From positions 124,001-188,000 of the forward strand of contig NZ_SMJU01000007.1 in NCBI RefSeq assembly GCF_004348825.1: DNA of 64,000 nucleotides, given 5' to 3'. The notes under the pieces were generated by a model. The model saw only the letters and a list, made by a program, of their open reading frames with translations. It was not told the origin of the DNA and searched no databases. Position 1 is the first letter of the stretch, and every line of letters starts with the position of its first letter. Of the stretch, positions 1 through 64,000 are shown piece after piece. Made by a program: the position numbers and the translations under genes. The DNA is from Arundinibacter roseus (lineage in GTDB: Bacteria > Bacteroidota > Bacteroidia > Cytophagales > Spirosomataceae).

Positions 1-939
1 TGTCAACAGTACCTCATCCCCTATCTTTTTTACCTTTCTGGCACTACTGAATATAATAAAACGCCCTATTGAATCTTGGCAGTGGTATTCGTAGTACGCT
101 CCTTTGAACCGAATATTTCTGACCACGGCAACCACCTTACTTCGTTCGGCATTGCGGGTTAGTTTTACATAATTAGGGCGAATTATTTTCCGCTGATCCT
201 GATTCACGGTTTCCAGATCATTTACCATACCCGTAAGCTCAGCTACATACACAGAATTTGGATTGCTATAAACCTCATGTGGCGTTCCTTTTTGAACCAA
301 TTCGCCCTCTTTCAGGATAAGTAGTTGATCTGCCAGTGCTAATGCTTCATTGGCGTCATGCGTAACAAAAATACACGTCAGATTTTCCGACTTTTTTAGC
401 TCTTCAATTGCCTCGATCAAAACATTTTTATTTTTCTGATCCAAATGAGCAAAAGGTTCGTCCAAAAGCAACAATTCAGGCACTTCTGCCAATGCCTGCG
501 CAAGCGCTGTGCGTTGTTTTTCGCCACCTGAAAGCAGCTTGGCTTTGCGATCTTTCACTTCGGTGAGGCGAGTAAGTTCCAGCAATTCTGCTACCCGCTG
601 CGCCTGATAACCACGTTCGTAGAAGCGCAGGGCATAGGCAATATTTTCCTGAACGGTCTGATTTGGAAAGAGCTCATATTCCTGATGAACCAGCTTTATT
701 TGCTCGTGTCCTTTTAGAAGCTGCGAAAGAACAGATGGCAATTCTGTTCCATTGAGATGTACCTCCCCTTTATCTGCATCGACAAAACGGCCAATGATTT
801 TGAGCAAGGTACTTTTTCCCGAACCACTTTCCCCCACAACACCTACCCATTCGCCCCGACCGACCTGGAAATCAATGGACGAAAGAACAGTTTGTTCGTG
901 ATAGGTTTTTGAAATAGATTTTACAGAAAGAACGGTCAT
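1..939 (-). CDS. ABC transporter ATP-binding protein (3' end outside window)
   Basis: This is the ATPase subunit of an importer-type ABC transporter; 313 codons are visible and the C-terminus lies beyond base 1. I translated it directly from the ATG at 939. Walker A (GESGSGKST) is at residues 36-44, the Q-loop Gln at 86, the signature LSGGEKQR at 136-143, Walker B (LLLLDEP) around 156-162 and the H-loop His at 194. The stretch after about residue 230 resembles the TOBE-like tail of PotA/FbpC/ModC-type ATPases, so the substrate could be an inorganic ion, polyamine or thiamine-like compound. The partner permease is not in the window. The ATPase assignment is firm; the substrate is not known. 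Confidence 0.88.
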   Translation of the reverse strand, partial: MTVLSVKSISKTYHEQTVLSSIDFQVGRGEWVGVVGESGSGKSTLLKIIGRFVDADKGEVHLNGTELPSVLSQLLKGHEQIKLVHQEYELFPNQTVQENIAYALRFYERGYQAQRVAELLELTRLTEVKDRKAKLLSGGEKQRTALAQALAEVPELLLLDEPFAHLDQKNKNVLIEAIEELKKSENLTCIFVTHDANEALALADQLLILKEGELVQKGTPHEVYSNPNSVYVAELTGMVNDLETVNQDQRKIIRPNYVKLTRNAERSKVVAVVRNIRFKGAYYEYHCQDSIGRFIIFSSARKVKKIGDEVLLT

Positions 940-986
940 ATGGAATTGTGCTCGTGGGACACCTGAACTGATATTTTCCAACAAAA

Positions 987-2855
987 CTACCAGCCTATGC
1001 CATAGTCTTCGCCATGATTACTTGATCCGCCCCACATGCTTCCCCGTATCCAGTCAAAATAAATGGCATTAATGGGGCCGCTTGTGCGAGGTTGATACGA
1101 GAGTTTATAGCCCTTTTGCGCTAATTCTTTACGTGTCCAGGCGGGCATTGCCTCATTCAAAATAAGTCCTCCGGGTGCTTTGCTATGATCTCCGAAACTC
1201 CCATACATCTGAAGCGTTTTGAAACTAGGTGCTTCGGTTGCTTCCTGTACCGTCATCCCAAATTCTACCATATTCAGAAAAAATTGAACCAGCAATTGAT
1301 CCTGTTCATCACCGGCCTGTTTGGCAAATGACAGAAAGGGCTTCCCATCTTTCAATGCCATTGAAGGAGTAAGTGTGACCCGAGGCCGCTTTCCGGGCTC
1401 AACAACGTTAAACGGATTTTCGCGCTCATCCAGTACAAAGGACTGCATCCGTTGACTCAGTCCCACACCAGTATTTCCGGCAATACAGGCAGGCACCCAC
1501 CCGCCGCTTGGTGTAATGGAAACCACCCAACCTTCGGCGTCCGCAGCTTCAACTGAGGTAGTTCCGGCTGTAAAATCTTCCAGAAATTTCTCCTCCTTAT
1601 CTTTCTCCCAATTCAATAGTGACGCCTGTGAATTACCCCAGTTTTGAAGTAAATTTTGGTACGGATTTATCTTATTTTCAAAAGGATACGGATCACCCGG
1701 ACGAACGTCGGCGTCGTTCATTTCCGGGTTAATAAGTTTAATTCTTTCCTTGGCATATTCCTTTGAGAGTAACCCTTTCATCGGTTCCTCCGGCCCAAAA
1801 GCAGGATCTCCATAGTAAAAATCCCGATCAGCAAAGGCTAGATTCATGACCTGATAGAGCGTATGCACATATCGAGACGAATTATACCCCATACTTTTCA
1901 GGTCAAAATTTTCAAGCATATTCAAGGTTTGCAGCATCACGGGCCCCTGCGTCCATTGTTGCATTTTATACACCTCTATACCTTTATAGGTAGTCATGAG
2001 AGGCTCTTCTATTTTCACTTTCCAGATAGCCATATCCTGCTCGGTGATGAGCCCACCCTGTTCCTGGCAACCTCTCGCAATTTCTTTGGCAATATCGCCC
2101 TTATAAAAGCGATCATAGGCCGCATAAATCGCTTCTTTACGCGTTTTTCCTTTTTTTAGTGCATCAGTTTCAGCATCTACCATCTTTTGCAGAGTACCAT
2201 GCAGATCTTTCTGAACAAAAATCTCACCTGCATCAGGAGCTTCCCTTTTTTGTCCTGAATGCGTCAAAAATACTTTCTTTGAATAGGGCCATTGCTTAAT
2301 CATTGCCTTTCCATTTTCAATGGAATTAGCTGTCTGCGCTTCAATCGGGTAGCCCTCTGCCAGCTGCATAGCTGGTGCCAGAACTTCTTTCAGGCTCATG
2401 GTACCGTATTCGGCAAGCATTGTCAGTAACCCGCCGGGTGTTCCCGGAGTAGTGGCGGCCAAAGGACCATATTCTGGCGGGTATTTCATGCCTTTACTTT
2501 TAAAAAAATCCGCAGTTGCGCCTGTAGGTGCCACACCCATCGCATTAATTGCAATGACTTTCTTTGTTTTGGGGTTATAAATCAGCGCCTGCGTTTCTCC
2601 TCCCCAGCTCAGCACATCCCACATAGTGGATGTTGCGGCCAGCATCGCACAGGCAGCATCCACGGCATTTCCTCCTTTGGTAAACACCATTGCTCCTGCC
2701 GTTGCGGCAAGAGGTTTTCCGGTAATTGCCATCCAATGCTTGGCGTGAAGCGGTGGTTTTTGAGTTGTTACCGGAAAATTATTGAATGACTGGGCAAAAA
2801 CCGACATGCGCAGCGACATACCAACGAAAGTAAGGAGCAGTAGTTTTGTTCTCAT
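987..2855 (-). CDS. ggt: gamma-glutamyltransferase family protein
   Basis: This is a 622-residue Ntn-hydrolase precursor that would transfer or hydrolyse gamma-glutamyl groups, for example from glutathione, in the periplasm. The N-terminus (about residues 1-21, ending VFA/Q) is a signal peptide. The expected autocleavage nucleophile is the first Thr of the GTTS motif, residue 432, followed by the conserved SGGW...GNTG(V)GLSQR block. The motif reads TTSVEAAD instead of the usual TTHxSVVD, so it belongs to a divergent subfamily and its real substrate may differ. It starts at an ATG 47 bases upstream of, and on the same strand as, the ABC ATPase gene. The family call is firm; the exact substrate is inferred. 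Confidence 0.88.
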   Translation of the reverse strand: MRTKLLLLTFVGMSLRMSVFAQSFNNFPVTTQKPPLHAKHWMAITGKPLAATAGAMVFTKGGNAVDAACAMLAATSTMWDVLSWGGETQALIYNPKTKKVIAINAMGVAPTGATADFFKSKGMKYPPEYGPLAATTPGTPGGLLTMLAEYGTMSLKEVLAPAMQLAEGYPIEAQTANSIENGKAMIKQWPYSKKVFLTHSGQKREAPDAGEIFVQKDLHGTLQKMVDAETDALKKGKTRKEAIYAAYDRFYKGDIAKEIARGCQEQGGLITEQDMAIWKVKIEEPLMTTYKGIEVYKMQQWTQGPVMLQTLNMLENFDLKSMGYNSSRYVHTLYQVMNLAFADRDFYYGDPAFGPEEPMKGLLSKEYAKERIKLINPEMNDADVRPGDPYPFENKINPYQNLLQNWGNSQASLLNWEKDKEEKFLEDFTAGTTSVEAADAEGWVVSITPSGGWVPACIAGNTGVGLSQRMQSFVLDERENPFNVVEPGKRPRVTLTPSMALKDGKPFLSFAKQAGDEQDQLLVQFFLNMVEFGMTVQEATEAPSFKTLQMYGSFGDHSKAPGGLILNEAMPAWTRKELAQKGYKLSYQPRTSGPINAIYFDWIRGSMWGGSSNHGEDYGIGW

Positions 2856-3001
2856 ATATCAGGAAAGGTTTATAGGTGGTTCAATCAAGTGTCAAATACC
2901 GGAAGAAATGCGTTTCACCTAAAAGTAGGGAATTTTGGAACAGTTTTTCCACTCCGTAGCCGGGGTTTGATTTAACCAAAGGTGTTTTTTGAGTTTTTTC
3001 A

Positions 3002-3036
3002 TAAAAAAAGCTCCCAGACTTACGTCAGGGAGCTTA
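3002..3036 (-). terminator. rho-independent terminator of the tRNA-Leu transcript
   Basis: Read on the minus strand, the arms AAGCTCCC and GGGAGCTT enclose a 12-base loop and are followed by a run of T. It begins a few bases after the 3' end of the tRNA, so the tRNA is probably a single-gene transcript. Confidence 0.85.
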
Positions 3037-3038
3037 TG

Positions 3039-3122
3039 TACCCGGAGCCGGAGTCGAACCGGCACGAGTGTAACCTCATTGGTGTTTGAGACCAACGCGT
3101 CTACCAATTCCGCCATCCGGGC
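3039..3122 (-). tRNA. tRNA-Leu, anticodon CAA
   Basis: The minus strand folds into a class II tRNA with a long variable arm. The acceptor stem is GCCCGGA pairing with TCCGGGT (first pair G-U), the discriminator is A, and the D-arm has GGCGGAATTGGTAGACGC. The anticodon stem TTGGT/ACCAA encloses the loop CTCAAAC, with CAA at 3088-3086, and the T-loop is GGTTCGACTCC. CCA is not encoded. It would read UUG codons. A promoter lies just upstream and a terminator just downstream. Confidence 0.96.
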
Positions 3123-3145
3123 ATCTTGTTTCTGCTTTGGGTCTG

Positions 3146-3176
3146 CAAAATTAGACAGATTACATTATTTCGCAAG
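3146..3176 (-). promoter_or_regulatory. promoter of tRNA-Leu (Bacteroidota type)
   Basis: On the minus strand a -7 box TAATTTTG (3153-3146) fits TAnnTTTG, and CTTG (3176-3173) sits 19 bases upstream as a TTTG-like -33 box. The spacing and the position 24 bases before the tRNA are as expected for this phylum. Confidence 0.65.
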
Positions 3177-3198
3177 TCTCTTTTGAAAAAATATTTAT

Positions 3199-4443
3199 CT
3201 ATTCATAGCGTAAAGCCTCAATAGGGTCTAAGCGTGAGGCTTTTATTGCCGGATAAATTCCTGAAATTACTCCAACAAAAACACATACAAGTATACCCAT
3301 GAACATCCAAAGCCAGGGCACAATGAAACTACTGTCGCTGCTGATTGACTTCGATATAACATTTCCGATGGCAATACCAAGAACTAACCCAGCCAATCCG
3401 CCCAGGATACAGATGACAATTGCCTCAATCAAAAATTGCAGACGAATGACCCGGGGCGTAGCACCCAATGACTTTCGGATACCAATTTCACGTGTCCGTT
3501 CAGTAACCGAAACCATCATGATGTTCATTAGAGCAATGGAAGCACCTAGTAGTGTAATGATCCCAATGCCGAAACCTCCAATTCGCAAATAGCTTGATAT
3601 TTCCTCAAAGTTTTTGGCAAGAGCATCGGCACGCTCAATTTCAAAAGAATCTTGTCGGCCCAACGCGTCATTTCGGATGCGACGCATGAGTCCGCGGGCT
3701 TCTTCCATGATGTAGTCGCTATCGTCGGCTTGTGGTGCGGAGGCCGTAATGTCAAACGTCAAAGCCCGATTCGCTGCCAAAGCCCTGCCGGTTTCCAGGG
3801 GAACGAAAATAATACGATCCGCTCCGGTTCCACCGCCCAAAGAGCCTTTCTTTTCGAGTACGCCAATAATTTTGAACTGCGAACCCATAAAGTTAATTAC
3901 CTGATTGATTGGATCTTCCCGCGTGAACAGCGTTTTAATAACTTCCTGCCCAACAATGACAACATTCATTGAATTTTCCAGATCATTTTTGGAAAAATTT
4001 CGTCCAATATCAATTTTATATCCCTGAATTGCCAGATAGTCCTCGTCAATTCCAGTGACGCTCACGTTAGGATTGGTTTTTTTTGATAAACGTTTCACCT
4101 GAATTGCCCCACCGATTCCCGACGAAAGCGAAACATTGGCATTATAGTCATTCCGAAAATGTGTGGCAAAAAGTGTAGCTTCCCGGTAATTAATATCCTT
4201 AAACTGTTTCTGTTGCCTGCCCCCTGACCGCCGGTTGCCATTTTCATAGTTCCGGATACTGAACGTATTTGCCCCTAAATCTGCAAAACTACTATTGACC
4301 GAACTCTGAATGCCGTCTATCGCAGTTAAGATACCCACGAGCGATGTAATTCCGATAGCGATAATCAGGGCCGTTAGCACCGTCCGAAGCATATTGGATT
4401 GGATAGAACGCAGGCCTTCATTCACATTTTCTTTCAGATTCAT
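3199..4443 (-). CDS. MacB/FtsX-family ABC transporter permease
   Basis: This 414-residue inner-membrane protein has the MacB layout: one N-terminal membrane helix (about 20-42), a large periplasmic MacB_PCD domain, then three helices in the C-terminal FtsX domain from about residue 285. The hallmarks are TERTREIGIRKSLGATP and the C-terminal GIYPAIKASRLDPIEALRYE. Such proteins work with a separate ATPase in mechanotransmission-type export or lipoprotein trafficking. No ATPase gene is adjacent, so its partner must lie elsewhere. The start ATG at 4443 faces the divergent gene starting at 4530. Confidence 0.9.
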   Translation of the reverse strand: MNLKENVNEGLRSIQSNMLRTVLTALIIAIGITSLVGILTAIDGIQSSVNSSFADLGANTFSIRNYENGNRRSGGRQQKQFKDINYREATLFATHFRNDYNANVSLSSGIGGAIQVKRLSKKTNPNVSVTGIDEDYLAIQGYKIDIGRNFSKNDLENSMNVVIVGQEVIKTLFTREDPINQVINFMGSQFKIIGVLEKKGSLGGGTGADRIIFVPLETGRALAANRALTFDITASAPQADDSDYIMEEARGLMRRIRNDALGRQDSFEIERADALAKNFEEISSYLRIGGFGIGIITLLGASIALMNIMMVSVTERTREIGIRKSLGATPRVIRLQFLIEAIVICILGGLAGLVLGIAIGNVISKSISSDSSFIVPWLWMFMGILVCVFVGVISGIYPAIKASRLDPIEALRYE

Positions 4444-4529
4444 AGGCTTAGGCGTGCTTTTTGCACAATATTTGTATAAATTTCGTTAAAGAAAAGTTAA
4501 GTTTTTTTAATCAGGTAAAGCTGCATAGG

Positions 4530-5813
4530 ATGCGTGAAAGAATCAAACCAATGGTACGGCTGTTTATTCCGCTTATCATTTTTTTAGGAATAACGACTCA
4601 TTCCATGGCCAATCGACTATTGGTTCCGATGGATAATTCTCAAAAAAACCATTTGAAAGCCTACGGCATTGCGTATTGGGTGCTCAAACTGTACGATAGC
4701 GAAATTGATTGGCTCCTCAACTATCGCGGTGGTAGTTTTTTGATTCCGTATAATCAGAAATTTGCTACCGAGATGACCATTCGAGGGGTTAGCTATGAAG
4801 TCATATCTGAGGGCGATGCAGCCTCAATTCTTTCGGATATTGGCTCCCAAAATGCAAATATGGATGCCGTAAAACTACAAAAACCTCCCCGAATTGCAGT
4901 CTATTCACCCAAATCAAAACAACCCTGGGACGATGCAGTGACGTTGGTATTGACCTATGCCGAGATTCCTTACGATGTAGTGTTCGATGAGGAGGTGCTA
5001 AATGGTAAATTGCCCGAATATGATTGGCTACACCTACACCACGAAGACTTTACGGGTCAATACGGCAAGTTTTTTCAGTTTAAAGATTATCCCTGGTATC
5101 GGGATCAAAAAAGGGAAGCAGAGCAAATTGCCGAAAAATTTAATTTCCCCAAAGTATCGCTCATGAAGCTTGCCGTCGCTAAAAGCATTCGGGAATTTGT
5201 GGCAGGCGGAGGATTCATGTTTGCAATGTGCAACGCCACGGATACCTATGAATTGGCATTAGCAGCCGAAGGTGTCGATATTGTAGAGTCGCCATACGAC
5301 GGTGATCCGGCTGATCCAAATGTTAACGAAAAACTGGATTACGGCAAAACGCTGGCCTTCAAAGATTTCAAGGCTATTACAGATCCCTATCAGATTGAAT
5401 TTTCGACGATTGACAACCAACCGCAGGAACGGGGACTGTTGGAGCCAAACGATTTTTTTACATTATTTGAGTTTTCTGCTAAGTGGGATCCGATTCCGAC
5501 CATGCTTACCCAAAATCATAAGTCGTTGATAAAAGGATTTTTAGGTCAAACTACGGCTTTTAAGAAACAGTATATCAAGCCGGAGGTAGTTATTTTGGCG
5601 GAAACAAAATCGGTGGGTGAAGCCCGGTACATTCATAGCCCTTTTGGCAAAGGTTTCTTTACCTTTTATGGTGGACACGATCCGGAAGACTACCAACACC
5701 GCATTGGGGAAGAACCTACTGATTTGAATCTTCACCCAAATTCAGCAGGTTATCGGTTGATTCTCAACAACATTCTGTTTCCGGCAGCCAAGAAGAAGAA
5801 ACTCAAAACCTGA
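4530..5813 (+). CDS. conserved envelope protein of unknown function (often named 'asparagine synthetase B')
   Basis: A 427-residue protein starting at the ATG at 4530. An upstream in-frame ATG at 4461 would give 450 residues but would place start and promoter on top of each other. The N-terminus (VRLFIPLIIFLGITTHSMA) is a signal peptide, so the mature protein is probably periplasmic. As I recall, close relatives in Bacteroidota databases are labelled asparagine synthetase B, yet I see neither an N-terminal catalytic Cys nor an ATP-pyrophosphatase motif. The central part, with VAGGGFMFAMCNATD and FGKGFFTFYGGHDPED, looks more like a class I amidotransferase-type or ThuA-like fold; that is inference. 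A possible -7 box TAAATTTC lies near 4484. The true function is unknown. Confidence 0.8.
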   Translation: MRERIKPMVRLFIPLIIFLGITTHSMANRLLVPMDNSQKNHLKAYGIAYWVLKLYDSEIDWLLNYRGGSFLIPYNQKFATEMTIRGVSYEVISEGDAASILSDIGSQNANMDAVKLQKPPRIAVYSPKSKQPWDDAVTLVLTYAEIPYDVVFDEEVLNGKLPEYDWLHLHHEDFTGQYGKFFQFKDYPWYRDQKREAEQIAEKFNFPKVSLMKLAVAKSIREFVAGGGFMFAMCNATDTYELALAAEGVDIVESPYDGDPADPNVNEKLDYGKTLAFKDFKAITDPYQIEFSTIDNQPQERGLLEPNDFFTLFEFSAKWDPIPTMLTQNHKSLIKGFLGQTTAFKKQYIKPEVVILAETKSVGEARYIHSPFGKGFFTFYGGHDPEDYQHRIGEEPTDLNLHPNSAGYRLILNNILFPAAKKKKLKT

Positions 5814-5827
5814 TTTTTACATTATTT

Positions 5828-6853
5828 TCATTTTAACCTAAACCACTCGCCGGGTTTACTTTTTGCTTCAATTTTTGATTCGATGGCATCAGGCAATCGA
5901 GGGAAAAAGTCAATTCCGGTAAGTTTTTCAATCTGATCAATAGACACAACGAAGGTGCTTAATTCTTGCTGTGAAGGTTCATTTTTCATCAGGAAAGCTA
6001 TTCCTTTTACGTACGGAGGATTTACATAAAGTATGACTTTATAAAACTGCTCAGGCACCGCCACCTTATTAATTCTCCCGATGGTCGGCAGGCCATTTTT
6101 AAGAACCGGACCTGTCACCACGTAGACCTTTTTGTATTTAACAGCCCAAATTCGCACCATTTTTTCAAGTTCCAGCCAAATACCTCGATTGAATTGCGGA
6201 TGTTGCGGGGAAATGTTACTCATGTAAAAAGTCTCTTTCATCACCTGATACGAATTCTTAAAATCAGCCGCAGGTGCCAAATGTCCCCGATCAAAGCCGC
6301 TTTTTGTGTAGTCTGTCGTAATTGCGGTACCTGATTTAACAACCGGATCAGGCATGAATTCATTTTCACGTTCTTCTCCACCCACGATTTGCTCGTCCTG
6401 CAACACATAGGCTACCCATGCGGCCTGTTCATATTTTTCGACATATTTTAGCGTGTATCCTACCCGTCGGACAAGCTGATCGTTTGAGCCGATTGCTGGC
6501 AGGAAAAAATCTCTTTGGTTAGCGATTCGGGTGAGTTCTTCTATGGAAACAGGTTCTTCTGTCTTTAACTGAGGCTTTTTCTGTTCTGTTGGAAGAGGAA
6601 TTTGTTCCTTATTTGGAGCAGCTGCCGTTCCATCATCAACCGCAAGTGTGTCTTCAAATGGTTCAGGAACTTTGTATGGATTAGGAACCGTAGTATTTTC
6701 GCCCAGAATTGAATCTTTCAGATTTCCCCAAAATGTAAGTACGGGTTTTGTTTTGCCTCCATAATGCAAAAAAAGACCAACTGTAAAAAAAACAATCAGA
6801 AGTAAGAGGGTATTATTGGGCAATCTGAATCCACGGCGTTTGTAGTGAGTCAT
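5828..6853 (-). CDS. membrane-anchored DNA/RNA non-specific endonuclease (DRGH/NUC family)
   Basis: A 341-residue protein with one N-terminal membrane helix (residues 14-30), a linker rich in Pro, Glu and Lys (about 52-102) and a C-terminal betabetaalpha-metal nuclease domain (about 115-335). The signature DRGH is at 188-191, with H191 as general base. N213, N222 and E230 line up with the metal and active-site residues N110, N119 and E127 of Serratia nuclease. The nuclease would face the periplasm and could degrade incoming or extracellular nucleic acid for nutrition or defence. It is convergent with the upstream gene, 14 bases between stops. Family and active site are clear; the role is inferred. 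Confidence 0.92.
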   Translation of the reverse strand: MTHYKRRGFRLPNNTLLLLIVFFTVGLFLHYGGKTKPVLTFWGNLKDSILGENTTVPNPYKVPEPFEDTLAVDDGTAAAPNKEQIPLPTEQKKPQLKTEEPVSIEELTRIANQRDFFLPAIGSNDQLVRRVGYTLKYVEKYEQAAWVAYVLQDEQIVGGEERENEFMPDPVVKSGTAITTDYTKSGFDRGHLAPAADFKNSYQVMKETFYMSNISPQHPQFNRGIWLELEKMVRIWAVKYKKVYVVTGPVLKNGLPTIGRINKVAVPEQFYKVILYVNPPYVKGIAFLMKNEPSQQELSTFVVSIDQIEKLTGIDFFPRLPDAIESKIEAKSKPGEWFRLK

Positions 6854-6990
6854 TCGGTTTTTTGTACGTTTGATTGATTGAGTAATTATATATAATAAAA
6901 GTCAAAGATAGTTGAAAATTAGCGAAGGCTTAACGCTGAAAGTTACTTCCTGAGCGATCATTTTTTTAGTGTATTGACCCTGAATACTAT

Positions 6991-8223
6991 ATGCAAATAG
7001 TAATAATCGGTGGAGGAGCTGCGGGCTTTATGGCCGCCCTCACTGCCGCTGAATTTGACCCAAAAGCTGAAATACTGGTTCTGGAAAAAAACCGAACGGT
7101 GTTAAATAAAGTCCGTATTTCGGGTGGCGGACGATGCAACGTAACACATGCGTGCTTCGATAATCGACTGATTGTCAAGAATTATCCTCGGGGAGAAAAA
7201 TTATTGAGGAAACTTTTCAAACAATTTGATGCTCAAAGTACTATCCATTGGTTTGAGGCCCGTGGTGTGGTGCTCAAAACCGAAGAAGATGGGCGAATGT
7301 TTCCAGTTAGCAATTCCTCCGAGACAATCATTGAGTGCCTTCAACGCCAAGCTCAACAGGCCGGAATTCGGATTCGCACACAGGTAAATGTCTCTAACTT
7401 TACCTGGATTGAAGACACATTCGGTAATATTCGTTTCCGTTTGCAGTGCGGAGAAGAAGAATTTCTGGAAGCAGATCGAGTCATTGTTGCTACTGGCGGA
7501 CACCCTAAGACTCAGGGCTATGAGTGGCTGACGCAGCACAATCATGAAATAGAGTTGCCTGTGCCTTCACTTTTTACCTTCAATGCCCCCAACAGTTACC
7601 TGTTACCCCTGATGGGAATTTCAGTTCCTGATGTACTGGTCAAAATTCCCGGTACTTCGCTGGAATGGCGTGGGCCGCTATTGCTTACGCATTGGGGGTT
7701 TAGCGGACCGGTTATTTTAAAATTGTCTGCCTGGGGTGCGCGAATTCTGGCCGAAAAAAATTACCACTTTACCTGCCGTATTCATTGGCTGCCCGCTCAA
7801 AGCGAATCTCAGGTCAGGGAGTTCCTACTAAGTCAGAAGGTAAACTCCCCCCGGCAATTGGTTGCAACACAAGCTCGATTTGGATTTTCTTCGCGACTTT
7901 GGCGGGCATTCTTGCAACAGGCAGAGATTTCGGAAACCATAAAATGGTCTGAACTACCTCAGAAAAATCTGAATCGTTTGGTGGATATTTTAACCAATAG
8001 TCTTTTTGAGATTAGAGGAAAAAGTACATTTAAGGAAGAATTCGTTACCGCTGGCGGAATCGACCTTTCAGAACTTAATCCTGAAACCATGGAAAGCAAG
8101 CGCGTGCAAGGTCTTTTTTTTGCCGGTGAAGTGATTGATGTCGATGGTATAACGGGAGGTTTTAACTTCCAAAATGCCTGGACAACCGGATTTGTGGCGG
8201 GTAAAAACTGTGTTGTTCCGTAA
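6991..8223 (+). CDS. NAD(P)/FAD-dependent oxidoreductase, HI0933/YhiN family
   Basis: A 410-residue flavoprotein. An N-terminal Rossmann motif (GGGAAG, residues 7-12) is followed by the family hallmark RISGGGRCNVTH. The C-terminus carries the FAD-contacting block GLFFAGEVIDVDGITGGFNFQNAW. The length matches the HI0933 family, whose members are conserved but whose substrates are not established. It starts at an ATG and is a monocistron or is loosely linked to the PNP gene 58 bases downstream. Confidence 0.9.
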   Translation: MQIVIIGGGAAGFMAALTAAEFDPKAEILVLEKNRTVLNKVRISGGGRCNVTHACFDNRLIVKNYPRGEKLLRKLFKQFDAQSTIHWFEARGVVLKTEEDGRMFPVSNSSETIIECLQRQAQQAGIRIRTQVNVSNFTWIEDTFGNIRFRLQCGEEEFLEADRVIVATGGHPKTQGYEWLTQHNHEIELPVPSLFTFNAPNSYLLPLMGISVPDVLVKIPGTSLEWRGPLLLTHWGFSGPVILKLSAWGARILAEKNYHFTCRIHWLPAQSESQVREFLLSQKVNSPRQLVATQARFGFSSRLWRAFLQQAEISETIKWSELPQKNLNRLVDILTNSLFEIRGKSTFKEEFVTAGGIDLSELNPETMESKRVQGLFFAGEVIDVDGITGGFNFQNAWTTGFVAGKNCVVP

Positions 8224-8281
8224 CTTCCTTTTGCCTAACTATTTGTTTTTTATCCATAAGTAATCAATAATTCTGTCATTT

Positions 8282-9106
8282 ATGACTTATCTGCAAATGG
8301 TGGAAGCCACCAATTTTCTTAACCAGCAAACGGCTACTTTTCAACCCGAAATTGGTATTATTCTTGGTACCGGACTGGGTTCGCTCGTGCATGATATTAA
8401 CGTGGAATATACGATCTCATACACTGAAATTCCTCATTTTCCTATTTCTACGGTAGAGTTCCATTCGGGTAAATTATTCTTTGGCACCCTCGCTGGTAAA
8501 CGAGTGATTTGTATGCAGGGACGTTTTCATTTTTATGAGGGGTACCACATGCAGCAGGTGACCTTTCCGGTACGGGTCATGAAACTTCTTGGTGTACATA
8601 CTTTATTGGTTTCCAATGCGGCAGGTGGAATGAATCCCGACTTTGCAATTAGTGACTTGATGGTTATTCAGGACCATATCAGTTTTTTTCTACCGGGAAA
8701 TCCGTTGATCGGTAAAAATTTCGATGAATTTGGTGATCGCTTCCCCGATATGTGCGATCCGTATGACTTGGAATTGGTGGAAAGCGCACGAAAAATTGCA
8801 GTTAAACATGGCATTAAACTACACACAGGTGTGTATGTGAGCGTTCCCGGACCGCAACTCGAAACCCGGGCTGAGTACCGCTTGCTGCGGATGATGGGTG
8901 GCGATGCGGTTGGAATGAGCACCGTACCGGAAGTTATTGCCGCCCGACAAATGAACATCCGCTGCTTTGGACTATCTGTTATTACAGACATGGGAATTCC
9001 TGAAACCCTCGAAAAAGCAGATATTGTCAAGATAATTGATGCCGCAATGAAAGCTGAACCCCACATGACACAACTGATTAAAGATCTCATTGAAAACATG
9101 GATTAG
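8282..9106 (+). CDS. purine-nucleoside phosphorylase (trimeric type)
   Basis: A 274-residue cytosolic enzyme of purine salvage that would split inosine or guanosine with phosphate into base and ribose-1-phosphate. Visible are the phosphate loop GTGLGSL (29-35), the HSG block, [23 protein letters not shown] with the base-contacting Glu, and [14 protein letters not shown]. The base-recognition loop reads GLSVITDMG, where mammalian PNPs have Asn in place of Asp. The length and motif order fit the PNP-II/trimeric family. Confidence 0.93.
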
Positions 9107-9175
9107 ATTAGAAGCATGGCCTGTTTCCCTTTGTAAATGAATAGCGTTTTTCCAGATTTAATCCTGCAATATTCT

Positions 9176-10480
9176 ATGAATCGACGAAACTTTATTCAGC
9201 AGTCCACGCTTGCGACAGCGGCATTTTCTTCACTTCCCCTTTTTTCTGCTTTAAAACGAGCAGCACCTTACCGTACTGCGCTGATCGGTAGCGGGTGGTG
9301 GGGCATGAATATCCTAAGATGTGCTGTTCAATCGGGAGAGTCAAAAGTTGTGGCCCTGTGTGATGTTGACCAAAATCAATTGGCCAAAGCGAAAACTGCC
9401 CTAAATGGACTGACGGCTGACCAACCCAAATTATACCATGATTACCGGGAACTACTTGCGAAGGAGAAACCCGAAATTGTAATTGTGGCCACACCGGATC
9501 ATTGGCATGCGCTCTGCTGTATAGAAGCCATCAAATCTGGTGCGCACGTCTATGTTGAAAAGCCGATTTGTCACACCATAGGTGAAGGACGGGCTATGGT
9601 AAATGCAGCCAGAAAATACGGAAAAACCGTACAAGTTGGCACACACCGCCGGATTTCGCCACACAACATTTCCGGAATGGAGTTTTTAAAATCTGGAAAA
9701 GCCGGAAAAATCGGAATGGCGAGAGCGTTCGTAAATTACGGCGGAGGTGCTGGCACAAAAGTAGCGAACGAAGAACCGCCAAAGGGTCTCGACTGGGATT
9801 TCTGGTGCGGCCCCGCTCCGCTTGTACCTTACAACAAAACGATTCATCCACGCGGGTTCCGCCAATATCTTGACTTTGCGAATGGTCAATTGGGTGATTG
9901 GGGAATTCATTGGCTGGATCAGGTGCTGTGGTGGACGGAGGAAAAGTATCCCAAAAAGATTTATTCCACCGGTGGTCGGGCGATTCGACAAGACAACACC
10001 GATGCGCCTGATCATCAGATCGCAATTTATGATTTTGAAGGCTTTACGCTTGAATGGCAGCACCGATTATTTGCTGGAAATAATGCTGAAAAAACACATC
10101 CTAATCAGGCAGTTGGGGTGTATTTTTATGGTACAGAAGGCACCTTTCATATGGGTTGGCTCGATGGCTGGACGTTCTACCCTACTGATTCCAAAAAGCC
10201 AATCATTCATCAGGATGCTCAATTGAATGAACCTGACCAACAAAACATTCAGGAATTATGGGCAAATTTTCTTTCTTCTATCAAAACCAATCAGTTGCCG
10301 GTTTGTGATATAGAAATCGGGCAACGATCAACTAATCTGGCATTGCTGGGAATGCTTTCCTATAAATTGGGCCGTAGCATCGAATGGGATGGTGACAAGG
10401 AGATTATCCCAAACGACCCGGAAGCGTCCAAATTATTGCATAGAAATTATCGGGGAGAATGGGAATACCCAAAAGTATAA
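9176..10480 (+). CDS. Gfo/Idh/MocA-family oxidoreductase with Tat signal
   Basis: A 434-residue protein from the ATG at 9176. An in-frame upstream ATG at 9137 would bury the signal. The start MNRRNFIQQSTLATAAF is a twin-arginine-type signal, so the folded protein with bound NAD(P) is probably exported to the periplasm. The Rossmann motif GSGWWG lies at 38-43 and the family motif EKPICHT follows at about residue 127. Many such Tat-exported members occur in Bacteroidota and act on sugars or cyclitols. The substrate cannot be told from the sequence. A strong terminator follows. Confidence 0.88.
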   Translation: MNRRNFIQQSTLATAAFSSLPLFSALKRAAPYRTALIGSGWWGMNILRCAVQSGESKVVALCDVDQNQLAKAKTALNGLTADQPKLYHDYRELLAKEKPEIVIVATPDHWHALCCIEAIKSGAHVYVEKPICHTIGEGRAMVNAARKYGKTVQVGTHRRISPHNISGMEFLKSGKAGKIGMARAFVNYGGGAGTKVANEEPPKGLDWDFWCGPAPLVPYNKTIHPRGFRQYLDFANGQLGDWGIHWLDQVLWWTEEKYPKKIYSTGGRAIRQDNTDAPDHQIAIYDFEGFTLEWQHRLFAGNNAEKTHPNQAVGVYFYGTEGTFHMGWLDGWTFYPTDSKKPIIHQDAQLNEPDQQNIQELWANFLSSIKTNQLPVCDIEIGQRSTNLALLGMLSYKLGRSIEWDGDKEIIPNDPEASKLLHRNYRGEWEYPKV

Positions 10481-10486
10481 AAAACA

Positions 10487-10541
10487 AAAAAAGAGTTGCA
10501 ATTTTTGTAAGAGGTCCTTACCAAGATTGCAACTCTTTTTT
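10487..10541. terminator. bidirectional hairpin terminator
   Basis: Arms AAAGAGTTGCAAT and ATTGCAACTCTTT enclose a 23-base loop. The left arm is preceded by A and the right arm followed by T, so it can stop transcription from both sides: the Gfo/Idh gene on plus and the orphan gene at 10616-10972 on minus. Confidence 0.75.
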
Positions 10542-10615
10542 GTCGAAAAACGAACCCTGTTTAATCTGAAAGCACTTTTATACGTATTGTTTTTTCAGAA
10601 CTTTTGGGGTTTATT

Positions 10616-10972
10616 TTAGCTGATTTTAATTACCTCAGCAGGAATGTTATGTTGGGTAATTACATCCCGGGTAAAGCGAACATGTCCGCGCGGGGCCATC
10701 AAATACAGCTTGCCGCCCTTCATGCTGGCTAATTCGCTCAAAAGTTTCCACTTGGAAATGTCTTTCATGAGCTTGTCAGTTTTCATGGAGACTTCCAAAT
10801 AGTGCTTGTTAAACATGTTTACGCCCGTTACATCAGGTGTAAAAACCTGCTTATCCTGTGTCCGCTCGTAGGATTTAGGAGTTTCGTAGCCTTCTATGTT
10901 GGCGCAAATATCCTTAAAACCGTGAGACTGAGCCCATTTTACTACGCTGACAATGATTGGATCTTTTTCCAT
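10616..10972 (-). CDS. small conserved-looking protein of unknown function, PD-(D/E)XK-like pattern
   Basis: A 118-residue soluble protein that I do not recognise by name. It has no signal peptide or membrane segment. The central FTPDVTG, a 9-residue gap, then YLEVSMK recalls the PD...ExK core of PD-(D/E)XK nuclease-like folds, with one extra residue between Glu and Lys. Next come a helix (KWKLLSELASMKG) and a strand (GKLYLMAPRGH), as in the small Holliday-junction or VSR-like members. This fold assignment is inference only. A perfect TATATTTG box lies 5 bases upstream of the ATG, so the mRNA may be leaderless. The gene stands alone between terminator and promoter. Confidence 0.7.
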   Translation of the reverse strand: MEKDPIIVSVVKWAQSHGFKDICANIEGYETPKSYERTQDKQVFTPDVTGVNMFNKHYLEVSMKTDKLMKDISKWKLLSELASMKGGKLYLMAPRGHVRFTRDVITQHNIPAEVIKIS

Positions 10973-10977
10973 GAATG

Positions 10978-10985
10978 CAAATATA
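10978..10985 (-). promoter_or_regulatory. -7 box immediately upstream of the orphan gene
   Basis: The minus strand reads TATATTTG, a perfect TAnnTTTG, ending 5 bases before the ATG. A TTTC 18 bases further upstream can serve as the -33 box. Transcription would begin at or next to the start codon. Confidence 0.55.
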
Positions 10986-11155
10986 TTTGTACTTTCTTTT
11001 GACGAAAGAAAGGAGGTTGATACGTTAGATTTAGCGGGATGGGTTGGTTAGAAAAATAAATTGAGGGATTTCCCAATAGATTTATTACCTCACAATGTTT
11101 TGCAAGGTACGAACTTTTCCGTAAACTTCCAATCAGACCTCACCAATCGGATTTG

Positions 11156-12079
11156 CTATCTATCTCTTCGGGGCGTGGGTTTATCTACTTCCGATTCTTG
11201 TTTGATGATCATTACAGCATGACCGGAAGGTACAATTACCTCTCCATCCGAATTGGCATATACCTTGGTAAACTCAGCGCCAAAATACAGTATTATAGAG
11301 GAATAGTAAACCCATGAAAGAAGAATAATAATGGAAGCAGACGCTCCGTAAGTTGCTCCAAGATCGGAGTTACCGATGTAAAAACTAATCAGAAACTTCC
11401 CAATTGCAAACAAAATTGCGGTGAAGCCCGCCCCAACAAAACATTCCTTCCACCGTAAATCACCATCCGGCAAAACTTTAAAAATTACCGCAAACAATGT
11501 CGTGATAATAGTAAGCACAAGAGCTACATTGAGTATGTAGAAGACAACTACCGAAACTTCGGAAAAATATACTTCAAGTTCTGCACTTAGTAAATCTACC
11601 AGGGTATTTACACCAAGTGTAACTATCAACAAGAAACCCAGGGCAATAATAAGAGAAAACGAAATGAGACGGGTTTTCAAATAGCGCAGCCAACCTTTTT
11701 CAGGTTTTGCTTTGATAGACCATATGTAGTTAATAGAACTTTGGATCTCGGCAAAAACCCCGGTAGCACCAATCAGCAAAGTGCCGATTCCGATGGCAGC
11801 AGCAACTCCTGATTTATTGGAATTCTCCGCATTTTGTAGAATTTCCTGCAATTGAGTAGCCGCCTGCGCACCAACAAGTCCCTGAATTTGGTCAAAAACC
11901 TGCGATTGAATGCCTTCACGACCAAAAAACACGCTTAACACGGTAATCATGACCAACAGCATCGGAGCCAATGCAAATATGGTGTAGTACGAAAGCGCAG
12001 CACTGAGCTTTAATCCCTCGTCATCAATAAAATCAGTGGCTGCATTTTTAAGTAACTCAAAATATAATTTTATTTTCAT
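11156..12079 (-). CDS. YihY/virulence factor BrkB family membrane protein
   Basis: A 307-residue inner-membrane protein with about six hydrophobic segments. Its N-terminal pattern (GLKLSAALSYYTIFALAPMLLV) and the C-terminal loop (GATYGASASIIILLSWVYYSSIILYFGAEFTKVYA) are the family hallmarks. Members were once called ribonuclease BN, a name now known to be wrong; a transport role is suspected but unproven. It lies 30 bases downstream of the TPR-like gene on the same strand, so the two probably form a small operon. Confidence 0.9.
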   Translation of the reverse strand: MKIKLYFELLKNAATDFIDDEGLKLSAALSYYTIFALAPMLLVMITVLSVFFGREGIQSQVFDQIQGLVGAQAATQLQEILQNAENSNKSGVAAAIGIGTLLIGATGVFAEIQSSINYIWSIKAKPEKGWLRYLKTRLISFSLIIALGFLLIVTLGVNTLVDLLSAELEVYFSEVSVVVFYILNVALVLTIITTLFAVIFKVLPDGDLRWKECFVGAGFTAILFAIGKFLISFYIGNSDLGATYGASASIIILLSWVYYSSIILYFGAEFTKVYANSDGEVIVPSGHAVMIIKQESEVDKPTPRRDR

Positions 12080-12109
12080 GACCCAGTTTTATTTGCTAGA
12101 ATTTTATTC

Positions 12110-12430
12110 CTAAACATCATCCTCTAAGGCGCGCAGGGCTCGTTTCAGTTCTTCAAGCGTTTTACTATTTCGTTGCTTATCCGCCAGGTCAATACCCTTT
12201 TGGTACACATCCCGAGCGGTTTCAATTTCTTCGAGGTCATAAAAAAACTGTGCCGCATGATAGTATGTCGGGAGATATTCCGGAAAATCTTTCAGCAACA
12301 GTTCAAAATAGCTTTTTGCCTGTGTGGTACTATATTTTGAATATTCCAAAGCCAGCGCATAGGCATTGAATGGGTCTTGGGGATCTTCCTGATAAAAATT
12401 CAGAAGGTGGTCTAAGCGGCTTGTATTCAT
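12110..12430 (-). CDS. small tetratricopeptide-repeat-like protein
   Basis: A 106-residue helical protein. Residues about 19-85 show TPR-like helix pairs (AYALALEYSKYST..AKSYFELLLKDFP and PTYYHAAQFFYDLEEIETARDVYQKGIDLA), with Ala, Tyr and Pro at the usual positions. Such small proteins act as scaffolds, but no partner can be named. It precedes YihY on the same strand, and its 5' end lies next to the divergent etfB promoter. Confidence 0.75.
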   Translation of the reverse strand: MNTSRLDHLLNFYQEDPQDPFNAYALALEYSKYSTTQAKSYFELLLKDFPEYLPTYYHAAQFFYDLEEIETARDVYQKGIDLADKQRNSKTLEELKRALRALEDDV

Positions 12431-12444
12431 GAGATATTATTATG

Positions 12445-12477
12445 CTTGCATACTATTATTTTTATTATGTATATTCG
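12445..12477 (+). promoter_or_regulatory. candidate promoter of etfBA
   Basis: CTTG at 12445-12448 and TATATTCG at 12470-12477 are 21 bases apart and fit the TTTG/TAnnTTTG pattern with one mismatch each. The site is 53 bases upstream of the chosen etfB start, which argues for the ATG at 12531. Confidence 0.5.
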
Positions 12478-12530
12478 CAACAACAAACAAAAAATTAGAA
12501 AAGTTAACGTTTATCATTAAATACAGTCTT

Positions 12531-13268
12531 ATGAAAATCCTTGTTTGTATTAGCAATGTGCCGGATACAACGGCCAAAATATCGTTCACGGATAATGATA
12601 CAAAGTTTAACAAAACTGGTGTTCAGTTCATTATAGGCCCATATGATGACTACGCCCTGGCCCGCGCAGTAGAATTGAAAGAACAGCATGGCGGCACCGT
12701 TACGGTGCTAAATGTAGGAGAAAGTGAAAGCGATCCTCAGCTACGCAAAGCGCTTGCCATTGGGGCTGATGACGCCATCCGGGTAAATACCGAACCCACT
12801 GACTCGTATTTTGTAGCCGCACAGATTGCTCATATTGCGAGTCAAAACAGCTACGATTTAATCCTTATGGGTCGAGAATCCATTGATTTCAATAGCGGTG
12901 TAGTACACGGACTCGTAGGTGAAATGCTGGGAATTGCGTCCTATTCTCCTGTGATGAAACTGGACATTACGGGTAATGAAGCAAAATTTGCCCGGGAAAT
13001 TGACGGTGGGAAAGAGCATCTAAGTGCAGCGCTACCGCTTGTTTTGGGTTGTCAGGAACCGATAGCCGAATGGAAAATTCCGAACATGCGGGGGATTATG
13101 ACCGCACGTACTAAAAGCCTGGCGGTGGTTGAACCGGTTTCGGTGGATGACAGCACCGTGCTTGAAAAGTATGCTCTGCCTGCACCCAAGGGTAGTTGCC
13201 GGATGATTCCGGCGGAAGAAGCTGAGCAGTTAATTGCACTCTTAAAAACGGAAGCAAAAGTGCTTTAA
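12531..13268 (+). CDS. etfB: electron transfer flavoprotein subunit beta
   Basis: A 245-residue subunit of the ETF heterodimer, which carries electrons from acyl-CoA dehydrogenases to the quinone pool. The start MKILVCISNVPDT and the ADD...AAQIAHIA...DLILMGRESIDFNSG AMP-binding region are typical. In-frame ATGs lie upstream, but the protein homologous to the family begins at 12531, downstream of the promoter. etfA follows after 51 bases. Confidence 0.95.
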   Translation: MKILVCISNVPDTTAKISFTDNDTKFNKTGVQFIIGPYDDYALARAVELKEQHGGTVTVLNVGESESDPQLRKALAIGADDAIRVNTEPTDSYFVAAQIAHIASQNSYDLILMGRESIDFNSGVVHGLVGEMLGIASYSPVMKLDITGNEAKFAREIDGGKEHLSAALPLVLGCQEPIAEWKIPNMRGIMTARTKSLAVVEPVSVDDSTVLEKYALPAPKGSCRMIPAEEAEQLIALLKTEAKVL

Positions 13269-13319
13269 GCAGGTAGTTAAAAAGGATTTATATTAAAAAC
13301 TCAAAAAACAACATACATT

Positions 13320-14285
13320 ATGTCGGTACTGGTTTTTGTAGAAATAGACAACGGCTCCATCAAGAAAACCTCCCGGGAGGCGATTTATTTTGGCGCCCGG
13401 CTGGCTGAGCAGTTAAGTGGTGAGGCTGTCGTTTTGGCCATTGGAGAAGCCACAGAAGCAGAGCTCGAACAAGCTGGAAAATGGGGAGCGACCCGGGTTT
13501 TACACGTTTCTGAGGAAAAACTTGCGCACGAAAATAGCCTTGCCTATGCGGATGTGTTGGCGCAGGCAGTTGGTGCTACTGATTCAAAAATAATCGTTTT
13601 GGCCAAATCCGGTCTTGGCGATGCAGTGGCCGCACGAGCTGCTGCCAAACTAAAAGCAAGTGTAGTATCTGGTGTGACCGAGCTACCTGATACCCAAAAT
13701 GGTTTTAAGGTAGTACGTAGCATCTATACTGGAAAAGCATTTGCCACGGTGGAAATAAAATCTGCAATTAAGATTTTAGGGATCAGAAAAAATGCATTAG
13801 AGGTGGTGGAAAGCGAAAAATCTGCTCCCGTCGAAGGCTTTACTCCTACCCTGCGTGAGTCAGACTTTGCGGCCAAAGTACTTGAAGTTGAAAAAGCTTC
13901 TACCGAACTTTCCCTAACCGACGCTGACATCATTGTTTCAGGTGGTCGAGGAATGAAAGGGCCGGACAATTGGCAGCCACTTCTTGACCTTGCCGGAGCG
14001 CTTGGAGCAGCAACAGGCTGCTCCAAGCCGGTTTCTGACCTTGATTGGCGGCCCCACCACGAACACATCGGCCAAACGGGAATTAAAGTTGCCCCCAATA
14101 TTTATATCGCGTGCGGGATTTCCGGTGCTATTCAGCACCTTGCGGGTGTGAATGGTTCCAAATGTATTGTGGTAATAAATAAAGACCCAGAGGCACCGTT
14201 TTTTAAAGCGGCCGATTATGGCATCGTGGGTGATGTATTCGACATTTTACCCCGTTTGACCAGGGCAGTTGAAGAAGCTCGATAA
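13320..14285 (+). CDS. etfA: electron transfer flavoprotein subunit alpha
   Basis: A 321-residue FAD-binding partner of EtfB. The C-terminal FAD domain shows GGRGMKGPDNW, GAATGCSKPVSD, GQTGIKVAPNIYIACGISGAIQHLAG and the closing INKDPEAPFFKAADYGIVGD motif. Length and motif order match bacterial EtfA. It forms an operon with etfB that ends in a clear terminator. Confidence 0.96.
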   Translation: MSVLVFVEIDNGSIKKTSREAIYFGARLAEQLSGEAVVLAIGEATEAELEQAGKWGATRVLHVSEEKLAHENSLAYADVLAQAVGATDSKIIVLAKSGLGDAVAARAAAKLKASVVSGVTELPDTQNGFKVVRSIYTGKAFATVEIKSAIKILGIRKNALEVVESEKSAPVEGFTPTLRESDFAAKVLEVEKASTELSLTDADIIVSGGRGMKGPDNWQPLLDLAGALGAATGCSKPVSDLDWRPHHEHIGQTGIKVAPNIYIACGISGAIQHLAGVNGSKCIVVINKDPEAPFFKAADYGIVGDVFDILPRLTRAVEEAR

Positions 14286-14301
14286 CAAAATGCTATTTAT
14301 T

Positions 14302-14339
14302 AACCCGTCGCGTATTTTTTTATACACGGCGGGTTTTTT
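14302..14339 (+). terminator. terminator of the etfBA operon
   Basis: AACCCGTCG pairs with CGGCGGGTT (one G-T pair), and the inner bases extend the stem. A run of six T follows. It lies 17 bases after the etfA stop. Confidence 0.85.
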
Positions 14340-14346
14340 ATTTTTG
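14339..14346 (+). promoter_or_regulatory. -7 box for the bifunctional nuclease gene
   Basis: TATTTTTG fits TAnnTTTG. It begins within the T-run of the preceding terminator and is 69 bases before the GTG start at 14415. Confidence 0.4.
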
Positions 14347-14414
14347 CATTTTTGTAATGATAAAAGTTCAGCTTAACATCGTCAGCTCGGCTTTAATTAA
14401 CATAAGTACATCAG

Positions 14415-15014
14415 GTGAAAAAAATTATGTTAGAAATATTAGGATTGTCCCCAAGTCAGTCTCAAACGGGATCTTTCGCGCTTGTTCTGGGCGAAGAACT
14501 TGGCAATAGAAGACTTCCAATAATAATCGGAGTGTTTGAGGCTCAGGCAATTGCAGTACAGATAGAAAATATTGTACCGAATAGACCAATGACTCACGAC
14601 TTATTTAAGTCATTTGCAGATGGTTTTAACTATACGTTGAAAGAAATTGTAATTTCAGATTTACGTGAGGGCATTTTTTACGCCAAAATAGTCTGTGGGG
14701 ATAATTTGCGCGAAGTTGAAATTGACTCGCGGCCTTCGGATGCCATTGCCATTGGGTTGCGGTTTGATGTCCCGATTTACACCTATGAAACCATACTTTC
14801 AGAAGCAGGTATAGTTTCAAACTCACTTACTGACGATGAGGATGAATCGGACGAATCGTTGATTCATGAAACAATCCGCCCAAAGGGCTCCTTCACCGAG
14901 CAGTTGCGCGATATGCATAACGAGGAGCTTTTGAAGATGCTTGATGAAGCGCTGGCTCGTGAGGAATACGAAAAGGCAGCCCAAATTCGAGATGAGCTCG
15001 GAAAACGAAATTAA
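14415..15014 (+). CDS. bifunctional nuclease family protein (DUF151) with UVR motif
   Basis: A 199-residue protein. Residues about 1-135 form the DUF151 domain, with the conserved LEILGLSPSQSQTGSFALVLGE and RPSDAIAIGLRFDVPIYTYE blocks. An acidic linker (DDEDESDES) leads to a C-terminal UVR-like motif (EELLKMLDEALAREEYEKAAQIRDELGKR) of the kind that binds partner proteins in UvrB/C and McsA. A plant member is reported to have DNase and RNase activity; the bacterial role is unclear. The start is GTG at 14415, because homologues begin MKKI; ATG at 14427 is an alternative. Terminators flank it, so it is probably monocistronic. Confidence 0.88.
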   Translation: MKKIMLEILGLSPSQSQTGSFALVLGEELGNRRLPIIIGVFEAQAIAVQIENIVPNRPMTHDLFKSFADGFNYTLKEIVISDLREGIFYAKIVCGDNLREVEIDSRPSDAIAIGLRFDVPIYTYETILSEAGIVSNSLTDDEDESDESLIHETIRPKGSFTEQLRDMHNEELLKMLDEALAREEYEKAAQIRDELGKRN

Positions 15015-15023
15015 TCATTTGAG

Positions 15024-15048
15024 AGCGTTCCTGACCGGACGCTTTTTT
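15024..15048 (+). terminator. terminator after the bifunctional nuclease gene
   Basis: AGCGTTC and GGACGCT pair (one T-G pair) around a 6-base loop, followed by T6. Confidence 0.8.
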
Positions 15049-15102
15049 CGTTAAAAATCGTTAAGGAGGCTCCACGACATCCTTGCTTTGGGTTTAAATC
15101 AC

Positions 15103-15110
15103 TATTTTTG
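15103..15110 (+). promoter_or_regulatory. -7 box of the ftsX operon
   Basis: TATTTTTG is a perfect TAnnTTTG, 27 bases before the ftsX ATG. No clear -33 box at 19-21 bases was seen. Confidence 0.45.
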
Positions 15111-15137
15111 CGACATCAAGTTTCCTGAATTGCAGCT

Positions 15138-16016
15138 ATGGCCAAGAAAAAAAAGATAGGCAGCTATCCAAACACCATGATCATCATTAGCCTTACGGCC
15201 GCATTATTCCTGATCGGTTTTTGTGGAATGCTTGTCGTTCAGTCTAAAAAATTGGTGTCGATTATTCGTCAAAATATTGAAGTACGCATCTTTATCGACA
15301 AAGAAACGACCGAAGCTGGCAAAGATTCGATCCTGACTAATATTCAAAGTCGCCCTTACGTACAGCAGATTGGTGATACGGCTTCCATTCAATTTGTCTC
15401 CAAAGAGGAAGCTGCCATAGAATTTATGGAAGGCACGAAAGAAGATTTCACCGCATTTTTGGGAGAGAATCCTTTGCGTGACAGCTATCGTGTCAAGATT
15501 CAGGAAGATTACTTTGAGGAAAGTAAACTCAAAGAAATCAAAACCGACATTGAACAAATTGATAATATATATGAGGTAGTTTATCAGGAAAACCTGGCAG
15601 ATGACATCAACAAAAACATCACCAAGGTATACATCATCCTCGCTACTTTTGCACTCATCATGCTGATTATCATTATCTTACTGATAAACAACACAATCAA
15701 ACTAGCCATTTATTCGCAGCGTTTTTTAATTCGAAGCATGCAGCTTGTAGGTGCAACCAATGGCTTTATACAACGTCCATTTCTGGTTCGCGGAGCGACT
15801 CAGGGAATTATCAGCGCTGTATTTGCAAGCATTTTCCTGGTAATCCTGCAACAAGTTGCCATACGAAACGTAGAAGGCCTTGCACAGTTGCAGGAATACA
15901 ATAAACTGGCTTTTATCTTGCTTGCCTTGTTGATCCTGGGAATTCTGATCGGAGTGGTCAGCACAACACAATCCATGATTCGGTATCTTCGAATGTCACT
16001 GGATGATCTATATTAA
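15138..16016 (+). CDS. ftsX: cell division protein FtsX, permease-like
   Basis: A 292-residue inner-membrane protein with one N-terminal helix (about 13-33), a periplasmic domain and three C-terminal helices (about 165-187, 222-245 and 255-280). Together with the ATPase FtsE, encoded elsewhere, it would control peptidoglycan hydrolases at the septum. The conserved cytoplasmic loop IRSMQLVGATNGFIQRPFLVRG identifies it. It leads a run of closely spaced genes: DUF3098, uppP, truB, ribF. Confidence 0.93.
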   Translation: MAKKKKIGSYPNTMIIISLTAALFLIGFCGMLVVQSKKLVSIIRQNIEVRIFIDKETTEAGKDSILTNIQSRPYVQQIGDTASIQFVSKEEAAIEFMEGTKEDFTAFLGENPLRDSYRVKIQEDYFEESKLKEIKTDIEQIDNIYEVVYQENLADDINKNITKVYIILATFALIMLIIIILLINNTIKLAIYSQRFLIRSMQLVGATNGFIQRPFLVRGATQGIISAVFASIFLVILQQVAIRNVEGLAQLQEYNKLAFILLALLILGILIGVVSTTQSMIRYLRMSLDDLY

Positions 16017-16044
16017 AAAATTCACCTTCTAACTTTTTTACACC

Positions 16045-16260
16045 ATGAGTTCAACGAACAAAGAAATGCCCTTTTCCCGGGCTAATTACCGTCTAATGCT
16101 GATAGGCTTAGCCATTATTCTTCTGGGTTTTTTTATAATGAGTTTGGATACCGAAGAATTTGGATTCGGGCTGCTTGGCCTGACTATCGGACCTTTGGTT
16201 ACGGTGACAGGTTTCATTATTGAATTTTGGGCTATTTTACGCAAACCTTCCAATTCATGA
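16045..16260 (+). CDS. DUF3098 small membrane protein
   Basis: A 71-residue protein with two membrane helices (about 17-33 and 40-65) and the DUF3098 pattern [22 protein letters not shown]. It is typical of Bacteroidota and nearly always lies between ftsX and uppP, which hints at an envelope role. Its stop overlaps the uppP start (ATGA), so the two are translationally coupled. Confidence 0.9.
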
Positions 16261-17036
16261 CCATTTGGCAAGCAGTAATACTGGCAATTATTGAAGGCAT
16301 TACCGAATTTCTACCCGTTTCTTCTACGGGCCACATGATTATCGCATCCTCCCTGATGGGAATCAGTCATTTGGAATTCACCAAGATGTTTACGGTTAAC
16401 ATACAGTTTGGAGCAATTCTCTCTGTGTTAGTGTTGTATTCTCGACGTTTTTTACAGACGAAAGACTTCTATTTTAAGCTCTTTGTAGCTTTTTTACCCG
16501 CCGCTTTTTTTGGATTACTACTAAATGACTACATCGACGCCCTGCTCGAAAATGTTGTCGTCGTTGCTATTTCGCTACTTGTTGGCGGGATCATTTTGGT
16601 CTTTATTGACAAAATCGCCAATGACTACCCAAAAGACCGGGAGGTAACGTATACGGAGGCATTGAAAATTGGATTCTACCAGTGCATCGCTATGGTTCCG
16701 GGAGTTTCACGTTCGGCGGCCACAATTATTGGCGGCATGTTTCAGGGCCTTACCCGCAAGCAGGCTGCTGAATTTTCTTTCTTTTTGGCGGTGCCTACTA
16801 TGGCCGCAGCGGCAGGTTACAAATTCCTAAAAACCTACGAGAGCATTCAGGCAAGTGATATCAAAATACTTTTACTTGGAAACGTGGTAGCCTTCATTGT
16901 AGCAATGTTGGCAATTCGTTTTTTTATTAATTTTTTAACCCGTTATGGGTTCAAACTTTTCGGCTATTACCGAATCGCCCTGGGTATTATTCTGCTTACA
17001 CTACTTGCCCTGGGCTATAAAATTGAAATTGTTTAG
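16257..17036 (+). CDS. uppP: undecaprenyl-diphosphatase
   Basis: A 259-residue inner-membrane enzyme that recycles undecaprenyl pyrophosphate to the monophosphate carrier used by peptidoglycan and the polysaccharide locus further on. Both catalytic blocks are visible: [19 protein letters not shown] near residue 10, and [10 protein letters not shown] near residue 155. The start is the ATG at 16257, which overlaps the DUF3098 stop; an upstream in-frame start would lie inside that gene. Confidence 0.95.
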
Positions 17037-17038
17037 TT

Positions 17039-17749
17039 ATGCGTCAATCTACTGACAATCAAGAAGCTGCTGACGAAGGAGAGCTACTATTGATTGACAA
17101 ACCCTATACCTGGACCTCTTTTGATGTTGTCAAAAAGTTAAAATGGGGGTGCAAGTTTAAAAAAATTGGTCATGCAGGAACTCTTGACCCGCTTGCAACC
17201 GGTTTACTAATTTTATGTACAGGTAAAAGAACCAAACAAATCGACTCTTATCAGGCGCAGGAAAAAGAATATGAAGGGAGTTTAGTGTTAGGAAAAACGA
17301 CTCCTTCCGTTGATTTGGAAACAGAATTCGATGCTGAATACCCAACTGACCACATAACCGATGAAGCATTACAGGCTGCTGCACAACAGCTTACCGGACC
17401 GCTTCAACAGCTTCCTCCTATTTATTCTGCTGTTCGCCTCAATGGCGAACGTCTGTACAAAAAGGCCCGTCGAGGTGAATCCGTAGAAATACAGCCGCGG
17501 GCAGTGACCGTAACGCTTTTTGAAATACAAACGCACGATTTCCCAACGATTCATTTCCGAATTATTTGCTCAAAAGGCACTTATATCCGAAGTCTCGTCC
17601 GGGATTTTGGCGTACAACTAGAATCAGGCGCTTACCTCTCAGCATTACGTCGAACGCGTATTGGTAAATATCATGTCACGGAGGCTAGTGAGCTTATGTC
17701 GTTTATACAAAAAAGACGCGAAGAATTGTCCCTTAATCAGGATATATGA
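17039..17749 (+). CDS. truB: tRNA pseudouridine(55) synthase
   Basis: A 236-residue enzyme making pseudouridine-55 in the T-loop of tRNAs. The catalytic motif HAGTLDPLATG places the nucleophile at D50, and KGTYIRSLVRDFG is the second family block. It is shorter than the E. coli enzyme because it lacks a C-terminal PUA domain, as is common in this phylum. It starts 3 bases after uppP and overlaps ribF by 4 bases. Confidence 0.95.
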   Translation: MRQSTDNQEAADEGELLLIDKPYTWTSFDVVKKLKWGCKFKKIGHAGTLDPLATGLLILCTGKRTKQIDSYQAQEKEYEGSLVLGKTTPSVDLETEFDAEYPTDHITDEALQAAAQQLTGPLQQLPPIYSAVRLNGERLYKKARRGESVEIQPRAVTVTLFEIQTHDFPTIHFRIICSKGTYIRSLVRDFGVQLESGAYLSALRRTRIGKYHVTEASELMSFIQKRREELSLNQDI

Positions 17750-18681
17750 AGGTATATCATTCTCTGGAAGCATTCCAAAAACTTCCGAATGCCGTGGTCA
17801 CAAGCGGTACTTTTGATGGAGTACATAAAGGTCATCAACAAATACTGAGTCGCTTAATAGAAATCAGTCAAAAAAGACAAGGCCAAACCGTAGTTTTGAC
17901 TTTTTGGCCTCATCCCCGCCTCATTGTTTCTGAAGACAGTCAGGGATTACAATTGCTCAGCACAATTGAAGAGAAAATTGAGCTATTTTCTTCACTCGGC
18001 ATTGATCACCTGATTATTACACCATTTACGAGAGCGTTTTCTGAACTTTCCTCCATAGACTTTATTCAGCAAGTGCTTGTGGATCGGATTGGAACAAAAA
18101 AAATTGTCATTGGCTATGACCATCGATTCGGTCGAAACCGGGAAGGCAGCTTTGACTTTCTGCAAAGGAAAGCACCTTCTTTTGGCTTTGAAGTTGAAGA
18201 AATACCGCGGCAAGACATTGACGCCCTTGCCATCAGTTCCACTCGAATTCGTGCCGCTTTACTACATGGAGAAGTCGAAATTGCTCAGGAATTACTGGGT
18301 AGACCTTACTCGTTTTCCGGCGTTGTGGTAAAAGGAAAGCAGCTTGGCCGTACCTTAGGATTTCCGACAGCAAACATCGAAATCAGAGAAATGTATAAGC
18401 TGATTCCTGCCAATGGAGCCTATGTTATCGAAACAAGTCTGCGTGGAAAACGATATGGAGGTATGCTTAATATTGGCGTTCGGCCAACCGTAGATGGACT
18501 TTCACGCACGATTGAGGCGCATCTATTTGATTTTTCGGGAGATATTTATGGGGAGAAACTCTCGATTCGTTTATTGCATTACCTACGGCCCGAGCAAAAA
18601 TTTGAAAATATTCAGGGATTGATTCAACAATTAGCGGAAGATAAACAATCCGCAATTGACTATTTATCTTCCGTTAACTAA
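17746..18681 (+). CDS. ribF: bifunctional riboflavin kinase/FAD synthetase
   Basis: A 311-residue enzyme making FMN and then FAD. The N-terminal nucleotidyltransferase domain has GTFDGVHKGH (21-30) and the ISSTRIR block near residue 165. The C-terminal flavokinase domain has GRTLGFPTANIE and the LNIGVRPT block. It overlaps truB (ATGA). No FMN riboswitch is possible upstream because the gene begins inside truB. It converges on pheA across the hairpin at 18695-18731. Confidence 0.96.
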   Translation: MKVYHSLEAFQKLPNAVVTSGTFDGVHKGHQQILSRLIEISQKRQGQTVVLTFWPHPRLIVSEDSQGLQLLSTIEEKIELFSSLGIDHLIITPFTRAFSELSSIDFIQQVLVDRIGTKKIVIGYDHRFGRNREGSFDFLQRKAPSFGFEVEEIPRQDIDALAISSTRIRAALLHGEVEIAQELLGRPYSFSGVVVKGKQLGRTLGFPTANIEIREMYKLIPANGAYVIETSLRGKRYGGMLNIGVRPTVDGLSRTIEAHLFDFSGDIYGEKLSIRLLHYLRPEQKFENIQGLIQQLAEDKQSAIDYLSSVN

Positions 18682-18694
18682 TCTTTTTTTGTGC

Positions 18695-18731
18695 GTTATG
18701 TGTGTATTTCCTTAGGAAATACGCACATAAC
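18695..18731. repeat. 17-bp inverted repeat with the pheA stop codon as its loop
   Basis: GTTATGTGTGTATTTCC and GGAAATACGCACATAAC pair over 17 positions with one T-G pair in plus-strand RNA (C-A in minus-strand RNA). The 3-base loop at 18712-18714 is the TAA stop of pheA on the minus strand. There is no T-run on the exit side of either strand, so it is not a classical terminator. Confidence 0.85.
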
Positions 18732-19785
18732 TGCCAAGGACTTTCAGATTATTTCCATGTTTGTCCAAAATTTCCTTCACAGGTACATCTTCGTAATGCC
18801 CTTCAAATTCAACCAAAAACCAATATCGGAAGGAAGACCCCTGCCGCAGCGGACGGCTTTCAATTTTGGTAAGGTTGATACCCCGGTCGTAAAAATCTTT
18901 CAGGAAATCAAATAAAACTCCGGGGCGATGCGTATTTGGCAAATTGGCAATCAGAGTAGTTTTATCTGAATGACTTTTCTGATTTTGGAAGTTTTTTGAA
19001 ATAATCAAAAATCGGGTTCGGTTCTGATCGCTGTCATTAATATTGTCAAACAAAACGGGCACTGCATACAGGCGCGCGGCAATATGCGAACAAATTGCCG
19101 CTGAATCAGGCTCTTGAAAAGCTAGTTTGGCAGCTTTTGAGGTAGATTCCACTGGGATAAGTTCAATATTCTGATCCTCAAAATATTCTCTCAAAAACTT
19201 GCTACACTGCCTGAAGGCAATATCCTTGGAATAAATCCGGCGGATTTGAGATAGCGAGTCCGACTGCGAAACAAACGCAAAGTGAATAGGAAGGAGCAAT
19301 TCTGCCGCAATATGAAGTTCTTTTTCCCGAAGTAAATCCACGGTTTCGCCCACCACACCTTCCTGATTATTCTCAATTGGCACTACCCCAAATCGGGCTC
19401 TTTCGGTTTCTACACTTTCAAAAATCGAATGAATTGTAGGCAAAACGAGGTATTCACTCATTCCGCCAAACCGACTTTCGGCAGCCTGATGCGTAAAGCT
19501 ACCTTCGGGTCCCAAATAGGCAATTCGCTCTGGTAATTCAAGGTTTCGGGCTACGGCAAAAATTTCCAGAAATATTGCATCGATCGCATTGCGGCTAAGC
19601 AACCCCTTGTTTTGCCTGTCCAAGCGGTCAAGAATCTGCTTTTCCCGTTCGGGGCGATAAATAATTGTTTGTTGAGAGCGTTTCAGTTCTCCAACCTGTT
19701 TGACATACGTCATGCGCTCGCTGAGCAATTCTAGCAGCTGATCGTCGATGCTATCAATTCGTTTTCTTAATTCTTGTAATTCCAC
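18712..19785 (-). CDS. pheA: bifunctional chorismate mutase/prephenate dehydratase
   Basis: A 357-residue P-protein of phenylalanine synthesis. Domains in order are chorismate mutase (about 1-85, with LRKRIDSIDDQLLELLSERM), prephenate dehydratase (about 93-268, with YLGPEGSFTHQAA and the TRFLIIS block) and an ACT domain (about 280-355, with IESRPLR) for feedback control by phenylalanine. The start codon is GTG at 19785; no upstream alternative exists. It lies 35 bases downstream of parE on the same strand, so they may be co-transcribed. The last codons form half of the hairpin described at 18695. Confidence 0.95.
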   Translation of the reverse strand: MELQELRKRIDSIDDQLLELLSERMTYVKQVGELKRSQQTIIYRPEREKQILDRLDRQNKGLLSRNAIDAIFLEIFAVARNLELPERIAYLGPEGSFTHQAAESRFGGMSEYLVLPTIHSIFESVETERARFGVVPIENNQEGVVGETVDLLREKELHIAAELLLPIHFAFVSQSDSLSQIRRIYSKDIAFRQCSKFLREYFEDQNIELIPVESTSKAAKLAFQEPDSAAICSHIAARLYAVPVLFDNINDSDQNRTRFLIISKNFQNQKSHSDKTTLIANLPNTHRPGVLFDFLKDFYDRGINLTKIESRPLRQGSSFRYWFLVEFEGHYEDVPVKEILDKHGNNLKVLGSYVRIS

Positions 19786-19820
19786 GCTAAAAAAGGAAAG
19801 TAATGCCGGGCTTGTCCCGT

Positions 19821-21695
19821 TCAGGAAATAGCCACCAAATCTTCTATATTTTTTTCTATTTTCAAATTATCAATAATAAACTTCTGCCGATCAGGAGAAT
19901 TTTTACCCATAAAATAGGTCAGCAACTTCTGAATAGACATTTCTTTTTGCAAAATGATCGGTTCTAGATGCATATTTTCACCGATGAAAGTTCCAAATTC
20001 CTCGGGGGAGATTTCACCTAACCCCTTGAAACGGGTAATTTCTGGCTTATTTCCCAGTTTCTGAACCGCCGCTTTTTTTTCTTCTTCGGAGTAACAATAA
20101 ATGGTTTCTTTTTTGTTGCGAACCCGAAACAGGGGTGTTTCAAGGATGTAAAGATGGCCATTCCGAACCAAATCCGGGAAAAATTGCAGGAAAAATGTCA
20201 TGATCAGTAATCGGATGTGCATGCCGTCTACGTCAGCATCCGTCGCAATAACAATTCGGTTGAAACGTAAATTTTCGATACCATTTTCAATATCTAGTGC
20301 ATGTTGCAACAAATTAAATTCCTCGTTTTCATACACTACTTTCTTTGTTAATCCAAAGCAATTCAAGGGTTTACCTCGCAAACTAAAAACGGCCTGAGTC
20401 TGCACGTTTCTTGATTTCGTGATGGAACCACTTGCCGAATCGCCTTCGGTAATAAATAAGGTAGTTTCAAATCGGTCATCATTTTTTGCATCAGTTAAGT
20501 GCTGCCGACAGTCCCGTAGTTTTTTGTTATGGAGATTGGCTTTTTTTGCCCGTTCGTTGGCAAGTTTCTTAATTCCTGCCAATTCCTTACGTTCCCGTTC
20601 TGATTGTTCAATCCTTTTCTTGATGGCATCCCTTGATTCAGGATGCATGTGCAGGTAATTATCAAGATTAGCTTTTACAAAATCATTGATAAATGTCCGC
20701 ACTGTCTGACTTGTCGGATCGGGAGAAATCGTGTTAGAGCCTAGTTTCGTCTTGGTTTGCGACTCAAAAATGGGTTCCTGTACCCGTATCGCAATCGCCG
20801 CCACAATGGAACTCCGCACATCTTCCGGCGCATAATCCTTCCCGAAGTGCTCCCGAATGACCCGAACCACGGATTCGCGAAAAGCTGCCAAATGAGTACC
20901 ACCCTGCGTAGTATATTGTCCATTCACAAATGAATAATATTCTTCACCATATTGGTTACTATGAGTCATTGCCAACTCAATATCATCCCCTTTTAGATGA
21001 ATAATCGGATAACGGATAGTGTCCACATCCGTTTTGTCTCGCAATAAATCGAGAAGTCCATTTTGTGAAAAATATTTTTGACCATTAAAATTGATCGTCA
21101 GACCCGCATTTAAATAGCAATAATTCCAGATCATGCTATCCAAATACTGCGGAATGTACTTGAAGTTTTTAAAGATCAGGTTGTCAGGTTCAAAGGCGAT
21201 AAACGTACCGTTGCGGCCCGAAGCCGTTTCTTCGGACGATTCCTGCATTAACTCGCCTTGTGCAAATTCGGCCCATTTGGTTTTACCATCCCGGTAGGAC
21301 TGTACTTTGAAATAGTTGGACAGAGCGTTTACTGCCTTTGTACCTACACCGTTAAGCCCGACTGATTTTTGAAAAGCCCCACTGTCGTATTTTCCTCCCG
21401 TGTTGATCTTGGAGACACAATCTATGACTTTTCCAAGTGGTATACCCCGTCCGTAATCTCTGACTTCAACCCGATGCTCCGAAATTTTTATTTCGATAGT
21501 TTTTCCATTGCCCATCATATGTTCATCAATGGAATTATCAACTATTTCTTTGACCAGTACATAAATCCCATCATCCACCGAAGCACCGTCGCCCAATTTT
21601 CCGATATACATTCCTGGTCTCAGACGTATATGTTCTTTCCAATCAAGTGACCGAATGCTATTTTCGTCGTACTGAATGTTGTTCAAATCTGCCAT
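19821..21695 (-). CDS. parE: DNA topoisomerase IV subunit B
   Basis: A 624-residue type IIA topoisomerase ATPase subunit. The GHKL domain shows RLRPGMYIG (24-32), [10 protein letters not shown] with E50 and N54, DYGRGIP and [14 protein letters not shown]. The TOPRIM domain has EGDSASG with E417, and DADVDG with D486 and D488 for metal binding. The length and the short C-terminus match ParE-type proteins of Bacteroidota better than GyrB. The partner parC is not in the window. Confidence 0.93.
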
Positions 21696-21838
21696 TAACT
21701 TATACTTAGAATATTAATAAATTGAGAATAGATATGATACCCCTTTTCCTATTCGTTTCCTATGAAGGGAGTATTATTTATTTTCCGAAAAATAGAAATT
21801 CTTTAAAAAAAGGAAAAATCTGATTTACTTTGCCCTTT

Positions 21839-21860
21839 CAAATCTGTCAGTAAAGATTTG
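21839..21860 (+). promoter_or_regulatory. inverted repeat upstream of the polysaccharide operon
   Basis: CAAATCT and AGATTTG form 7-bp arms around 8 bases, 90 bases before the first gene of the locus. A TTTG at 21829-21832 lies 20 bases before AAGATTTG, a weak promoter fit. The site may be an operator or part of the promoter; this is inference. Confidence 0.35.
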
Positions 21861-21949
21861 TACTTTTAAAAGACAAACTCAAAAAACGGAAGGGTACGAT
21901 ACGATTTTTGGCGACTTATTCACATTGTACATTTCACAATTTTCATCCT

Positions 21950-24439
21950 ATGAACTTGAATACCATTGCAAGGTATCAGAAAAATTTTCTGTTTATACCA
22001 ATCCTTTTGTTCTTTTCAATATCCACCGTTTTCTCACAGGTAAATGCTCCTGCTCCCGCCGGAACCCCCAGTGCACCAGCTCCCACCAATACCGGAACAA
22101 CCCAAGGAACTACAAACCAGGGAACTAACGCACCAGCAAATGCTCCCAGAAGTGCCGCCAATCCAACTGCCCCAACAGTTCAGGGTGCCTCAGGAAATGA
22201 TGCGACTGACCTTATCAATAAATCAAAAACGGAAGAAGCCTTAAAAAGCGCCCAGCAAAATGCAGATGCCGCCCAGAATGAAGCAGTATCTGCCGCAGAA
22301 CAGGCAAAAATTGCACTTAGAGAAAAAATCTTTGGGTATTCAATTTTTGCCAATAAGAGTTTTGACCTCATTCCCGATCAGATGATTGCTACTCCCCGCG
22401 ACTACACGATTGGACCGGGAGATAATCTGAACCTTTATATATATGGATATGCTCAGATTCCAGACCTTGAATTATTAGTAAACAGGGATGGCTTTGTTTC
22501 CATTCCAAAAGTGGGGAACGTAAACTTAGGAGGAAAGTCAATTGAAGAAGCACAAAAAATTCTATTAGCTCGATTTTCAAGATTCATTCCCAGTCTGTTA
22601 GGTTCTGGTGGGCAGCCTGCTCCTACCAAATTAATGCTCAGCCTTGGTCAAATCCGATCCATAAAAGTTTTCGTAACAGGAGAAGTTATTAACCCCGGAG
22701 TATATGAACTAACGTCTCTATCTTCTGCCTTCAACGCGCTCTATCAGGCAGGGGGCCCAAACGAAATCGGTTCTTTCCGTGAAGTACGGGTAATCAGAAA
22801 CAATAAGGTAGTGTCGAAATTTGACATCTATGATTATCTGATTGAAGGCACGCTTGATGGCGATATTCGGGTACAAGACAATGATAATATTAATGTAGGA
22901 TACTACAAAAAGAGGATCGAAGTAACAGGGAACGTCAAGCGTCCTGGCATTTTTGAAGCAAAAGCCTCCGAAAAACTTAGTGATATCCTTAGATATGCGG
23001 GCGGATTTACGGATAATGCTTATCAAGGTTTGGTAAAAGTGTATCGTATAACCAATCGGGAACGTAAGATTTTGGATGTTTCAAGCGACAAATTTGACAC
23101 ATTTGAGCTTTCTACGGGCGATGAGGTGATTGTGGAAACTGTACTTGACCGTTTTGAGAATATTGTTACGATTGAAGGCGCAGTGATGCGCCCCGGTGAA
23201 TATTCCGTTGATAATAACCCAACACTCAAAACACTTCTGAAAAATGCACAGGGATTGCGCGAAGATGCTTTCACTGGACGCGTAACAGTTACCCGCACCC
23301 GCGAAGACCAATCGGTTGTCAGTATTCCACTAAATTTGACTGACCTATTCAATAATACGGTACCTGATCTGGAACTGACCCGATTGGATCTGGTAACAGT
23401 TCCCTCAAAATTTGACATGGCAGAGCAATCTACCGTACATATTCAAGGGGAAGTAAACAACACCCAAATTGGTGATAATGGAGGAAACTTTCCCTACATG
23501 GCCAATATGACGCTGGAAGATCTGCTGGTGAAAGCTGGCGGATTCAAGGAATCAGCAGCTTCACAAGTAGAGGTTGTGCGCAGGGTTCGGGACTCTAATG
23601 CACAGGCTGCCGATGCAGCGATTTCCAAAATCTATCGCTTTGATGTTAGCCGTGATTTATCATTAAATGGACAGGCAAGTGGCTTCACACTTATGCCATT
23701 TGATGAGGTAATTGTACGGAAATCACCAAATTATCAGGAGCAACAATTCGTAGCACTGGAAGGTGAAATCCTGAATCCCGGACAGTATGGCATTATGAGT
23801 AAAAATGAAAAAATCACGGATCTTTTACAACGTGCAGGTGGACTTACAGACCTTGCCTATATAAAAGGCGCCACTTTAATTCGGACAACTCCCGTGTCAG
23901 AATTTGAATCCCAACAAACAGCAACTGCTATTGGACAGATCTCTAATGATGTCAAAAACGGAGCCTTCAATATTGGAGGTGGCGGCGAAGTTCGTCAGGA
24001 ATTTATTGGAATTCAATTGGAGAAAATCCTTAAAAATCCGGAATCAAACGATAACCTAATTATTCAGGAAGGAGACATTATTCGTATTCCAAAACGGTTG
24101 GAAACGGTGCAGGTAAAAGGCGAACTTCTGTATCCAACCACTGTAAAATACAATGACAACATGGCGTTTTTGGATTACGTCTCACAATCAGGTGGTTTTA
24201 CGAGGACCTCTTTGAGAAGAAGCGCCTATGTAAAATACCCCAATGGTTCGGTGGATCGTACCCGGAAATTCCTGTTTTTTAATGTGTATCCAAAAGTAGA
24301 ACCCGGCTCAGAAATTTATGTACCGGTTAAAGCAGGCAGTGAATTAACTGCCCAACAGGTACTGCAACAAGGTGTAGCTGTTACTTCCACCCTTATGACC
24401 CTCATTCTTTCTGTTCTTGCCTTCCGCAATATCCGATAA
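21950..24439 (+). CDS. outer-membrane polysaccharide export protein with SLBB repeats (Wza/KpsD-like)
   Basis: An 829-residue protein from the ATG at 21950; a longer in-frame start has no signal peptide. The signal peptide (about 1-30, ending VFSQ) lacks a lipobox Cys, unlike Wza. A region rich in Pro, Ala and Thr (about 31-80) and an Ala/Glu/Gln-rich helix follow. Next come the Poly_export domain (DYTIGPGDNLNLYIYG) and six SLBB repeats with cores such as VFVTGEVINPG, IEVTGNVKRPG, VTIEGAVMRPG and VALEGEILNPG. A hydrophobic C-terminal helix (TSTLMTLILSVLAF) ends it. It would form the periplasmic and outer-membrane conduit for the polymer. It is the first gene of the locus; the co-polymerase gene follows after 12 bases. 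Confidence 0.9.
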   Translation: MNLNTIARYQKNFLFIPILLFFSISTVFSQVNAPAPAGTPSAPAPTNTGTTQGTTNQGTNAPANAPRSAANPTAPTVQGASGNDATDLINKSKTEEALKSAQQNADAAQNEAVSAAEQAKIALREKIFGYSIFANKSFDLIPDQMIATPRDYTIGPGDNLNLYIYGYAQIPDLELLVNRDGFVSIPKVGNVNLGGKSIEEAQKILLARFSRFIPSLLGSGGQPAPTKLMLSLGQIRSIKVFVTGEVINPGVYELTSLSSAFNALYQAGGPNEIGSFREVRVIRNNKVVSKFDIYDYLIEGTLDGDIRVQDNDNINVGYYKKRIEVTGNVKRPGIFEAKASEKLSDILRYAGGFTDNAYQGLVKVYRITNRERKILDVSSDKFDTFELSTGDEVIVETVLDRFENIVTIEGAVMRPGEYSVDNNPTLKTLLKNAQGLREDAFTGRVTVTRTREDQSVVSIPLNLTDLFNNTVPDLELTRLDLVTVPSKFDMAEQSTVHIQGEVNNTQIGDNGGNFPYMANMTLEDLLVKAGGFKESAASQVEVVRRVRDSNAQAADAAISKIYRFDVSRDLSLNGQASGFTLMPFDEVIVRKSPNYQEQQFVALEGEILNPGQYGIMSKNEKITDLLQRAGGLTDLAYIKGATLIRTTPVSEFESQQTATAIGQISNDVKNGAFNIGGGGEVRQEFIGIQLEKILKNPESNDNLIIQEGDIIRIPKRLETVQVKGELLYPTTVKYNDNMAFLDYVSQSGGFTRTSLRRSAYVKYPNGSVDRTRKFLFFNVYPKVEPGSEIYVPVKAGSELTAQQVLQQGVAVTSTLMTLILSVLAFRNIR

Positions 24440-24451
24440 CATAAACCTATT

Positions 24452-25528
24452 ATGCCACAAGTAGTAAATCAATCAATACCCGAAGATCAGATTTCACCGA
24501 AGCTGGTTCTTCTCAAAATAGTTTCAGTAAAGGACTCGCTCGTAAAAAATTGGAAACTGATTCTGCTTTTTTGTGTCATTGGATATGGAATTGGGTTTGC
24601 ACTGGATTTGTATCTAAAAAAACGGGATCAATACCAGGCAACCGTACTTTTCAATCTGGGTTCAGGCGGTGGATCTACTGGCGGAATTGGCGATGTAGCC
24701 GGCCTTTTGGGATTGGGCTCTACGCCTGACGCCAATATATTTACCGGCGAAAACTTCTTCTATTTTGTTAAATCCCGACCAGTAGTGGAACGGGCACTTA
24801 TGAAAGAAGTTGAGGTTGGTTCAAAGAAGATGTTACTTGCCAACTTTTACATCGATTCAAGTGCGATTTTGGAAAATGAATGGAAAGAAAATGAAAAACT
24901 TCAAAATTTTCATTTTACAAAAAACGACCCCAAAGAGTTCAACATGCAGGAACGCCTGGCTCTCAATGATGTTTTAGAGCGTATTCGGGTAGGTACTGAT
25001 GTTTATCAACCTGATCGTAAATCTTCCTTTATAATGATTCAGGTGACCATCGAAAATCCACTTCTTTCAGAAACCTGGGCAAATATCTTACTTGAAACCG
25101 TGGAAGAGGTTTATACAGAAAATCAAACATCCAAAACCCGGCGGACGCTCAATTTGCTACAAAACCGTGCTGATTCGCTTTCCCGAATCCTTGGCGGAAC
25201 CGAAAACAGATTGGCCCGTCAAATTGATTATAGTACCAATATCGTCGATCCCGTTGGTAAAGTTCAGGTAAATCGTCTGCAAAGAAGCTCGGAATTTGTG
25301 CAGCAGCTGTATATGGAAGCCATGCGGAATGTAGAAGCCATGAAGGTATCTTTGGTTCGCGAAGCTCCACTTTTCACGATTATTGAGCCGGTAAAGAATC
25401 CCGTGGATCGTAAATCGGACGAAGGTAAAAGAGCTCAGATTGGTTTACTGCTAGGTTTGCTTTTAGCCTTAGTTTTTATCTATTTTAAAAGTGTCTACGC
25501 TGCGATCATGAGTGATCCAAGGGCCTAA
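24452..25528 (+). CDS. polysaccharide co-polymerase, Wzz/KpsE-like
   Basis: A 358-residue inner-membrane protein with two helices (about 36-53 and 328-348) around a large, helix-rich periplasmic domain. Residues before the second helix (FTIIEPVKNPVDRKSDEGKR) contain the Pro-rich motif of Wzz-type proteins. There is no cytoplasmic tyrosine-kinase domain. In ABC-type capsule systems such proteins (KpsE, PCP-3) bridge the transporter and the outer-membrane channel, which fits its place between the SLBB protein and the ABC permease. A role in chain length control is possible. Confidence 0.85.
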   Translation: MPQVVNQSIPEDQISPKLVLLKIVSVKDSLVKNWKLILLFCVIGYGIGFALDLYLKKRDQYQATVLFNLGSGGGSTGGIGDVAGLLGLGSTPDANIFTGENFFYFVKSRPVVERALMKEVEVGSKKMLLANFYIDSSAILENEWKENEKLQNFHFTKNDPKEFNMQERLALNDVLERIRVGTDVYQPDRKSSFIMIQVTIENPLLSETWANILLETVEEVYTENQTSKTRRTLNLLQNRADSLSRILGGTENRLARQIDYSTNIVDPVGKVQVNRLQRSSEFVQQLYMEAMRNVEAMKVSLVREAPLFTIIEPVKNPVDRKSDEGKRAQIGLLLGLLLALVFIYFKSVYAAIMSDPRA

Positions 25529-25533
25529 ATTCT

Positions 25534-26361
25534 ATGAGTTATCGTATTACTATAAAAGCGGGCGGGTCAGAAAAAGACTATTGGAAGGATCTATGGAGAA
25601 ACCGTCAGTTGCTCTGGATTCTTGCCAAACGGGACATTTCGGTTCGGTATAAACAAACATTGCTTGGCATTGCATGGAGCGTCATTCGCCCCTTGATGAC
25701 TATGCTCGTAATGGCCGTAGTGTTTAGTTTTATTGCCCGGCTACCCGGCGATCCCGGAATCCCCTATCCACTCATGATTTTGGGCGGATTGACCATTTGG
25801 ACATTTTTTTCCAATGCGTTTGGACAGGTCAGCAATAGCGTACTCATTAATTCAAATCTGGTATCCAAAGTTTACTTTCCCCGGCTTTTCATGCCGCTAA
25901 GCGCTGTCTCGGTGAGTTTCATCGATTTCCTGATTTCGCTTGTACTCTTTATTTGCCTAAGTTTTTACTACAACTATCCGCCAAGTATAAATATAATTTT
26001 CCTGCCCTTTTTCATCGTTTTGACTTTCATTACGTCCATGGGCTTTGGACTATTCTTTGCGGTGATCAACGTTCGTTTTCGCGACATTGCTCAGTTGGTT
26101 CCCTTCATAATTCAGGTCGGCATGTACATTTGCCCAATCGCATACAGCAGCCGACTTGTTGAGGGGAAATGGTTCTATAAATTTTATATCATGAACCCGG
26201 TCGTTGGAATTGTGGATGGTTTTAAATGGTGCCTTTTGGGAGACAATGCCTACTTTGATCCCAATAGCCTCTATTCCACATTAATCATTTCAATACTAGC
26301 ATTGTTGCTGTCCGTTATGTACTTTCGTAAGAAAGAAAACACCTTTGTCGACAATATCTGA
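25534..26361 (+). CDS. ABC-2 type polysaccharide export permease (Wzm/KpsM-like)
   Basis: A 275-residue inner-membrane protein with six hydrophobic segments. It starts with an amphipathic stretch (KDLWRNRQLLWILAKRDISVRYKQTLLGIAWSVIRPL) diagnostic of the Wzm/TagG/KpsM family, and has MNPVVGIVDGFKWCLLG near the end. With the ATPase encoded 17 bases downstream it would move the lipid-linked glycan from the cytoplasm to the periplasm. Confidence 0.94.
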   Translation: MSYRITIKAGGSEKDYWKDLWRNRQLLWILAKRDISVRYKQTLLGIAWSVIRPLMTMLVMAVVFSFIARLPGDPGIPYPLMILGGLTIWTFFSNAFGQVSNSVLINSNLVSKVYFPRLFMPLSAVSVSFIDFLISLVLFICLSFYYNYPPSINIIFLPFFIVLTFITSMGFGLFFAVINVRFRDIAQLVPFIIQVGMYICPIAYSSRLVEGKWFYKFYIMNPVVGIVDGFKWCLLGDNAYFDPNSLYSTLIISILALLLSVMYFRKKENTFVDNI

Positions 26362-26378
26362 TAGAGTTTCTATTGCCT

Positions 26379-27638
26379 ATGCACGTCATATCAGCTGAGA
26401 ATATCAGCAAAAAATATATTATTGATCACCAACGTTCGCGTAAATCGTCGAGTTTAAAGGACGCGTTTTCAAATACGTTTGAACAACTATTTTCCAGGGA
26501 AAAGAAAGATTCGGACTTTAAGGAAAAGGAAGAATTCTGGGCGTTAAAAGATGTCAGCTTTACAATTGATCAGGGCGACCGCATCGGGATTGTAGGACAT
26601 AATGGCGCCGGGAAATCGACACTGCTAAAAATCCTCAGCCGGATTACCGATCCAACAACCGGTCAGGTAACAATTGATGGACGAGTCGCAAGTCTTCTGG
26701 AAGTAGGTACAGGCTTTCATCCAGAACTTACCGGACGAGAAAATATTTTCCTTAACGGCGCAATCCTTGGAATGGACAAAAGTGAAATCAAAAGATCGTT
26801 TGATGCGATCGTTGATTTTGCCGGAGTAGAAAAATTTCTTGATACGCCCGTGAAACGCTATTCGTCCGGGATGTACGTGCGTTTGGGATTTGCCATTGCT
26901 GCTCATTTGGAACCTGAAATTATGATTATCGATGAGGTATTGGCCGTTGGTGATGCTGAATTTCAGAAAAAATGCCTGGGGAAAATGAGGGACGTCTCCG
27001 AAAGTGGCCGTACGCTACTTTTTGTGAGTCATAATCTCACGGCAATTCAGGCCTTATGTAACAAATCATTCTTTTTTGAAAAAGGGCAACTGATAGATCA
27101 GGGAGAAACTACGCACATTGTAACGACTTATCTGAGCAGGGTATCACAAAAAAGGCTCGAAAGAAGCTGGGAAGATGTGAACTCAGCTCCCGGAAATGAT
27201 CAGGTTCGTGTAAAGAGTTTCCGGATTCTTCCTGAATACGTCGACAATCTCATACATATAGATGTTCGAACACCAATGCAGGTACAGTTTGAATTCTGGA
27301 ATATGGTAGATCAGGCTCGCCTGAATTTAAGCCTGCATTTATATTCATACACCGGCGAATGTATCTTCAACGTTGGAACTTCTTCGCAACCTTTTGACAA
27401 AGGGCTCATCACGGGTGCTCTCGAAATTCCGGGACATTTTTTGAACGATGGTTCCTATGTGATTTCAATCATGGTAGTGAAAGATACAAGTTCCGTCATT
27501 TACAATATGGAAGAAGCCCTCACTTTTGACGTCGAAGATTATCGTGAAAACGTAAGTTGGTACGGAAAATGGCCGGGCTATATTCGCCCTCAATTAAATT
27601 TTTCACTGAGACAAACCGAAAACGTAGTGAATGATTAA
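26379..27638 (+). CDS. polysaccharide export ATPase with C-terminal domain (Wzt-like)
   Basis: A 419-residue protein; the ATG at 26379 is chosen over an in-frame TTG at 26373. The nucleotide-binding domain has Walker A GHNGAGKST (73-81), the signature YSSGMYVRL and Walker B IMIIDEVLAVGD. Residues about 255-415 form an immunoglobulin-like Wzt_C domain, which in Wzt of E. coli O8/O9a recognises the finished O-chain end. Capsule ATPases of the KpsT type lack it, so the exporter may check the polymer's terminal group. The stop overlaps the next gene by 8 bases. Confidence 0.93.
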   Translation: MHVISAENISKKYIIDHQRSRKSSSLKDAFSNTFEQLFSREKKDSDFKEKEEFWALKDVSFTIDQGDRIGIVGHNGAGKSTLLKILSRITDPTTGQVTIDGRVASLLEVGTGFHPELTGRENIFLNGAILGMDKSEIKRSFDAIVDFAGVEKFLDTPVKRYSSGMYVRLGFAIAAHLEPEIMIIDEVLAVGDAEFQKKCLGKMRDVSESGRTLLFVSHNLTAIQALCNKSFFFEKGQLIDQGETTHIVTTYLSRVSQKRLERSWEDVNSAPGNDQVRVKSFRILPEYVDNLIHIDVRTPMQVQFEFWNMVDQARLNLSLHLYSYTGECIFNVGTSSQPFDKGLITGALEIPGHFLNDGSYVISIMVVKDTSSVIYNMEEALTFDVEDYRENVSWYGKWPGYIRPQLNFSLRQTENVVND

Positions 27639-28713
27639 TGTCACTAAAACCTTCCTGCCTGACAAGGAAGAATATATAAAGTACATCAGCGAAATCTGGG
27701 ACAGAGTACAGCTGACCAACAACGGCCCTCTTCTCCAAAAGCTCGAAGCCGAGCTAAAAAAGTATCTGGGGGTTGATGATCTCTACTTTTGCAGTAATGG
27801 TACAGTTGTTCTCCAAATCGCGCTCAAAGCATTAGGCGTAAAAAAAGAGGTCATTACCACACCATTTTCGTACTGCGCAACAACCAATTCCATTCTTTGG
27901 GAAAATTGTACTCCCGTTTTTGTCGATATTGATGCAAATACCTTCAATATTGATCCAACATTAATTGAGGCGGCTATTACTCCTGATACAGAGGCTATTA
28001 TGGCTACTCACGTATACGGAAATCCCTGTGAGGTGGAAGCAATTGAAGAAATTGCCAAAAAACATTCGCTCAAAGTAATTTATGATAGTGCGCATGCATT
28101 TGGAGTTACTTACAAAGGCAAATCCTTACTTTCCTTTGGCGATATAAGTACATGCAGTTTTCATGCAACCAAGGTATTTCATACAATTGAAGGCGGTGCC
28201 ATCATTTCCAACCATCCCGAATTACACGAAAAATTGCACTTGCTGCGGGCTTTTGGTCACAGAGGAGATGAGGATTATTTGTTTGCAGGCATTAATGGAA
28301 AAAATTCGGAGTTTCATGCCGCTATGGGTTTGTGTAATTTGCCGCATGTTGGCGAAATAATTGCCGCCCGAAAAGCTATTTTTGATATTTACGATGAAAC
28401 GTTAATCTGGGATACACTGAAAAAACCAGTTCAATCGCCCGACATTTCGTACAACTATTCCTATTATCCGGTAGTCTTTTCTTCCGAATCTGTGATGCGA
28501 AGAGTTCAAAAGGCTTTGCTTGAAAATGAAATTGCCCCTCGTCGGTATTTTTATCCTTCCCTGAATACTCTTCCTTTCATGCCCAACTATTTTTCATGCC
28601 CTGTTTCGGAGGATATATCTTCCCGGGTTTTATGTTTGCCGCTATATGTTGGTTTGCTTCCCGAAGAAATTCAGAAAATAAGCGTGATTATCAATCAAAA
28701 CTGTTGCATGTAA
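27631..28713 (+). CDS. DegT/DnrJ/EryC1/StrS-family sugar aminotransferase
   Basis: A 360-residue PLP enzyme that would put an amino group on a nucleotide-linked keto-sugar. The PLP lysine is K181 in SFHATKVFHTIEGG, D152 in YDSAHAFG contacts the pyridine ring, and SNGTVVLQIAL is the phosphate region. No sugar dehydratase or epimerase lies nearby, so the keto-sugar must be made by enzymes encoded elsewhere. The WbqC and acyltransferase genes downstream suggest the amine is then acylated. Confidence 0.92.
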   Translation: MINVTKTFLPDKEEYIKYISEIWDRVQLTNNGPLLQKLEAELKKYLGVDDLYFCSNGTVVLQIALKALGVKKEVITTPFSYCATTNSILWENCTPVFVDIDANTFNIDPTLIEAAITPDTEAIMATHVYGNPCEVEAIEEIAKKHSLKVIYDSAHAFGVTYKGKSLLSFGDISTCSFHATKVFHTIEGGAIISNHPELHEKLHLLRAFGHRGDEDYLFAGINGKNSEFHAAMGLCNLPHVGEIIAARKAIFDIYDETLIWDTLKKPVQSPDISYNYSYYPVVFSSESVMRRVQKALLENEIAPRRYFYPSLNTLPFMPNYFSCPVSEDISSRVLCLPLYVGLLPEEIQKISVIINQNCCM

Positions 28714-28716
28714 TTC

Positions 28717-30756
28717 ATGGAGTTTGTCTATTGGATATTCTTTTTTCTTTTTCTCGGATCGGTCGGGCTTGTGGCCAAACGTATCAGCCAACCCTCTCTA
28801 ATTGAATGGATTCTGTGTAGCTTTCTCCTTTTTACAGGCTCAATTATTCCCACGGGCTTTGTGCTGTCTGCTCTTTATCTGACAGCACATACACCCAGCT
28901 GGATTATTGGAAATTTTATAGCCTTAGGTATACATTGGTTTTTTTGGACAAGATTGTCAGGCTCAAAAGTCAATTTTTCAATAAGAGAACTGATAGCCAA
29001 TAGAATAAGTACATTCGGGCATTGGTTTCAGGAATTGGCCCCTTTCCTAAAATTGCTTTTGATACTGATGTTTGGCACATTGACTATCATTGGAATTACC
29101 AATTTGCTGCTTGTACTATTTACGGTTCCAAATGAATGGGACAGTATGACCGGTCACCTCAACCGGGTGGTCAGATATATACAGCATGGAACAATGGCGC
29201 ACTTTGGGGGTACAAACTGGAATATGGACACTTATCCCAAGAGTGTATGTACCATTCAGATTTACAGCTATTTAATTTCCGGTAAAATTGAGAATGCTTT
29301 CAAACTCATTCATCATGCTTCCTATTGGATTACCCTCGTAGCTGTTTTTGGGATTGCGCAACGAATCGGTCGAAACCTTTCAGCCAGCTTTTTTTGTGCC
29401 CTTGCCTACGGATTGTTTTTGGATTTTTTGATGCAGGCCGTTACAACTGAAACCGATAGCGTGCTGACGGCCTACCTGAGTTGTCTGTTATATTTTTTAT
29501 TTACTTATCAGGCTACTCGAAATACACATTACCTGTATCTCTCTGGTTTTGTATTCGGCATTGCCCTTGGGCATAAGGTAACCTTTGTGTTGCTGCTGCC
29601 CTCGGTATTTGTCCTGATGATCTATACTGTTTTTCTTTCACCTTCCTTGAAAGTCACTATTCAACGCGTCTTTTCATTAGGTATTGCCATCCTTTTGGCA
29701 GTTTTAATTTACACGCTTCCTTCGGGCTATATTCGTAATATTCAGGAATTTGGGCACCCAATTGGTCCACCCACTGCCTTGCAGCACCAATCCGTAGAAC
29801 GTGCCGGAAGTTTACGAAATCTGTTGGAACAAGGGAGCCGTAATGTGGTTCGGTATAGCTATGATTTCTTTAATCTGGATGGAATTCGGAATGCTCAATG
29901 GGGCTACGATCTAAATACGCAGTTACGGAAACCGCTCGTAGTTCTGGAAGACAAGCTAGGCATGCGTCTCGACGAAGAAACAGATTTTTCCATCGTACCC
30001 TTTTCCTTTCAGCGCAGATTTGAATATTACAACGCCAATCCTTACTGGGGTATTTTGGGTTTTGCCTTGCTGCTGCCGTTGGTTTTACTGGTCTTTTTCC
30101 GTGTATTTCGTTCACGTCCGCATTGGTTTCTGGCAGCGGCCATCATTCTTCACTTTCTGGCTCTCTCCTACTCTGCCCCATACGACCCATTCAAAGGAAG
30201 GTATTTTATTGAAACCGGGCTATTTGCTGTTTTCTTTTTGTTGCTGCTCTTTTCAAACCACCGCTTATCCATTTTGAAACCCCGGCGCTGGGTGTGGAAA
30301 AGCTACGTAGCACTCATTATAGGTTTAGCCTGTATTTCGGCGGTTATGGCTGTTTATCTGAACATCCGGTGTCTGCCGATTTCGGCTTATGGATATGAAT
30401 CAGCTTTCACAACGGAGCGAATAAAATTCCAGACTTTTGCCCGGCCCGACACCTATCTTGCCTACAAAAGGTTTGATTCTATCGTACCTCCGCAGGCTAC
30501 TGTGGCCTTGGGGACAATCAATGATGACTTTGAATATCCCTTGTATGGAGAAGATTTGACCCGCAAATTAATTTCAATAAATCCTTTTGAACAGGGTGTT
30601 CAACCGATTCCCAAAGAGGCTGACTATTTATTTTTTGCGAAAAGCGTAATTTCTCCACAACCCGGAGACCTTCGTCTGAGCTCGGATGAACAGCTCGAAA
30701 ACCTATTGGTAAAAGGTGAAGAGTACTACTTACGGAAATTAACCGAATTAGAATGA
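28717..30756 (+). CDS. large polytopic membrane protein, GT39/ArnT-like
   Basis: A 679-residue protein with about 11-13 hydrophobic segments and a short soluble tail (about 560-679). An acidic motif in the first large loop (NEWDSMTGHLNRVVRYIQHG) matches the periplasmic Asp/Glu loop of GT-C enzymes, which use polyprenyl-phosphate sugars as donors. It could add side sugars to the polymer on the periplasmic side. I cannot name a donor. It begins 3 bases after the aminotransferase and overlaps WbqC by 4 bases. Confidence 0.7.
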   Translation: MEFVYWIFFFLFLGSVGLVAKRISQPSLIEWILCSFLLFTGSIIPTGFVLSALYLTAHTPSWIIGNFIALGIHWFFWTRLSGSKVNFSIRELIANRISTFGHWFQELAPFLKLLLILMFGTLTIIGITNLLLVLFTVPNEWDSMTGHLNRVVRYIQHGTMAHFGGTNWNMDTYPKSVCTIQIYSYLISGKIENAFKLIHHASYWITLVAVFGIAQRIGRNLSASFFCALAYGLFLDFLMQAVTTETDSVLTAYLSCLLYFLFTYQATRNTHYLYLSGFVFGIALGHKVTFVLLLPSVFVLMIYTVFLSPSLKVTIQRVFSLGIAILLAVLIYTLPSGYIRNIQEFGHPIGPPTALQHQSVERAGSLRNLLEQGSRNVVRYSYDFFNLDGIRNAQWGYDLNTQLRKPLVVLEDKLGMRLDEETDFSIVPFSFQRRFEYYNANPYWGILGFALLLPLVLLVFFRVFRSRPHWFLAAAIILHFLALSYSAPYDPFKGRYFIETGLFAVFFLLLLFSNHRLSILKPRRWVWKSYVALIIGLACISAVMAVYLNIRCLPISAYGYESAFTTERIKFQTFARPDTYLAYKRFDSIVPPQATVALGTINDDFEYPLYGEDLTRKLISINPFEQGVQPIPKEADYLFFAKSVISPQPGDLRLSSDEQLENLLVKGEEYYLRKLTELE

Positions 30757-31451
30757 CCATAGCCATCATGCAGCCCTATTTCCTGCCCTACATTGGGTAT
30801 TTTCAATTGCTTTATGCAGTTGACAGGTTTGTGCTTTATGATGACGTCAATTATATTAATCGAGGTTGGGTCAATCGAAATAATATTTTACTTGCGGGAA
30901 AACCTCATTTGTTTACTGTTCCGCTGCAAAATGCCAGTCAGAACAAAAAAATCTATGAAGTTACTCTTTCTGAGGATCAGGCCTGGCGAAAAAAATTATT
31001 GAAGACCATTCAGCAGGCTTATCAGAAAGCACCACATTTTGAGATCGTTTTTCAGATGCTTGAATCTATCCTCAATACACATTCCGAATCAATCGCCGAT
31101 CTTTGTTACGTATCCATTAGTACCATTGCGACTTACCTGGGCCTGGAAACAGAAATTATTTCTTCATCCCGAAAATATGAGAACGATTTACTGAAAGGGC
31201 AGGAACGTATTTTGTCAATTTGTAAATTAGAGGAAGCAAATCGTTATATCAATCCTATTGGTGGACAGGAACTTTACGATAAAGATACATTTGCTAAGCA
31301 GGATATTGACCTATATTTCATAAAAACCAAACCGGTATCGTACCCTCAGCTAAAAAACTCATTTGTCCCGTGGTTGTCCATTCTTGACGTCCTGATGTTC
31401 AACAACAAAGACGAGACACGGACACTTCTAAACGAATTTGAACTCATTTAA
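30753..31451 (+). CDS. WbqC family protein
   Basis: A 232-residue cytoplasmic protein with the WbqC hallmark IAIMQPYFLPYIGYFQLL (about 3-20) and DDVNYINRGWVNRNNIL. The family is common in O-antigen loci beside DegT aminotransferases, and an acyl- or aminoacyl-transfer role on amino sugars has been suggested, but its chemistry is not settled as far as I know. It overlaps its upstream neighbour by 4 bases and leads the acyltransferase by 2. Confidence 0.92.
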   Translation: MTIAIMQPYFLPYIGYFQLLYAVDRFVLYDDVNYINRGWVNRNNILLAGKPHLFTVPLQNASQNKKIYEVTLSEDQAWRKKLLKTIQQAYQKAPHFEIVFQMLESILNTHSESIADLCYVSISTIATYLGLETEIISSSRKYENDLLKGQERILSICKLEEANRYINPIGGQELYDKDTFAKQDIDLYFIKTKPVSYPQLKNSFVPWLSILDVLMFNNKDETRTLLNEFELI

Positions 31452-31453
31452 CT

Positions 31454-32113
31454 ATGGCAAAAGTAATCATTTTTGGTATTTTAGATACCGCTGAGCTAGC
31501 CCACTACTACCTGGAACATGACTCAGAACATGAAGTTGTTGCCTTTACGGTTAATCGTGAATATGTATCAGAACCTACCTTTCGGGGGCTGCCCGTGGTA
31601 GCTTTTGAAGATGTAGAAACGCTTTTCCCGCCACAGGAGTTTTCCTTTTTTGCCCCTATGACCGGTCGAAATATGAATCGTAACCGCGAAGCTATTTATA
31701 ACTCCATCAAAGAAAAAGGGTATTCATTGATTTCCTATATCAGTAGCCACGCTACTATTTTTGATCGAAGCGTAATTGGTGATAACTGTTTTATACTTGA
31801 AGATAATACCATCCAACCTTTTACAACCGTCGGTAACAACGTGGTTTTGTGGAGTGGAAATCACATTGGTCATCACGGAAAAATTCAGGACCACGTATTT
31901 TTTACCTCTCACGTGGTTTTGTCCGGGCATTGCATTGTAGAGCCTTACTGCTTTTTTGGGGTCAATAGCACGATTCGCGACTATACTCACCTGGCTCAGG
32001 GCACGCTTGTCGGAATGGCAGCGGCCATAACCAAAGCCACTGACGAATGGGGTATTTACGTCGGAAATCCTGCAAAAAAAGTCCCCGGAAAGAAAAGTTT
32101 TGAAGCTTACTAA
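31454..32113 (+). CDS. NeuD/PglD-like sugar O/N-acyltransferase
   Basis: A 219-residue protein. An N-terminal sugar-nucleotide-binding half (about 1-90, Rossmann-like, FGILDTAELAHYYLEHD) leads to a C-terminal left-handed beta-helix of hexapeptide repeats (about 95-205, including NHIGHHGKIQDHVFFTSHVVLSGH) and ends with IYVGNPAKK. It would acetylate, or formylate, the amino sugar made by the DegT enzyme. The domain layout is that of PglD, but the exact acyl group is not visible. Confidence 0.85.
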   Translation: MAKVIIFGILDTAELAHYYLEHDSEHEVVAFTVNREYVSEPTFRGLPVVAFEDVETLFPPQEFSFFAPMTGRNMNRNREAIYNSIKEKGYSLISYISSHATIFDRSVIGDNCFILEDNTIQPFTTVGNNVVLWSGNHIGHHGKIQDHVFFTSHVVLSGHCIVEPYCFFGVNSTIRDYTHLAQGTLVGMAAAITKATDEWGIYVGNPAKKVPGKKSFEAY

Positions 32114-32156
32114 TGCCCCTTCCTACCTGTGGGAAAAGGTTTATTATCCATTTTGA

Positions 32157-33377
32157 ATGAATTCGCAAAAAGTTCTTTTTATATCTCATGATGCCAATCG
32201 GGCCGGAAGTCAGCTTTTGTTGCTTCAATTGATAAGCCTGCTGAAACAAAAAGGTCTGTCGACCCATTTGCTGTTAGGCTATGGCGGAGATTTGGAATCG
32301 GAATTTCGACAAGTCACTGATGTTACAGTTCTTGAAAAGTCATATCAGCCCGTTTCACGGTTTAGTCGGGGACTTTCGAGGTTATCTATTTTTTCCCGTC
32401 AAACCAGAAAGTCAACTCAAAAAGATTATTTACAGGTAAAAAAAGAGCTTATACAGGCCAATATCGGGCTTGTATTTGTAAACTCTGTGGCCAATGCCGA
32501 ATTCTACGAAAAGCATCTGACCTATCTTCACGAGCTTCCGGTAGTCCTGTTTGCTCACGAATTAGAGATGTCAGTTGGCATGTATACCAACGAAATTAGC
32601 CTGAATTTTTTGCTTCAAAAATGTTGCCACCTGATCACCGTTTCCAAAGCTGTTTCCAGCTATTATATTGGCAAACATAATTTTCCAGAGCAACAAATCA
32701 GTACGTTTACGTTAATCAATACTCAGGAAATTTCGGAGAAATTAGCCGTTGTGGATCCTGACTATTTAAAAAAAGAACTAGGAATACCCCAACATGCTCT
32801 CGTCGTCGGCGGCTGTGGGAATGCTGAATGGCGAAAAGGAAATGATATTTTTAACCTCGTGGCGCATGAGGTTATTTTTCGTAAACCGGAACTTCCCGTT
32901 TACTTTGTTTGGATTGGTGCAGGGCCTTCTCAACCATTTTTTGAACAGATTAAGTTTGATATTGAGCGATTTGAACTGCAAAATCGAATTTTATTGATCC
33001 CGCCAACGCCCAAAGCGCTGGATTGCATGACACGATTTGACGTTTTTCTTCTCAGTTCCCGAGAAGATCCGTATCCCCTTGTTGTACTGGAAGCAGCTCT
33101 GCTTCAAAAACCCATCGTTTGCTTTGATAAAGCGGGCGGCGCACCCGAACTCGTTGAGCAGGATGCCGGTATGGTCGTTGACTATCTGGATATTCAGGCT
33201 ACGGCCGATGCCGTTCTTTCTCTTTTGGAACAACCGGAAATTAGACGGTCCAAGGGACAAAGGGCCTATCAAAAGGTGTTACAAAGGCACAATACCGAAC
33301 AAAGTATTCAAAATGTGTTAAATATCATCAGAGCTAATCTGCCGCAGGTGGCTTCCATAACCACTTCCACAGAATGA
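32157..33377 (+). CDS. glycosyltransferase family 4 protein
   Basis: A 406-residue cytoplasmic GT-B enzyme. The C-terminal donor domain begins near LGIPQHALVVGGCGNAEWRKGNDIF and carries the EX7E element in SSREDPYPLVVLEAALLQKPIVCFD. The N-terminal half (FISHDANRAGSQLLLLQLISLL) binds the acceptor. Retaining GT4 enzymes often add hexoses or deoxysugars; the donor is unknown. It overlaps the next gene by 4 bases. Confidence 0.9.
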   Translation: MNSQKVLFISHDANRAGSQLLLLQLISLLKQKGLSTHLLLGYGGDLESEFRQVTDVTVLEKSYQPVSRFSRGLSRLSIFSRQTRKSTQKDYLQVKKELIQANIGLVFVNSVANAEFYEKHLTYLHELPVVLFAHELEMSVGMYTNEISLNFLLQKCCHLITVSKAVSSYYIGKHNFPEQQISTFTLINTQEISEKLAVVDPDYLKKELGIPQHALVVGGCGNAEWRKGNDIFNLVAHEVIFRKPELPVYFVWIGAGPSQPFFEQIKFDIERFELQNRILLIPPTPKALDCMTRFDVFLLSSREDPYPLVVLEAALLQKPIVCFDKAGGAPELVEQDAGMVVDYLDIQATADAVLSLLEQPEIRRSKGQRAYQKVLQRHNTEQSIQNVLNIIRANLPQVASITTSTE

Positions 33378-34360
33378 CCATTGCATTTACCATTTGCTCT
33401 ATCAATTACCTGGCGCAGGCCCGTACGCTTGGTACCTCACTAAAAAAGACTAATCCCGATGTTCGGTATTTTGTGGGGTTGGTGGATCGACTTGATGACG
33501 TTCAGTTTGAGCCTGGTTTTTTGCCCGATTTTTCTTTGATTGAAGTTCATACCATTGGCATTGGGCGATTTGAGGAAATGTGTGATCGGTATAATATTAC
33601 CGAATTAAATACTGCGGTTAAACCTTTCTACTTTACTTACTTCTTTTCACAGTTCCCGGAGGCGCAGCAGGTTATTTATTTCGACCCTGATATAATTGTA
33701 TATCAACCACTTACAGAACTAATCAATCAATTAAAAAAGCATGAGGCGGTAGTAACGCCCCATATTTGCACACCCATAGAAGACACCAAAACTCCAAACG
33801 AACTTCATCATCTCAATACGGGAGTGTATAATCTGGGTTTTTGCGCATTTCGCAGAAGTATCGAATCGTTGAATTTCATACGTTGGTGGGAAGAAAAACT
33901 TCGGTACGAATGCCTCATTTCGCTTTGCGACGGGTTATTTGTGGACCAAAACTGGATGAATTTTCTGCCCCTTTTCATTGAAAATACCTGTATTGAAAAA
34001 AATCCGGGCTATAACATGGCCTACTGGAATCTTCACGAACGGCAGGCGTCACAAATTGAAAATGAGTGGATTATAAATGACTTGTACCCATTACTATTTT
34101 TCCATTACAGCGGCTATGATCCCAAAAATCCTGATGATATTTCTAAATATCAGGATCGATTTACATTCCAAATGCGTCCTGACTTAAAACCGCTTTTTGA
34201 AATTTATCACAATCAATTACTGGAAAACGGCAATTCCTACTACCGCACATTTCCATGTAGATATATCAAACCAAACAAAATTTATAAATATGCCCGCGTA
34301 AGAAAAGCCTTAACTGATCCATTAAAAAAACTGGTGAAAGCCCTTGAATCCTACACATGA
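33374..34360 (+). CDS. GT-A glycosyltransferase with DPD motif (GT8-like)
   Basis: A 328-residue protein. The N-terminus (FTICSINYLAQARTLGTSL) resembles GT8-type nucleotide-binding domains, and the metal motif FDPD (103-106) sits at the expected place after QVIYF. A later block, LCDGLFVDQNWMNFLPLF, resembles the acceptor loop of GT8 or GT32 enzymes. It is clearly related to the protein encoded at 35085-36044, which has lost this metal motif. Both neighbours overlap or abut, so a joint function is likely. Confidence 0.8.
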   Translation: MTIAFTICSINYLAQARTLGTSLKKTNPDVRYFVGLVDRLDDVQFEPGFLPDFSLIEVHTIGIGRFEEMCDRYNITELNTAVKPFYFTYFFSQFPEAQQVIYFDPDIIVYQPLTELINQLKKHEAVVTPHICTPIEDTKTPNELHHLNTGVYNLGFCAFRRSIESLNFIRWWEEKLRYECLISLCDGLFVDQNWMNFLPLFIENTCIEKNPGYNMAYWNLHERQASQIENEWIINDLYPLLFFHYSGYDPKNPDDISKYQDRFTFQMRPDLKPLFEIYHNQLLENGNSYYRTFPCRYIKPNKIYKYARVRKALTDPLKKLVKALESYT

Positions 34361-35079
34361 AAGAATTAGTAACTATACTTATTCCTCTTTCTGATAAAGA
34401 TTTAACACCTTTCCAGAAAAAAAATCTGGCAAGCTGTCAAGCCCACTTAGGCGATTTTCAGATTACATTCATTAAGGCAGATTGTAATGAATGTGTGGCA
34501 GAAGTTCTTGAAATTTGTCCAAAAGCTGATTTTTTTTCGGTGGATGATCGATATTTCACTGCTTCACAAGGGTTGGCCAAATTTCTGCTAAGTGAGGAGT
34601 TATACGATATGTTTAGTTGGAGTCGTTTTTTACTTTGGTTTGATATGAATTCGTACGTGCATCGAAACGAACTTGCGTATTGGTGCCGGCAGGGTTATGA
34701 CCTCATTCAGTTGTACCCAGCGTTTGATACAAACCTTACGCAAATGGATCAGTGGCGAAGAATAATTAATCCTGGGAAATCGATACTACTGGAAAAAGAA
34801 ATATACCGGAGTTTTCAGCACAGCGCCGGATTTTCTTTACGTCGGGTAGATGTCTTTCAGAAGCTCGTTCGTAAGAAAAAATCCTTGATTTTCTCTTTTT
34901 TTCAAGAAATGTCCGGTATTGATTCTGCCAATGACTCCCTTTTTCTGGAATACTATCTAAACCGTTGGCGAACAGATCTGGCAATTCCGAACCAAATTTC
35001 CCGGAATCGTTTTGTTCACCTTGATCATTTACTTATGCAGGAAGAAATGCCTTTTGCCAGCATTTCACCCATAATTTGA
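34357..35079 (+). CDS. DUF5672 family protein, putative glycosyltransferase
   Basis: A 240-residue protein. The pattern VDDRYFTASQGLAKFLLSEELYDMFSW, then FLLWFDMNSYVHRNELAYWCRQGYDLIQLYP matches DUF5672, where the usual core is of the QLDAWVF type; here it reads WFDMNSYV. The family occurs with polysaccharide genes and is thought to be a GT-A-like transferase, but no activity is known to me. It overlaps the upstream gene by 4 bases; the chosen start of the downstream gene lies 5 bases after its stop. Confidence 0.78.
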   Translation: MKELVTILIPLSDKDLTPFQKKNLASCQAHLGDFQITFIKADCNECVAEVLEICPKADFFSVDDRYFTASQGLAKFLLSEELYDMFSWSRFLLWFDMNSYVHRNELAYWCRQGYDLIQLYPAFDTNLTQMDQWRRIINPGKSILLEKEIYRSFQHSAGFSLRRVDVFQKLVRKKKSLIFSFFQEMSGIDSANDSLFLEYYLNRWRTDLAIPNQISRNRFVHLDHLLMQEEMPFASISPII

Positions 35080-35084
35080 ATTGC

Positions 35085-36044
35085 ATGAAAATTGTCTATA
35101 CAGTTTGTAATCGTGATCAGCTGGCTCAGGCCCTTTGTCTGGGCAAATCTGTTCAGGAACACGCACCTGAGCATCAATTTGTTATTGGTTGGGCAGATTC
35201 GGCTGCACTTCCAAACTTGCCAACCTGGGCAATCGGAATAGACCTTTTGTCTTCTTCATTTGATCGCATTCGGGGGCAAGCTTCTACTTATCTTGATTTT
35301 GAGTTTGTTACAGCCACGCGCTCATTCTTTGCAAAGGAAATTTTACAGCGTTTTCCGGCATGTCAGGAACTTGTATTTCTTGCGCCAAGTGTCCTCCTTT
35401 TTCGATCATTTACTGAAATTTCCCTTTCAAATTACTTTTTGCAGCTAACTCCCCACCGGCTTTCTCCCATTCAAAAAACTGGGACGGTAGATGACAAACG
35501 CATATTAAATATGGGCATGTTTCATCACGGAAGCTGGATCTTACATCCCGATGGTCAGGAAGAAAAGTGGCTGAATTGGTGGAATGATCGACTGCTAAAC
35601 CGAGCTCATTTAAACCTATGCGAGGGCATGTGCCTGGACCAATTATGGCTAAATTATGCGCCACTTTATCATGCTAATGTTACAACGGTTCGGAATGGCG
35701 GCTGGCATGTTGGAATACATTCGTTGATTGATTGCACTTTAACAAAAGATTCAACGGGTTACTTTCTGCAAAATTCTCCCATAATCAGCGTTGATTTTGC
35801 AGGATTAGAAAGTTTTCATCCGCTATGGTCAGATCATCACATCGAGAATTCGGCTGCTTTAATTGAGCTCCGCTCGATGTATAAGTCCGTACTACTGAGC
35901 AATAAATCAGATAACACTTTTGAAGTTCAACGCTTTGGCCTGGCAAGTCGAAATACCAACGCCCGACCGTTTCGGAAAAGAATTTCAGGATCTGTAAAAA
36001 ATATTATTCACGCGATCGAGCATTTCGATTGGACACACAACTAA
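35085..36044 (+). CDS. GT8-like paralogue lacking the DxD motif
   Basis: A 319-residue protein from the ATG at 35085; a TTG at 35076 would overlap the previous stop. It aligns over its length with the protein encoded at 33374-34360: MKIVYTVCNRDQLAQALCLGKSV, RFPACQELVFL and LCEGMCLDQLWLNYAPLY have clear counterparts. Where the relative has FDPD, this one has LAPS (99-102), so the metal- and sugar-nucleotide-binding acid residues are missing. It may be a non-catalytic partner, or may use another mechanism. Confidence 0.75.
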   Translation: MKIVYTVCNRDQLAQALCLGKSVQEHAPEHQFVIGWADSAALPNLPTWAIGIDLLSSSFDRIRGQASTYLDFEFVTATRSFFAKEILQRFPACQELVFLAPSVLLFRSFTEISLSNYFLQLTPHRLSPIQKTGTVDDKRILNMGMFHHGSWILHPDGQEEKWLNWWNDRLLNRAHLNLCEGMCLDQLWLNYAPLYHANVTTVRNGGWHVGIHSLIDCTLTKDSTGYFLQNSPIISVDFAGLESFHPLWSDHHIENSAALIELRSMYKSVLLSNKSDNTFEVQRFGLASRNTNARPFRKRISGSVKNIIHAIEHFDWTHN

Positions 36045-36055
36045 GTAAGTCGTTG

Positions 36056-36943
36056 ATGAAATCCCTGGAACAATACACGTCGGATCTCCGCAAGAGCCTT
36101 CTAAAATCTCCGAAAAAAGCGATGATGGATCCTTCTTTTCCCCGACTGACGGTCATTACACCTTCCTATAATCAGGGTATTTACCTGGAAAGAACAATTT
36201 TGAGTGTCCTGAATCAAGGATATCCAAATCTTGAATACATAATCATAGATGGGGGCTCAACGGATAGTAGTGTTGAAGTTATAAAGAAGTACGAAAACTA
36301 TTTGTCCTATTGGGTTAGCGAAAAAGACAATGGACAAGTGCATGCACTTAACAAGGGACTTAGTCGTGCCACTGGCGAATGGTTAAGTTTCCAAAACTCG
36401 GATGATGTTTATTTTCCAGAAACTTTTTCACGGTTTGGAGCGGTGATCAACAAATATCCGAACGTGTCCATTTTCTATGGAGATTTATTCATGATTACAC
36501 CGGACGATACCGTAACTGAACTATTGAAAACATTGCCCTTCAATTTTAAAAGTCAATATTTTGAAGGAATGCAGATTCATAATCAATCCTTATTTTTTAA
36601 GAAGAAACTCGTAGAAAAATTTGGACTATTCGATGAAAGCTATCGATTTGCTTTTGACTATGAATTCATCACAAGATTTACCGCTCAGCCGGGCACGTAC
36701 ACGAAGCGCATAGAAGGCCTTGCCGGAGCCCTTCGTGTTCACGAGGATGCCAAGTCTTCTACTATTGCAGAGGTTGGCAAACAAGAGCATGCCCGTGTAC
36801 AGGCCGATTTCAGGAAATACATTTCGGGCGGTTTACCTCATAAATTGCAGTATCTTTACTGCCGAATACGAAAAATAGCCTATTTAGTGGCTCAAATGGA
36901 CTGGAAATATATTGCCCATCGAAAGAGTCTCCAACAAAAATGA
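36056..36943 (+). CDS. glycosyltransferase family 2 protein
   Basis: A 295-residue GT-A enzyme from the ATG at 36056, chosen over a TTG at 36029 that lies inside the preceding gene. It shows TVITPSYNQGIYLERTILSVLNQGYPNLEYIIIDGGSTDSS and the DxD-type QNSDDVY. The YRFAFDYEFITRF block is the acceptor region. It is an inverting transferase of the WcaA type. The linkage is unknown. The stop overlaps the next start by 4 bases. Confidence 0.92.
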   Translation: MKSLEQYTSDLRKSLLKSPKKAMMDPSFPRLTVITPSYNQGIYLERTILSVLNQGYPNLEYIIIDGGSTDSSVEVIKKYENYLSYWVSEKDNGQVHALNKGLSRATGEWLSFQNSDDVYFPETFSRFGAVINKYPNVSIFYGDLFMITPDDTVTELLKTLPFNFKSQYFEGMQIHNQSLFFKKKLVEKFGLFDESYRFAFDYEFITRFTAQPGTYTKRIEGLAGALRVHEDAKSSTIAEVGKQEHARVQADFRKYISGGLPHKLQYLYCRIRKIAYLVAQMDWKYIAHRKSLQQK

Positions 36944-38271
36944 ATTTAAGTTCTCTATTTCATCTATTCAATAATCTCCGATACTCGGCGGGTATAGCCA
37001 TGATGTTTAATGGCTTTCCAATCGTGTTTTTTATTCGGGACACTTTGCATATCGGACCAGCGAGTAATGTTTTTACGGCATTTTTCTTTGCTTTGGCACT
37101 TATATTGATGACGCCAACGCACCTCTTTATCCGATTATATAAGCCCAATGTAGTGCTGCTCAAATACGCAGTTCTGTTTCTTGCATTGGCACTTTACCAT
37201 TTTTTTATCTTCAACAATACTGGGTTTGATTGGTTTGTAGAACTTGGAAACTTTGGCTTTACGTTTGCCTTCCTTTTCATGCTTATTCACGTTCCCAATC
37301 ATGTCAAAGATACGCTCGTTCCTATCTTGTTCATTTTCGCTTTTTTCTCAAACCTAACCCTTATTTATTCTCTTTTAACTGATCCAAACTGGAAATTGGG
37401 AATGCGTGCGGCTGTAACTTTTGAGAATGCAGGCGCTCAGGAAGGTGGAAACCCTCACATTGCCGCCCGAAATGGTTTGGTGTGTCTCTTAACGGCTTTC
37501 GTGCTCATGTGGACCTATAAGAATGTTCTTATTCGTCTCTTTTTGATATGTTCAATCCTGATAAGTATTGGAGTTTTGGTGCTAGCTCAGGTAAAATCAA
37601 GCCTGCTCGCCTTGGGTTTGATTGCCGGTTTTTTCCTCGTTTTCAACGTAACGCTTGTCAAGACAATTCAGGCTGCAAAGGCCCTATTCAGTCTTCGGAA
37701 CATTTTAGTTGTGGTAGTAATGGTAGTCCTTCTTAATTTCTTACTAAACAGATTCAGCGACTTTTATAGTGTTTTAGTAGGCTATTGGGCAGGATTTGAA
37801 AATAAGATCATGGACATAGTTTTCACTGCCTTTGGTTTAAAAATTTCTGAAACTGCCAGTGTTGATGCCTCTGCTATGGGCCGGGTAACTAGTTTTATTT
37901 ATTTCCAAAAAGCATTTTTATCACCCGAAATTCTATTTGTTGGTCGTGGATACAAGGATTATTTTATGGATGTCCCGCTCGTAGAGGCCATTATTAATCA
38001 TGGTATTTTTGGCTTTATCTTTTTTGGCGGTTTTAATTTATATCTGCTGATTTACACCATTCGTGAGATACGAAATCCGACCAATCCGCTTACTTTATTT
38101 CTGGCGTACTTTTTCGTTTATTTCACAATTCTGCTTATTTCCAATGGTCGTCCTTACGATGTTTCCTTTTGGTTTCCATACGCAGTTATGATTCGTTTCC
38201 TTGGCATTCATTATTTGGATGCTAGTAATAAGCCACTTGAAAATCAAGAACTTGTTACTTCTAGTTCGTAG
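36940..38271 (+). CDS. O-antigen ligase/polymerase-like membrane protein
   Basis: A 443-residue protein with about 10-12 membrane segments and a large periplasmic loop around residues 280-330 (including KISETASVDASAMGRVTSFIYFQKAF), the layout of WaaL/Wzy proteins. In an ABC-exported system a ligase that moves the glycan from its lipid carrier to lipid A core is the simplest role. No flippase (Wzx) gene is in the locus, which argues against a classical Wzy role. It is convergent with, and overlaps by 11 bases, the gene at 38261-39988. Confidence 0.75.
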   Translation: MNLSSLFHLFNNLRYSAGIAMMFNGFPIVFFIRDTLHIGPASNVFTAFFFALALILMTPTHLFIRLYKPNVVLLKYAVLFLALALYHFFIFNNTGFDWFVELGNFGFTFAFLFMLIHVPNHVKDTLVPILFIFAFFSNLTLIYSLLTDPNWKLGMRAAVTFENAGAQEGGNPHIAARNGLVCLLTAFVLMWTYKNVLIRLFLICSILISIGVLVLAQVKSSLLALGLIAGFFLVFNVTLVKTIQAAKALFSLRNILVVVVMVVLLNFLLNRFSDFYSVLVGYWAGFENKIMDIVFTAFGLKISETASVDASAMGRVTSFIYFQKAFLSPEILFVGRGYKDYFMDVPLVEAIINHGIFGFIFFGGFNLYLLIYTIREIRNPTNPLTLFLAYFFVYFTILLISNGRPYDVSFWFPYAVMIRFLGIHYLDASNKPLENQELVTSSS

Positions 38272-39988
38272 AAATTGGAATTTCTGCTTTGTAACAATAA
38301 TAAGGCGCGTGTAAATCGTTGGTAAAAACCTGAATTGGCTCTCGATCGTCCAGGCGAATATCCGTTATAAAATAGTCGTACTTTCCTTGCTTAAAGTCTT
38401 CGATTGCGGGTATCGTAGGCACACTGTGACTCGCAAGTTCAGTGTTATCAAGGTATACATCAATATCAAATGCTTTTTTCAGTTTTGGCTCGTCGTAATA
38501 TTTCAGTAAAATCTGATACTGAATTTCGTACAAACGTTCATCTTCAAAAGCAAACGAACGGGTAACATATGGTAATTGATCCGCTGCAATTTTAGAATTG
38601 CCCTTATTCCCCAGCAAATAATTTAGTTTATCAGCCATCTTTAAAGAATCGCGATTTTGCAAAAATTCCCTTTGCAAACACTCTTTTGTTTTGGGGACAA
38701 AAAGTTCAAGGTCAGGATGAATCAACAATCGGGATTGATCGGGTAAACTCAAAATATAGGTATAAGCCGCCTCAACGGTAGAGGGCGTATGACTCCTCTG
38801 CTGGAATTTTACATATTCAGTAAGATTGGAGCCAATAATTATTGTGGTTAGTACAAGAGCAAGGTATTTTCCGTAAACACCAATACTATTTGCAACAAAT
38901 CCAATTCCGAGGGCAATCACAATGATTGTTAGCACACCGGCAGGCAGTACGTGTGTATCGTATATTTTGGCTGAACGAAGTACCAAGAATAGGAATACCA
39001 GCCAATTGCCGAGTAAAATCAGATAAAAGAATTTACGTCTTTTAAACAGAACCCAAGCCCCGGGCAGACACAGAAAAATGACGAGATAGTTTACAGGGTT
39101 CATAAAGTAAATCCTGATAAACTCCATGTTGAAAAGAGTTGCCATTGGCTTATCCTGCATTTTGGCTAGAATTCCGCCAATAAAGGACTTTAAAACCACC
39201 AAAGGATCTGTAATTAGAAATGGACATAATAAAATAAAAATGCCAATTACCAGCAAAAAAGCCTGAAACGTTGTTTTCCAGCGCGCTTGTGGTAAAGCGA
39301 AAAAGATTCCTGCCAAAAGAATTGGCGCCACAAAAACAAATAGTAGCCTTTCTGCTAAGATCACGGCGAACATTGCTGCAAAGCCAAAAGCCTGTTGGCG
39401 CGTAATGCGCTCAGTAAATACCAGTTGTGCCAGCAAATACATAAATAAACTTCCTGATATTGCCTCAGGTCGCAACACGGGTGCATTAAACCAAATTACG
39501 TAGGAAGTTATGGATATGAATACGAGCACATGACGGGTAGTTCCTTCCAATAAATCATGACGGCTTTGGTAAATGAATCGGATAAATAAAATCAGGATTA
39601 TACCGACGACCACCAATTGTATCGTTCTTCCTGCAAGCAAGAATTCTTTTCTGGATAGAAAGTAGTGATAGGCTTGCCAGTCAAATTGTTCAAATATTCC
39701 CATCATGCCGTTTACCTCGCCTATGTTAGTGCCGATTTGATACACGACACTTACGCCAAACAGTACAAAGAAGGTGAGTAAGCTTGGGGTCGCCGGCCAA
39801 TCCAGGCACCGTGGCGTATTGCCATACCACAAAAACACTCCTGAATCGGCTATGTAGTTTTCATCAACGGTAAAATATCCAAAAAAAGGAGAAGCCAGAA
39901 CGCTTTGATAAAAGGTATATAACCAAATCAAAGCTAAGGTTACACAAGCAAAAAGGAATGGTAAATTGAACCTTTTAGGATAAGTCAT
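38261..39988 (-). CDS. large polytopic membrane protein of GT-C/ArnT-like layout, opposite strand
   Basis: A 575-residue protein with about ten membrane helices and a soluble C-terminal tail (about 415-575). The first loop (YFTVDENYIADSGVFLWYGNTPRCLDWPATPS) carries acidic residues where GT39 enzymes bind the donor lipid sugar. It is the only minus-strand gene in the polysaccharide locus and splits it into two units. Its role could be to add a side sugar from a polyprenyl donor; that is inference. A divergent promoter region lies upstream. Confidence 0.7.
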   Translation of the reverse strand: MTYPKRFNLPFLFACVTLALIWLYTFYQSVLASPFFGYFTVDENYIADSGVFLWYGNTPRCLDWPATPSLLTFFVLFGVSVVYQIGTNIGEVNGMMGIFEQFDWQAYHYFLSRKEFLLAGRTIQLVVVGIILILFIRFIYQSRHDLLEGTTRHVLVFISITSYVIWFNAPVLRPEAISGSLFMYLLAQLVFTERITRQQAFGFAAMFAVILAERLLFVFVAPILLAGIFFALPQARWKTTFQAFLLVIGIFILLCPFLITDPLVVLKSFIGGILAKMQDKPMATLFNMEFIRIYFMNPVNYLVIFLCLPGAWVLFKRRKFFYLILLGNWLVFLFLVLRSAKIYDTHVLPAGVLTIIVIALGIGFVANSIGVYGKYLALVLTTIIIGSNLTEYVKFQQRSHTPSTVEAAYTYILSLPDQSRLLIHPDLELFVPKTKECLQREFLQNRDSLKMADKLNYLLGNKGNSKIAADQLPYVTRSFAFEDERLYEIQYQILLKYYDEPKLKKAFDIDVYLDNTELASHSVPTIPAIEDFKQGKYDYFITDIRLDDREPIQVFTNDLHAPYYCYKAEIPISTN

Positions 39989-40022
39989 TTCGTAAGAAGT
40001 GAGGTCTTAATGGAAAGTAGTT

Positions 40023-40055
40023 CTAAATTTGCAATGCAATTTTTCACAAATTTAG
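40023..40055. promoter_or_regulatory. symmetric divergent promoter pair
   Basis: CTAAATTTG (40023-40031) and CAAATTTAG (40047-40055) are exact reverse complements, 15 bases apart. Each contains a perfect TAnnTTTG box, one on each strand, placed 33 bases before the SGNH gene and 58 bases before the minus-strand membrane gene. Both transcripts would start within the spacer. The symmetry could also serve a dimeric regulator. Confidence 0.6.
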
Positions 40056-40064
40056 GAAAGCTTA

Positions 40065-41021
40065 ATGCTGAAATTCACCGTACGGATCATTATTTTTCTG
40101 ATCCTGCTTCTGATCTCAGGGGAATTGGTCCTCCGCTATGTCTATGGTTTTTGCAGTGCACCACTCTATATTTCAGATCCTGATTTTGAATACATATATG
40201 CTCCAAATCAGGATGTTGTGCGGTTTGGAAATCGGATAAAGACCAATGAATTTTCGATGCGCAATGAGCCCATTCAGGAATCAGATACTACCGTTATTTT
40301 ATTGGTAGGTGACTCGGTCGTGCTTGGCGGAAGCCTTACAGACAACGATAGCCTGGCTTCTACAATGCTCGAAAAACGGCTTTCTCAAACATTGGACCGA
40401 CGAGTACGTGTTCTAAATATTGCAGCCGGCTCGTGGGGACCTGATAATGTCGCTGCCTATTTAAAGAAATATGGCTTGTTTAATGCCGACCTGATTTGCC
40501 TCGTAGCGAGTAGTCATGATGCACATGACAACATGGATCATGCCTATCAATTGGTAGGTGTAGATCCAAACTTGCCTGACAAACAGTTTGATTGGGCATG
40601 GCATGAGCTTTGGGTTCGTTATTTGTATCCAAGATATATAAAAGAATACACCGAAGGTGATATCTACTTTGCCCCCAAAGCAGCCCCTGCGCAGGAGCCG
40701 GGTATTCATAAAAATGGAATTGGTTTTAATCCCGGTTTTGGACAATTGGCGCAGATGGCCCGCGAGGCAGGAATCCCGTTTTTTATTTTCCTGCACCCCG
40801 AAATTTCAGAAATTGAGTTTGGAAATTACAATGGGGAAGGAAGAGAAATTATCCAATTTGCCGAACGCGACAGTATCCGACTCATCAAAGAGCTTGATTT
40901 GGGTACTTCCGTGAACTTCTATCGGGAAAATGATGTGGTTCACTATAATAAGGATGGGCAGTTGTTTTTGGCTAATAAACTATATCCACTTTTTCTCGAA
41001 TACCTTAAACCTCAGCCTTGA
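40065..41021 (+). CDS. SGNH/GDSL-type hydrolase, membrane anchored
   Basis: A 318-residue protein with an N-terminal membrane helix (about 5-23) and a periplasmic SGNH domain. GDS lies in LLVGDSVVLGGS (near residue 88), the second block in AAGSWGPDNVAAYL, and the catalytic DxxH in ENDVVHYNKDGQ near the C-terminus. Such proteins in polysaccharide loci add or remove O-acetyl groups. It is the first gene after the divergent promoter, and its stop is next to the start of the following glycosyltransferase. Confidence 0.82.
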   Translation: MLKFTVRIIIFLILLLISGELVLRYVYGFCSAPLYISDPDFEYIYAPNQDVVRFGNRIKTNEFSMRNEPIQESDTTVILLVGDSVVLGGSLTDNDSLASTMLEKRLSQTLDRRVRVLNIAAGSWGPDNVAAYLKKYGLFNADLICLVASSHDAHDNMDHAYQLVGVDPNLPDKQFDWAWHELWVRYLYPRYIKEYTEGDIYFAPKAAPAQEPGIHKNGIGFNPGFGQLAQMAREAGIPFFIFLHPEISEIEFGNYNGEGREIIQFAERDSIRLIKELDLGTSVNFYRENDVVHYNKDGQLFLANKLYPLFLEYLKPQP

Positions 41022-42166
41022 TGCGAATTTTGGTCATTCATAACCAACTTTGGGCGCACTATAAATCTGTTCTGTTTGAAGAGATTCATCAGGAAATTCG
41101 AAGCGAACACCCCATAAGTGAATTTTTAGTTGCACAAATTGCCCTTTATGAAAGTAGCCGGGCGGGTATGGGCAACGCTACCGAACAAATACCTTATAAG
41201 TACCCTTACGTAGTTTTATTTAACAAAAGCTTAGATTCGGTAACATTTTTTGAGCGAACCCGCAGCATTTTTAAGGCTTTCAATTCCTTCAAACCTGATG
41301 TATTGAACATTACCGGCTACTTTGATTGGGCACAGGTTCTTTTGCTTTTTTATGCCCGACTGTGTGGAGTTAAGGTTGTTTTATCCTCGGAATCATCGCA
41401 GGTTGACAAAACGAGATCTTTTCTTAAAGAAACCATCAAAAAAATAATTGTACACCGGGCAAATGCATTTTTTTGCTTTGGCAACACATCTGTCAGCTAT
41501 TTGAAATCATTAGGAATTTCAGACCAGAAAATTGCGGTGCGAAAAGCTGCCGTGGTTGATAATGAACGGATCAAGAAGCGGTATTTAAGCGTTAAGGCAC
41601 AAGAAAAGTCAGACTGTGAAACCCATTATTTTGTTTTTGTTGGCCGACTCGCTCCTGAAAAAAACCTGTTAATTTTACTAAAAGCCTATCAAACTTTTTT
41701 GAATCAAATCGGAAATACGGTTCCCTGGGGCTTACTTTTCGTTGGTGATGGCCCGGATCGAAAGCCGATGGAAGATTTTGCCAAAGCCAATTCATTATCC
41801 AAAGTAAAATTTACTGGTGCTGTTGGCTGGCAGGAAGTCCCCGAATGGCTCGCCAAAGCGGATGTACTCATTCTCCCTAGTCATTCAGAGCCTTGGGGCC
41901 TTGTGGTCAATGAAGCAATGATTTGCGGCATGCCGGTCCTGGTTTCCAAAAATTGCGGGTGCGCCGAAGACCTTGTCCAACATGGCCAAAATGGATTTTT
42001 GTTTGACCCGGCTGATCAACAAGCGTTGGTACAGGCCATGCTTTTTTATCAAAAATATCCTGAAAAAATAGAAAGTCATGGCCTACAATCCATGGACATA
42101 ATTGCTGGCTTTTCTCCTGAAAAAGTAGCAAAAGAAATGGTGGCATGTTACCACTCCCTAAGTTAA
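41021..42166 (+). CDS. glycosyltransferase family 4 protein
   Basis: A 381-residue GT-B enzyme from the ATG at 41021 (an in-frame TTG lies 3 bases upstream). The donor domain shows FVGRLAPEKNL, FVGDGPDRKPME and the EX7E motif in LPSHSEPWGLVVNEAMICGMPVLVS. It would transfer a sugar from a nucleotide donor to the growing lipid-linked chain. Its start overlaps the preceding stop by one base. Confidence 0.92.
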   Translation: MRILVIHNQLWAHYKSVLFEEIHQEIRSEHPISEFLVAQIALYESSRAGMGNATEQIPYKYPYVVLFNKSLDSVTFFERTRSIFKAFNSFKPDVLNITGYFDWAQVLLLFYARLCGVKVVLSSESSQVDKTRSFLKETIKKIIVHRANAFFCFGNTSVSYLKSLGISDQKIAVRKAAVVDNERIKKRYLSVKAQEKSDCETHYFVFVGRLAPEKNLLILLKAYQTFLNQIGNTVPWGLLFVGDGPDRKPMEDFAKANSLSKVKFTGAVGWQEVPEWLAKADVLILPSHSEPWGLVVNEAMICGMPVLVSKNCGCAEDLVQHGQNGFLFDPADQQALVQAMLFYQKYPEKIESHGLQSMDIIAGFSPEKVAKEMVACYHSLS

Positions 42167-42176
42167 TTCCCTGATT

Positions 42177-43331
42177 ATGAAAATTTTAAATATCTGTGCA
42201 TATACCTGGGCGATTGGAGGACCGGCACGAATTATATATGACCACACCGCCGAAGCACTAAAAAATGGACATGAGGTGACAATCCTAAGCCCGATGTCGC
42301 CCGGTGATAAAATGTATGAAGCACCCGAAGGAGCAAAGTTGGTTCCCTGCCGAAGAACTACCCCGATAAGTTCAATATATCGGGAATTTTCGCTTGATCT
42401 TTATAAATATCTCAAAAATCACATGCACGAATATGACTTGATCCATATTCATGGCATCTGGCATTTTGGAAGTCTAGCTCCTTTTCTCATCAGGCACAAT
42501 CTACCGATTGTCATCACAATTCACGGATTGTTGGATCAATGGGCAGTCAGGCATAGCAAATGGAAAAAAGATTTGGTTACTTTTTTATACCAAAAAAAGA
42601 TCTTGGCAAAAGCGGATGTTATCCATGTTAATAATACGGACGAAGTAAATGACGTGGTTCGGTACCTCGGATTTAAGCCCAAAAACCTGGTCATTATTCC
42701 AAACGGAATGAAGTTTGATGAATTTTGGCAAATGCCTGAACAGGGAACTTTTCGTGCCCGTTTCTCGCTGCCAACTCAGCAGAAAATGATTCTGTTTATG
42801 GGGAGGCTAAACATAAAAAAAGGGTTGGATTTACTACTACCGGCTTTTGCTGCCTATCATAAGGCACACCCGGATTCCTTCTTGGTATTGGCCGGACCGG
42901 ACGACGGTTATCTTGCGGAGACCCAAAAGTTCATTGTCGAGAATGCTCTCGAACAATCAATTCATCTGGTAGGAATGCTCACAGGCTCGCTAAAAAAAGC
43001 GGCTCTTGGCGATGCAGACTTGTTTGTGTTACCGTCTTACTCCGAAGGTTTCTCAATTGCCGTCATGGAAGCGATGGCTGCCCGTGTACCAGCTCTCGTC
43101 TCGGATCGCGTTGGATTCGGAGAATATATTCAAAAGTACGATGCTGCTTATCTCACGCCCCTCACCGTTCAGGGAGTAACCGAAGGATTATTCACGGTTT
43201 TGCAAAATGAAGCCTTGCGCCTGTCTTATCCTCCGAAGGCCTATGCCATGCTGAAAGAAAACTTTGAAATATCAGTTGTCGCAAAAACAATGCTGACGGC
43301 CTACGAATCTGCTATGACCGGCAAGTCTTAG
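42177..43331 (+). CDS. glycosyltransferase family 4 protein
   Basis: A 384-residue GT-B enzyme of the PimB/WcaL-like GT4 group. The N-terminal GGPARII loop contacts the acceptor; the donor domain has MGRLNIKKGLDLLLPAF and LPSYSEGFSIAVMEAMAARVPALVS with the EX7E acids. It lies 10 bases after another GT4 gene, yet the two are only distantly similar, so they likely make different linkages. Confidence 0.92.
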   Translation: MKILNICAYTWAIGGPARIIYDHTAEALKNGHEVTILSPMSPGDKMYEAPEGAKLVPCRRTTPISSIYREFSLDLYKYLKNHMHEYDLIHIHGIWHFGSLAPFLIRHNLPIVITIHGLLDQWAVRHSKWKKDLVTFLYQKKILAKADVIHVNNTDEVNDVVRYLGFKPKNLVIIPNGMKFDEFWQMPEQGTFRARFSLPTQQKMILFMGRLNIKKGLDLLLPAFAAYHKAHPDSFLVLAGPDDGYLAETQKFIVENALEQSIHLVGMLTGSLKKAALGDADLFVLPSYSEGFSIAVMEAMAARVPALVSDRVGFGEYIQKYDAAYLTPLTVQGVTEGLFTVLQNEALRLSYPPKAYAMLKENFEISVVAKTMLTAYESAMTGKS

Positions 43332-43382
43332 CCTTGTTTCAAGCCCGATTCATTACTTTTGCAACAGTCACAACTAGAACTC

Positions 43383-44312
43383 ATGGTAGATATTTCGATA
43401 ATTATTCTAACCCATAACGAATCAAAGCATATTGGACGGTGCATCGGAAGTCTGAAAACCCTGACCAACAAAATATTTATTGTTGATTCGTTTTCTACCG
43501 ACAATACCGTTGAGATCGCTACCGGGCTAGGAGCAGTGGTTGTGCAAAATCCCTGGGTTTCCTATGCCTTTCAGTTTAACTTCGGGATTGAGCATTGCCC
43601 TTTTAAAACTACCTGGCTTATGCGAATGGATGCCGACGAATACCTGACTCCCGAACTCGTGGCAGAACTTACCGATAAGTTGCCGCAGACCGGCTCAGAT
43701 ATTGCCGGTTTCTATATTAAGCGGCGTGTCATGTTTATGAATAAATGGATCAAAAATGGAGGCTACTACCCAATTTGGCTACTCCGCATTTGGCGACAGG
43801 GACTCGGAACCTGTGAAGAGTTGTGGATGGACGAACACATAAAGCTCCCCAAAGAGGCCCAAACCATCCAACTCAGTCATGATTTGGTAGATCACAATTT
43901 GAATAATCTTACCTGGTGGACGCAAAAACACAACCTCTATGCTACTCGGGAAGTAATTGATTTACTGAATATTAAGTATAATTTTGAAGAGAAAATAACG
44001 GTTACTCCTTCGCTTTGGGGGACTCAGGAACAACGAAAAAGATTCCTGAAAGTCAAATATGCAGGTCTTCCTTTATTTACAAGACCCTTTCTTTACTTTC
44101 TCTTTCGTTACTTTATAAAACTGGGATTTCTGGATGGAACCAAAGGGCTCATCTGGCATTTTTTACAGGGATTTTGGTACCGCTTTTTGGTCGATGCCAA
44201 AATTTATGAAGTGTATCACACAGCCGGAAAAAACAAACAAAAAATTATTGATCATTTTTTGACTGACTATGGAAAAGACCTCCGCAACCCGAACCGATCT
44301 GTCAAAATATGA
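43383..44312 (+). CDS. glycosyltransferase family 2 protein (WaaE/KdtX-like)
   Basis: A 309-residue enzyme from the ATG at 43383; the in-frame TTG at 43359 is less likely. ISIIILTHNESKHIGRCIGSL is the nucleotide-binding start, VDSFSTDNTVEIA follows, and the metal motif is MRMDADEY. The Asp-rich motif and the length resemble the WaaE/KdtX group. Its last 44 bases overlap the WcaF gene in another frame. Confidence 0.9.
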   Translation: MVDISIIILTHNESKHIGRCIGSLKTLTNKIFIVDSFSTDNTVEIATGLGAVVVQNPWVSYAFQFNFGIEHCPFKTTWLMRMDADEYLTPELVAELTDKLPQTGSDIAGFYIKRRVMFMNKWIKNGGYYPIWLLRIWRQGLGTCEELWMDEHIKLPKEAQTIQLSHDLVDHNLNNLTWWTQKHNLYATREVIDLLNIKYNFEEKITVTPSLWGTQEQRKRFLKVKYAGLPLFTRPFLYFLFRYFIKLGFLDGTKGLIWHFLQGFWYRFLVDAKIYEVYHTAGKNKQKIIDHFLTDYGKDLRNPNRSVKI

Positions 44313-44841
44313 CAATAGCTGGTACAAACCCGGAGGCTTGGTCAAACGCCTTGCCTGGTATTTGGTGGGTAGGCTGACTGTCAATACCTACCTGCCGTTT
44401 CCTGTATCTGTGAAAGTATTAGTTCTTCGAGTGTTTGGGGCAAAAATCGGTAAGTCGGTCATGATAAAGCCGAAGGTAAACATCAAATATCCCTGGTTCT
44501 TGACGATTGGCGAAAACGCCTGGATTGGTGAAAATGTGTGGATAGATAACCTCACGTATGTGACGATTGGGGCAAATTCCTGTCTATCTCAGGGAGCACT
44601 TTTATTAACCGGTAATCATAACTATAAAACCTCCACATTTGATTTAAGAGTTGATCCAATTGTTCTGGAAGATGGCGTATGGATTGGGGCAAAAGCGGTA
44701 GTGTGTCCGGGCGTGCATTGTGGGTCGCACGCCATGTTAACCGTGAACTCGGTGGCAACCAAAAATCTATCCGCCTACGGAATATACAGTGGGAATCCGG
44801 CTCAATTTAGCAGAAAAAGAAAGACAGGCCGTGAAAATTAG
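44269..44841 (+). CDS. WcaF-like colanic-acid-type acetyltransferase
   Basis: A 190-residue left-handed beta-helix acetyltransferase. The start LSKYDNSWYKPGG is the WcaF hallmark, followed by hexapeptide repeats (IGENAWIGENVWIDNLTYVTIGANSCLSQGALLLTGNH) and the closing IYSGNPAQ. It would O-acetylate a sugar of the repeat unit with acetyl-CoA. The hallmark lies within the part that overlaps the upstream glycosyltransferase or just after it, so the 44-base overlap seems real. Confidence 0.9.
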   Translation: MEKTSATRTDLSKYDNSWYKPGGLVKRLAWYLVGRLTVNTYLPFPVSVKVLVLRVFGAKIGKSVMIKPKVNIKYPWFLTIGENAWIGENVWIDNLTYVTIGANSCLSQGALLLTGNHNYKTSTFDLRVDPIVLEDGVWIGAKAVVCPGVHCGSHAMLTVNSVATKNLSAYGIYSGNPAQFSRKRKTGREN

Positions 44842-45577
44842 CATCATTACCGTCGTGTACAACGGCGAAAAAACTATTAGAGATACCATTAACTCTGTTC
44901 TGTCACAGGACTATTCTGATCTGGAATATATTGTGGTGGATGGCAAATCGGACGATAGTACCGTAGCAATTATCCAATCATTTGGCAATCAGATTACTAA
45001 ATTCATTTCTGAAAAAGATCAGGGGATATATGATGCCATGAACAAAGGTATTTCCCTGGCTACCGGTGATGTTATCGGACTTTTAAATGCGGACGATTTT
45101 TATGCTTCCAACTCAATTCTTTCTGAGGTGGCACAGAAATTTAGAGAGAGTGATGCTGATGCCGTTTACGGTGATCTGGACTACATTAATGTAGAAAATC
45201 CTATGCAAATTACCCGAAGCTGGAAAGCTGGACCTTACAAACACAATTACTTTATGTGGGGATGGATGCCCCCTCACCCAACCTTTTTTATTAAAAAAGA
45301 ATGGTATACCCGCTTTGGTGGATTTCGGCTGGATTTGAACACCGCAGCCGATTATGAGTTAATGCTCCGAATGATCCATAAGCTACATGCAAAACCTGTT
45401 TATATCCAAAAAGTACTGGTAAAAATGAGGGCAGGCGGTGCAAGTAATAATTCGTTACATAACAGGCTCTTAGCTAATCAAAGCGATGCAATGGCATGGA
45501 AAGTGAATGATATAAAACCTTATTTCTTCACAATTTGGTTAAAGCCGATTCGTAAAATATTACAATTTTTTGTCTAA
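44831..45577 (+). CDS. glycosyltransferase family 2 protein (WcaA-like)
   Basis: A 248-residue GT-A enzyme starting with GTG at 44831, 11 bases inside the WcaF gene; the family motif VKISIITVVYNGEKTIRDTI begins right there, and the longer in-frame GTG at 44789 would only add foreign residues. The nucleotide site is VVDGKSDDSTVAI and the metal motif is LNADDFY. It is the last gene of the compact glycosyltransferase run. Confidence 0.92.
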   Translation: MKISIITVVYNGEKTIRDTINSVLSQDYSDLEYIVVDGKSDDSTVAIIQSFGNQITKFISEKDQGIYDAMNKGISLATGDVIGLLNADDFYASNSILSEVAQKFRESDADAVYGDLDYINVENPMQITRSWKAGPYKHNYFMWGWMPPHPTFFIKKEWYTRFGGFRLDLNTAADYELMLRMIHKLHAKPVYIQKVLVKMRAGGASNNSLHNRLLANQSDAMAWKVNDIKPYFFTIWLKPIRKILQFFV

Positions 45578-45754
45578 ATTGCGGCAAAGAATGACATATT
45601 CCAACCATTTACTAAGTTTTTGAGTCTAATTACATAATCAGTTAGCACACTAACAACAAAATTTATCATCTTTGAATCGTTGTTAATTACTTACCTGCTA
45701 ATGACTTATGAAGATTTATCTTGAAGGCTAAAAATTAAACAAAACATTTTTGCC

Positions 45755-46963
45755 ATGGAACAAGCTGTACTGAACGATATATTCGCAGGAGGGTATTTTA
45801 AAGATCTCGCCGATCAGGATGTTTACCAATGCGCTCTTTCTTTCTTAATCGCCTGTTTTCTGTCGATTATCTCCATTCCGATTATAATCAATTTATCCAA
45901 TCTGCTTAACCTGACCGCAAAACCCGGGTTTAGAAGTTCACACGATACGGATACTCCCACACTTGGCGGAATAGCTCTTTTTGCTTCAACACTTATTGCT
46001 TTTTTCCTTTGGCCTCATTCCGAAGAAATCATTGATTCCAACCTAACTAATTTATCGATGGTTGGACTAACAATCCTGTTTTTTCTGGGCTTGAAAGATG
46101 ATATTCTGGCTCTTGATTCAGCAAAAAAATTATTGGTTCAAATCATCGCTTCCCTCACACTTGTAGTTATGGGAGGATTTAAAGTTGATTACCTTTACGG
46201 GATCTTTGGGTGGTATTTTATTCCAGATTTTGTCAGTATTCCCCTCACTATATTCATTTTTATTTCCTTAATCAACGCCATTAATTTGATTGATGGAATT
46301 GACGGCCTTGCCGGTGGAATCAGCCTCATTGCCGGGCTTTGGTTTGGTGTTTGGTTCCTTCTGAATCAACACTTTACGTTTGCCTGTTTAGCCTTTTCAC
46401 TATCCGGTTCTTTGCTAGGTTTTCTTCGATTCAATTTTTCAAATACCAGCAAAATATTCATGGGTGACACCGGTTCGCTTATTGTAGGATTCTTACTGTC
46501 TTTTTTTACCATTGAATTTCTTCGCCTGAATGTAAGCTATCGCAACGATCCCAATGCATTTTTCAACGCTCCAATCGTGGTAATGGTCGTTTTGATTGTA
46601 CCCATTTTTGATACTTTACGCGTTTTCATTGTGCGCCTGCTCAATGGTGGCTCACCCTTTGTGGCAGACAGAAACCACATGCACCATATTTTGATTGATA
46701 ATGGTCTAAATCATTTGGGTGCGTCTGTCTCGTTATGGTCACTCACCATTATTAACACAACGCTGTTTTTTACTTTCCACGGCAATATCTCCAACACTGA
46801 ATCTTTATGGGTGTATATCGGGATGTTTATGCTTTATATGGTGGTTGCCTACTTTTTAAAGAAAAGAGCAAATTTTGTAAAAGCCCGAAAAGGCCTAACA
46901 CAAAGTCCGGCATTTTCGGAAGAGCCCCAATCTTTAACCAGAAAAATACTAAAAAACCTATAA
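45755..46963 (+). CDS. MraY/WecA-family polyprenyl-phosphate sugar-1-phosphate transferase
   Basis: A 402-residue inner-membrane enzyme with about ten helices. It shows the family motifs GLKDDILALD, NLIDGIDGLAGG, KIFMGDTGSL and the His-rich DRNHMHHIL. It would start glycan synthesis by joining a HexNAc-1-phosphate to undecaprenyl phosphate. The 177-base gap upstream holds no gene; I saw only a short GTTAG-CACA-CTAAC repeat there. It may have its own promoter, serving this locus and perhaps other glycans. Confidence 0.93.
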   Translation: MEQAVLNDIFAGGYFKDLADQDVYQCALSFLIACFLSIISIPIIINLSNLLNLTAKPGFRSSHDTDTPTLGGIALFASTLIAFFLWPHSEEIIDSNLTNLSMVGLTILFFLGLKDDILALDSAKKLLVQIIASLTLVVMGGFKVDYLYGIFGWYFIPDFVSIPLTIFIFISLINAINLIDGIDGLAGGISLIAGLWFGVWFLLNQHFTFACLAFSLSGSLLGFLRFNFSNTSKIFMGDTGSLIVGFLLSFFTIEFLRLNVSYRNDPNAFFNAPIVVMVVLIVPIFDTLRVFIVRLLNGGSPFVADRNHMHHILIDNGLNHLGASVSLWSLTIINTTLFFTFHGNISNTESLWVYIGMFMLYMVVAYFLKKRANFVKARKGLTQSPAFSEEPQSLTRKILKNL

Positions 46964-47070
46964 ATAGTATTCCTTTCCTTAGATTTTATCTCAGTAAAAA
47001 AACGTCTTTCCTTATTTTACCTCGGTGGTTTGTTCGTACATTCGTGGTGTATTACCATCATTAATGCCTT

Positions 47071-49341
47071 ATGAATCAGAAAATCCGAAAAGAAGACGCA
47101 TTATACTACCATTCCAAAGGTCGTCCCGGAAAAATTCAGGTGATTCCGACCAAAGAATTTAATACTCAACGTGATCTCTCCCTCGCCTATTCGCCAGGCG
47201 TAGCTGACCCTTGTCTGGAAATTGCGGAAAACGTTGAAAACGTGTATACGTACACTGCCAAAGGAAACCTCGTGGCAGTTATCAGCAATGGAACAGCGGT
47301 ATTGGGTTTAGGTGATATTGGACCCGAAGCCTCCAAGCCCGTTATGGAAGGAAAAGGTTTGTTATTCAAGATATATGCTGATATTGATGTTTTTGATATT
47401 GAATTGAATACCAAAGATGTCGATGAATTTGTCAGAACAGTCAAAATCCTGGAACCAACCTTTGGAGGGATAAACCTGGAAGACATCAAATCTCCTGAAT
47501 GTTTTGAAATTGAGGCACGCCTCAAAAAGGAACTTAATATTCCGGTCATGCATGACGATCAGCACGGAACCGCCATCATTAGTGGTGCTGCCCTGCTGAA
47601 TGCTCTGGAACTTGTAGGTAAGAAGATCGAGAACGTACGAATAGTCGTTTCCGGTGCAGGTGCTTCGGCCATTTCCTGCACTAAATTATACCTCGCCCTC
47701 GGGGCTTCTGCTTCCAATATTGCGATGTTTGACCGTAAGGGCCATATTCACACGGCACGGACTGACCTGGACGAGCTGAAAATTCAGTTTGCTACGGACA
47801 ATAAATACGACTCCCTCGAATCTGCACTTGAAGGTGCTGATGTGTTTTTGGGATTATCCGTTGCCAATGTTGTTTCGCAGGACATGGTACGTTCCATGGC
47901 CAAAGACCCAATCGTGTTGGCGATGGCAAACCCAGATCCGGAAATCACGTATCCCGACGCTATTGCCGCCCGTCAGGATATCATTATGGCTACCGGACGC
48001 TCCGATTATCCCAATCAAGTCAACAACGTACTGGGTTTTCCTTATATATTTCGGGGAGCACTTGATGTACGTGCTACCGAAATCAACGAAGCCATGAAAC
48101 TTGCGGCGGTACGTGCTCTGGCAGATTTGGCAAAAAAGCCTGTGCCCGACATCGTAAATTTGGCCTATAATGAATCAAATCTTTCCTTTGGCCGAAATTA
48201 CATTATCCCTAAACCAGTTGATCCGCGTTTATTAACCACCGTTGCCCCGGCAGTAGCCAAGGCCGCCATGGAAACAGGGGTGGCTCGCTTTCCAATTACC
48301 GATTGGGATACGTACGAACAACAGCTTTCCAGCCGTTTAGGTCGTTACGAACGATTGTCGAGGGTAATATTAAATAAGGCCAAAACGGATTCCAGACGGG
48401 TAGTATTTGCAGATGCCGAAAACATACAAGTACTAAAAGCTGCGCAGGAAGTACGTGACGAAGGTATTGCCACGCCAATACTTTTGGGCGATCTCCAAAC
48501 GATTCAGCATCTGATTGAGGAACACAAACTGGATCTAAAAGAAGTCCGGATTGTTGATCCACGGGCAGTAGAAAATGAAGAGGCCATCGAACGATATTCC
48601 CAAATGCTGTATACCAAACGGCAACGGAAAGGAATGACACCTGCGGAAGCCAAAAGGACAATTTACTACCGCAACTACTACGGGGCAATGATGGTAGAAA
48701 ATGGTGAAGCCGATGCCTTTATTTCTGGTTTGACGCGTAATTATCCAGATACTATTCGTCCGGCACTCCATGTAATTGGTAAGAAAGAAGGTGTAAACCG
48801 GGTGGCAGGTATGCACATTCTATTAACACCGAGAGGTCCTTTGTTCTTTTCAGATACAACCGTAAACCTTGAACCAACGGTTGATGAACTCGTTGAAATT
48901 ACAGAGTTGACAGCGCAGGCGATTGAGCATTTTAATATCAAGCCTCGCATCGCAATGGTTACGTATTCGAACTTTGGTAGTGCCAAAGGCAAGGATGCTG
49001 AAAAAATGAGCAGTGCGGCTGCAATCTTAAAGAAAAAACATCCCGACATGATTGTAGATGGAGAAGTTCAGGCACACCTTGCATTCGATACAGAACTTTT
49101 GAAAAATAATCATCCATTTAGTAATCTTATTGAAGGAGGAGCCAATACGCTGATTTTCCCAAACCTTTCTGCAAGTAATATTGCCTACAACCTACTGAAA
49201 GAAGTAGCTCAACTCGAAACCATTGGGCCAATTTTGGTTGGTTTGAAAAAACCGGTTCACGTGTTGCAGTTAGGTAGCTCGGTTCGTGAAATTGTAAATA
49301 TGGTGGCTATTGCAGTTGTAGAAGCACAAATGAAAAAATAA
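47071..49341 (+). CDS. maeB: NADP-dependent malic enzyme with phosphotransacetylase-like domain
   Basis: A 756-residue cytosolic enzyme converting malate to pyruvate and CO2. The malic domain (about 1-425) shows [19 protein letters not shown] and the nucleotide-binding [14 protein letters not shown]. The C-terminal part (about 440-750) is a PTA-like domain, which in MaeB senses acetyl-CoA and is not catalytically active. The length matches MaeB of E. coli. A near-consensus -7 box (TACATTCG) lies about 35 bases upstream. Confidence 0.95.
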
Positions 49342-49368
49342 GGTCATTAATTTTCAGTATTTTACCAT

Positions 49369-49403
49369 AAAGAGGCTGTTTCGCGTTGCGAATCAGCCTC
49401 TTT
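49369..49403. terminator. bidirectional terminator between maeB and the hydrolase gene
   Basis: AAAGAGGCTG pairs with CAGCCTCTTT, and an inner TTCGC-GTT-GCGAA stem extends it after one T-T mismatch. A and T runs on either side allow it to work both ways. Its last base is the first base of the minus-strand stop codon. Confidence 0.88.
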
Positions 49404-50284
49404 TATTTTCCAGATGCCAGATCTAGTGTAATCATCCTTGATTTAGCACTATTGGTCCGCAGTAGCATTTCTTTGATCATTTCCTGATGGGAAAAAGTAA
49501 GCATATGCCCAGCCTTTTGAATTGTAATATACTGAGAATGAGAACTTGGTATATTTTTCTTGGCAAACTCTATATTGACCGGATCGCCGATCCAGTCTTG
49601 CCCACCCTGAATAACGGTCACTGGCATTGTCAGCTTTTTCCATATGGGAAGCATTTTCCGAAGTTCCTCGGCATGCATATATTTTTCTTCCGTGGCAGTA
49701 TTAAATTCTTTGGGTAAAAACAGTTGAACAAGTCGATTTCTGCCGTATCTGGAAAACCAGTAAAACTTTTCTTTATCTGGATCAATCACCGGTGAGACCA
49801 TAATCAGCTGCTTCACTTTTTCAGGTGCCAAAGTAGCCAATTTGGCAGCGATTGGGGCACCATACGACCGGCCCAAAATGATGGCAGGTTCTTTGGAGTG
49901 ATTTAATGAAAATACATTTAACAAACTCTGAGCCTGCATTTCGATGGAACCTACGGCACGTTTTTTGAGCAACTTTGACTTACCATATCCGGGTCGGTCG
50001 ACAGAAATAATATGGAATTTTTTTTGCAAAACCGTATCATCCAGCATATTCATATACCCCCACCATGCACCCGGTGCCCCATGAATGAGTAGTAGTAATG
50101 GAAGCGTGTCGGCCCCTGTACTTGCCACCTGAATACACAGGGTATCGTTTTTGATACATTCCACTTTCGGCATCGTTTTGTGAGCATAATGCCGTTTAAC
50201 CTCCCGATAGGTGGTTCGGTATTTTGCAAAACAAGACGAAAGCATGAATAGAATCAGAAGAAATACAATGGATTTAGGAAACAT
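49403..50284 (-). CDS. alpha/beta hydrolase, predicted lipoprotein
   Basis: A 293-residue protein from the ATG at 50284; a TTG at 50293 gives only three more residues. The N-terminal helix ends in a lipobox LSSC with C18, so it is probably a membrane-bound lipoprotein. The hydrolase triad is likely S140 in GRSYG, D230 in GGQDWIGDP and H260 in KAGHML; the oxyanion loop is HGAPGAWWGYM. The substrate is unknown. Confidence 0.87.
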   Translation of the reverse strand: MFPKSIVFLLILFMLSSCFAKYRTTYREVKRHYAHKTMPKVECIKNDTLCIQVASTGADTLPLLLLIHGAPGAWWGYMNMLDDTVLQKKFHIISVDRPGYGKSKLLKKRAVGSIEMQAQSLLNVFSLNHSKEPAIILGRSYGAPIAAKLATLAPEKVKQLIMVSPVIDPDKEKFYWFSRYGRNRLVQLFLPKEFNTATEEKYMHAEELRKMLPIWKKLTMPVTVIQGGQDWIGDPVNIEFAKKNIPSSHSQYITIQKAGHMLTFSHQEMIKEMLLRTNSAKSRMITLDLASGK

Positions 50285-50403
50285 AAGAGACAATTTGGAA
50301 TTCTGAACAACTAAATTTACTAAGAATCAACTAAAAGATATATACTTATTCCAGTTAAAATAGTCGTTCCACAAAAAAGAAAATCAAAAATGTGAGGTAC
50401 AAC

Positions 50404-50419
50404 AATCTTTTTAAAGATT
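50404..50419 (+). promoter_or_regulatory. inverted repeat upstream of serine acetyltransferase gene
   Basis: AATCTTT and AAAGATT are 7-bp arms around TT. A TATCTTTA box lies about 25 bases further on. The repeat could be an operator near the promoter; the assignment is tentative. Confidence 0.35.
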
Positions 50420-50476
50420 TTACTGTTTAGCATTCATACATATCTTTATAAAGCCCAATAGCCAATTTAACAATCA

Positions 50477-51301
50477 ATGAATCAGGAAAATAAAGAGAAT
50501 TTCTTTAGGAGAATTACCGAACAAAATCAGTCGTACCGATATAGAATTCCGTCCAAAGCTCAAACCGGACGTTTTCTACATGATTTAATAGATTTTCTGT
50601 TTCCGATAAGTCAGGATTGTACACAATATGATAATGCGGATAAAATTTTCCACTCATACGAAGGTTTAAACAATCAATTAGGTTGTTTACTTAAACCACT
50701 GGAAGCGAGTTTGCCCAAAGAAAGTGTTCAAATTACTGAGGATTTTTTTGCTCAACTTCCGGCAATTTTTGAGCTTTTATTACAAGATGCCCAAGCTATT
50801 ACTGAAAATGATCCCGCCTCAGTGGGGGTTGAGGAAGTTATTGCGGTTTATCCGGGCTTTTTGGCAATTGCAACCTATCGTATTGCTCACCTGTTAGGCA
50901 ATCTTGGCGTACCGCTCATACCGAGAATGCTAACTGAGTACGCACATGGCTTGACAGGAATTGACATTCACCCCAACGCCCAAATCGGACATTCCTTTTT
51001 TATTGACCACGGAACAGGCGTTGTCATTGGCGAAACCACAATTATTGGAAACCATGTAATGATTTATCAGGGTGTTACTCTTGGCGCAACGCATGTCGCC
51101 AAGTCGTTGGCAGCCCAAAAACGGCATCCTACTATTGAAGACGGGGTCGTAATTTATGCAAATGCTACTATTTTAGGTGGTAAAACCGTCATCGGTCATG
51201 ATTCGATTATTGGAGGGAATGCGTGGCTAACCAAGAGTATCCCCCCTTATTCCCAGGTTTTTCATCAAAGTAGTATTGAAGTAAAACCACAGATTGCATA
51301 A
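50477..51301 (+). CDS. cysE: serine O-acetyltransferase
   Basis: A 274-residue enzyme making O-acetylserine for cysteine synthesis. The N-terminal helical part (about 1-145) is longer than in the short EpsC form. The catalytic beta-helix has [26 protein letters not shown] with the catalytic His in the DHGTG motif, then GVTLGA and [19 protein letters not shown]. No cysteine synthase gene is adjacent. A strong terminator follows at once. Confidence 0.93.
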
Positions 51302-51303
51302 TG

Positions 51304-51331
51304 AAAAAAGGGGCCATTAAGCCCCTTTTTT
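51304..51331. terminator. bidirectional terminator after cysE
   Basis: AAAAAAGGGGC and GCCCCTTTTTT are perfect arms around CATTAA. It serves cysE on plus and the tetR gene on minus. Confidence 0.92.
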
Positions 51332-51338
51332 GTGTTGA

Positions 51339-51932
51339 TTACATGGCACTTCGTATAAACCGCCGAACGCCTTCCATATAAATTGACTCTGCCTGCACAA
51401 AGGCGTGACGAGGCTGAGTAGTCATTGTAATGGATATAAACCCGTAGGTTAGGCACCAATACTCATAGTAGGTTTTTGTTACCATTTCGCCGGCTTTGGG
51501 CCGAAGCATGGCAATCATTTCCCAAACAGGATTTCCTTTAATGTTCATTTCCTGCATGTAGACTTGCTTGGAATTACAGAAAGCACCTTCAAGGTTAAAC
51601 ATGACATGAAAAACTTCGGGTTGCTGAACCGAAAAGTTCCAGATACTTTGGGCAACTTCCACCAAAAGTTTTTCCGGGTTCCGGTACAAATTTTTGATTC
51701 TGTCAAAATCGTCACGCAGGGTTGCGAAACCGTCCATTCGAATAGTTTCGAGTAGTTTGTCTTTACTATCAAAATATTCATAGAGTATAGGAGGACTGTA
51801 TTCGATGATGTCGGCAATCTTTCGGATCGACACCGCTTGCCAGCCATCTTCCTTGGCAATTTCCCGAGCGGTTTTAATAATATCCTGACGAACCTGCTTT
51901 TTCAGTCGTTCACGCCTTTCTACAATTCCCAT
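51339..51932 (-). CDS. TetR/AcrR-family transcriptional regulator
   Basis: A 197-residue repressor-type protein. The N-terminal HTH (about 15-60) shows IIKTAREIAKEDGWQAVSIRKIADIIEYSPPILYEYFDSKDKLLETI, the TetR pattern. The C-terminal two thirds would bind a ligand and form the dimer; similarity there is too low to name the ligand. It has its own promoter of near-ideal sequence and lies downstream of the peroxiredoxin gene on the same strand. The 17-base palindrome at 52072-52088 could be a binding site. Confidence 0.9.
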   Translation of the reverse strand: MGIVERRERLKKQVRQDIIKTAREIAKEDGWQAVSIRKIADIIEYSPPILYEYFDSKDKLLETIRMDGFATLRDDFDRIKNLYRNPEKLLVEVAQSIWNFSVQQPEVFHVMFNLEGAFCNSKQVYMQEMNIKGNPVWEMIAMLRPKAGEMVTKTYYEYWCLTYGFISITMTTQPRHAFVQAESIYMEGVRRFIRSAM

Positions 51933-51976
51933 GCAGCCGTTATTTAAAGAGTATAATGGATTAGATTCCTTCCGAC

Positions 51977-52007
51977 CAAATTTAAAAAAATAATTACGGA
52001 TCCCAAA
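51977..52007 (-). promoter_or_regulatory. promoter of the tetR-family gene
   Basis: On the minus strand TTTG (52007-52004) and TAAATTTG (51984-51977) are separated by exactly 19 bases, a textbook Bacteroidota promoter, 45 bases before the ATG. Confidence 0.75.
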
Positions 52008-52071
52008 TGCCGTTAAATTATTTAATGATGGTTTATTGTATCTAAATCCAGTCTTTAATATCTTAAATACA

Positions 52072-52088
52072 ATTGGAGTTACTCCAAT
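52072..52088. repeat. 17-base palindrome between peroxiredoxin and tetR genes
   Basis: ATTGGAGT-T-ACTCCAAT has perfect 8-base arms around one base. It sits 9 bases after the peroxiredoxin stop and about 65 bases upstream of the tetR -33 box. With no T-run it is a poor terminator; an operator is plausible. Confidence 0.6.
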
Positions 52089-52096
52089 ACTTGTCG

Positions 52097-52564
52097 CTAC
52101 AAAGCCGTCAAAGTTTCTTTAATTTTTCCGAAGTTGGGAAGCTCTCCTGCATTGTCCAAAACCTCTGCATACTGAACAACTCCTTCTTTATCAACGACAA
52201 AAGCTGCCCGTTTTGAAACTCCTTTGAGTCCAAAGACAAATTCTTCATAGATTGCCCCATACGATTCTGAGGTAGATTTATTGAAATCAGACAATAAATC
52301 AAAGGAATAGTTTTCCTGTTCCTTAAATTTTGCCAGTGCAAAGGGTGAATCCACGGAAATTGCCACAACCTCAGCGTTCATATTTTTGTAACTCTCAATA
52401 TCGTCACGAAGTGTACACAATTGCGTCGTGCAGACACCTGTGAAGGCCATTGGAAAGAAATGAATGATGAGATTTTTTCCAGCAAAATCAGTAAGATTTA
52501 CTAGCTTCTTTTCAGAATTAAACAGGCTGAATTCAGGGGCCTTTTCTCCAATTTTACAACTCAT
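52097..52564 (-). CDS. peroxiredoxin, BCP/PrxQ-like cysteine spacing
   Basis: A 155-residue thiol peroxidase. The peroxidatic cysteine is C45 in FTGVCTTQLC; C50, five residues on, fits the resolving position of BCP/PrxQ enzymes. The Arg of the active site follows in LRDD. It would reduce hydrogen or organic peroxides with thioredoxin as electron donor; a thioredoxin gene is at 59409. Confidence 0.9.
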   Translation of the reverse strand: MSCKIGEKAPEFSLFNSEKKLVNLTDFAGKNLIIHFFPMAFTGVCTTQLCTLRDDIESYKNMNAEVVAISVDSPFALAKFKEQENYSFDLLSDFNKSTSESYGAIYEEFVFGLKGVSKRAAFVVDKEGVVQYAEVLDNAGELPNFGKIKETLTAL

Positions 52565-52683
52565 AGTCGTATAGAATTTTTTTAGTTATGTTTGAAAGTG
52601 TAAGTTTATGTAATCAAATATCCTGTTGCAAGCTGATTTTTTGATTGGAGCTTTTTTTTTATAACTAAACTAGACAATTGCAC

Positions 52684-53610
52684 ATGCAGACTTTTTGGGG
52701 TATTGACCTCGGCGGAACCAAGATTGAAGGGGTAATCCTTTCCAAGCCCTCTCCCGATGCTGTTGAATTTAGAAAAAGGATAGATACCGAAGCCTCGAAA
52801 GGCTATGAACATATTGTAGATCGAATCGTTGAAATTGTGCAAATCATGCAAAGCGAAACCGGGTATTCACCTGAGGCTATTGGCTTGGGTACACCCGGAA
52901 CGCTCGATCCTGTTACAAATACCATGAAAGGCTGCAACACAACTTGCCTGAACGGCAAGCCTTTGCGGGACGATTTATCCAATCGTTTGGGTATTCCGGT
53001 GTCGATTGCCAATGATGCCAATTGCTTTGCACTTGCCGAAGCACAACTAGGGGTTGTTCAGGACTATGCCCCAAATTATCGGACTGTTTTCGGGGTTATT
53101 ATGGGAACAGGCGTCGGTGGAGGCATTGTCATGCGCGGAAACGACGGTCAGGCTTTTGTGCTGAATGGCATGCAGGGAATAGGCGGCGAGTGGGGACATA
53201 ATGTATTGGAAGAAAATGGCTTCCCCTGTTATTGTGGCAAGCAAGGTTGTGTGGAGCAGGTTCTTTCGGGCCCGGCCTTACAGCGTTATTATCTTGAAAA
53301 AAGTGGACGCTCCCTGAAATTACCCCAAATTCTGAAAAACTATGAGGAGGGAAATGACGCCGCTGCAACCGCAACGATTGAACGTCTGCTAGAAAAATTT
53401 GGTCAGGCCATCACAACCCTGGTCAATGTACTTGATCCTGACGCAATTGTGATCGGTGGTGGTGTGGGAAACATTGATTTGTTGTATTCAGAAGGGGTAA
53501 AACGAGCTGAAAAGTATGTCTTCAATCCCACATTCTCTACTCCAATTTTACGTCCTAAACTAGGCGACTCGGCGGGAGTTTTTGGTGCGGCAATGCTCAC
53601 CTTCCGTTAG
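52684..53610 (+). CDS. ROK-family sugar kinase-like protein
   Basis: A 308-residue cytosolic protein from the ATG at 52684 (a TTG lies two codons upstream). The ATP phosphate motif is GIDLGGTKIEG, the second phosphate motif GVIMGTGVGGGIV, and the zinc site CYCGKQGCVEQVLSGPAL. No HTH precedes the kinase domain, so it is likely a glucokinase-type or N-acetylhexosamine kinase rather than a repressor. The stop overlaps the convergent SRAP gene by 4 bases. Confidence 0.9.
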   Translation: MQTFWGIDLGGTKIEGVILSKPSPDAVEFRKRIDTEASKGYEHIVDRIVEIVQIMQSETGYSPEAIGLGTPGTLDPVTNTMKGCNTTCLNGKPLRDDLSNRLGIPVSIANDANCFALAEAQLGVVQDYAPNYRTVFGVIMGTGVGGGIVMRGNDGQAFVLNGMQGIGGEWGHNVLEENGFPCYCGKQGCVEQVLSGPALQRYYLEKSGRSLKLPQILKNYEEGNDAAATATIERLLEKFGQAITTLVNVLDPDAIVIGGGVGNIDLLYSEGVKRAEKYVFNPTFSTPILRPKLGDSAGVFGAAMLTFR

Positions 53611-54344
53611 GACCCAAAAATCGAAAGTTGACCGGAAAGCTCTGGATACGTATAAGGTTCATGTACGGAGGAGCTTTCCCCTTTTGATGTTTTACCTCCG
53701 ATGGGCCGAATCGTATGTGCCTTTAAACCAGCACTATCAAACGGTCGCAGAAGCCTGGCAGCATCTCGCACGGGCAAAGTAGTATCAAGCCAAAGTTGTG
53801 CCTGCTTATCTGGCAAAATTGCCGGCATTCGTTTTTTTGTGTTATGAATTTGAGCCATCAAAGGATTGGCCTCCACCGTCAAAATTGAAAACGTGTGATG
53901 AACGACATTCTTTTCATCCGTCCACTCTTCCCAAAGTCCGGCCATTGAAAAAATTGGCTGATTTTCTATGTAAATAAAATACGGATACTTTTTCTTCCCG
54001 ACTGTTTGCCATTCAAAAAATCCGGTAGAAGGAATCAGGCAGCGTTGAGCAAGATTTGAGGCAGCTTTGAAAGCAGGCTTTTCGTGAATAGTTTCAGAAC
54101 GTGCATTTAGGGTCGAGATGCGTAGCTTCATTGCCTGTTCATCAGTTTTGATCCAGGCAGGAATCAGGCCCCAGGTTGCTTTGATAAAACGGTCGGGCTG
54201 TTGGGCCGTCAGTATTGGCCAAATCGGAATCTCAAACCCACTTGCAATAACTATTGGTGCAAACTCCGGTACTTTTTCTTCCAAAAGAGCATACTTTTGA
54301 GCTAGTTCTTTCTTCTTAATCGTAAGAGAGTTATAGTAGCACAT
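53607..54344 (-). CDS. SOS response-associated peptidase (SRAP/HMCES/YedK)
   Basis: A 245-residue protein that protects abasic sites in single-stranded DNA by a covalent link. After removal of the first Met, C2 forms the thiazolidine with the lesion. The other catalytic residues are visible as N80 (STLNARSET), E111 (GFFEW) and H167 (AQIHNTKKRMPAIL), matching N75, E105 and H160 of YedK. It lies 3 bases downstream of the ppk gene on the same strand. Confidence 0.94.
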   Translation of the reverse strand: MCYYNSLTIKKKELAQKYALLEEKVPEFAPIVIASGFEIPIWPILTAQQPDRFIKATWGLIPAWIKTDEQAMKLRISTLNARSETIHEKPAFKAASNLAQRCLIPSTGFFEWQTVGKKKYPYFIYIENQPIFSMAGLWEEWTDEKNVVHHTFSILTVEANPLMAQIHNTKKRMPAILPDKQAQLWLDTTLPVRDAARLLRPFDSAGLKAHTIRPIGGKTSKGESSSVHEPYTYPELSGQLSIFGS

Positions 54345-54347
54345 GGA

Positions 54348-56486
54348 TCAGTTGATTGGTTCTGGAATAGGTTTATCTCCTGAGGTTACGAGTGAAAAGA
54401 GCGTTGGCGTTCGGTGTTCAATGCGCTCCGTAAGCCGGTAGTTCACCTCCTGAGCCCTGATTTTTACGCCAGATTCTGTTTCACTACACAGCAAATTATT
54501 TTGGTAAGTATCAAGTTTTACCGCTTTTTGGTTATCATTCAGATAATTATCCAATACCTGCTTAATTTGCGATTTCAGATATTCATCCAGAATCGGATAC
54601 AAAACATCAATTCGACGATGAAAATTCCGATAGGTCCAATCGCCCGAGGATTGATATACATCTTCTTTTCCCCGATTATAAAAATAGAAAATTCGGGTAT
54701 TTTCTAAGTAACGATCCACCAATCGGGTAACGCGTATATTATCGCTGATCGTTGGGAGATCCGGGATCAGACAACAGCTATCATTGATCATTACGTTGAC
54801 TTTTACCCCTGCCCGACCGGCCTGATAAAGCTTACTGATGAGGGTTTGATCCTGCAACTGATTGATTTTTATAGAAATTATCGCCTTTAATCCTGACTTA
54901 CTATTGGCAATCTCCCGGTCAATCAGTTCAATAATTTTCTTAACCATCGAAAACTGTGAAACATGCAGGTAATTGAAAGGCAGATATTTATATTTTTTTG
55001 GTTCTTCTCTTGTTCCCAAATAGCCAAATAACAATTCAAGATCATTGGTCAGCTCACGGTTACTTGTAAGCAAAGCATGATCCACAAACTCACGCGATGT
55101 TAGGCGGTAAAATCCACCTGTGCCGAGGTAGGCATATCGATCCCAGCCCTTTTTTACTTTCCTTTTGATTAAGGCGATTTTTGCGTGAACTTTCAGGCCG
55201 GGAAGACTAAAAATAATTTTCACCCCGGCATCTTTCATTTTACGCGCCCACTGCAAATTCTCCTGAATGTCAAGTTTAGCATTTAATTCTACAAAAGTCA
55301 CCACGCGTTTTCCGTTCCTGGCAGCACTTATTAGCGAATTGATCAAAAATGAATCAGCACTAATTTTATAGAGTGACACGTAAATCTCGCGAACGTATGG
55401 ATCAATGGCAGCTTCATTGAAAAAGCGAACTACCGGATCAATGGAGTGATACGGCAAATGCAACAGTTGATCTCCTTTATTGAGGGTTTCAAAGAGCGAT
55501 TCGCCCTCTTTCAATTCTACATGTGGCACAGCTTTTTGAGGTGCATACTCCATCTTTTTACTCGTAACCGGAAACTCCGCCAATTGCTGATAAAAAAGAT
55601 AACGTCCTCGTTCATAGAACTCTGTGGGCAAAATTCCCAGGCGTTCCGAAAGCGCTTCTTTCATTTCATTGGGCATTCCCATCTCACAAAAATACTGATG
55701 AGGCTGAATGAAATTCTTTTTTTCCAGTTGACGATTTATTTTCTGAACAAGCGACAAAGGGTATTCATCATCAATGGCAAGTTCAGTTTGGCGCTCGGCA
55801 CGAATGGCAAAGCAATCAAGAATTTCGTACCCCGGAAAAACCATCGGTAGATTCAGTTTGACCACATCGTCCAGAAACGTAAGGTATTTGACTCCTTCAA
55901 GCGTGGGCAGCTCCACAAACCTTTTGATTTGTTTGGCAGGAATATTTACGTACGCATACCATATTTCGCCTGGCTCAGACCGACGAATCAGCCGTAGAAT
56001 AAAGTACAGATGATTTGGTTCAAAAAAAGTGATTTTTGAACCGCGACGACCATTGAGAAAAATTGGCTGTATATACCGGAAAACTTTGTCAACAAAGAAA
56101 CGTTTAACAAATTCTGCATGCTCAGGCAGGTATTGCTCCTTAAAATAGAAATGGGTTCCTTGTGATTTTAAAGCCGGAACTAGTTGGGTTGAAAGTAAAT
56201 CATCAAATTTACCAAGCTGATTATCAACTGTTTCCAGGATATGTTCAAGAAGTGGTTCAGGATAAATATTTAATTTTTCAAGTATGTCACTACTGACTTC
56301 CTTCATTGCCAGCAACATAGGAAACCGAACCCTGAAAAACTCATCCATTTGATTGGAGTATTGCGCCAAAAAACGAAGCCGCTCCTTCAGGGGAACGGAC
56401 TCGTCTTTGGCTTCCATCAGCAGCCGATAGTTATAGGAAAGCCAGCTTAAATTTGTATCAAAATACGGATGTGAAACATCAATCAT
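54348..56486 (-). CDS. ppk1: polyphosphate kinase 1
   Basis: A 712-residue enzyme making polyphosphate from ATP. The N-terminal and head domains include FDTNLSWLSYNYRLLMEA and LRFLAQYSNQMDEFFRVR; the phosphorylated histidine is H434 in LKVHAKIALIKRK. The C-terminal phospholipase-D-like domain includes SSGDWTYRNFHRRIDVLYP, the usual place of the second His. The length matches Ppk1. The SRAP gene follows 3 bases on. Confidence 0.95.
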   Translation of the reverse strand: MIDVSHPYFDTNLSWLSYNYRLLMEAKDESVPLKERLRFLAQYSNQMDEFFRVRFPMLLAMKEVSSDILEKLNIYPEPLLEHILETVDNQLGKFDDLLSTQLVPALKSQGTHFYFKEQYLPEHAEFVKRFFVDKVFRYIQPIFLNGRRGSKITFFEPNHLYFILRLIRRSEPGEIWYAYVNIPAKQIKRFVELPTLEGVKYLTFLDDVVKLNLPMVFPGYEILDCFAIRAERQTELAIDDEYPLSLVQKINRQLEKKNFIQPHQYFCEMGMPNEMKEALSERLGILPTEFYERGRYLFYQQLAEFPVTSKKMEYAPQKAVPHVELKEGESLFETLNKGDQLLHLPYHSIDPVVRFFNEAAIDPYVREIYVSLYKISADSFLINSLISAARNGKRVVTFVELNAKLDIQENLQWARKMKDAGVKIIFSLPGLKVHAKIALIKRKVKKGWDRYAYLGTGGFYRLTSREFVDHALLTSNRELTNDLELLFGYLGTREEPKKYKYLPFNYLHVSQFSMVKKIIELIDREIANSKSGLKAIISIKINQLQDQTLISKLYQAGRAGVKVNVMINDSCCLIPDLPTISDNIRVTRLVDRYLENTRIFYFYNRGKEDVYQSSGDWTYRNFHRRIDVLYPILDEYLKSQIKQVLDNYLNDNQKAVKLDTYQNNLLCSETESGVKIRAQEVNYRLTERIEHRTPTLFSLVTSGDKPIPEPIN

Positions 56487-56588
56487 GCCCGAATGTGAAT
56501 TGGATAATTAGTAAATATTCATCCAAGTTAGCCACAAAATAGGGATCTGACAATATGATTTCTCTACATGACAGGTCTAGTCAGGAGA

Positions 56589-57233
56589 CTAAATCCCCCA
56601 TTTCTCGGGTGCAAGCCGCCACGTAGTTAACGTTTCGACTTGATCAGAACTAATATATCCTTCGGAAAGCGCTGCTTCAAGTAAAAAGGAATAGTCGCTC
56701 AGCACCATACTTCTGACATTTTTTTCTGCAAAATTTTGGTCCGCAATATCAAATCCGTATGTAAATATAGAGGCCATTCCGGCAACTTCTACCCCAGCCT
56801 GCCGAAGCGCATCTACTGCTTTTAAAGAACTGCCGCCGGTAGAAATCAGATCTTCTATAACTACCACCTGCTGCCCTTTTTCAAGGCGCCCTTCGATTTG
56901 GTTGCCCATTCCGTGCTTTTTGGGCTCGGGCCGAACGTAAGCAAACGGCAAATTCAGCAAATCAGCCAATAGCGCTCCCTGCGCAATTCCGGCCGTTGCA
57001 ACACCAGCAATTGCCTCAGCCTCAGGAAAATTTTGTGTAACTAAATCAGCCAATTGCTGTTTTATAAAAGTACGTGTGTCAGGCACTGAAAGTGCAATCC
57101 TGTTGTCACAATAAATGGGTGAGTTCCATCCTGAGCTCCATTTAAATGGGGTATCAGTACTTAATTTTATAGCTTTTGCCTGCAGCAACAGGGTAGCAAC
57201 CTGACGCGCTACCGCTTCATTATAGACGTTCAT
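56589..57233 (-). CDS. pyrE: orotate phosphoribosyltransferase
   Basis: A 214-residue enzyme of pyrimidine synthesis joining orotate to PRPP. It shows KWSSGWNSPIYCDNR near the N-terminus, AGVATAGIAQGALLADLL, YVRPEPKKHGMGNQIEG and the PRPP motif VVVIEDLISTGGSSLKAVD. Its ATG overlaps the stop of the upstream CNNM gene by one base, so they are co-transcribed. Confidence 0.95.
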   Translation of the reverse strand: MNVYNEAVARQVATLLLQAKAIKLSTDTPFKWSSGWNSPIYCDNRIALSVPDTRTFIKQQLADLVTQNFPEAEAIAGVATAGIAQGALLADLLNLPFAYVRPEPKKHGMGNQIEGRLEKGQQVVVIEDLISTGGSSLKAVDALRQAGVEVAGMASIFTYGFDIADQNFAEKNVRSMVLSDYSFLLEAALSEGYISSDQVETLTTWRLAPEKWGI

Positions 57234-58534
57234 CAGTCGTTTGTATCGATTAATTCATTTTTAACTACCAAAATCTTGTCGATTCGGCTTTTATCCATAT
57301 CAATGATCTCAAAATCAAAGTGTTTCCAGCGAAACTTCTCCCCTGTTTCGGGAATATCTTCCAAAACGTGGAGAGCAAAACCTCCCAATGTATTGAAACC
57401 AACCAATTCTTTACGCTCTGCATCCGGAACGTTTACTTCAAAGAATTGCACAAAATCATCAAAAGGAAGTTGAGCATCGATCAGGAAGCTGCCATCTTCA
57501 CGTTCAAAAATTTCTTTTTCGTATTCATCTTCTTCTGAAATATCCCCCACAAGTGCATCCATGATGTCATGCATGGTTACGACACCCATCAATCCACCAT
57601 ATTCGTCCACGATAATTCCAAAAAATACGCGATGTTCCTTAAATTTTTCCAATGCCTGATAGGCACGGTTGCTTTCCGGAAGGTATACAGGCTCCCGTTT
57701 GAGTACATTGAGCATTCCAAGACGATGATCAATGTCTTCTCCAATGAGATCTTTAATATAAATCAAGCCTAACACATTGTCCACGGCACCCCGGCAAAGC
57801 GGATAAACCGCATGCTTGGTTTCAAAAATTTTAGCCTTGATTTCCGCCATACTGTCTTCAATGTCCAGCCACACGATTTCCTGTCGGTTGGTCATGAGGG
57901 ATGTAACGCGCCGATCGCCCAGTTGAAAAACATTATGAACAATTTCCTGTTCAATTTCCTCAAAGACACCACCCGTTGTTCCTTCCTGAATCAGACTTTT
58001 TATTTCTTCTTCGGTAACTGAACTTTCGGTTTGTTTGATACCCAAAATCTTGATTATCAAGTCACTGGATACGCTTAACAATACAATAAACGGTGAAGTC
58101 AAGATAGACAGCACATTCATGGGTTTGGCGACAAACTTTGCGATTCCTTCCGGATTAGCCATACCAATCCGTTTTGGTACAAGTTCACCCAGGATGAGCG
58201 ACAGAAAAGTAATGAACAAAACCACCAAACCGACCGCTACGGGATGTTTGTAGGGTTCCAATAAAGTTATAGTAGCCAAAAAAGCTTCAAGATCACTAGT
58301 GATTTTATCACCACTGTAAACCCCCGTAAGGATGCCGATGAGGGTAATACCGATTTGAACAGTTGAGAGGAAGCGGTTTGGGGAGTTGGCAAGATCCAGA
58401 GCGGCTTTGGCCTTTTTGTCCCCGTTTCGGGCAAAAGCTTCAAGTCTGGATTTTCTGGATGAAACCAGTGCTATTTCTGACATCGAAAAGACACCATTCA
58501 ACAACACCAGAAACAAAATGATGAGAAGTTCCAA
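57233..58534 (-). CDS. CNNM/CorC-type transporter-like protein (hemolysin family)
   Basis: A 433-residue membrane protein. Domains in order are DUF21/CNNM with three or four helices (about 1-175), a CBS pair (about 195-325, including VYPLCRGAVDNVLGLIYIKDL and FFGIIVDEYGGLMGVVTMHDIMDALVG) and CorC_HlyC (about 345-425). Such proteins take part in magnesium or cobalt efflux. The start is TTG at 58534; the family N-terminus (MELLIILFLVLLNGVFSMSEIALVSSRKSRLE) begins there and no ATG is nearby. Confidence 0.92.
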   Translation of the reverse strand: MELLIILFLVLLNGVFSMSEIALVSSRKSRLEAFARNGDKKAKAALDLANSPNRFLSTVQIGITLIGILTGVYSGDKITSDLEAFLATITLLEPYKHPVAVGLVVLFITFLSLILGELVPKRIGMANPEGIAKFVAKPMNVLSILTSPFIVLLSVSSDLIIKILGIKQTESSVTEEEIKSLIQEGTTGGVFEEIEQEIVHNVFQLGDRRVTSLMTNRQEIVWLDIEDSMAEIKAKIFETKHAVYPLCRGAVDNVLGLIYIKDLIGEDIDHRLGMLNVLKREPVYLPESNRAYQALEKFKEHRVFFGIIVDEYGGLMGVVTMHDIMDALVGDISEEDEYEKEIFEREDGSFLIDAQLPFDDFVQFFEVNVPDAERKELVGFNTLGGFALHVLEDIPETGEKFRWKHFDFEIIDMDKSRIDKILVVKNELIDTND

Positions 58535-58559
58535 TGAATATTTTATATTGATGATTCTG

Positions 58560-58567
58560 CAAATTTA
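58560..58567 (-). promoter_or_regulatory. -7 box for the CNNM–pyrE unit
   Basis: TAAATTTG on the minus strand, with a TTTA 18 bases upstream. It lies 25 bases before the TTG start at 58534 and supports that start. Confidence 0.55.
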
Positions 58568-58603
58568 TAAATAATACCTGCCGTCTAAAATAAACTCTTT
58601 ACT

Positions 58604-58611
58604 TAATTTTG
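58604..58611 (+). promoter_or_regulatory. -7 box of the Nudix gene
   Basis: TAATTTTG is a perfect TAnnTTTG 23 bases before the ATG at 58635. It is back to back with the minus-strand box at 58560. Confidence 0.5.
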
Positions 58612-58634
58612 TAGCACGTAACAAATCCAGTCAC

Positions 58635-59324
58635 ATGATTATTTTTTTGAATGACCGTCCGATCAAAATCATACGGGAAAAAGATTTTGAGCGAACGGAA
58701 TCAACCCATTTTGATCAGATTTTGGATTTAAGGCTTTCCAAACTCAAAACCCTCGAATTTTTGGGGCACGTACTGCTCCTGAATGTGACCGCTTCCAACG
58801 TGGCACAAATTTTTGACTATCTTGAAAATCACCGGGACGACCTGCTTTCGGTAACTTTGGTTACTACAAACAAAAAGGAAGTTTCCGCCCGAATTAAAAG
58901 TCTGTATAAAGTATTGAAAGCAGCAGGCGGGGTGGTGATCAAAAAAGATCAATGGTTGCTTATGTACCGCCGCAAAAAATGGGATTTACCAAAAGGCAAA
59001 CTTGATCGGGGCGAAAGCTCGCGGAAGGCTGCTGTTCGTGAAATTGAAGAGGAAACCGGAGTCAAAGCGGTTATCCGTCAAAAGTTATGTACTACCTGGC
59101 ATACTTATACGTTCCAAAACAGCCGGATTCTGAAACGCACCAAATGGTATTTACTTGACTGTCAGGACGATGAAGGCATGTGTCCGCAGGCTGATGAAGA
59201 TATTGAACTTTTGGAATGGCTTTCCTTTCCGGATGTGCAGAAAAAGTTGGTCAACTCGTTCAGTTCTATTCGGTATGTGGCGGAAGTTTTGAATAGCATG
59301 CAGAAAGAAGCGCGGACTATGTGA
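58635..59324 (+). CDS. Nudix hydrolase with an N-terminal extra domain
   Basis: A 229-residue protein. The Nudix box GX5EX7REUXEEXGU runs from G121 to V143 (GKLDRGESSRKAAVREIEEETGV), just after the family's KKWDLPKGK. The first 95 residues form an unrecognised domain with FLNDRPIKIIREKDF and a long helical stretch. The substrate may be a nucleoside diphosphate derivative or dinucleoside polyphosphate. A perfect -7 box precedes it. Confidence 0.9.
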   Translation: MIIFLNDRPIKIIREKDFERTESTHFDQILDLRLSKLKTLEFLGHVLLLNVTASNVAQIFDYLENHRDDLLSVTLVTTNKKEVSARIKSLYKVLKAAGGVVIKKDQWLLMYRRKKWDLPKGKLDRGESSRKAAVREIEEETGVKAVIRQKLCTTWHTYTFQNSRILKRTKWYLLDCQDDEGMCPQADEDIELLEWLSFPDVQKKLVNSFSSIRYVAEVLNSMQKEARTM

Positions 59325-59408
59325 CAATTATTACTGTGCGAGTTTCCAAAAAGTGGCATTTTTGTGTGTACTCAGGAAATATTAGTTCCACTAACCTTTT
59401 AAGTTCTC

Positions 59409-59705
59409 ATGGCAAATTTCAAAGAAATAATAAACTCAGACGAGCCGGTGCTTGTTGATTTTTTTGCAGAATGGTGTGGTCCCTGCAAAATGATGAAACC
59501 CGTACTCGAAGATGTAGCCCGCAAATGGCAGGGTAAAGCGCGAGTCGTCAAGATTGACGTTGACAAAAACCAAAAAGCTGCTGCTCAATATCAAATTCAG
59601 GGAGTTCCCACGCTGATGATATTTCAGAAAGGCAAGATCAAGTGGCGACAGTCGGGATATGTCAGCGCTCAGCAATTAAGCAATGTCATGGAGAAATTCA
59701 TGTAA
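59409..59705 (+). CDS. thioredoxin
   Basis: A 98-residue protein with the active site WCGPCK (C23, C26) and the cis-proline of GVPTLMIF. It is of normal thioredoxin length and would reduce peroxiredoxins, such as that at 52097, and other disulfides. The gap to the preceding Nudix gene is 84 bases. Confidence 0.94.
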   Translation: MANFKEIINSDEPVLVDFFAEWCGPCKMMKPVLEDVARKWQGKARVVKIDVDKNQKAAAQYQIQGVPTLMIFQKGKIKWRQSGYVSAQQLSNVMEKFM

Positions 59706-59741
59706 ACTAACTAAGGAAATTACTCACCCAAAAAAAAACTA

Positions 59742-60155
59742 ATGCTCAAAGGTTCAAAGGTTTACAGCATTTTGACCAATACTTGCCCCAAATGCAATGA
59801 AGGCTCTTATTTTGTCACCAACAATCCCTATAATCTGAAAAAGTTTGACAAGCTTAACGAATCATGTGAGTTTTGTCAGGAATCTTTTAAAAGGGAACCC
59901 GGCTTTTACATTGGAGCAATGTACGTAAGTTATGCACTTTCGGTCGCATTAACGGTAGCATCATTCGTTGTGTTCGTAGTTACACTGGACATGGACATCA
60001 ACTATGTCCTCGCAGCGCTATTGCCAACCATAATTATTTTGCTACCTATCCTGTTCAGAACAGCCCGGATTATTTGGATAAACATTTTTGTAAGTTATAG
60101 CTCAACCAAAGGTGAAGCAGCACGGCAGATGAAAGCAGAGCGTAAAAACTCCTAA
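59742..60155 (+). CDS. DUF983 membrane protein
   Basis: A 137-residue protein with two membrane helices (about 63-85 and 90-112) and an N-terminal pair of CxxC motifs (NTCPKCNEGSYF and CEFCQESF) that may bind zinc. PGFYIGAMYVSYAL is the DUF983 hallmark. The function is unknown. It lies 36 bases after thioredoxin and is convergent with coaD, overlapping it by 4 bases. Confidence 0.88.
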   Translation: MLKGSKVYSILTNTCPKCNEGSYFVTNNPYNLKKFDKLNESCEFCQESFKREPGFYIGAMYVSYALSVALTVASFVVFVVTLDMDINYVLAALLPTIIILLPILFRTARIIWINIFVSYSSTKGEAARQMKAERKNS

Positions 60156-60613
60156 CCTTCTGTAAGTGAGTAAGGTAAAAACTCATTCACATCTTGTCCA
60201 TACCGGTGAAGATCGCGGATAATGCTCGAACTGATTGGAGCCAAATGTGGGGAAGTAATTAAAAAAACCGTTTCGATTTCTTCATAGACGAAACGGTTTA
60301 CTTGTGAAATACCGTTTTCATATTCAAAATCGGTGGTGTTGCGAAGTCCGCGCAACAGGAAACGCGCGCCGACTTCACGGGCAATGCGAGCCGTCAGGTC
60401 GTCATACGAAATAACCCGCACATTGGTTTGTTCCCGAAAGCTCGATTCAATGTGCTTTTTCATCAGTTCCAGCGGGAAGTATCGCTTTTTATTTGCATTA
60501 TTTCCTATGCCAATCACGACTTCATCAAACAAATTCAGCGCGCGCAAAACAATGTCCTGATGTCCTTTGGTGAATGGATCGAAGGAGCCGGGAAATAGTG
60601 CAATTCTCTTCAT
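60152..60613 (-). CDS. coaD: phosphopantetheine adenylyltransferase
   Basis: A 153-residue enzyme of coenzyme A synthesis. It shows ALFPGSFDPFTKGH (H18 is catalytic), LRNTTDFEYE and the C-terminal SSSIIRDL. The length is standard. It is downstream of the DUF3822 gene by 23 bases; in many Bacteroidota rsmD sits between the two, and it is absent here. Confidence 0.95.
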   Translation of the reverse strand: MKRIALFPGSFDPFTKGHQDIVLRALNLFDEVVIGIGNNANKKRYFPLELMKKHIESSFREQTNVRVISYDDLTARIAREVGARFLLRGLRNTTDFEYENGISQVNRFVYEEIETVFLITSPHLAPISSSIIRDLHRYGQDVNEFLPYSLTEG

Positions 60614-60636
60614 GAGTTAGGGTTAGAAAGTAAGAA

Positions 60637-61542
60637 TTAAAAGAGAAACGTATTCAATAATCCAAAATACCGATGCTCCGGTATATCCTCAAAATCAGCG
60701 AGATAGTTTAAACCTTCCGGATTTTTACCAAAATGAAGCTCGGGGATAAATCGGGCAAGTTCAATGTAAAGGTCGGCATAGGGTGTTATTTCACCATATA
60801 ATATCATCTGGATCGTTTCAGGAACTACGTGAAGCTGATTCAGACAAAAAAGTATGAGATATGTTAGTTCCGCCGGACTTTGGTACGGAAATCGATTACA
60901 AAATTTAAGAGATTGATTTTCAACCAAAATCATAGTAAAATAATCTGCTTCCAAATGCAAAGTAACGACCTGGCTCTCTCCCGGCTGCGCCTGATTTGTC
61001 AGTGTTCCTGTGATTAGCGGACTAGTCAGGTGAAAAAAGTCTACCTGTTGAAAAGGATATTGATTTTGCAACCAATCGGACCAATGGGCAGGAAGCGAAA
61101 AGATAGAAAATGCGTCGATTCCGGGCATAAATTTATAAAGTACCCGCTCATTCGGAAACAAGCTTCTACCCGTGGCAAATTGCAGATAATCACTTGCGTA
61201 CTCTTTCCGAAACAAGGTTCCGGGAATGAGCGTAAAGGAGTGTGTGTTCACAGCAACCCGGATATTTTTCCATTGATCGGTTGCTAAGAACCGATGATTT
61301 GAGACTAGATTTTTGACGGTGGTTAAAAAATCCTCTTCGTTCAAAAAAGTATCAAACGCATAATCTTCAAGCCACAAACATTGCGAACTAGTTTCCTTAA
61401 TTACACAAAAACGAAAGCGTGATTCGTCAATTTCAAAGCATAGAGTACATTCCCCGCAATCATTCGCGTCAAAATTTTCCTGAGCGATAATGACGGTCGG
61501 GAGCAATAACCCGGTAGTTGTGACAGTCCCTGACAAATCCAT
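60637..61542 (-). CDS. DUF3822 family protein
   Basis: A 301-residue protein of a family limited to Bacteroidota. The N-terminal CTLCFEIDESRFRFCVI and the middle LHLEADYFTMILVENQSLKFCNRFPYQSPAELTYLILFCLNQL look like the two halves of an actin-like or ROK-like fold, which is a guess. No signal peptide or membrane helix. It is linked to coaD in many relatives; its role is unknown. Confidence 0.85.
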   Translation of the reverse strand: MDLSGTVTTTGLLLPTVIIAQENFDANDCGECTLCFEIDESRFRFCVIKETSSQCLWLEDYAFDTFLNEEDFLTTVKNLVSNHRFLATDQWKNIRVAVNTHSFTLIPGTLFRKEYASDYLQFATGRSLFPNERVLYKFMPGIDAFSIFSLPAHWSDWLQNQYPFQQVDFFHLTSPLITGTLTNQAQPGESQVVTLHLEADYFTMILVENQSLKFCNRFPYQSPAELTYLILFCLNQLHVVPETIQMILYGEITPYADLYIELARFIPELHFGKNPEGLNYLADFEDIPEHRYFGLLNTFLF

Positions 61543-61551
61543 TATAAATTT

Positions 61552-62040
61552 TTAGCTAGGCAAATAGCCGTTTAAAGTAAAAATATCGCTCATGGAAGTG
61601 CAGAATTGAAACATTCGATGAACTTCATCGGGCGGGAATGCCTTGATTTGATCAAACGTCATGAGTTCGACTTCCGTAATAATTTGATTGTGTTCAGACA
61701 TTTCCGGATCCTGACCCAAAAGAATAGTGCCACCTAAAATTTTGGTATCAAAAAATAATTCCATGGCATGCAGCGGAGGTTGCAGGAATTCGTTGACAAA
61801 CAGCATTTTTTGCGGTTCTATGACGAGGCCTGTTTCTTCCAGAAATTCCCTTCTTAAGGCATCAGGCGCCATTTCAGCAAACTGAATCCCCCCCCCCGGT
61901 GGGCACCAAAACGTGTCGGTGATACCAATGCCCCGATGCCGAACCATGAGTAGGCGGTCGTCGATGATGCAAATGCCGCACACGCGGGTGCGGAGTCGGT
62001 TTCCGTAGAGGCGAAGAACCTCTTCTCTAGCTTTATCCAA
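61552..62040 (-). CDS. Nudix hydrolase with a G10 tract in the catalytic motif
   Basis: A 162-residue enzyme. The Nudix box (GGGIQFAEMAPDALRREFLEETGL) is complete, with EE at the metal site. The Gly codons before it form a run of ten G on the coding strand at 61888-61897; one slipped base would shift the frame. The start is TTG at 62040; the first 25 residues (REEVLRLYGNRLRTRVCGICIIDDRLLMVRH) align with the family. A -7 box (TATATTTG) is about 24 bases upstream. Confidence 0.87.
   Translation of the reverse strand: MDKAREEVLRLYGNRLRTRVCGICIIDDRLLMVRHRGIGITDTFWCPPGGGIQFAEMAPDALRREFLEETGLVIEPQKMLFVNEFLQPPLHAMELFFDTKILGGTILLGQDPEMSEHNQIITEVELMTFDQIKAFPPDEVHRMFQFCTSMSDIFTLNGYLPS
61888..61897. 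repeat. homopolymeric tract of ten C (ten G in the coding strand)
   Basis: Ten C in a row on the plus strand, inside the Nudix box of the minus-strand gene. I noticed no other G/C run this long in the window. Confidence 0.95.
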
Positions 62041-62063
62041 GATTCCTTTTGATTTTTGGACTG

Positions 62064-62071
62064 CAAATATA
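62064..62071 (-). promoter_or_regulatory. -7 box for the Nudix–DUF3822–coaD unit
   Basis: TATATTTG on the minus strand is a perfect TAnnTTTG, 23 bases before the TTG at 62040, and supports that start. Confidence 0.5.
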
Positions 62072-62112
62072 GCTAACCTTTCCTCATAGGAAGACTACCT
62101 ACTTAGCGATTC

Positions 62113-62550
62113 TCAGAAAGGATTTCCAGAAATATAGCTTTCCAGAGATTTGATATGGACTTTTTGTTCACGAATGATGGCCGTCACAATGTCATTGATA
62201 GAGATAATGCCGACTAGTTTACCTTGATTCGTAACCGGAAGGTGGCGTATATGTTTTTCAGACATAATTTCCATACATTCCTCAATTTTCTGGTCGGTAT
62301 CGACAGTAATTACCTTACTCGTCATGACATCCTGTATTAGCGTTTCGCGAGACGCGCGGCCCAGCAAAATACCTTTTCGGGCATAGTCCCTTTCCGAAAA
62401 AATCCCGGCCATTTCTCCATTTTCGAGGACAATTACCGCACCGATATTCTTTGATCCCATAAGTTCCAGAGCATCGTAGACGGTGTTGGTGGGCGTTACA
62501 GACCAAATGCAGTCGATATTCTTTCCGGCCAGGATTTGACTAACTTTCAT
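62113..62550 (-). CDS. CBS-domain protein
   Basis: A 145-residue protein made of a single CBS pair. CBS1 (about 7-65) has IGAVIVLENGEMAGIFSERDYARKG and CBS2 (about 75-135) has HIRHLPVTNQGKLVGIISINDIVTAI. These bind adenine nucleotides, and such stand-alone proteins act as energy sensors. The partner cannot be told. Confidence 0.92.
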   Translation of the reverse strand: MKVSQILAGKNIDCIWSVTPTNTVYDALELMGSKNIGAVIVLENGEMAGIFSERDYARKGILLGRASRETLIQDVMTSKVITVDTDQKIEECMEIMSEKHIRHLPVTNQGKLVGIISINDIVTAIIREQKVHIKSLESYISGNPF

Positions 62551-62762
62551 AGTTTTTTCAGGATTTAGGTTTAGAAAAAGATTTTTTTGTTTCTAATGTA
62601 AGTCTAAGAAACTGTTTTTTTAAATTTTTTACTGGAAATAATTACCGGAAAAGACTCTACGGACTGGTTTGCTTGTCGAATTAGCATCCAAATTCACTCT
62701 CATTCGGATTTATACCTTTACTTTACACCTCAAAAATATACGACGTCAACAGCTTTTAACCT

Positions 62763-64000
62763 ATGTCACAATCCGATTCTCAGCTTCCCTCCGAATGGCT
62801 CATCAAGCGCTTCCCTTTTAAACCTACGGAAAGTCAAACACGCTTTTTTACCAAAATGAATGATTTTCTGGTAGAACAGGAAGGACTTGAACGTTACCGG
62901 GATGGCTTTGTTTTGAAAGGATATGCCGGAACAGGAAAAACGACGCTTGTGAGTACGTTGATAAAAGTACTGCCAAAGTTTGGCTACAAGTCCGTTTTAT
63001 TGGCCCCAACGGGCCGGGCAGCTAAGGTAATGGCTAGTTACTCCAAGAAAAATGCCCTTACTATTCACAAAAAAATATACAAACAAACTTCCGATGCCTA
63101 CTCCGGCGCGTTTGTTTTTGAACGACAAAAAAATTATCACGAAGACACACTCTTTATAGTCGATGAAGCGTCGATGATCAGTGATGATGCTGATTTTGGC
63201 AACGCAAGCCTGTTGGCGGATTTAGTCGAGTATGTGTACGAAAACCCCGGAAATAAACTCCTGTTGGTTGGAGATTTGGCGCAGCTGCCACCTGTTGGCA
63301 AAGAAGTGAGCCCGGCTCTTGACAAAGAGTATCTTGAAAAGAACTTCTTTCTGTCCATTTTTGACGAGGAGCTAACAGAAGTTATGCGGCAGGACGAGCA
63401 TTCGGGTATTCTTTTTAATGCTACCGAACTACGCAAACAGCTACACGCTGAAAAACCTGAGATCCACATCAAGACAAAATCTTTTCGGGATATTTACAGA
63501 ATGACCGGAGAAAAACTGGAAGATGGTATTCGCTATGCGTACGACAAATATGGAGTTGAAAACTGTATCATAATCACGCGTTCCAATAAAACTGCGGTTC
63601 AGTATAATGAGTACATTAGGCGCAGTATAAATTTTTCGGAAGACGAACTTGACGCCGGCGATCGGCTGATGGTGGTGCGGAACAATTATTCAATTCTGGA
63701 CGAAAACTCCCCCGTGGGTTTTATTGCCAATGGTGATTTTGTGGAATTATTGAAATTAAAACGAACCGAAGAAATACACGGATTTCGGTTTGCAGATGCA
63801 GTCCTGCGGCTAACAGATTATGACGATCAACCGGAGTTTGAAGCAAAGATATTCCTGGACACGCTTCATTCCCCTGCGCCCTCGCTGACTCAGGAAGAGA
63901 ATAAACGCCTGTATGAGAGCGTCATGCAGGATTATTTTTTTATTAAATCAAAAAAAGAACGGGTAGAGGCTCTGCGCAAAGATCCATACCTGAATGCCCT
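62763..64000 (+). CDS. RecD-like ATP-dependent DNA helicase (3' end outside window)
   Basis: 412 full codons are visible from the ATG at 62763; the gene runs past base 64000. The first helicase domain has Walker A GYAGTGKTT (near residue 57), then LLAPTGRAAKVMAS, Walker B FIVDEASMIS and VGDLAQLPPVG, the superfamily 1B pattern of RecD2 and related Dda/Pif1-like proteins. The second motor domain and the C-terminal UvrD-like motif begin near the edge. Promoter elements upstream are weak. Confidence 0.9.
   Translation, partial: MSQSDSQLPSEWLIKRFPFKPTESQTRFFTKMNDFLVEQEGLERYRDGFVLKGYAGTGKTTLVSTLIKVLPKFGYKSVLLAPTGRAAKVMASYSKKNALTIHKKIYKQTSDAYSGAFVFERQKNYHEDTLFIVDEASMISDDADFGNASLLADLVEYVYENPGNKLLLVGDLAQLPPVGKEVSPALDKEYLEKNFFLSIFDEELTEVMRQDEHSGILFNATELRKQLHAEKPEIHIKTKSFRDIYRMTGEKLEDGIRYAYDKYGVENCIIITRSNKTAVQYNEYIRRSINFSEDELDAGDRLMVVRNNYSILDENSPVGFIANGDFVELLKLKRTEEIHGFRFADAVLRLTDYDDQPEFEAKIFLDTLHSPAPSLTQEENKRLYESVMQDYFFIKSKKERVEALRKDPYLNA

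Follow-up and report, generated by a model that had tools for sequence, protein, structure and literature searches.

An old GT8-like paralogue with a lost metal site and retained sugar-side motifs in a putative polysaccharide locus of Arundinibacter roseus

Glycosyltransferases of the GT-A fold are commonly recognised by a DxD motif, and proteins that do not carry the motif are easily called inactive. A 64-kb stretch of the Arundinibacter roseus contig NZ_SMJU01000007.1 (the window analysed here) raises the question of what such a protein can be. The first-pass annotation of this DNA had described two paralogous GT-A-like proteins on either side of a DUF5672 gene, one of them without its DxD, and had proposed that a catalytic glycosyltransferase, a pseudo-glycosyltransferase and a third transferase act as one complex. 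We refer to the three genes as A, B and C and ask whether C is decaying, serves as a silent companion of A, binds a ligand, or works as a transferase without a metal ion. The features concerned are listed below in window coordinates.

21908..27638, + strand: export genes 5' of A, namely an SLBB/Poly_export protein, an ORF without a Pfam match, an ABC-2 permease and an ABC ATPase with a weak Wzt_C match
27631..33377, + strand: DegT aminotransferase, PMT-like membrane protein, WbqC, NeuD-like hexapeptide transferase and GT4, which accompany A in many loci of the family
33374..34360, + strand: A, a GT8-like GT-A glycosyltransferase of 328 aa with an intact D104, D106, H244 triad and the DQ pair D191-Q192
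33683..33691, + strand: DxD of A (gac cct gat, D-P-D), placed by the DNA and the A/C alignment
34103..34105, + strand: C-terminal metal histidine H244 of A (FFHYSG, in which HYSG is the equivalent of the GT8 HxxG), placed by the DNA and profile alignment
34357..35079, + strand: B, a DUF5672 protein of 240 aa (Pfam PF18922, E 1.1e-19)
34648..34650, + strand: Asn98 of B, at the position of a conserved Asp in DUF5672 relatives outside the clade (QLDAFVF against FDMNSYV)
35085..36044, + strand: C, a GT8-like paralogue without the metal site, 319 aa, with an ATG start
35382..35390, + strand: A-P-S at the DxD position of C (gcg cca agt), placed by the DNA and alignments
35637..35642, + strand: the DQ pair kept in C (D185-Q186, in the columns of D191-Q192 of A), placed by the DNA and alignments
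35793..35795, + strand: D237 of C at the position of the metal His (DFAG, in the context SVDFAG), placed by the DNA and alignments
36029..38271, + strand: GT2 and a membrane-protein-like ORF (no Pfam match) 3' of C, in the cluster at many loci

This gene content looks like an ABC-exported polysaccharide cluster. A and B overlap by four bases (ATGA), and the ATG of C lies five bases past the stop of B, with an alternative open TTG start at 35076. The ORF list and the DNA bear out the coordinates, lengths, overlap and spacing given earlier, and the suggestion that the three genes are probably made together agrees with their packing, which, from the DNA, appears like that of one transcription unit.

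The paralogy of A and C, also claimed earlier, holds by blastp (110 bits, E 2e-32, 23% identity across 329 columns) and by Smith-Waterman alignment (score 280, where 500 shuffles averaged 34 and reached 69 at most), and the two stretches quoted in its favour align with each other. Both proteins are predicted to be full GT8-like GT-A folds. The AF2 model of A (pLDDT 92.6) matches glycogenin with Z 17.1 (236 residues, rmsd 4.1) and LgtC with Z 15.8, and that of C (pLDDT 88.9) matches glycogenin with Z 18.6 (226 residues, rmsd 3.5) and LgtC with Z 16.4. In family searches, A reaches Pfam GT8 (PF01501) at E 2.3e-4 with 21.3 bits, under the cut-off of 24.3, and weakly matches NCBIfam NF045582 (Npun_R2821/Npun_R2822 family; 24.9 bits, far under the cut-off of 250), while C has no credible match in Pfam (GT8 included), NCBIfam or PHROG and, as the query in a first scan of genome contigs, found no relative. 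When A-type rows are aligned by hhalign with three canonical GT8 sequences (P 3.5e-5; of five loci considered, two yielded no usable sequence by a motif filter and were omitted), the DxD, NxG, DQ and HxxG of A fall at the GT8 positions. Aligned directly with canonical GT8 as a profile, C-type rows match weakly (probability 7.7%, P 0.0045), with motifs out of register and their DQ off the GT8 pair; residues of C are therefore mapped to GT8 only through A.

A reads FDPD (D104, D106) where C reads LAPS in the same alignment columns, as had been reported, and the two models place the motif between equivalent strands (E99-103 and E107-109 in A; E95-99 and E103-105 in C). The loss extends to a residue that the first-pass annotation did not mention, as H244 of A corresponds to D237 in C. 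With both Asp of the DxD and the C-terminal His gone, C has lost the whole metal triad, so the earlier observation is confirmed and is broader than described. A shifted DxD, which had been named as a finding contrary to the proposal, is excluded for A. roseus C by a whole-sequence motif scan that found no DxD at any position, the sole [DE]x[DE] being DFE at residue 71. Of 86 C-type rows, 34 have a [DE]x[DE] no farther than about 20 residues from the DxD column, at places that differ among rows.

In these 86 rows (A numbering), D106 is absent from all 86, the equivalents of N148 and G150 in the NxG loop are kept in all 86, Q192 is kept in 83, and the D191-Q192 pair is kept in 79, A. roseus C included; columns 104, 106, 148, 191 and 192 had no part in splitting the C-type rows into groups. 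H244 is absent from 85 rows. The C-type groups compared below were split by columns 244 and 246, and conservation there is partly built in. To judge from these alignments, the loss was a selective one that took the metal half and left the GT8 sugar half (NxG, DQ) nearly invariant. Retention of DQ could serve the fold, a point against metal independence. Column 104 holds A or S in the A. roseus-locus group and D in the other, column 106 holds T/S or N/T/S and rarely A, and this narrow choice implies that the former metal site is still constrained. The first replacement state, R10 with D/E244 and without D104, belongs to the A. roseus-locus clade, and the second, D104 with N244 and K/R246, to Spirosoma, Larkinella and Runella; a basic residue at 246 occurs in 35 of 38 rows with D104 and in 0 of 48 rows without it. 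These states look like alternative fillings of the metal site, in a contrast that is mostly one between two clades. The row from locus L041 crosses the clades by tree (S104, D244, R10) and has lost the Gln of DQ. Further points speak against metal independence: the change of His to Asp/Glu in the A. roseus-locus clade puts an acid beside the expected diphosphate, with no obvious help for donor binding; R10 may only pair with D/E244; and, among the columns fixed in A, N153, N214 and Y217 are changed in C. W replaces Y213 in the two C-type groups, and H replaces N214 in most rows. K144 and R179 were considered as gains specific to C and rejected, as they recur in some second copies with a DxD or in rows of the outgroup.

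The arrangement was followed in 80 named loci, nearly all from Spirosomataceae, which were fetched via A and hence give no test of C without A. The metal triad of A (D-P-D plus H[YF]SG) is present in 80 of 80, and 74 of the 75 second copies near A have no DxD; no second copy was visible in L140, L143 and L145, which are short contigs, or in L142 and L146, which are not. In a set of 36 sampled genera of the family (65 rows, from matches above 60 bits), the DxD-less C-type replacement is kept in 22 genera, all 22 full-length DxD-less copies share a locus with an A, and every C-type copy seen came from a genome that also has A. In this set, the second copy of G010 is cut by a contig end and was left out of the rooted tree too, and the counts do not include the second match of G024 or a weak third match in L039 (G007); in the all-row alignment, merging rows with identical C-terminal 200 residues reduced 220 rows to 196. 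The occurrence of C only alongside A fits a dependent subunit equally well, another point against metal independence. Representatives of 8 of the 36 genera carry A without any second copy, which implies that A does not always need C. The gene triplet proposed earlier stands in part: DxD-less copies are kept family-wide, but contiguous A-B-C was seen only in the A. roseus-locus clade, where neighbouring genes are no more than 22 bases apart or overlap slightly in the 35 named loci measured; for the remaining 6 of 41 clade loci, in which the B row had been dropped as a duplicate, the same order was read separately. Other loci read A-(x)-B-GT2-C, or A-C without B found nearby.

B matches PF18922 with 71.1 bits (cut-off 24.4). 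The conserved Asp of the DUF5672 motif QLDAFVF, present in L212, L213 and L214, is replaced by Asn98 in B, and this loss, unmentioned in the first-pass annotation, falls in the A. roseus-locus clade, the same clade that has contiguous A-B-C. That DUF5672 might itself be a GT-A was examined by hhalign: Asp-bearing B aligns weakly with A-type rows (probability 6%, P 0.006), with QLD on DPD and NGG near NxG, and has next to no match with canonical GT8 or C-type rows; a sequence search of the PDB with B gave nothing credible.

As regards polarity, DxD and His are both kept in 20 of 20 other homologues read, which comprise 19 of 28 outside-family matches (9 unread) and one extra same-family copy. 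In a tree built with the motif columns removed, a single branch (support 81/70; recovered in 82% of 200 bootstrap trees) separates the 22 DxD-less rows of the genus set from all others, and the nearest rows to them are three DxD-bearing second copies. Most simply, the triad was replaced in one lineage in a single event. Origin of C by recent duplication of A is disfavoured, as A-type and C-type rows are separate old branches in the tree; the 30-row branch of C takes in three homologues from other families (support 100/98). The root of this tree is uncertain, since outgroup rows do not form one side of any branch.

Is C then simply a decaying gene whose motif was lost by drift? C evolves faster than A, which also counts against metal independence, and is less conserved, with a median dN/dS of 0.117 (range 0.07-0.20 in 39 non-independent pairs) against 0.043 for A. 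These ratios nevertheless indicate purifying selection on C where measured, and the frames are intact; plain decay, which the first-pass annotation had regarded as contrary to its proposal, is not what we see. With an old loss retained over many genera and NxG and DQ kept, decay is hardly credible.

A silent-partner role, in essence the idea put forward earlier, is a serious contender, even if short of an even chance. C would then have no catalysis of its own and would help A to fold, keep it stable or direct it, in the manner of CHPF with CHSY, Cosmc with T-synthase or GAUT7 with GAUT1, and B would be a third subunit in the A. roseus-locus clade. The restriction of C-type copies to A genomes in the 36-genus set, the 22 full-length copies in the locus of A, the tight A-B-C spacing and the loss of the conserved Asp of B in the same clade all favour it, but the solitary A genes do not. 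Neither does the pattern of residues: known dead partners, in the excerpts available to us, tend to lose catalytic residues, and C is the reverse, with DQ kept. The label "pseudo" was an assumption, given this metal-independent-like pattern, and the earlier interpretation as a whole is partly supported. It is also conceivable, and in our judgement improbable, that C is a non-catalytic binder of the growing glycan or another phosphorylated ligand (a sensor or length control) that uses the old sugar pocket and is not joined to A. The kept sugar-side residues, the rebuilt metal side and the changes of Y213 to W and N214 to H would suit such a role. No particular ligand is indicated, and we know of no GT8-like precedent, which counts against it.

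The reading that we tentatively prefer, with rather less than even confidence, is that C is an old, selected, metal-independent GT8-like transferase and not a decaying gene, a view that draws on its residue pattern and on analogy. We rank it slightly above a pseudo-glycosyltransferase in a complex; the missing Gln of DQ in L041 and the weak direct match between C and GT8 narrow its lead over the partner role. C would have remained a transferase after losing the metal ion, and protein side chains may replace the metal in holding the diphosphate of the nucleotide sugar, as in bacterial GT6 and GT14. C might add its own sugar beside that of A to a surface polysaccharide, which would be exported by the ABC transporter encoded 5' of A. 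Physical binding between A and C would not exclude activity of C. It seems rather unlikely that the fullest version applies, namely a further independent origin of GT-A metal independence, in GT8-like enzymes, with two side-chain substitutes for the metal (R10/D244 or D104/K/R246) and, in the A. roseus-locus clade, a co-encoded A-B-C assembly in which only A keeps its acidic motif.

The intact outgroup, the intact sister copy, the loss in one lineage and the later constraint form a natural series that suits testing whether a GT8-like enzyme can do without its metal, or how bacteria maintain a silent transferase. An active C would be overlooked by motif-based annotation, and a silent C would be a bacterial counterpart of CHSY-CHPF with simple genetics.

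Among known systems, A and C share the fold of GT8 (LgtC, glycogenin), and A shares the positions of DxD, NxG, DQ and HxxG; A nevertheless falls under the Pfam cut-off, and C is without a GT8 match, both Asp and the His. CHSY-CHPF, T-synthase-Cosmc and GAUT1-GAUT7 each join an active enzyme to a motif-altered paralogue, as A and C would, but are eukaryotic systems with complexes or chaperone pairs shown, and residues for catalysis or donor binding are gone from their partners, unlike the DQ of C. In the portions of these reports available to us, DxD-less partners are described for CHSY-CHPF (PMC12748766), IRX9 (PMC4132061) and Cosmc (PMC7185993); Cosmc is without DxD and xED and CHPF without most donor residues (PMC12748766, PMC7185993), and GAUT7 has a DxD and is missing a potential nucleophilic Thr (PMC7533613). 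Bacterial GT6 shares with C the GT-A fold and a replaced DxD. BoGT6a, according to an excerpt of its description, has remained a catalytic, metal-independent enzyme after losing DXD (PMC3961637), and part of another account has DxD lost independently in GT14 and prokaryotic GT6 (PMC7185993). Foldseek lists BoGT6a chains for the A model and for the C model; they do not figure among the 50 VIA rows listed. GT6 differs in being another family with NXN, whereas C-type rows have APS, APT, SPT, DPN and the like and have also lost the metal His. By analogy, the pattern of C resembles that of metal-independent GT6 and GT14 more nearly than that of the known dead subunits Cosmc, CHPF and GAUT7.

The genes concerned are the following.

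33374-34360, plus strand: A, a 328-residue GT8-like GT-A protein with an intact metal triad (D104, D106 and H244)
34357-35079, plus strand: B, a 240-residue DUF5672 protein
35085-36044, plus strand: C, a 319-residue paralogue of A without DxD
38261-39988, minus strand: a 575-residue ORF without a Pfam match, antiparallel to the cluster, with a few bases of overlap at the cluster's downstream end

The first-pass coordinates of A, B and C, the 4-base overlap of A with B, and the 5-base gap between B and C were all borne out by the ORFs and the DNA. The host genome (G000, with the window on contig C42) is of Spirosomataceae type, with 44 contigs and 100% completeness, and searches with C and A detected no A/C family member in it beyond these two. 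The closest named A is that of Persicitalea jodogahamensis (74% identity). In order, the plus-strand run comprises a DegT aminotransferase, a PMT-like membrane protein, WbqC, a NeuD-like hexapeptide transferase, GT4, A, B, C, GT2, and a membrane-protein-like ORF, and a large part of this run is found again near A in many genera. An SLBB/Poly_export protein, an ABC-2 permease, and an ABC ATPase with a weak Wzt_C match lie upstream. Judging by these gene families, we read the cluster as a putative ABC-exported surface polysaccharide or O-antigen locus. A Spirosomataceae-type cluster is also present in a locus titled Flavobacterium sp. SUN052 (L144); the title is possibly wrong, or the cluster was transferred.

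The proposed paralogy of A and C was upheld by full-length alignment (23% identity, E 2e-32), with a score far above those of shuffled sequences. AlphaFold2 predicted a confident GT-A fold for A (pLDDT 92.6) and C (pLDDT 88.9), and the top solved structural neighbours were GT8 enzymes, with glycogenin at Z 17.1 for A and 18.6 for C, and LgtC at Z 15.8 and 16.4, respectively. In Pfam, A scored under the GT8 cut-off and C had no GT8 match. Profile alignment of A-type rows with canonical GT8 (3 sequences used, 5 fetched; P 3.5e-5) placed FDPD on LYLDxD, LNTG on YFNAG, the DQ of VDQNW on the GT8 (D/E)Q, and FFHYSG on the GT8 HYTG; thus, A carries the GT8 metal and sugar residues. C-type rows, the second copies without a metal site, aligned weakly with this profile (P 0.0045) and with motifs out of register, so C was read column by column against A, whose numbering is used here.

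At least 95% fixation in A-type rows was seen at 91 columns, 20 of which are kept by both C-type groups (the window's clade and Spirosoma/Larkinella/Runella), including G150, D191, Q192, and W194. N148 and G150 are kept in 86/86 C-type rows, Q192 in 83/86, and the D191-Q192 pair in 79/86, the remainder having EQ (4 rows), DG (L041), DR (L068), or a gap in a cut copy. Both groups have altered D106 and H244, but only the window's group has altered D104. Column 106 holds T/S in the window's group versus T/N/S, rarely A, in the other. Two residue states dominate and form nearly a two-clade contrast: 43 rows lack D104 and have R10 with D/E (N twice) at 244, one more lacking R10, and 35 rows have D104, N244, and K/R246. 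In the 105 A-type rows, columns 10 and 11 never hold a basic residue. The pattern suggests that side chains may fill the former metal site in C. The second copy at L041:12370 (G008) belongs to the Spirosoma-type clade by tree, yet has S104, D244, and R10, the state of the window's clade; it may be a special case, given the lost Gln of its DQ pair.

C matched 187 of 200 family genomes and 36/36 genera; because these matches include A, motifs were read directly. With one genome per genus (36 genera), 22 representatives have a full second copy without DxD in A's own locus. The remaining 14 comprise eight genera with a single match (A only), three with a DxD-intact second copy, one with two A-like copies (G007), one with a second copy cut by a contig end (G010), and one whose second match was unread (G024). 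Among the named loci, A rows have D-P-D and H[YF]SG in 80/80, and a second copy occurs in 75/80, without DxD in 74/75; the lone exception, from Pseudarcicella (L137), has DTD and HFSG. DxD together with His loss occurs in no row of the alignment. Only one row without DxD retains His, namely the EPE-bearing second copy at L053:11458 (G019), possibly an intermediate state or a different metal site. Both DxD and His are present in 20/20 further homologue rows (19 of 28 outside-family matches and one extra same-family copy). By the sequences compared, the predicted metal-site loss is family-wide, old, and selective.

In a tree without the motif columns, a single branch (81/70; recovered in 82% of 200 bootstrap trees) separates the 22 DxD-less rows from all others, although support for a single loss is moderate, some branches are long, and the root is uncertain, as the outgroup is not on one side of a branch. 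Three second copies that carry DxD, among them one of Pseudarcicella, lie closest to the DxD-less rows, and three homologues from other families fall within the enclosing group of 30 rows (100/98). Given these placements, A and C appear to predate the family, and a single loss of the metal site is the simplest account. Across 39 non-independent pairs of named loci (dS of C <1.2), the median dN/dS is 0.117 for C (range 0.07-0.20) and 0.043 for A; by this estimate, C is under purifying selection and is not a gene in decay.

Residue 98 of B is Asn, and the DUF5672 relatives examined beyond the window's clade have Asp; the NEDVFWG-like motif of B is also changed, to NDSLFLE. The loci yielded 73 distinct DUF5672 rows, of which 30 have LDA and 40 have Asn at that column, with single rows of PHT, PST, and LDT. 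Asn-type rows fall in the window's clade, where A-B-C is contiguous, and the Asn form was not seen other than there. Contiguous A-B-C was measured in 35 named loci (34 Asn, 1 Asp), and six more contiguous loci with duplicate rows (L072, L073, L075, L076, L078, and L079) include 4 Asn, 1 His, and 1 Ser. The other C-type group has Asp-type B in 17 named loci, with A-B-C contiguous in 0/17. Fourteen loci of that group had no B row: L126 and L132 had been merged as duplicates, with B present in both, L122 has a weak B, and in the other 11, ten of them Runella-type, B is absent within the fetched stretch. Asp is kept in three DUF5672 proteins from elsewhere, including the second one of the host genome (L214; G000:C11:239080-239598), which scores 166.7 bits in Pfam versus 71.3 for B. 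Asn-type B has a dN/dS of 0.105 (34 pairs) and is, on this estimate, also under purifying selection.

C had been proposed as a pseudo-glycosyltransferase in a complex with A and B, the latter a candidate third transferase. We tentatively favour the reading that C is a metal-independent transferase, as its residue pattern, with the metal half lost and the catalytic half kept, is closer to enzymes of that kind. Two observations count against it: column 244 holds an acid in the window's clade, and every C-type copy seen came from an A-carrying genome. Hence a silent partner is a serious alternative, to which we give slightly less weight. In full-text literature covering few subscription papers, we recognised no report in which a GT8-like enzyme lacks its metal site or an A/C gene pair is described, and nothing was evident on the A/B/C cluster or DUF5672 function. 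BoGT6a has NXN in place of DXD and retains catalysis with no need for metal (PMC3961637), and DxD was lost independently in GT14 and prokaryotic GT6 (PMC7185993). Cosmc has neither DxD nor xED (PMC7185993), CHPF has lost most donor residues (PMC12748766), GAUT7 has DxD and HxxGxxKPW with a potential nucleophilic Thr absent (PMC7533613), and IRX9 has lost DxD, catalysis being dispensable for its function (PMC4132061). Known silent partners tend to lose catalytic or donor residues, whereas C has lost the metal half and retained the catalytic half, a pattern that BoGT6a, GT14, and prokaryotic GT6 match better than Cosmc, CHPF, GAUT7, and IRX9 do.
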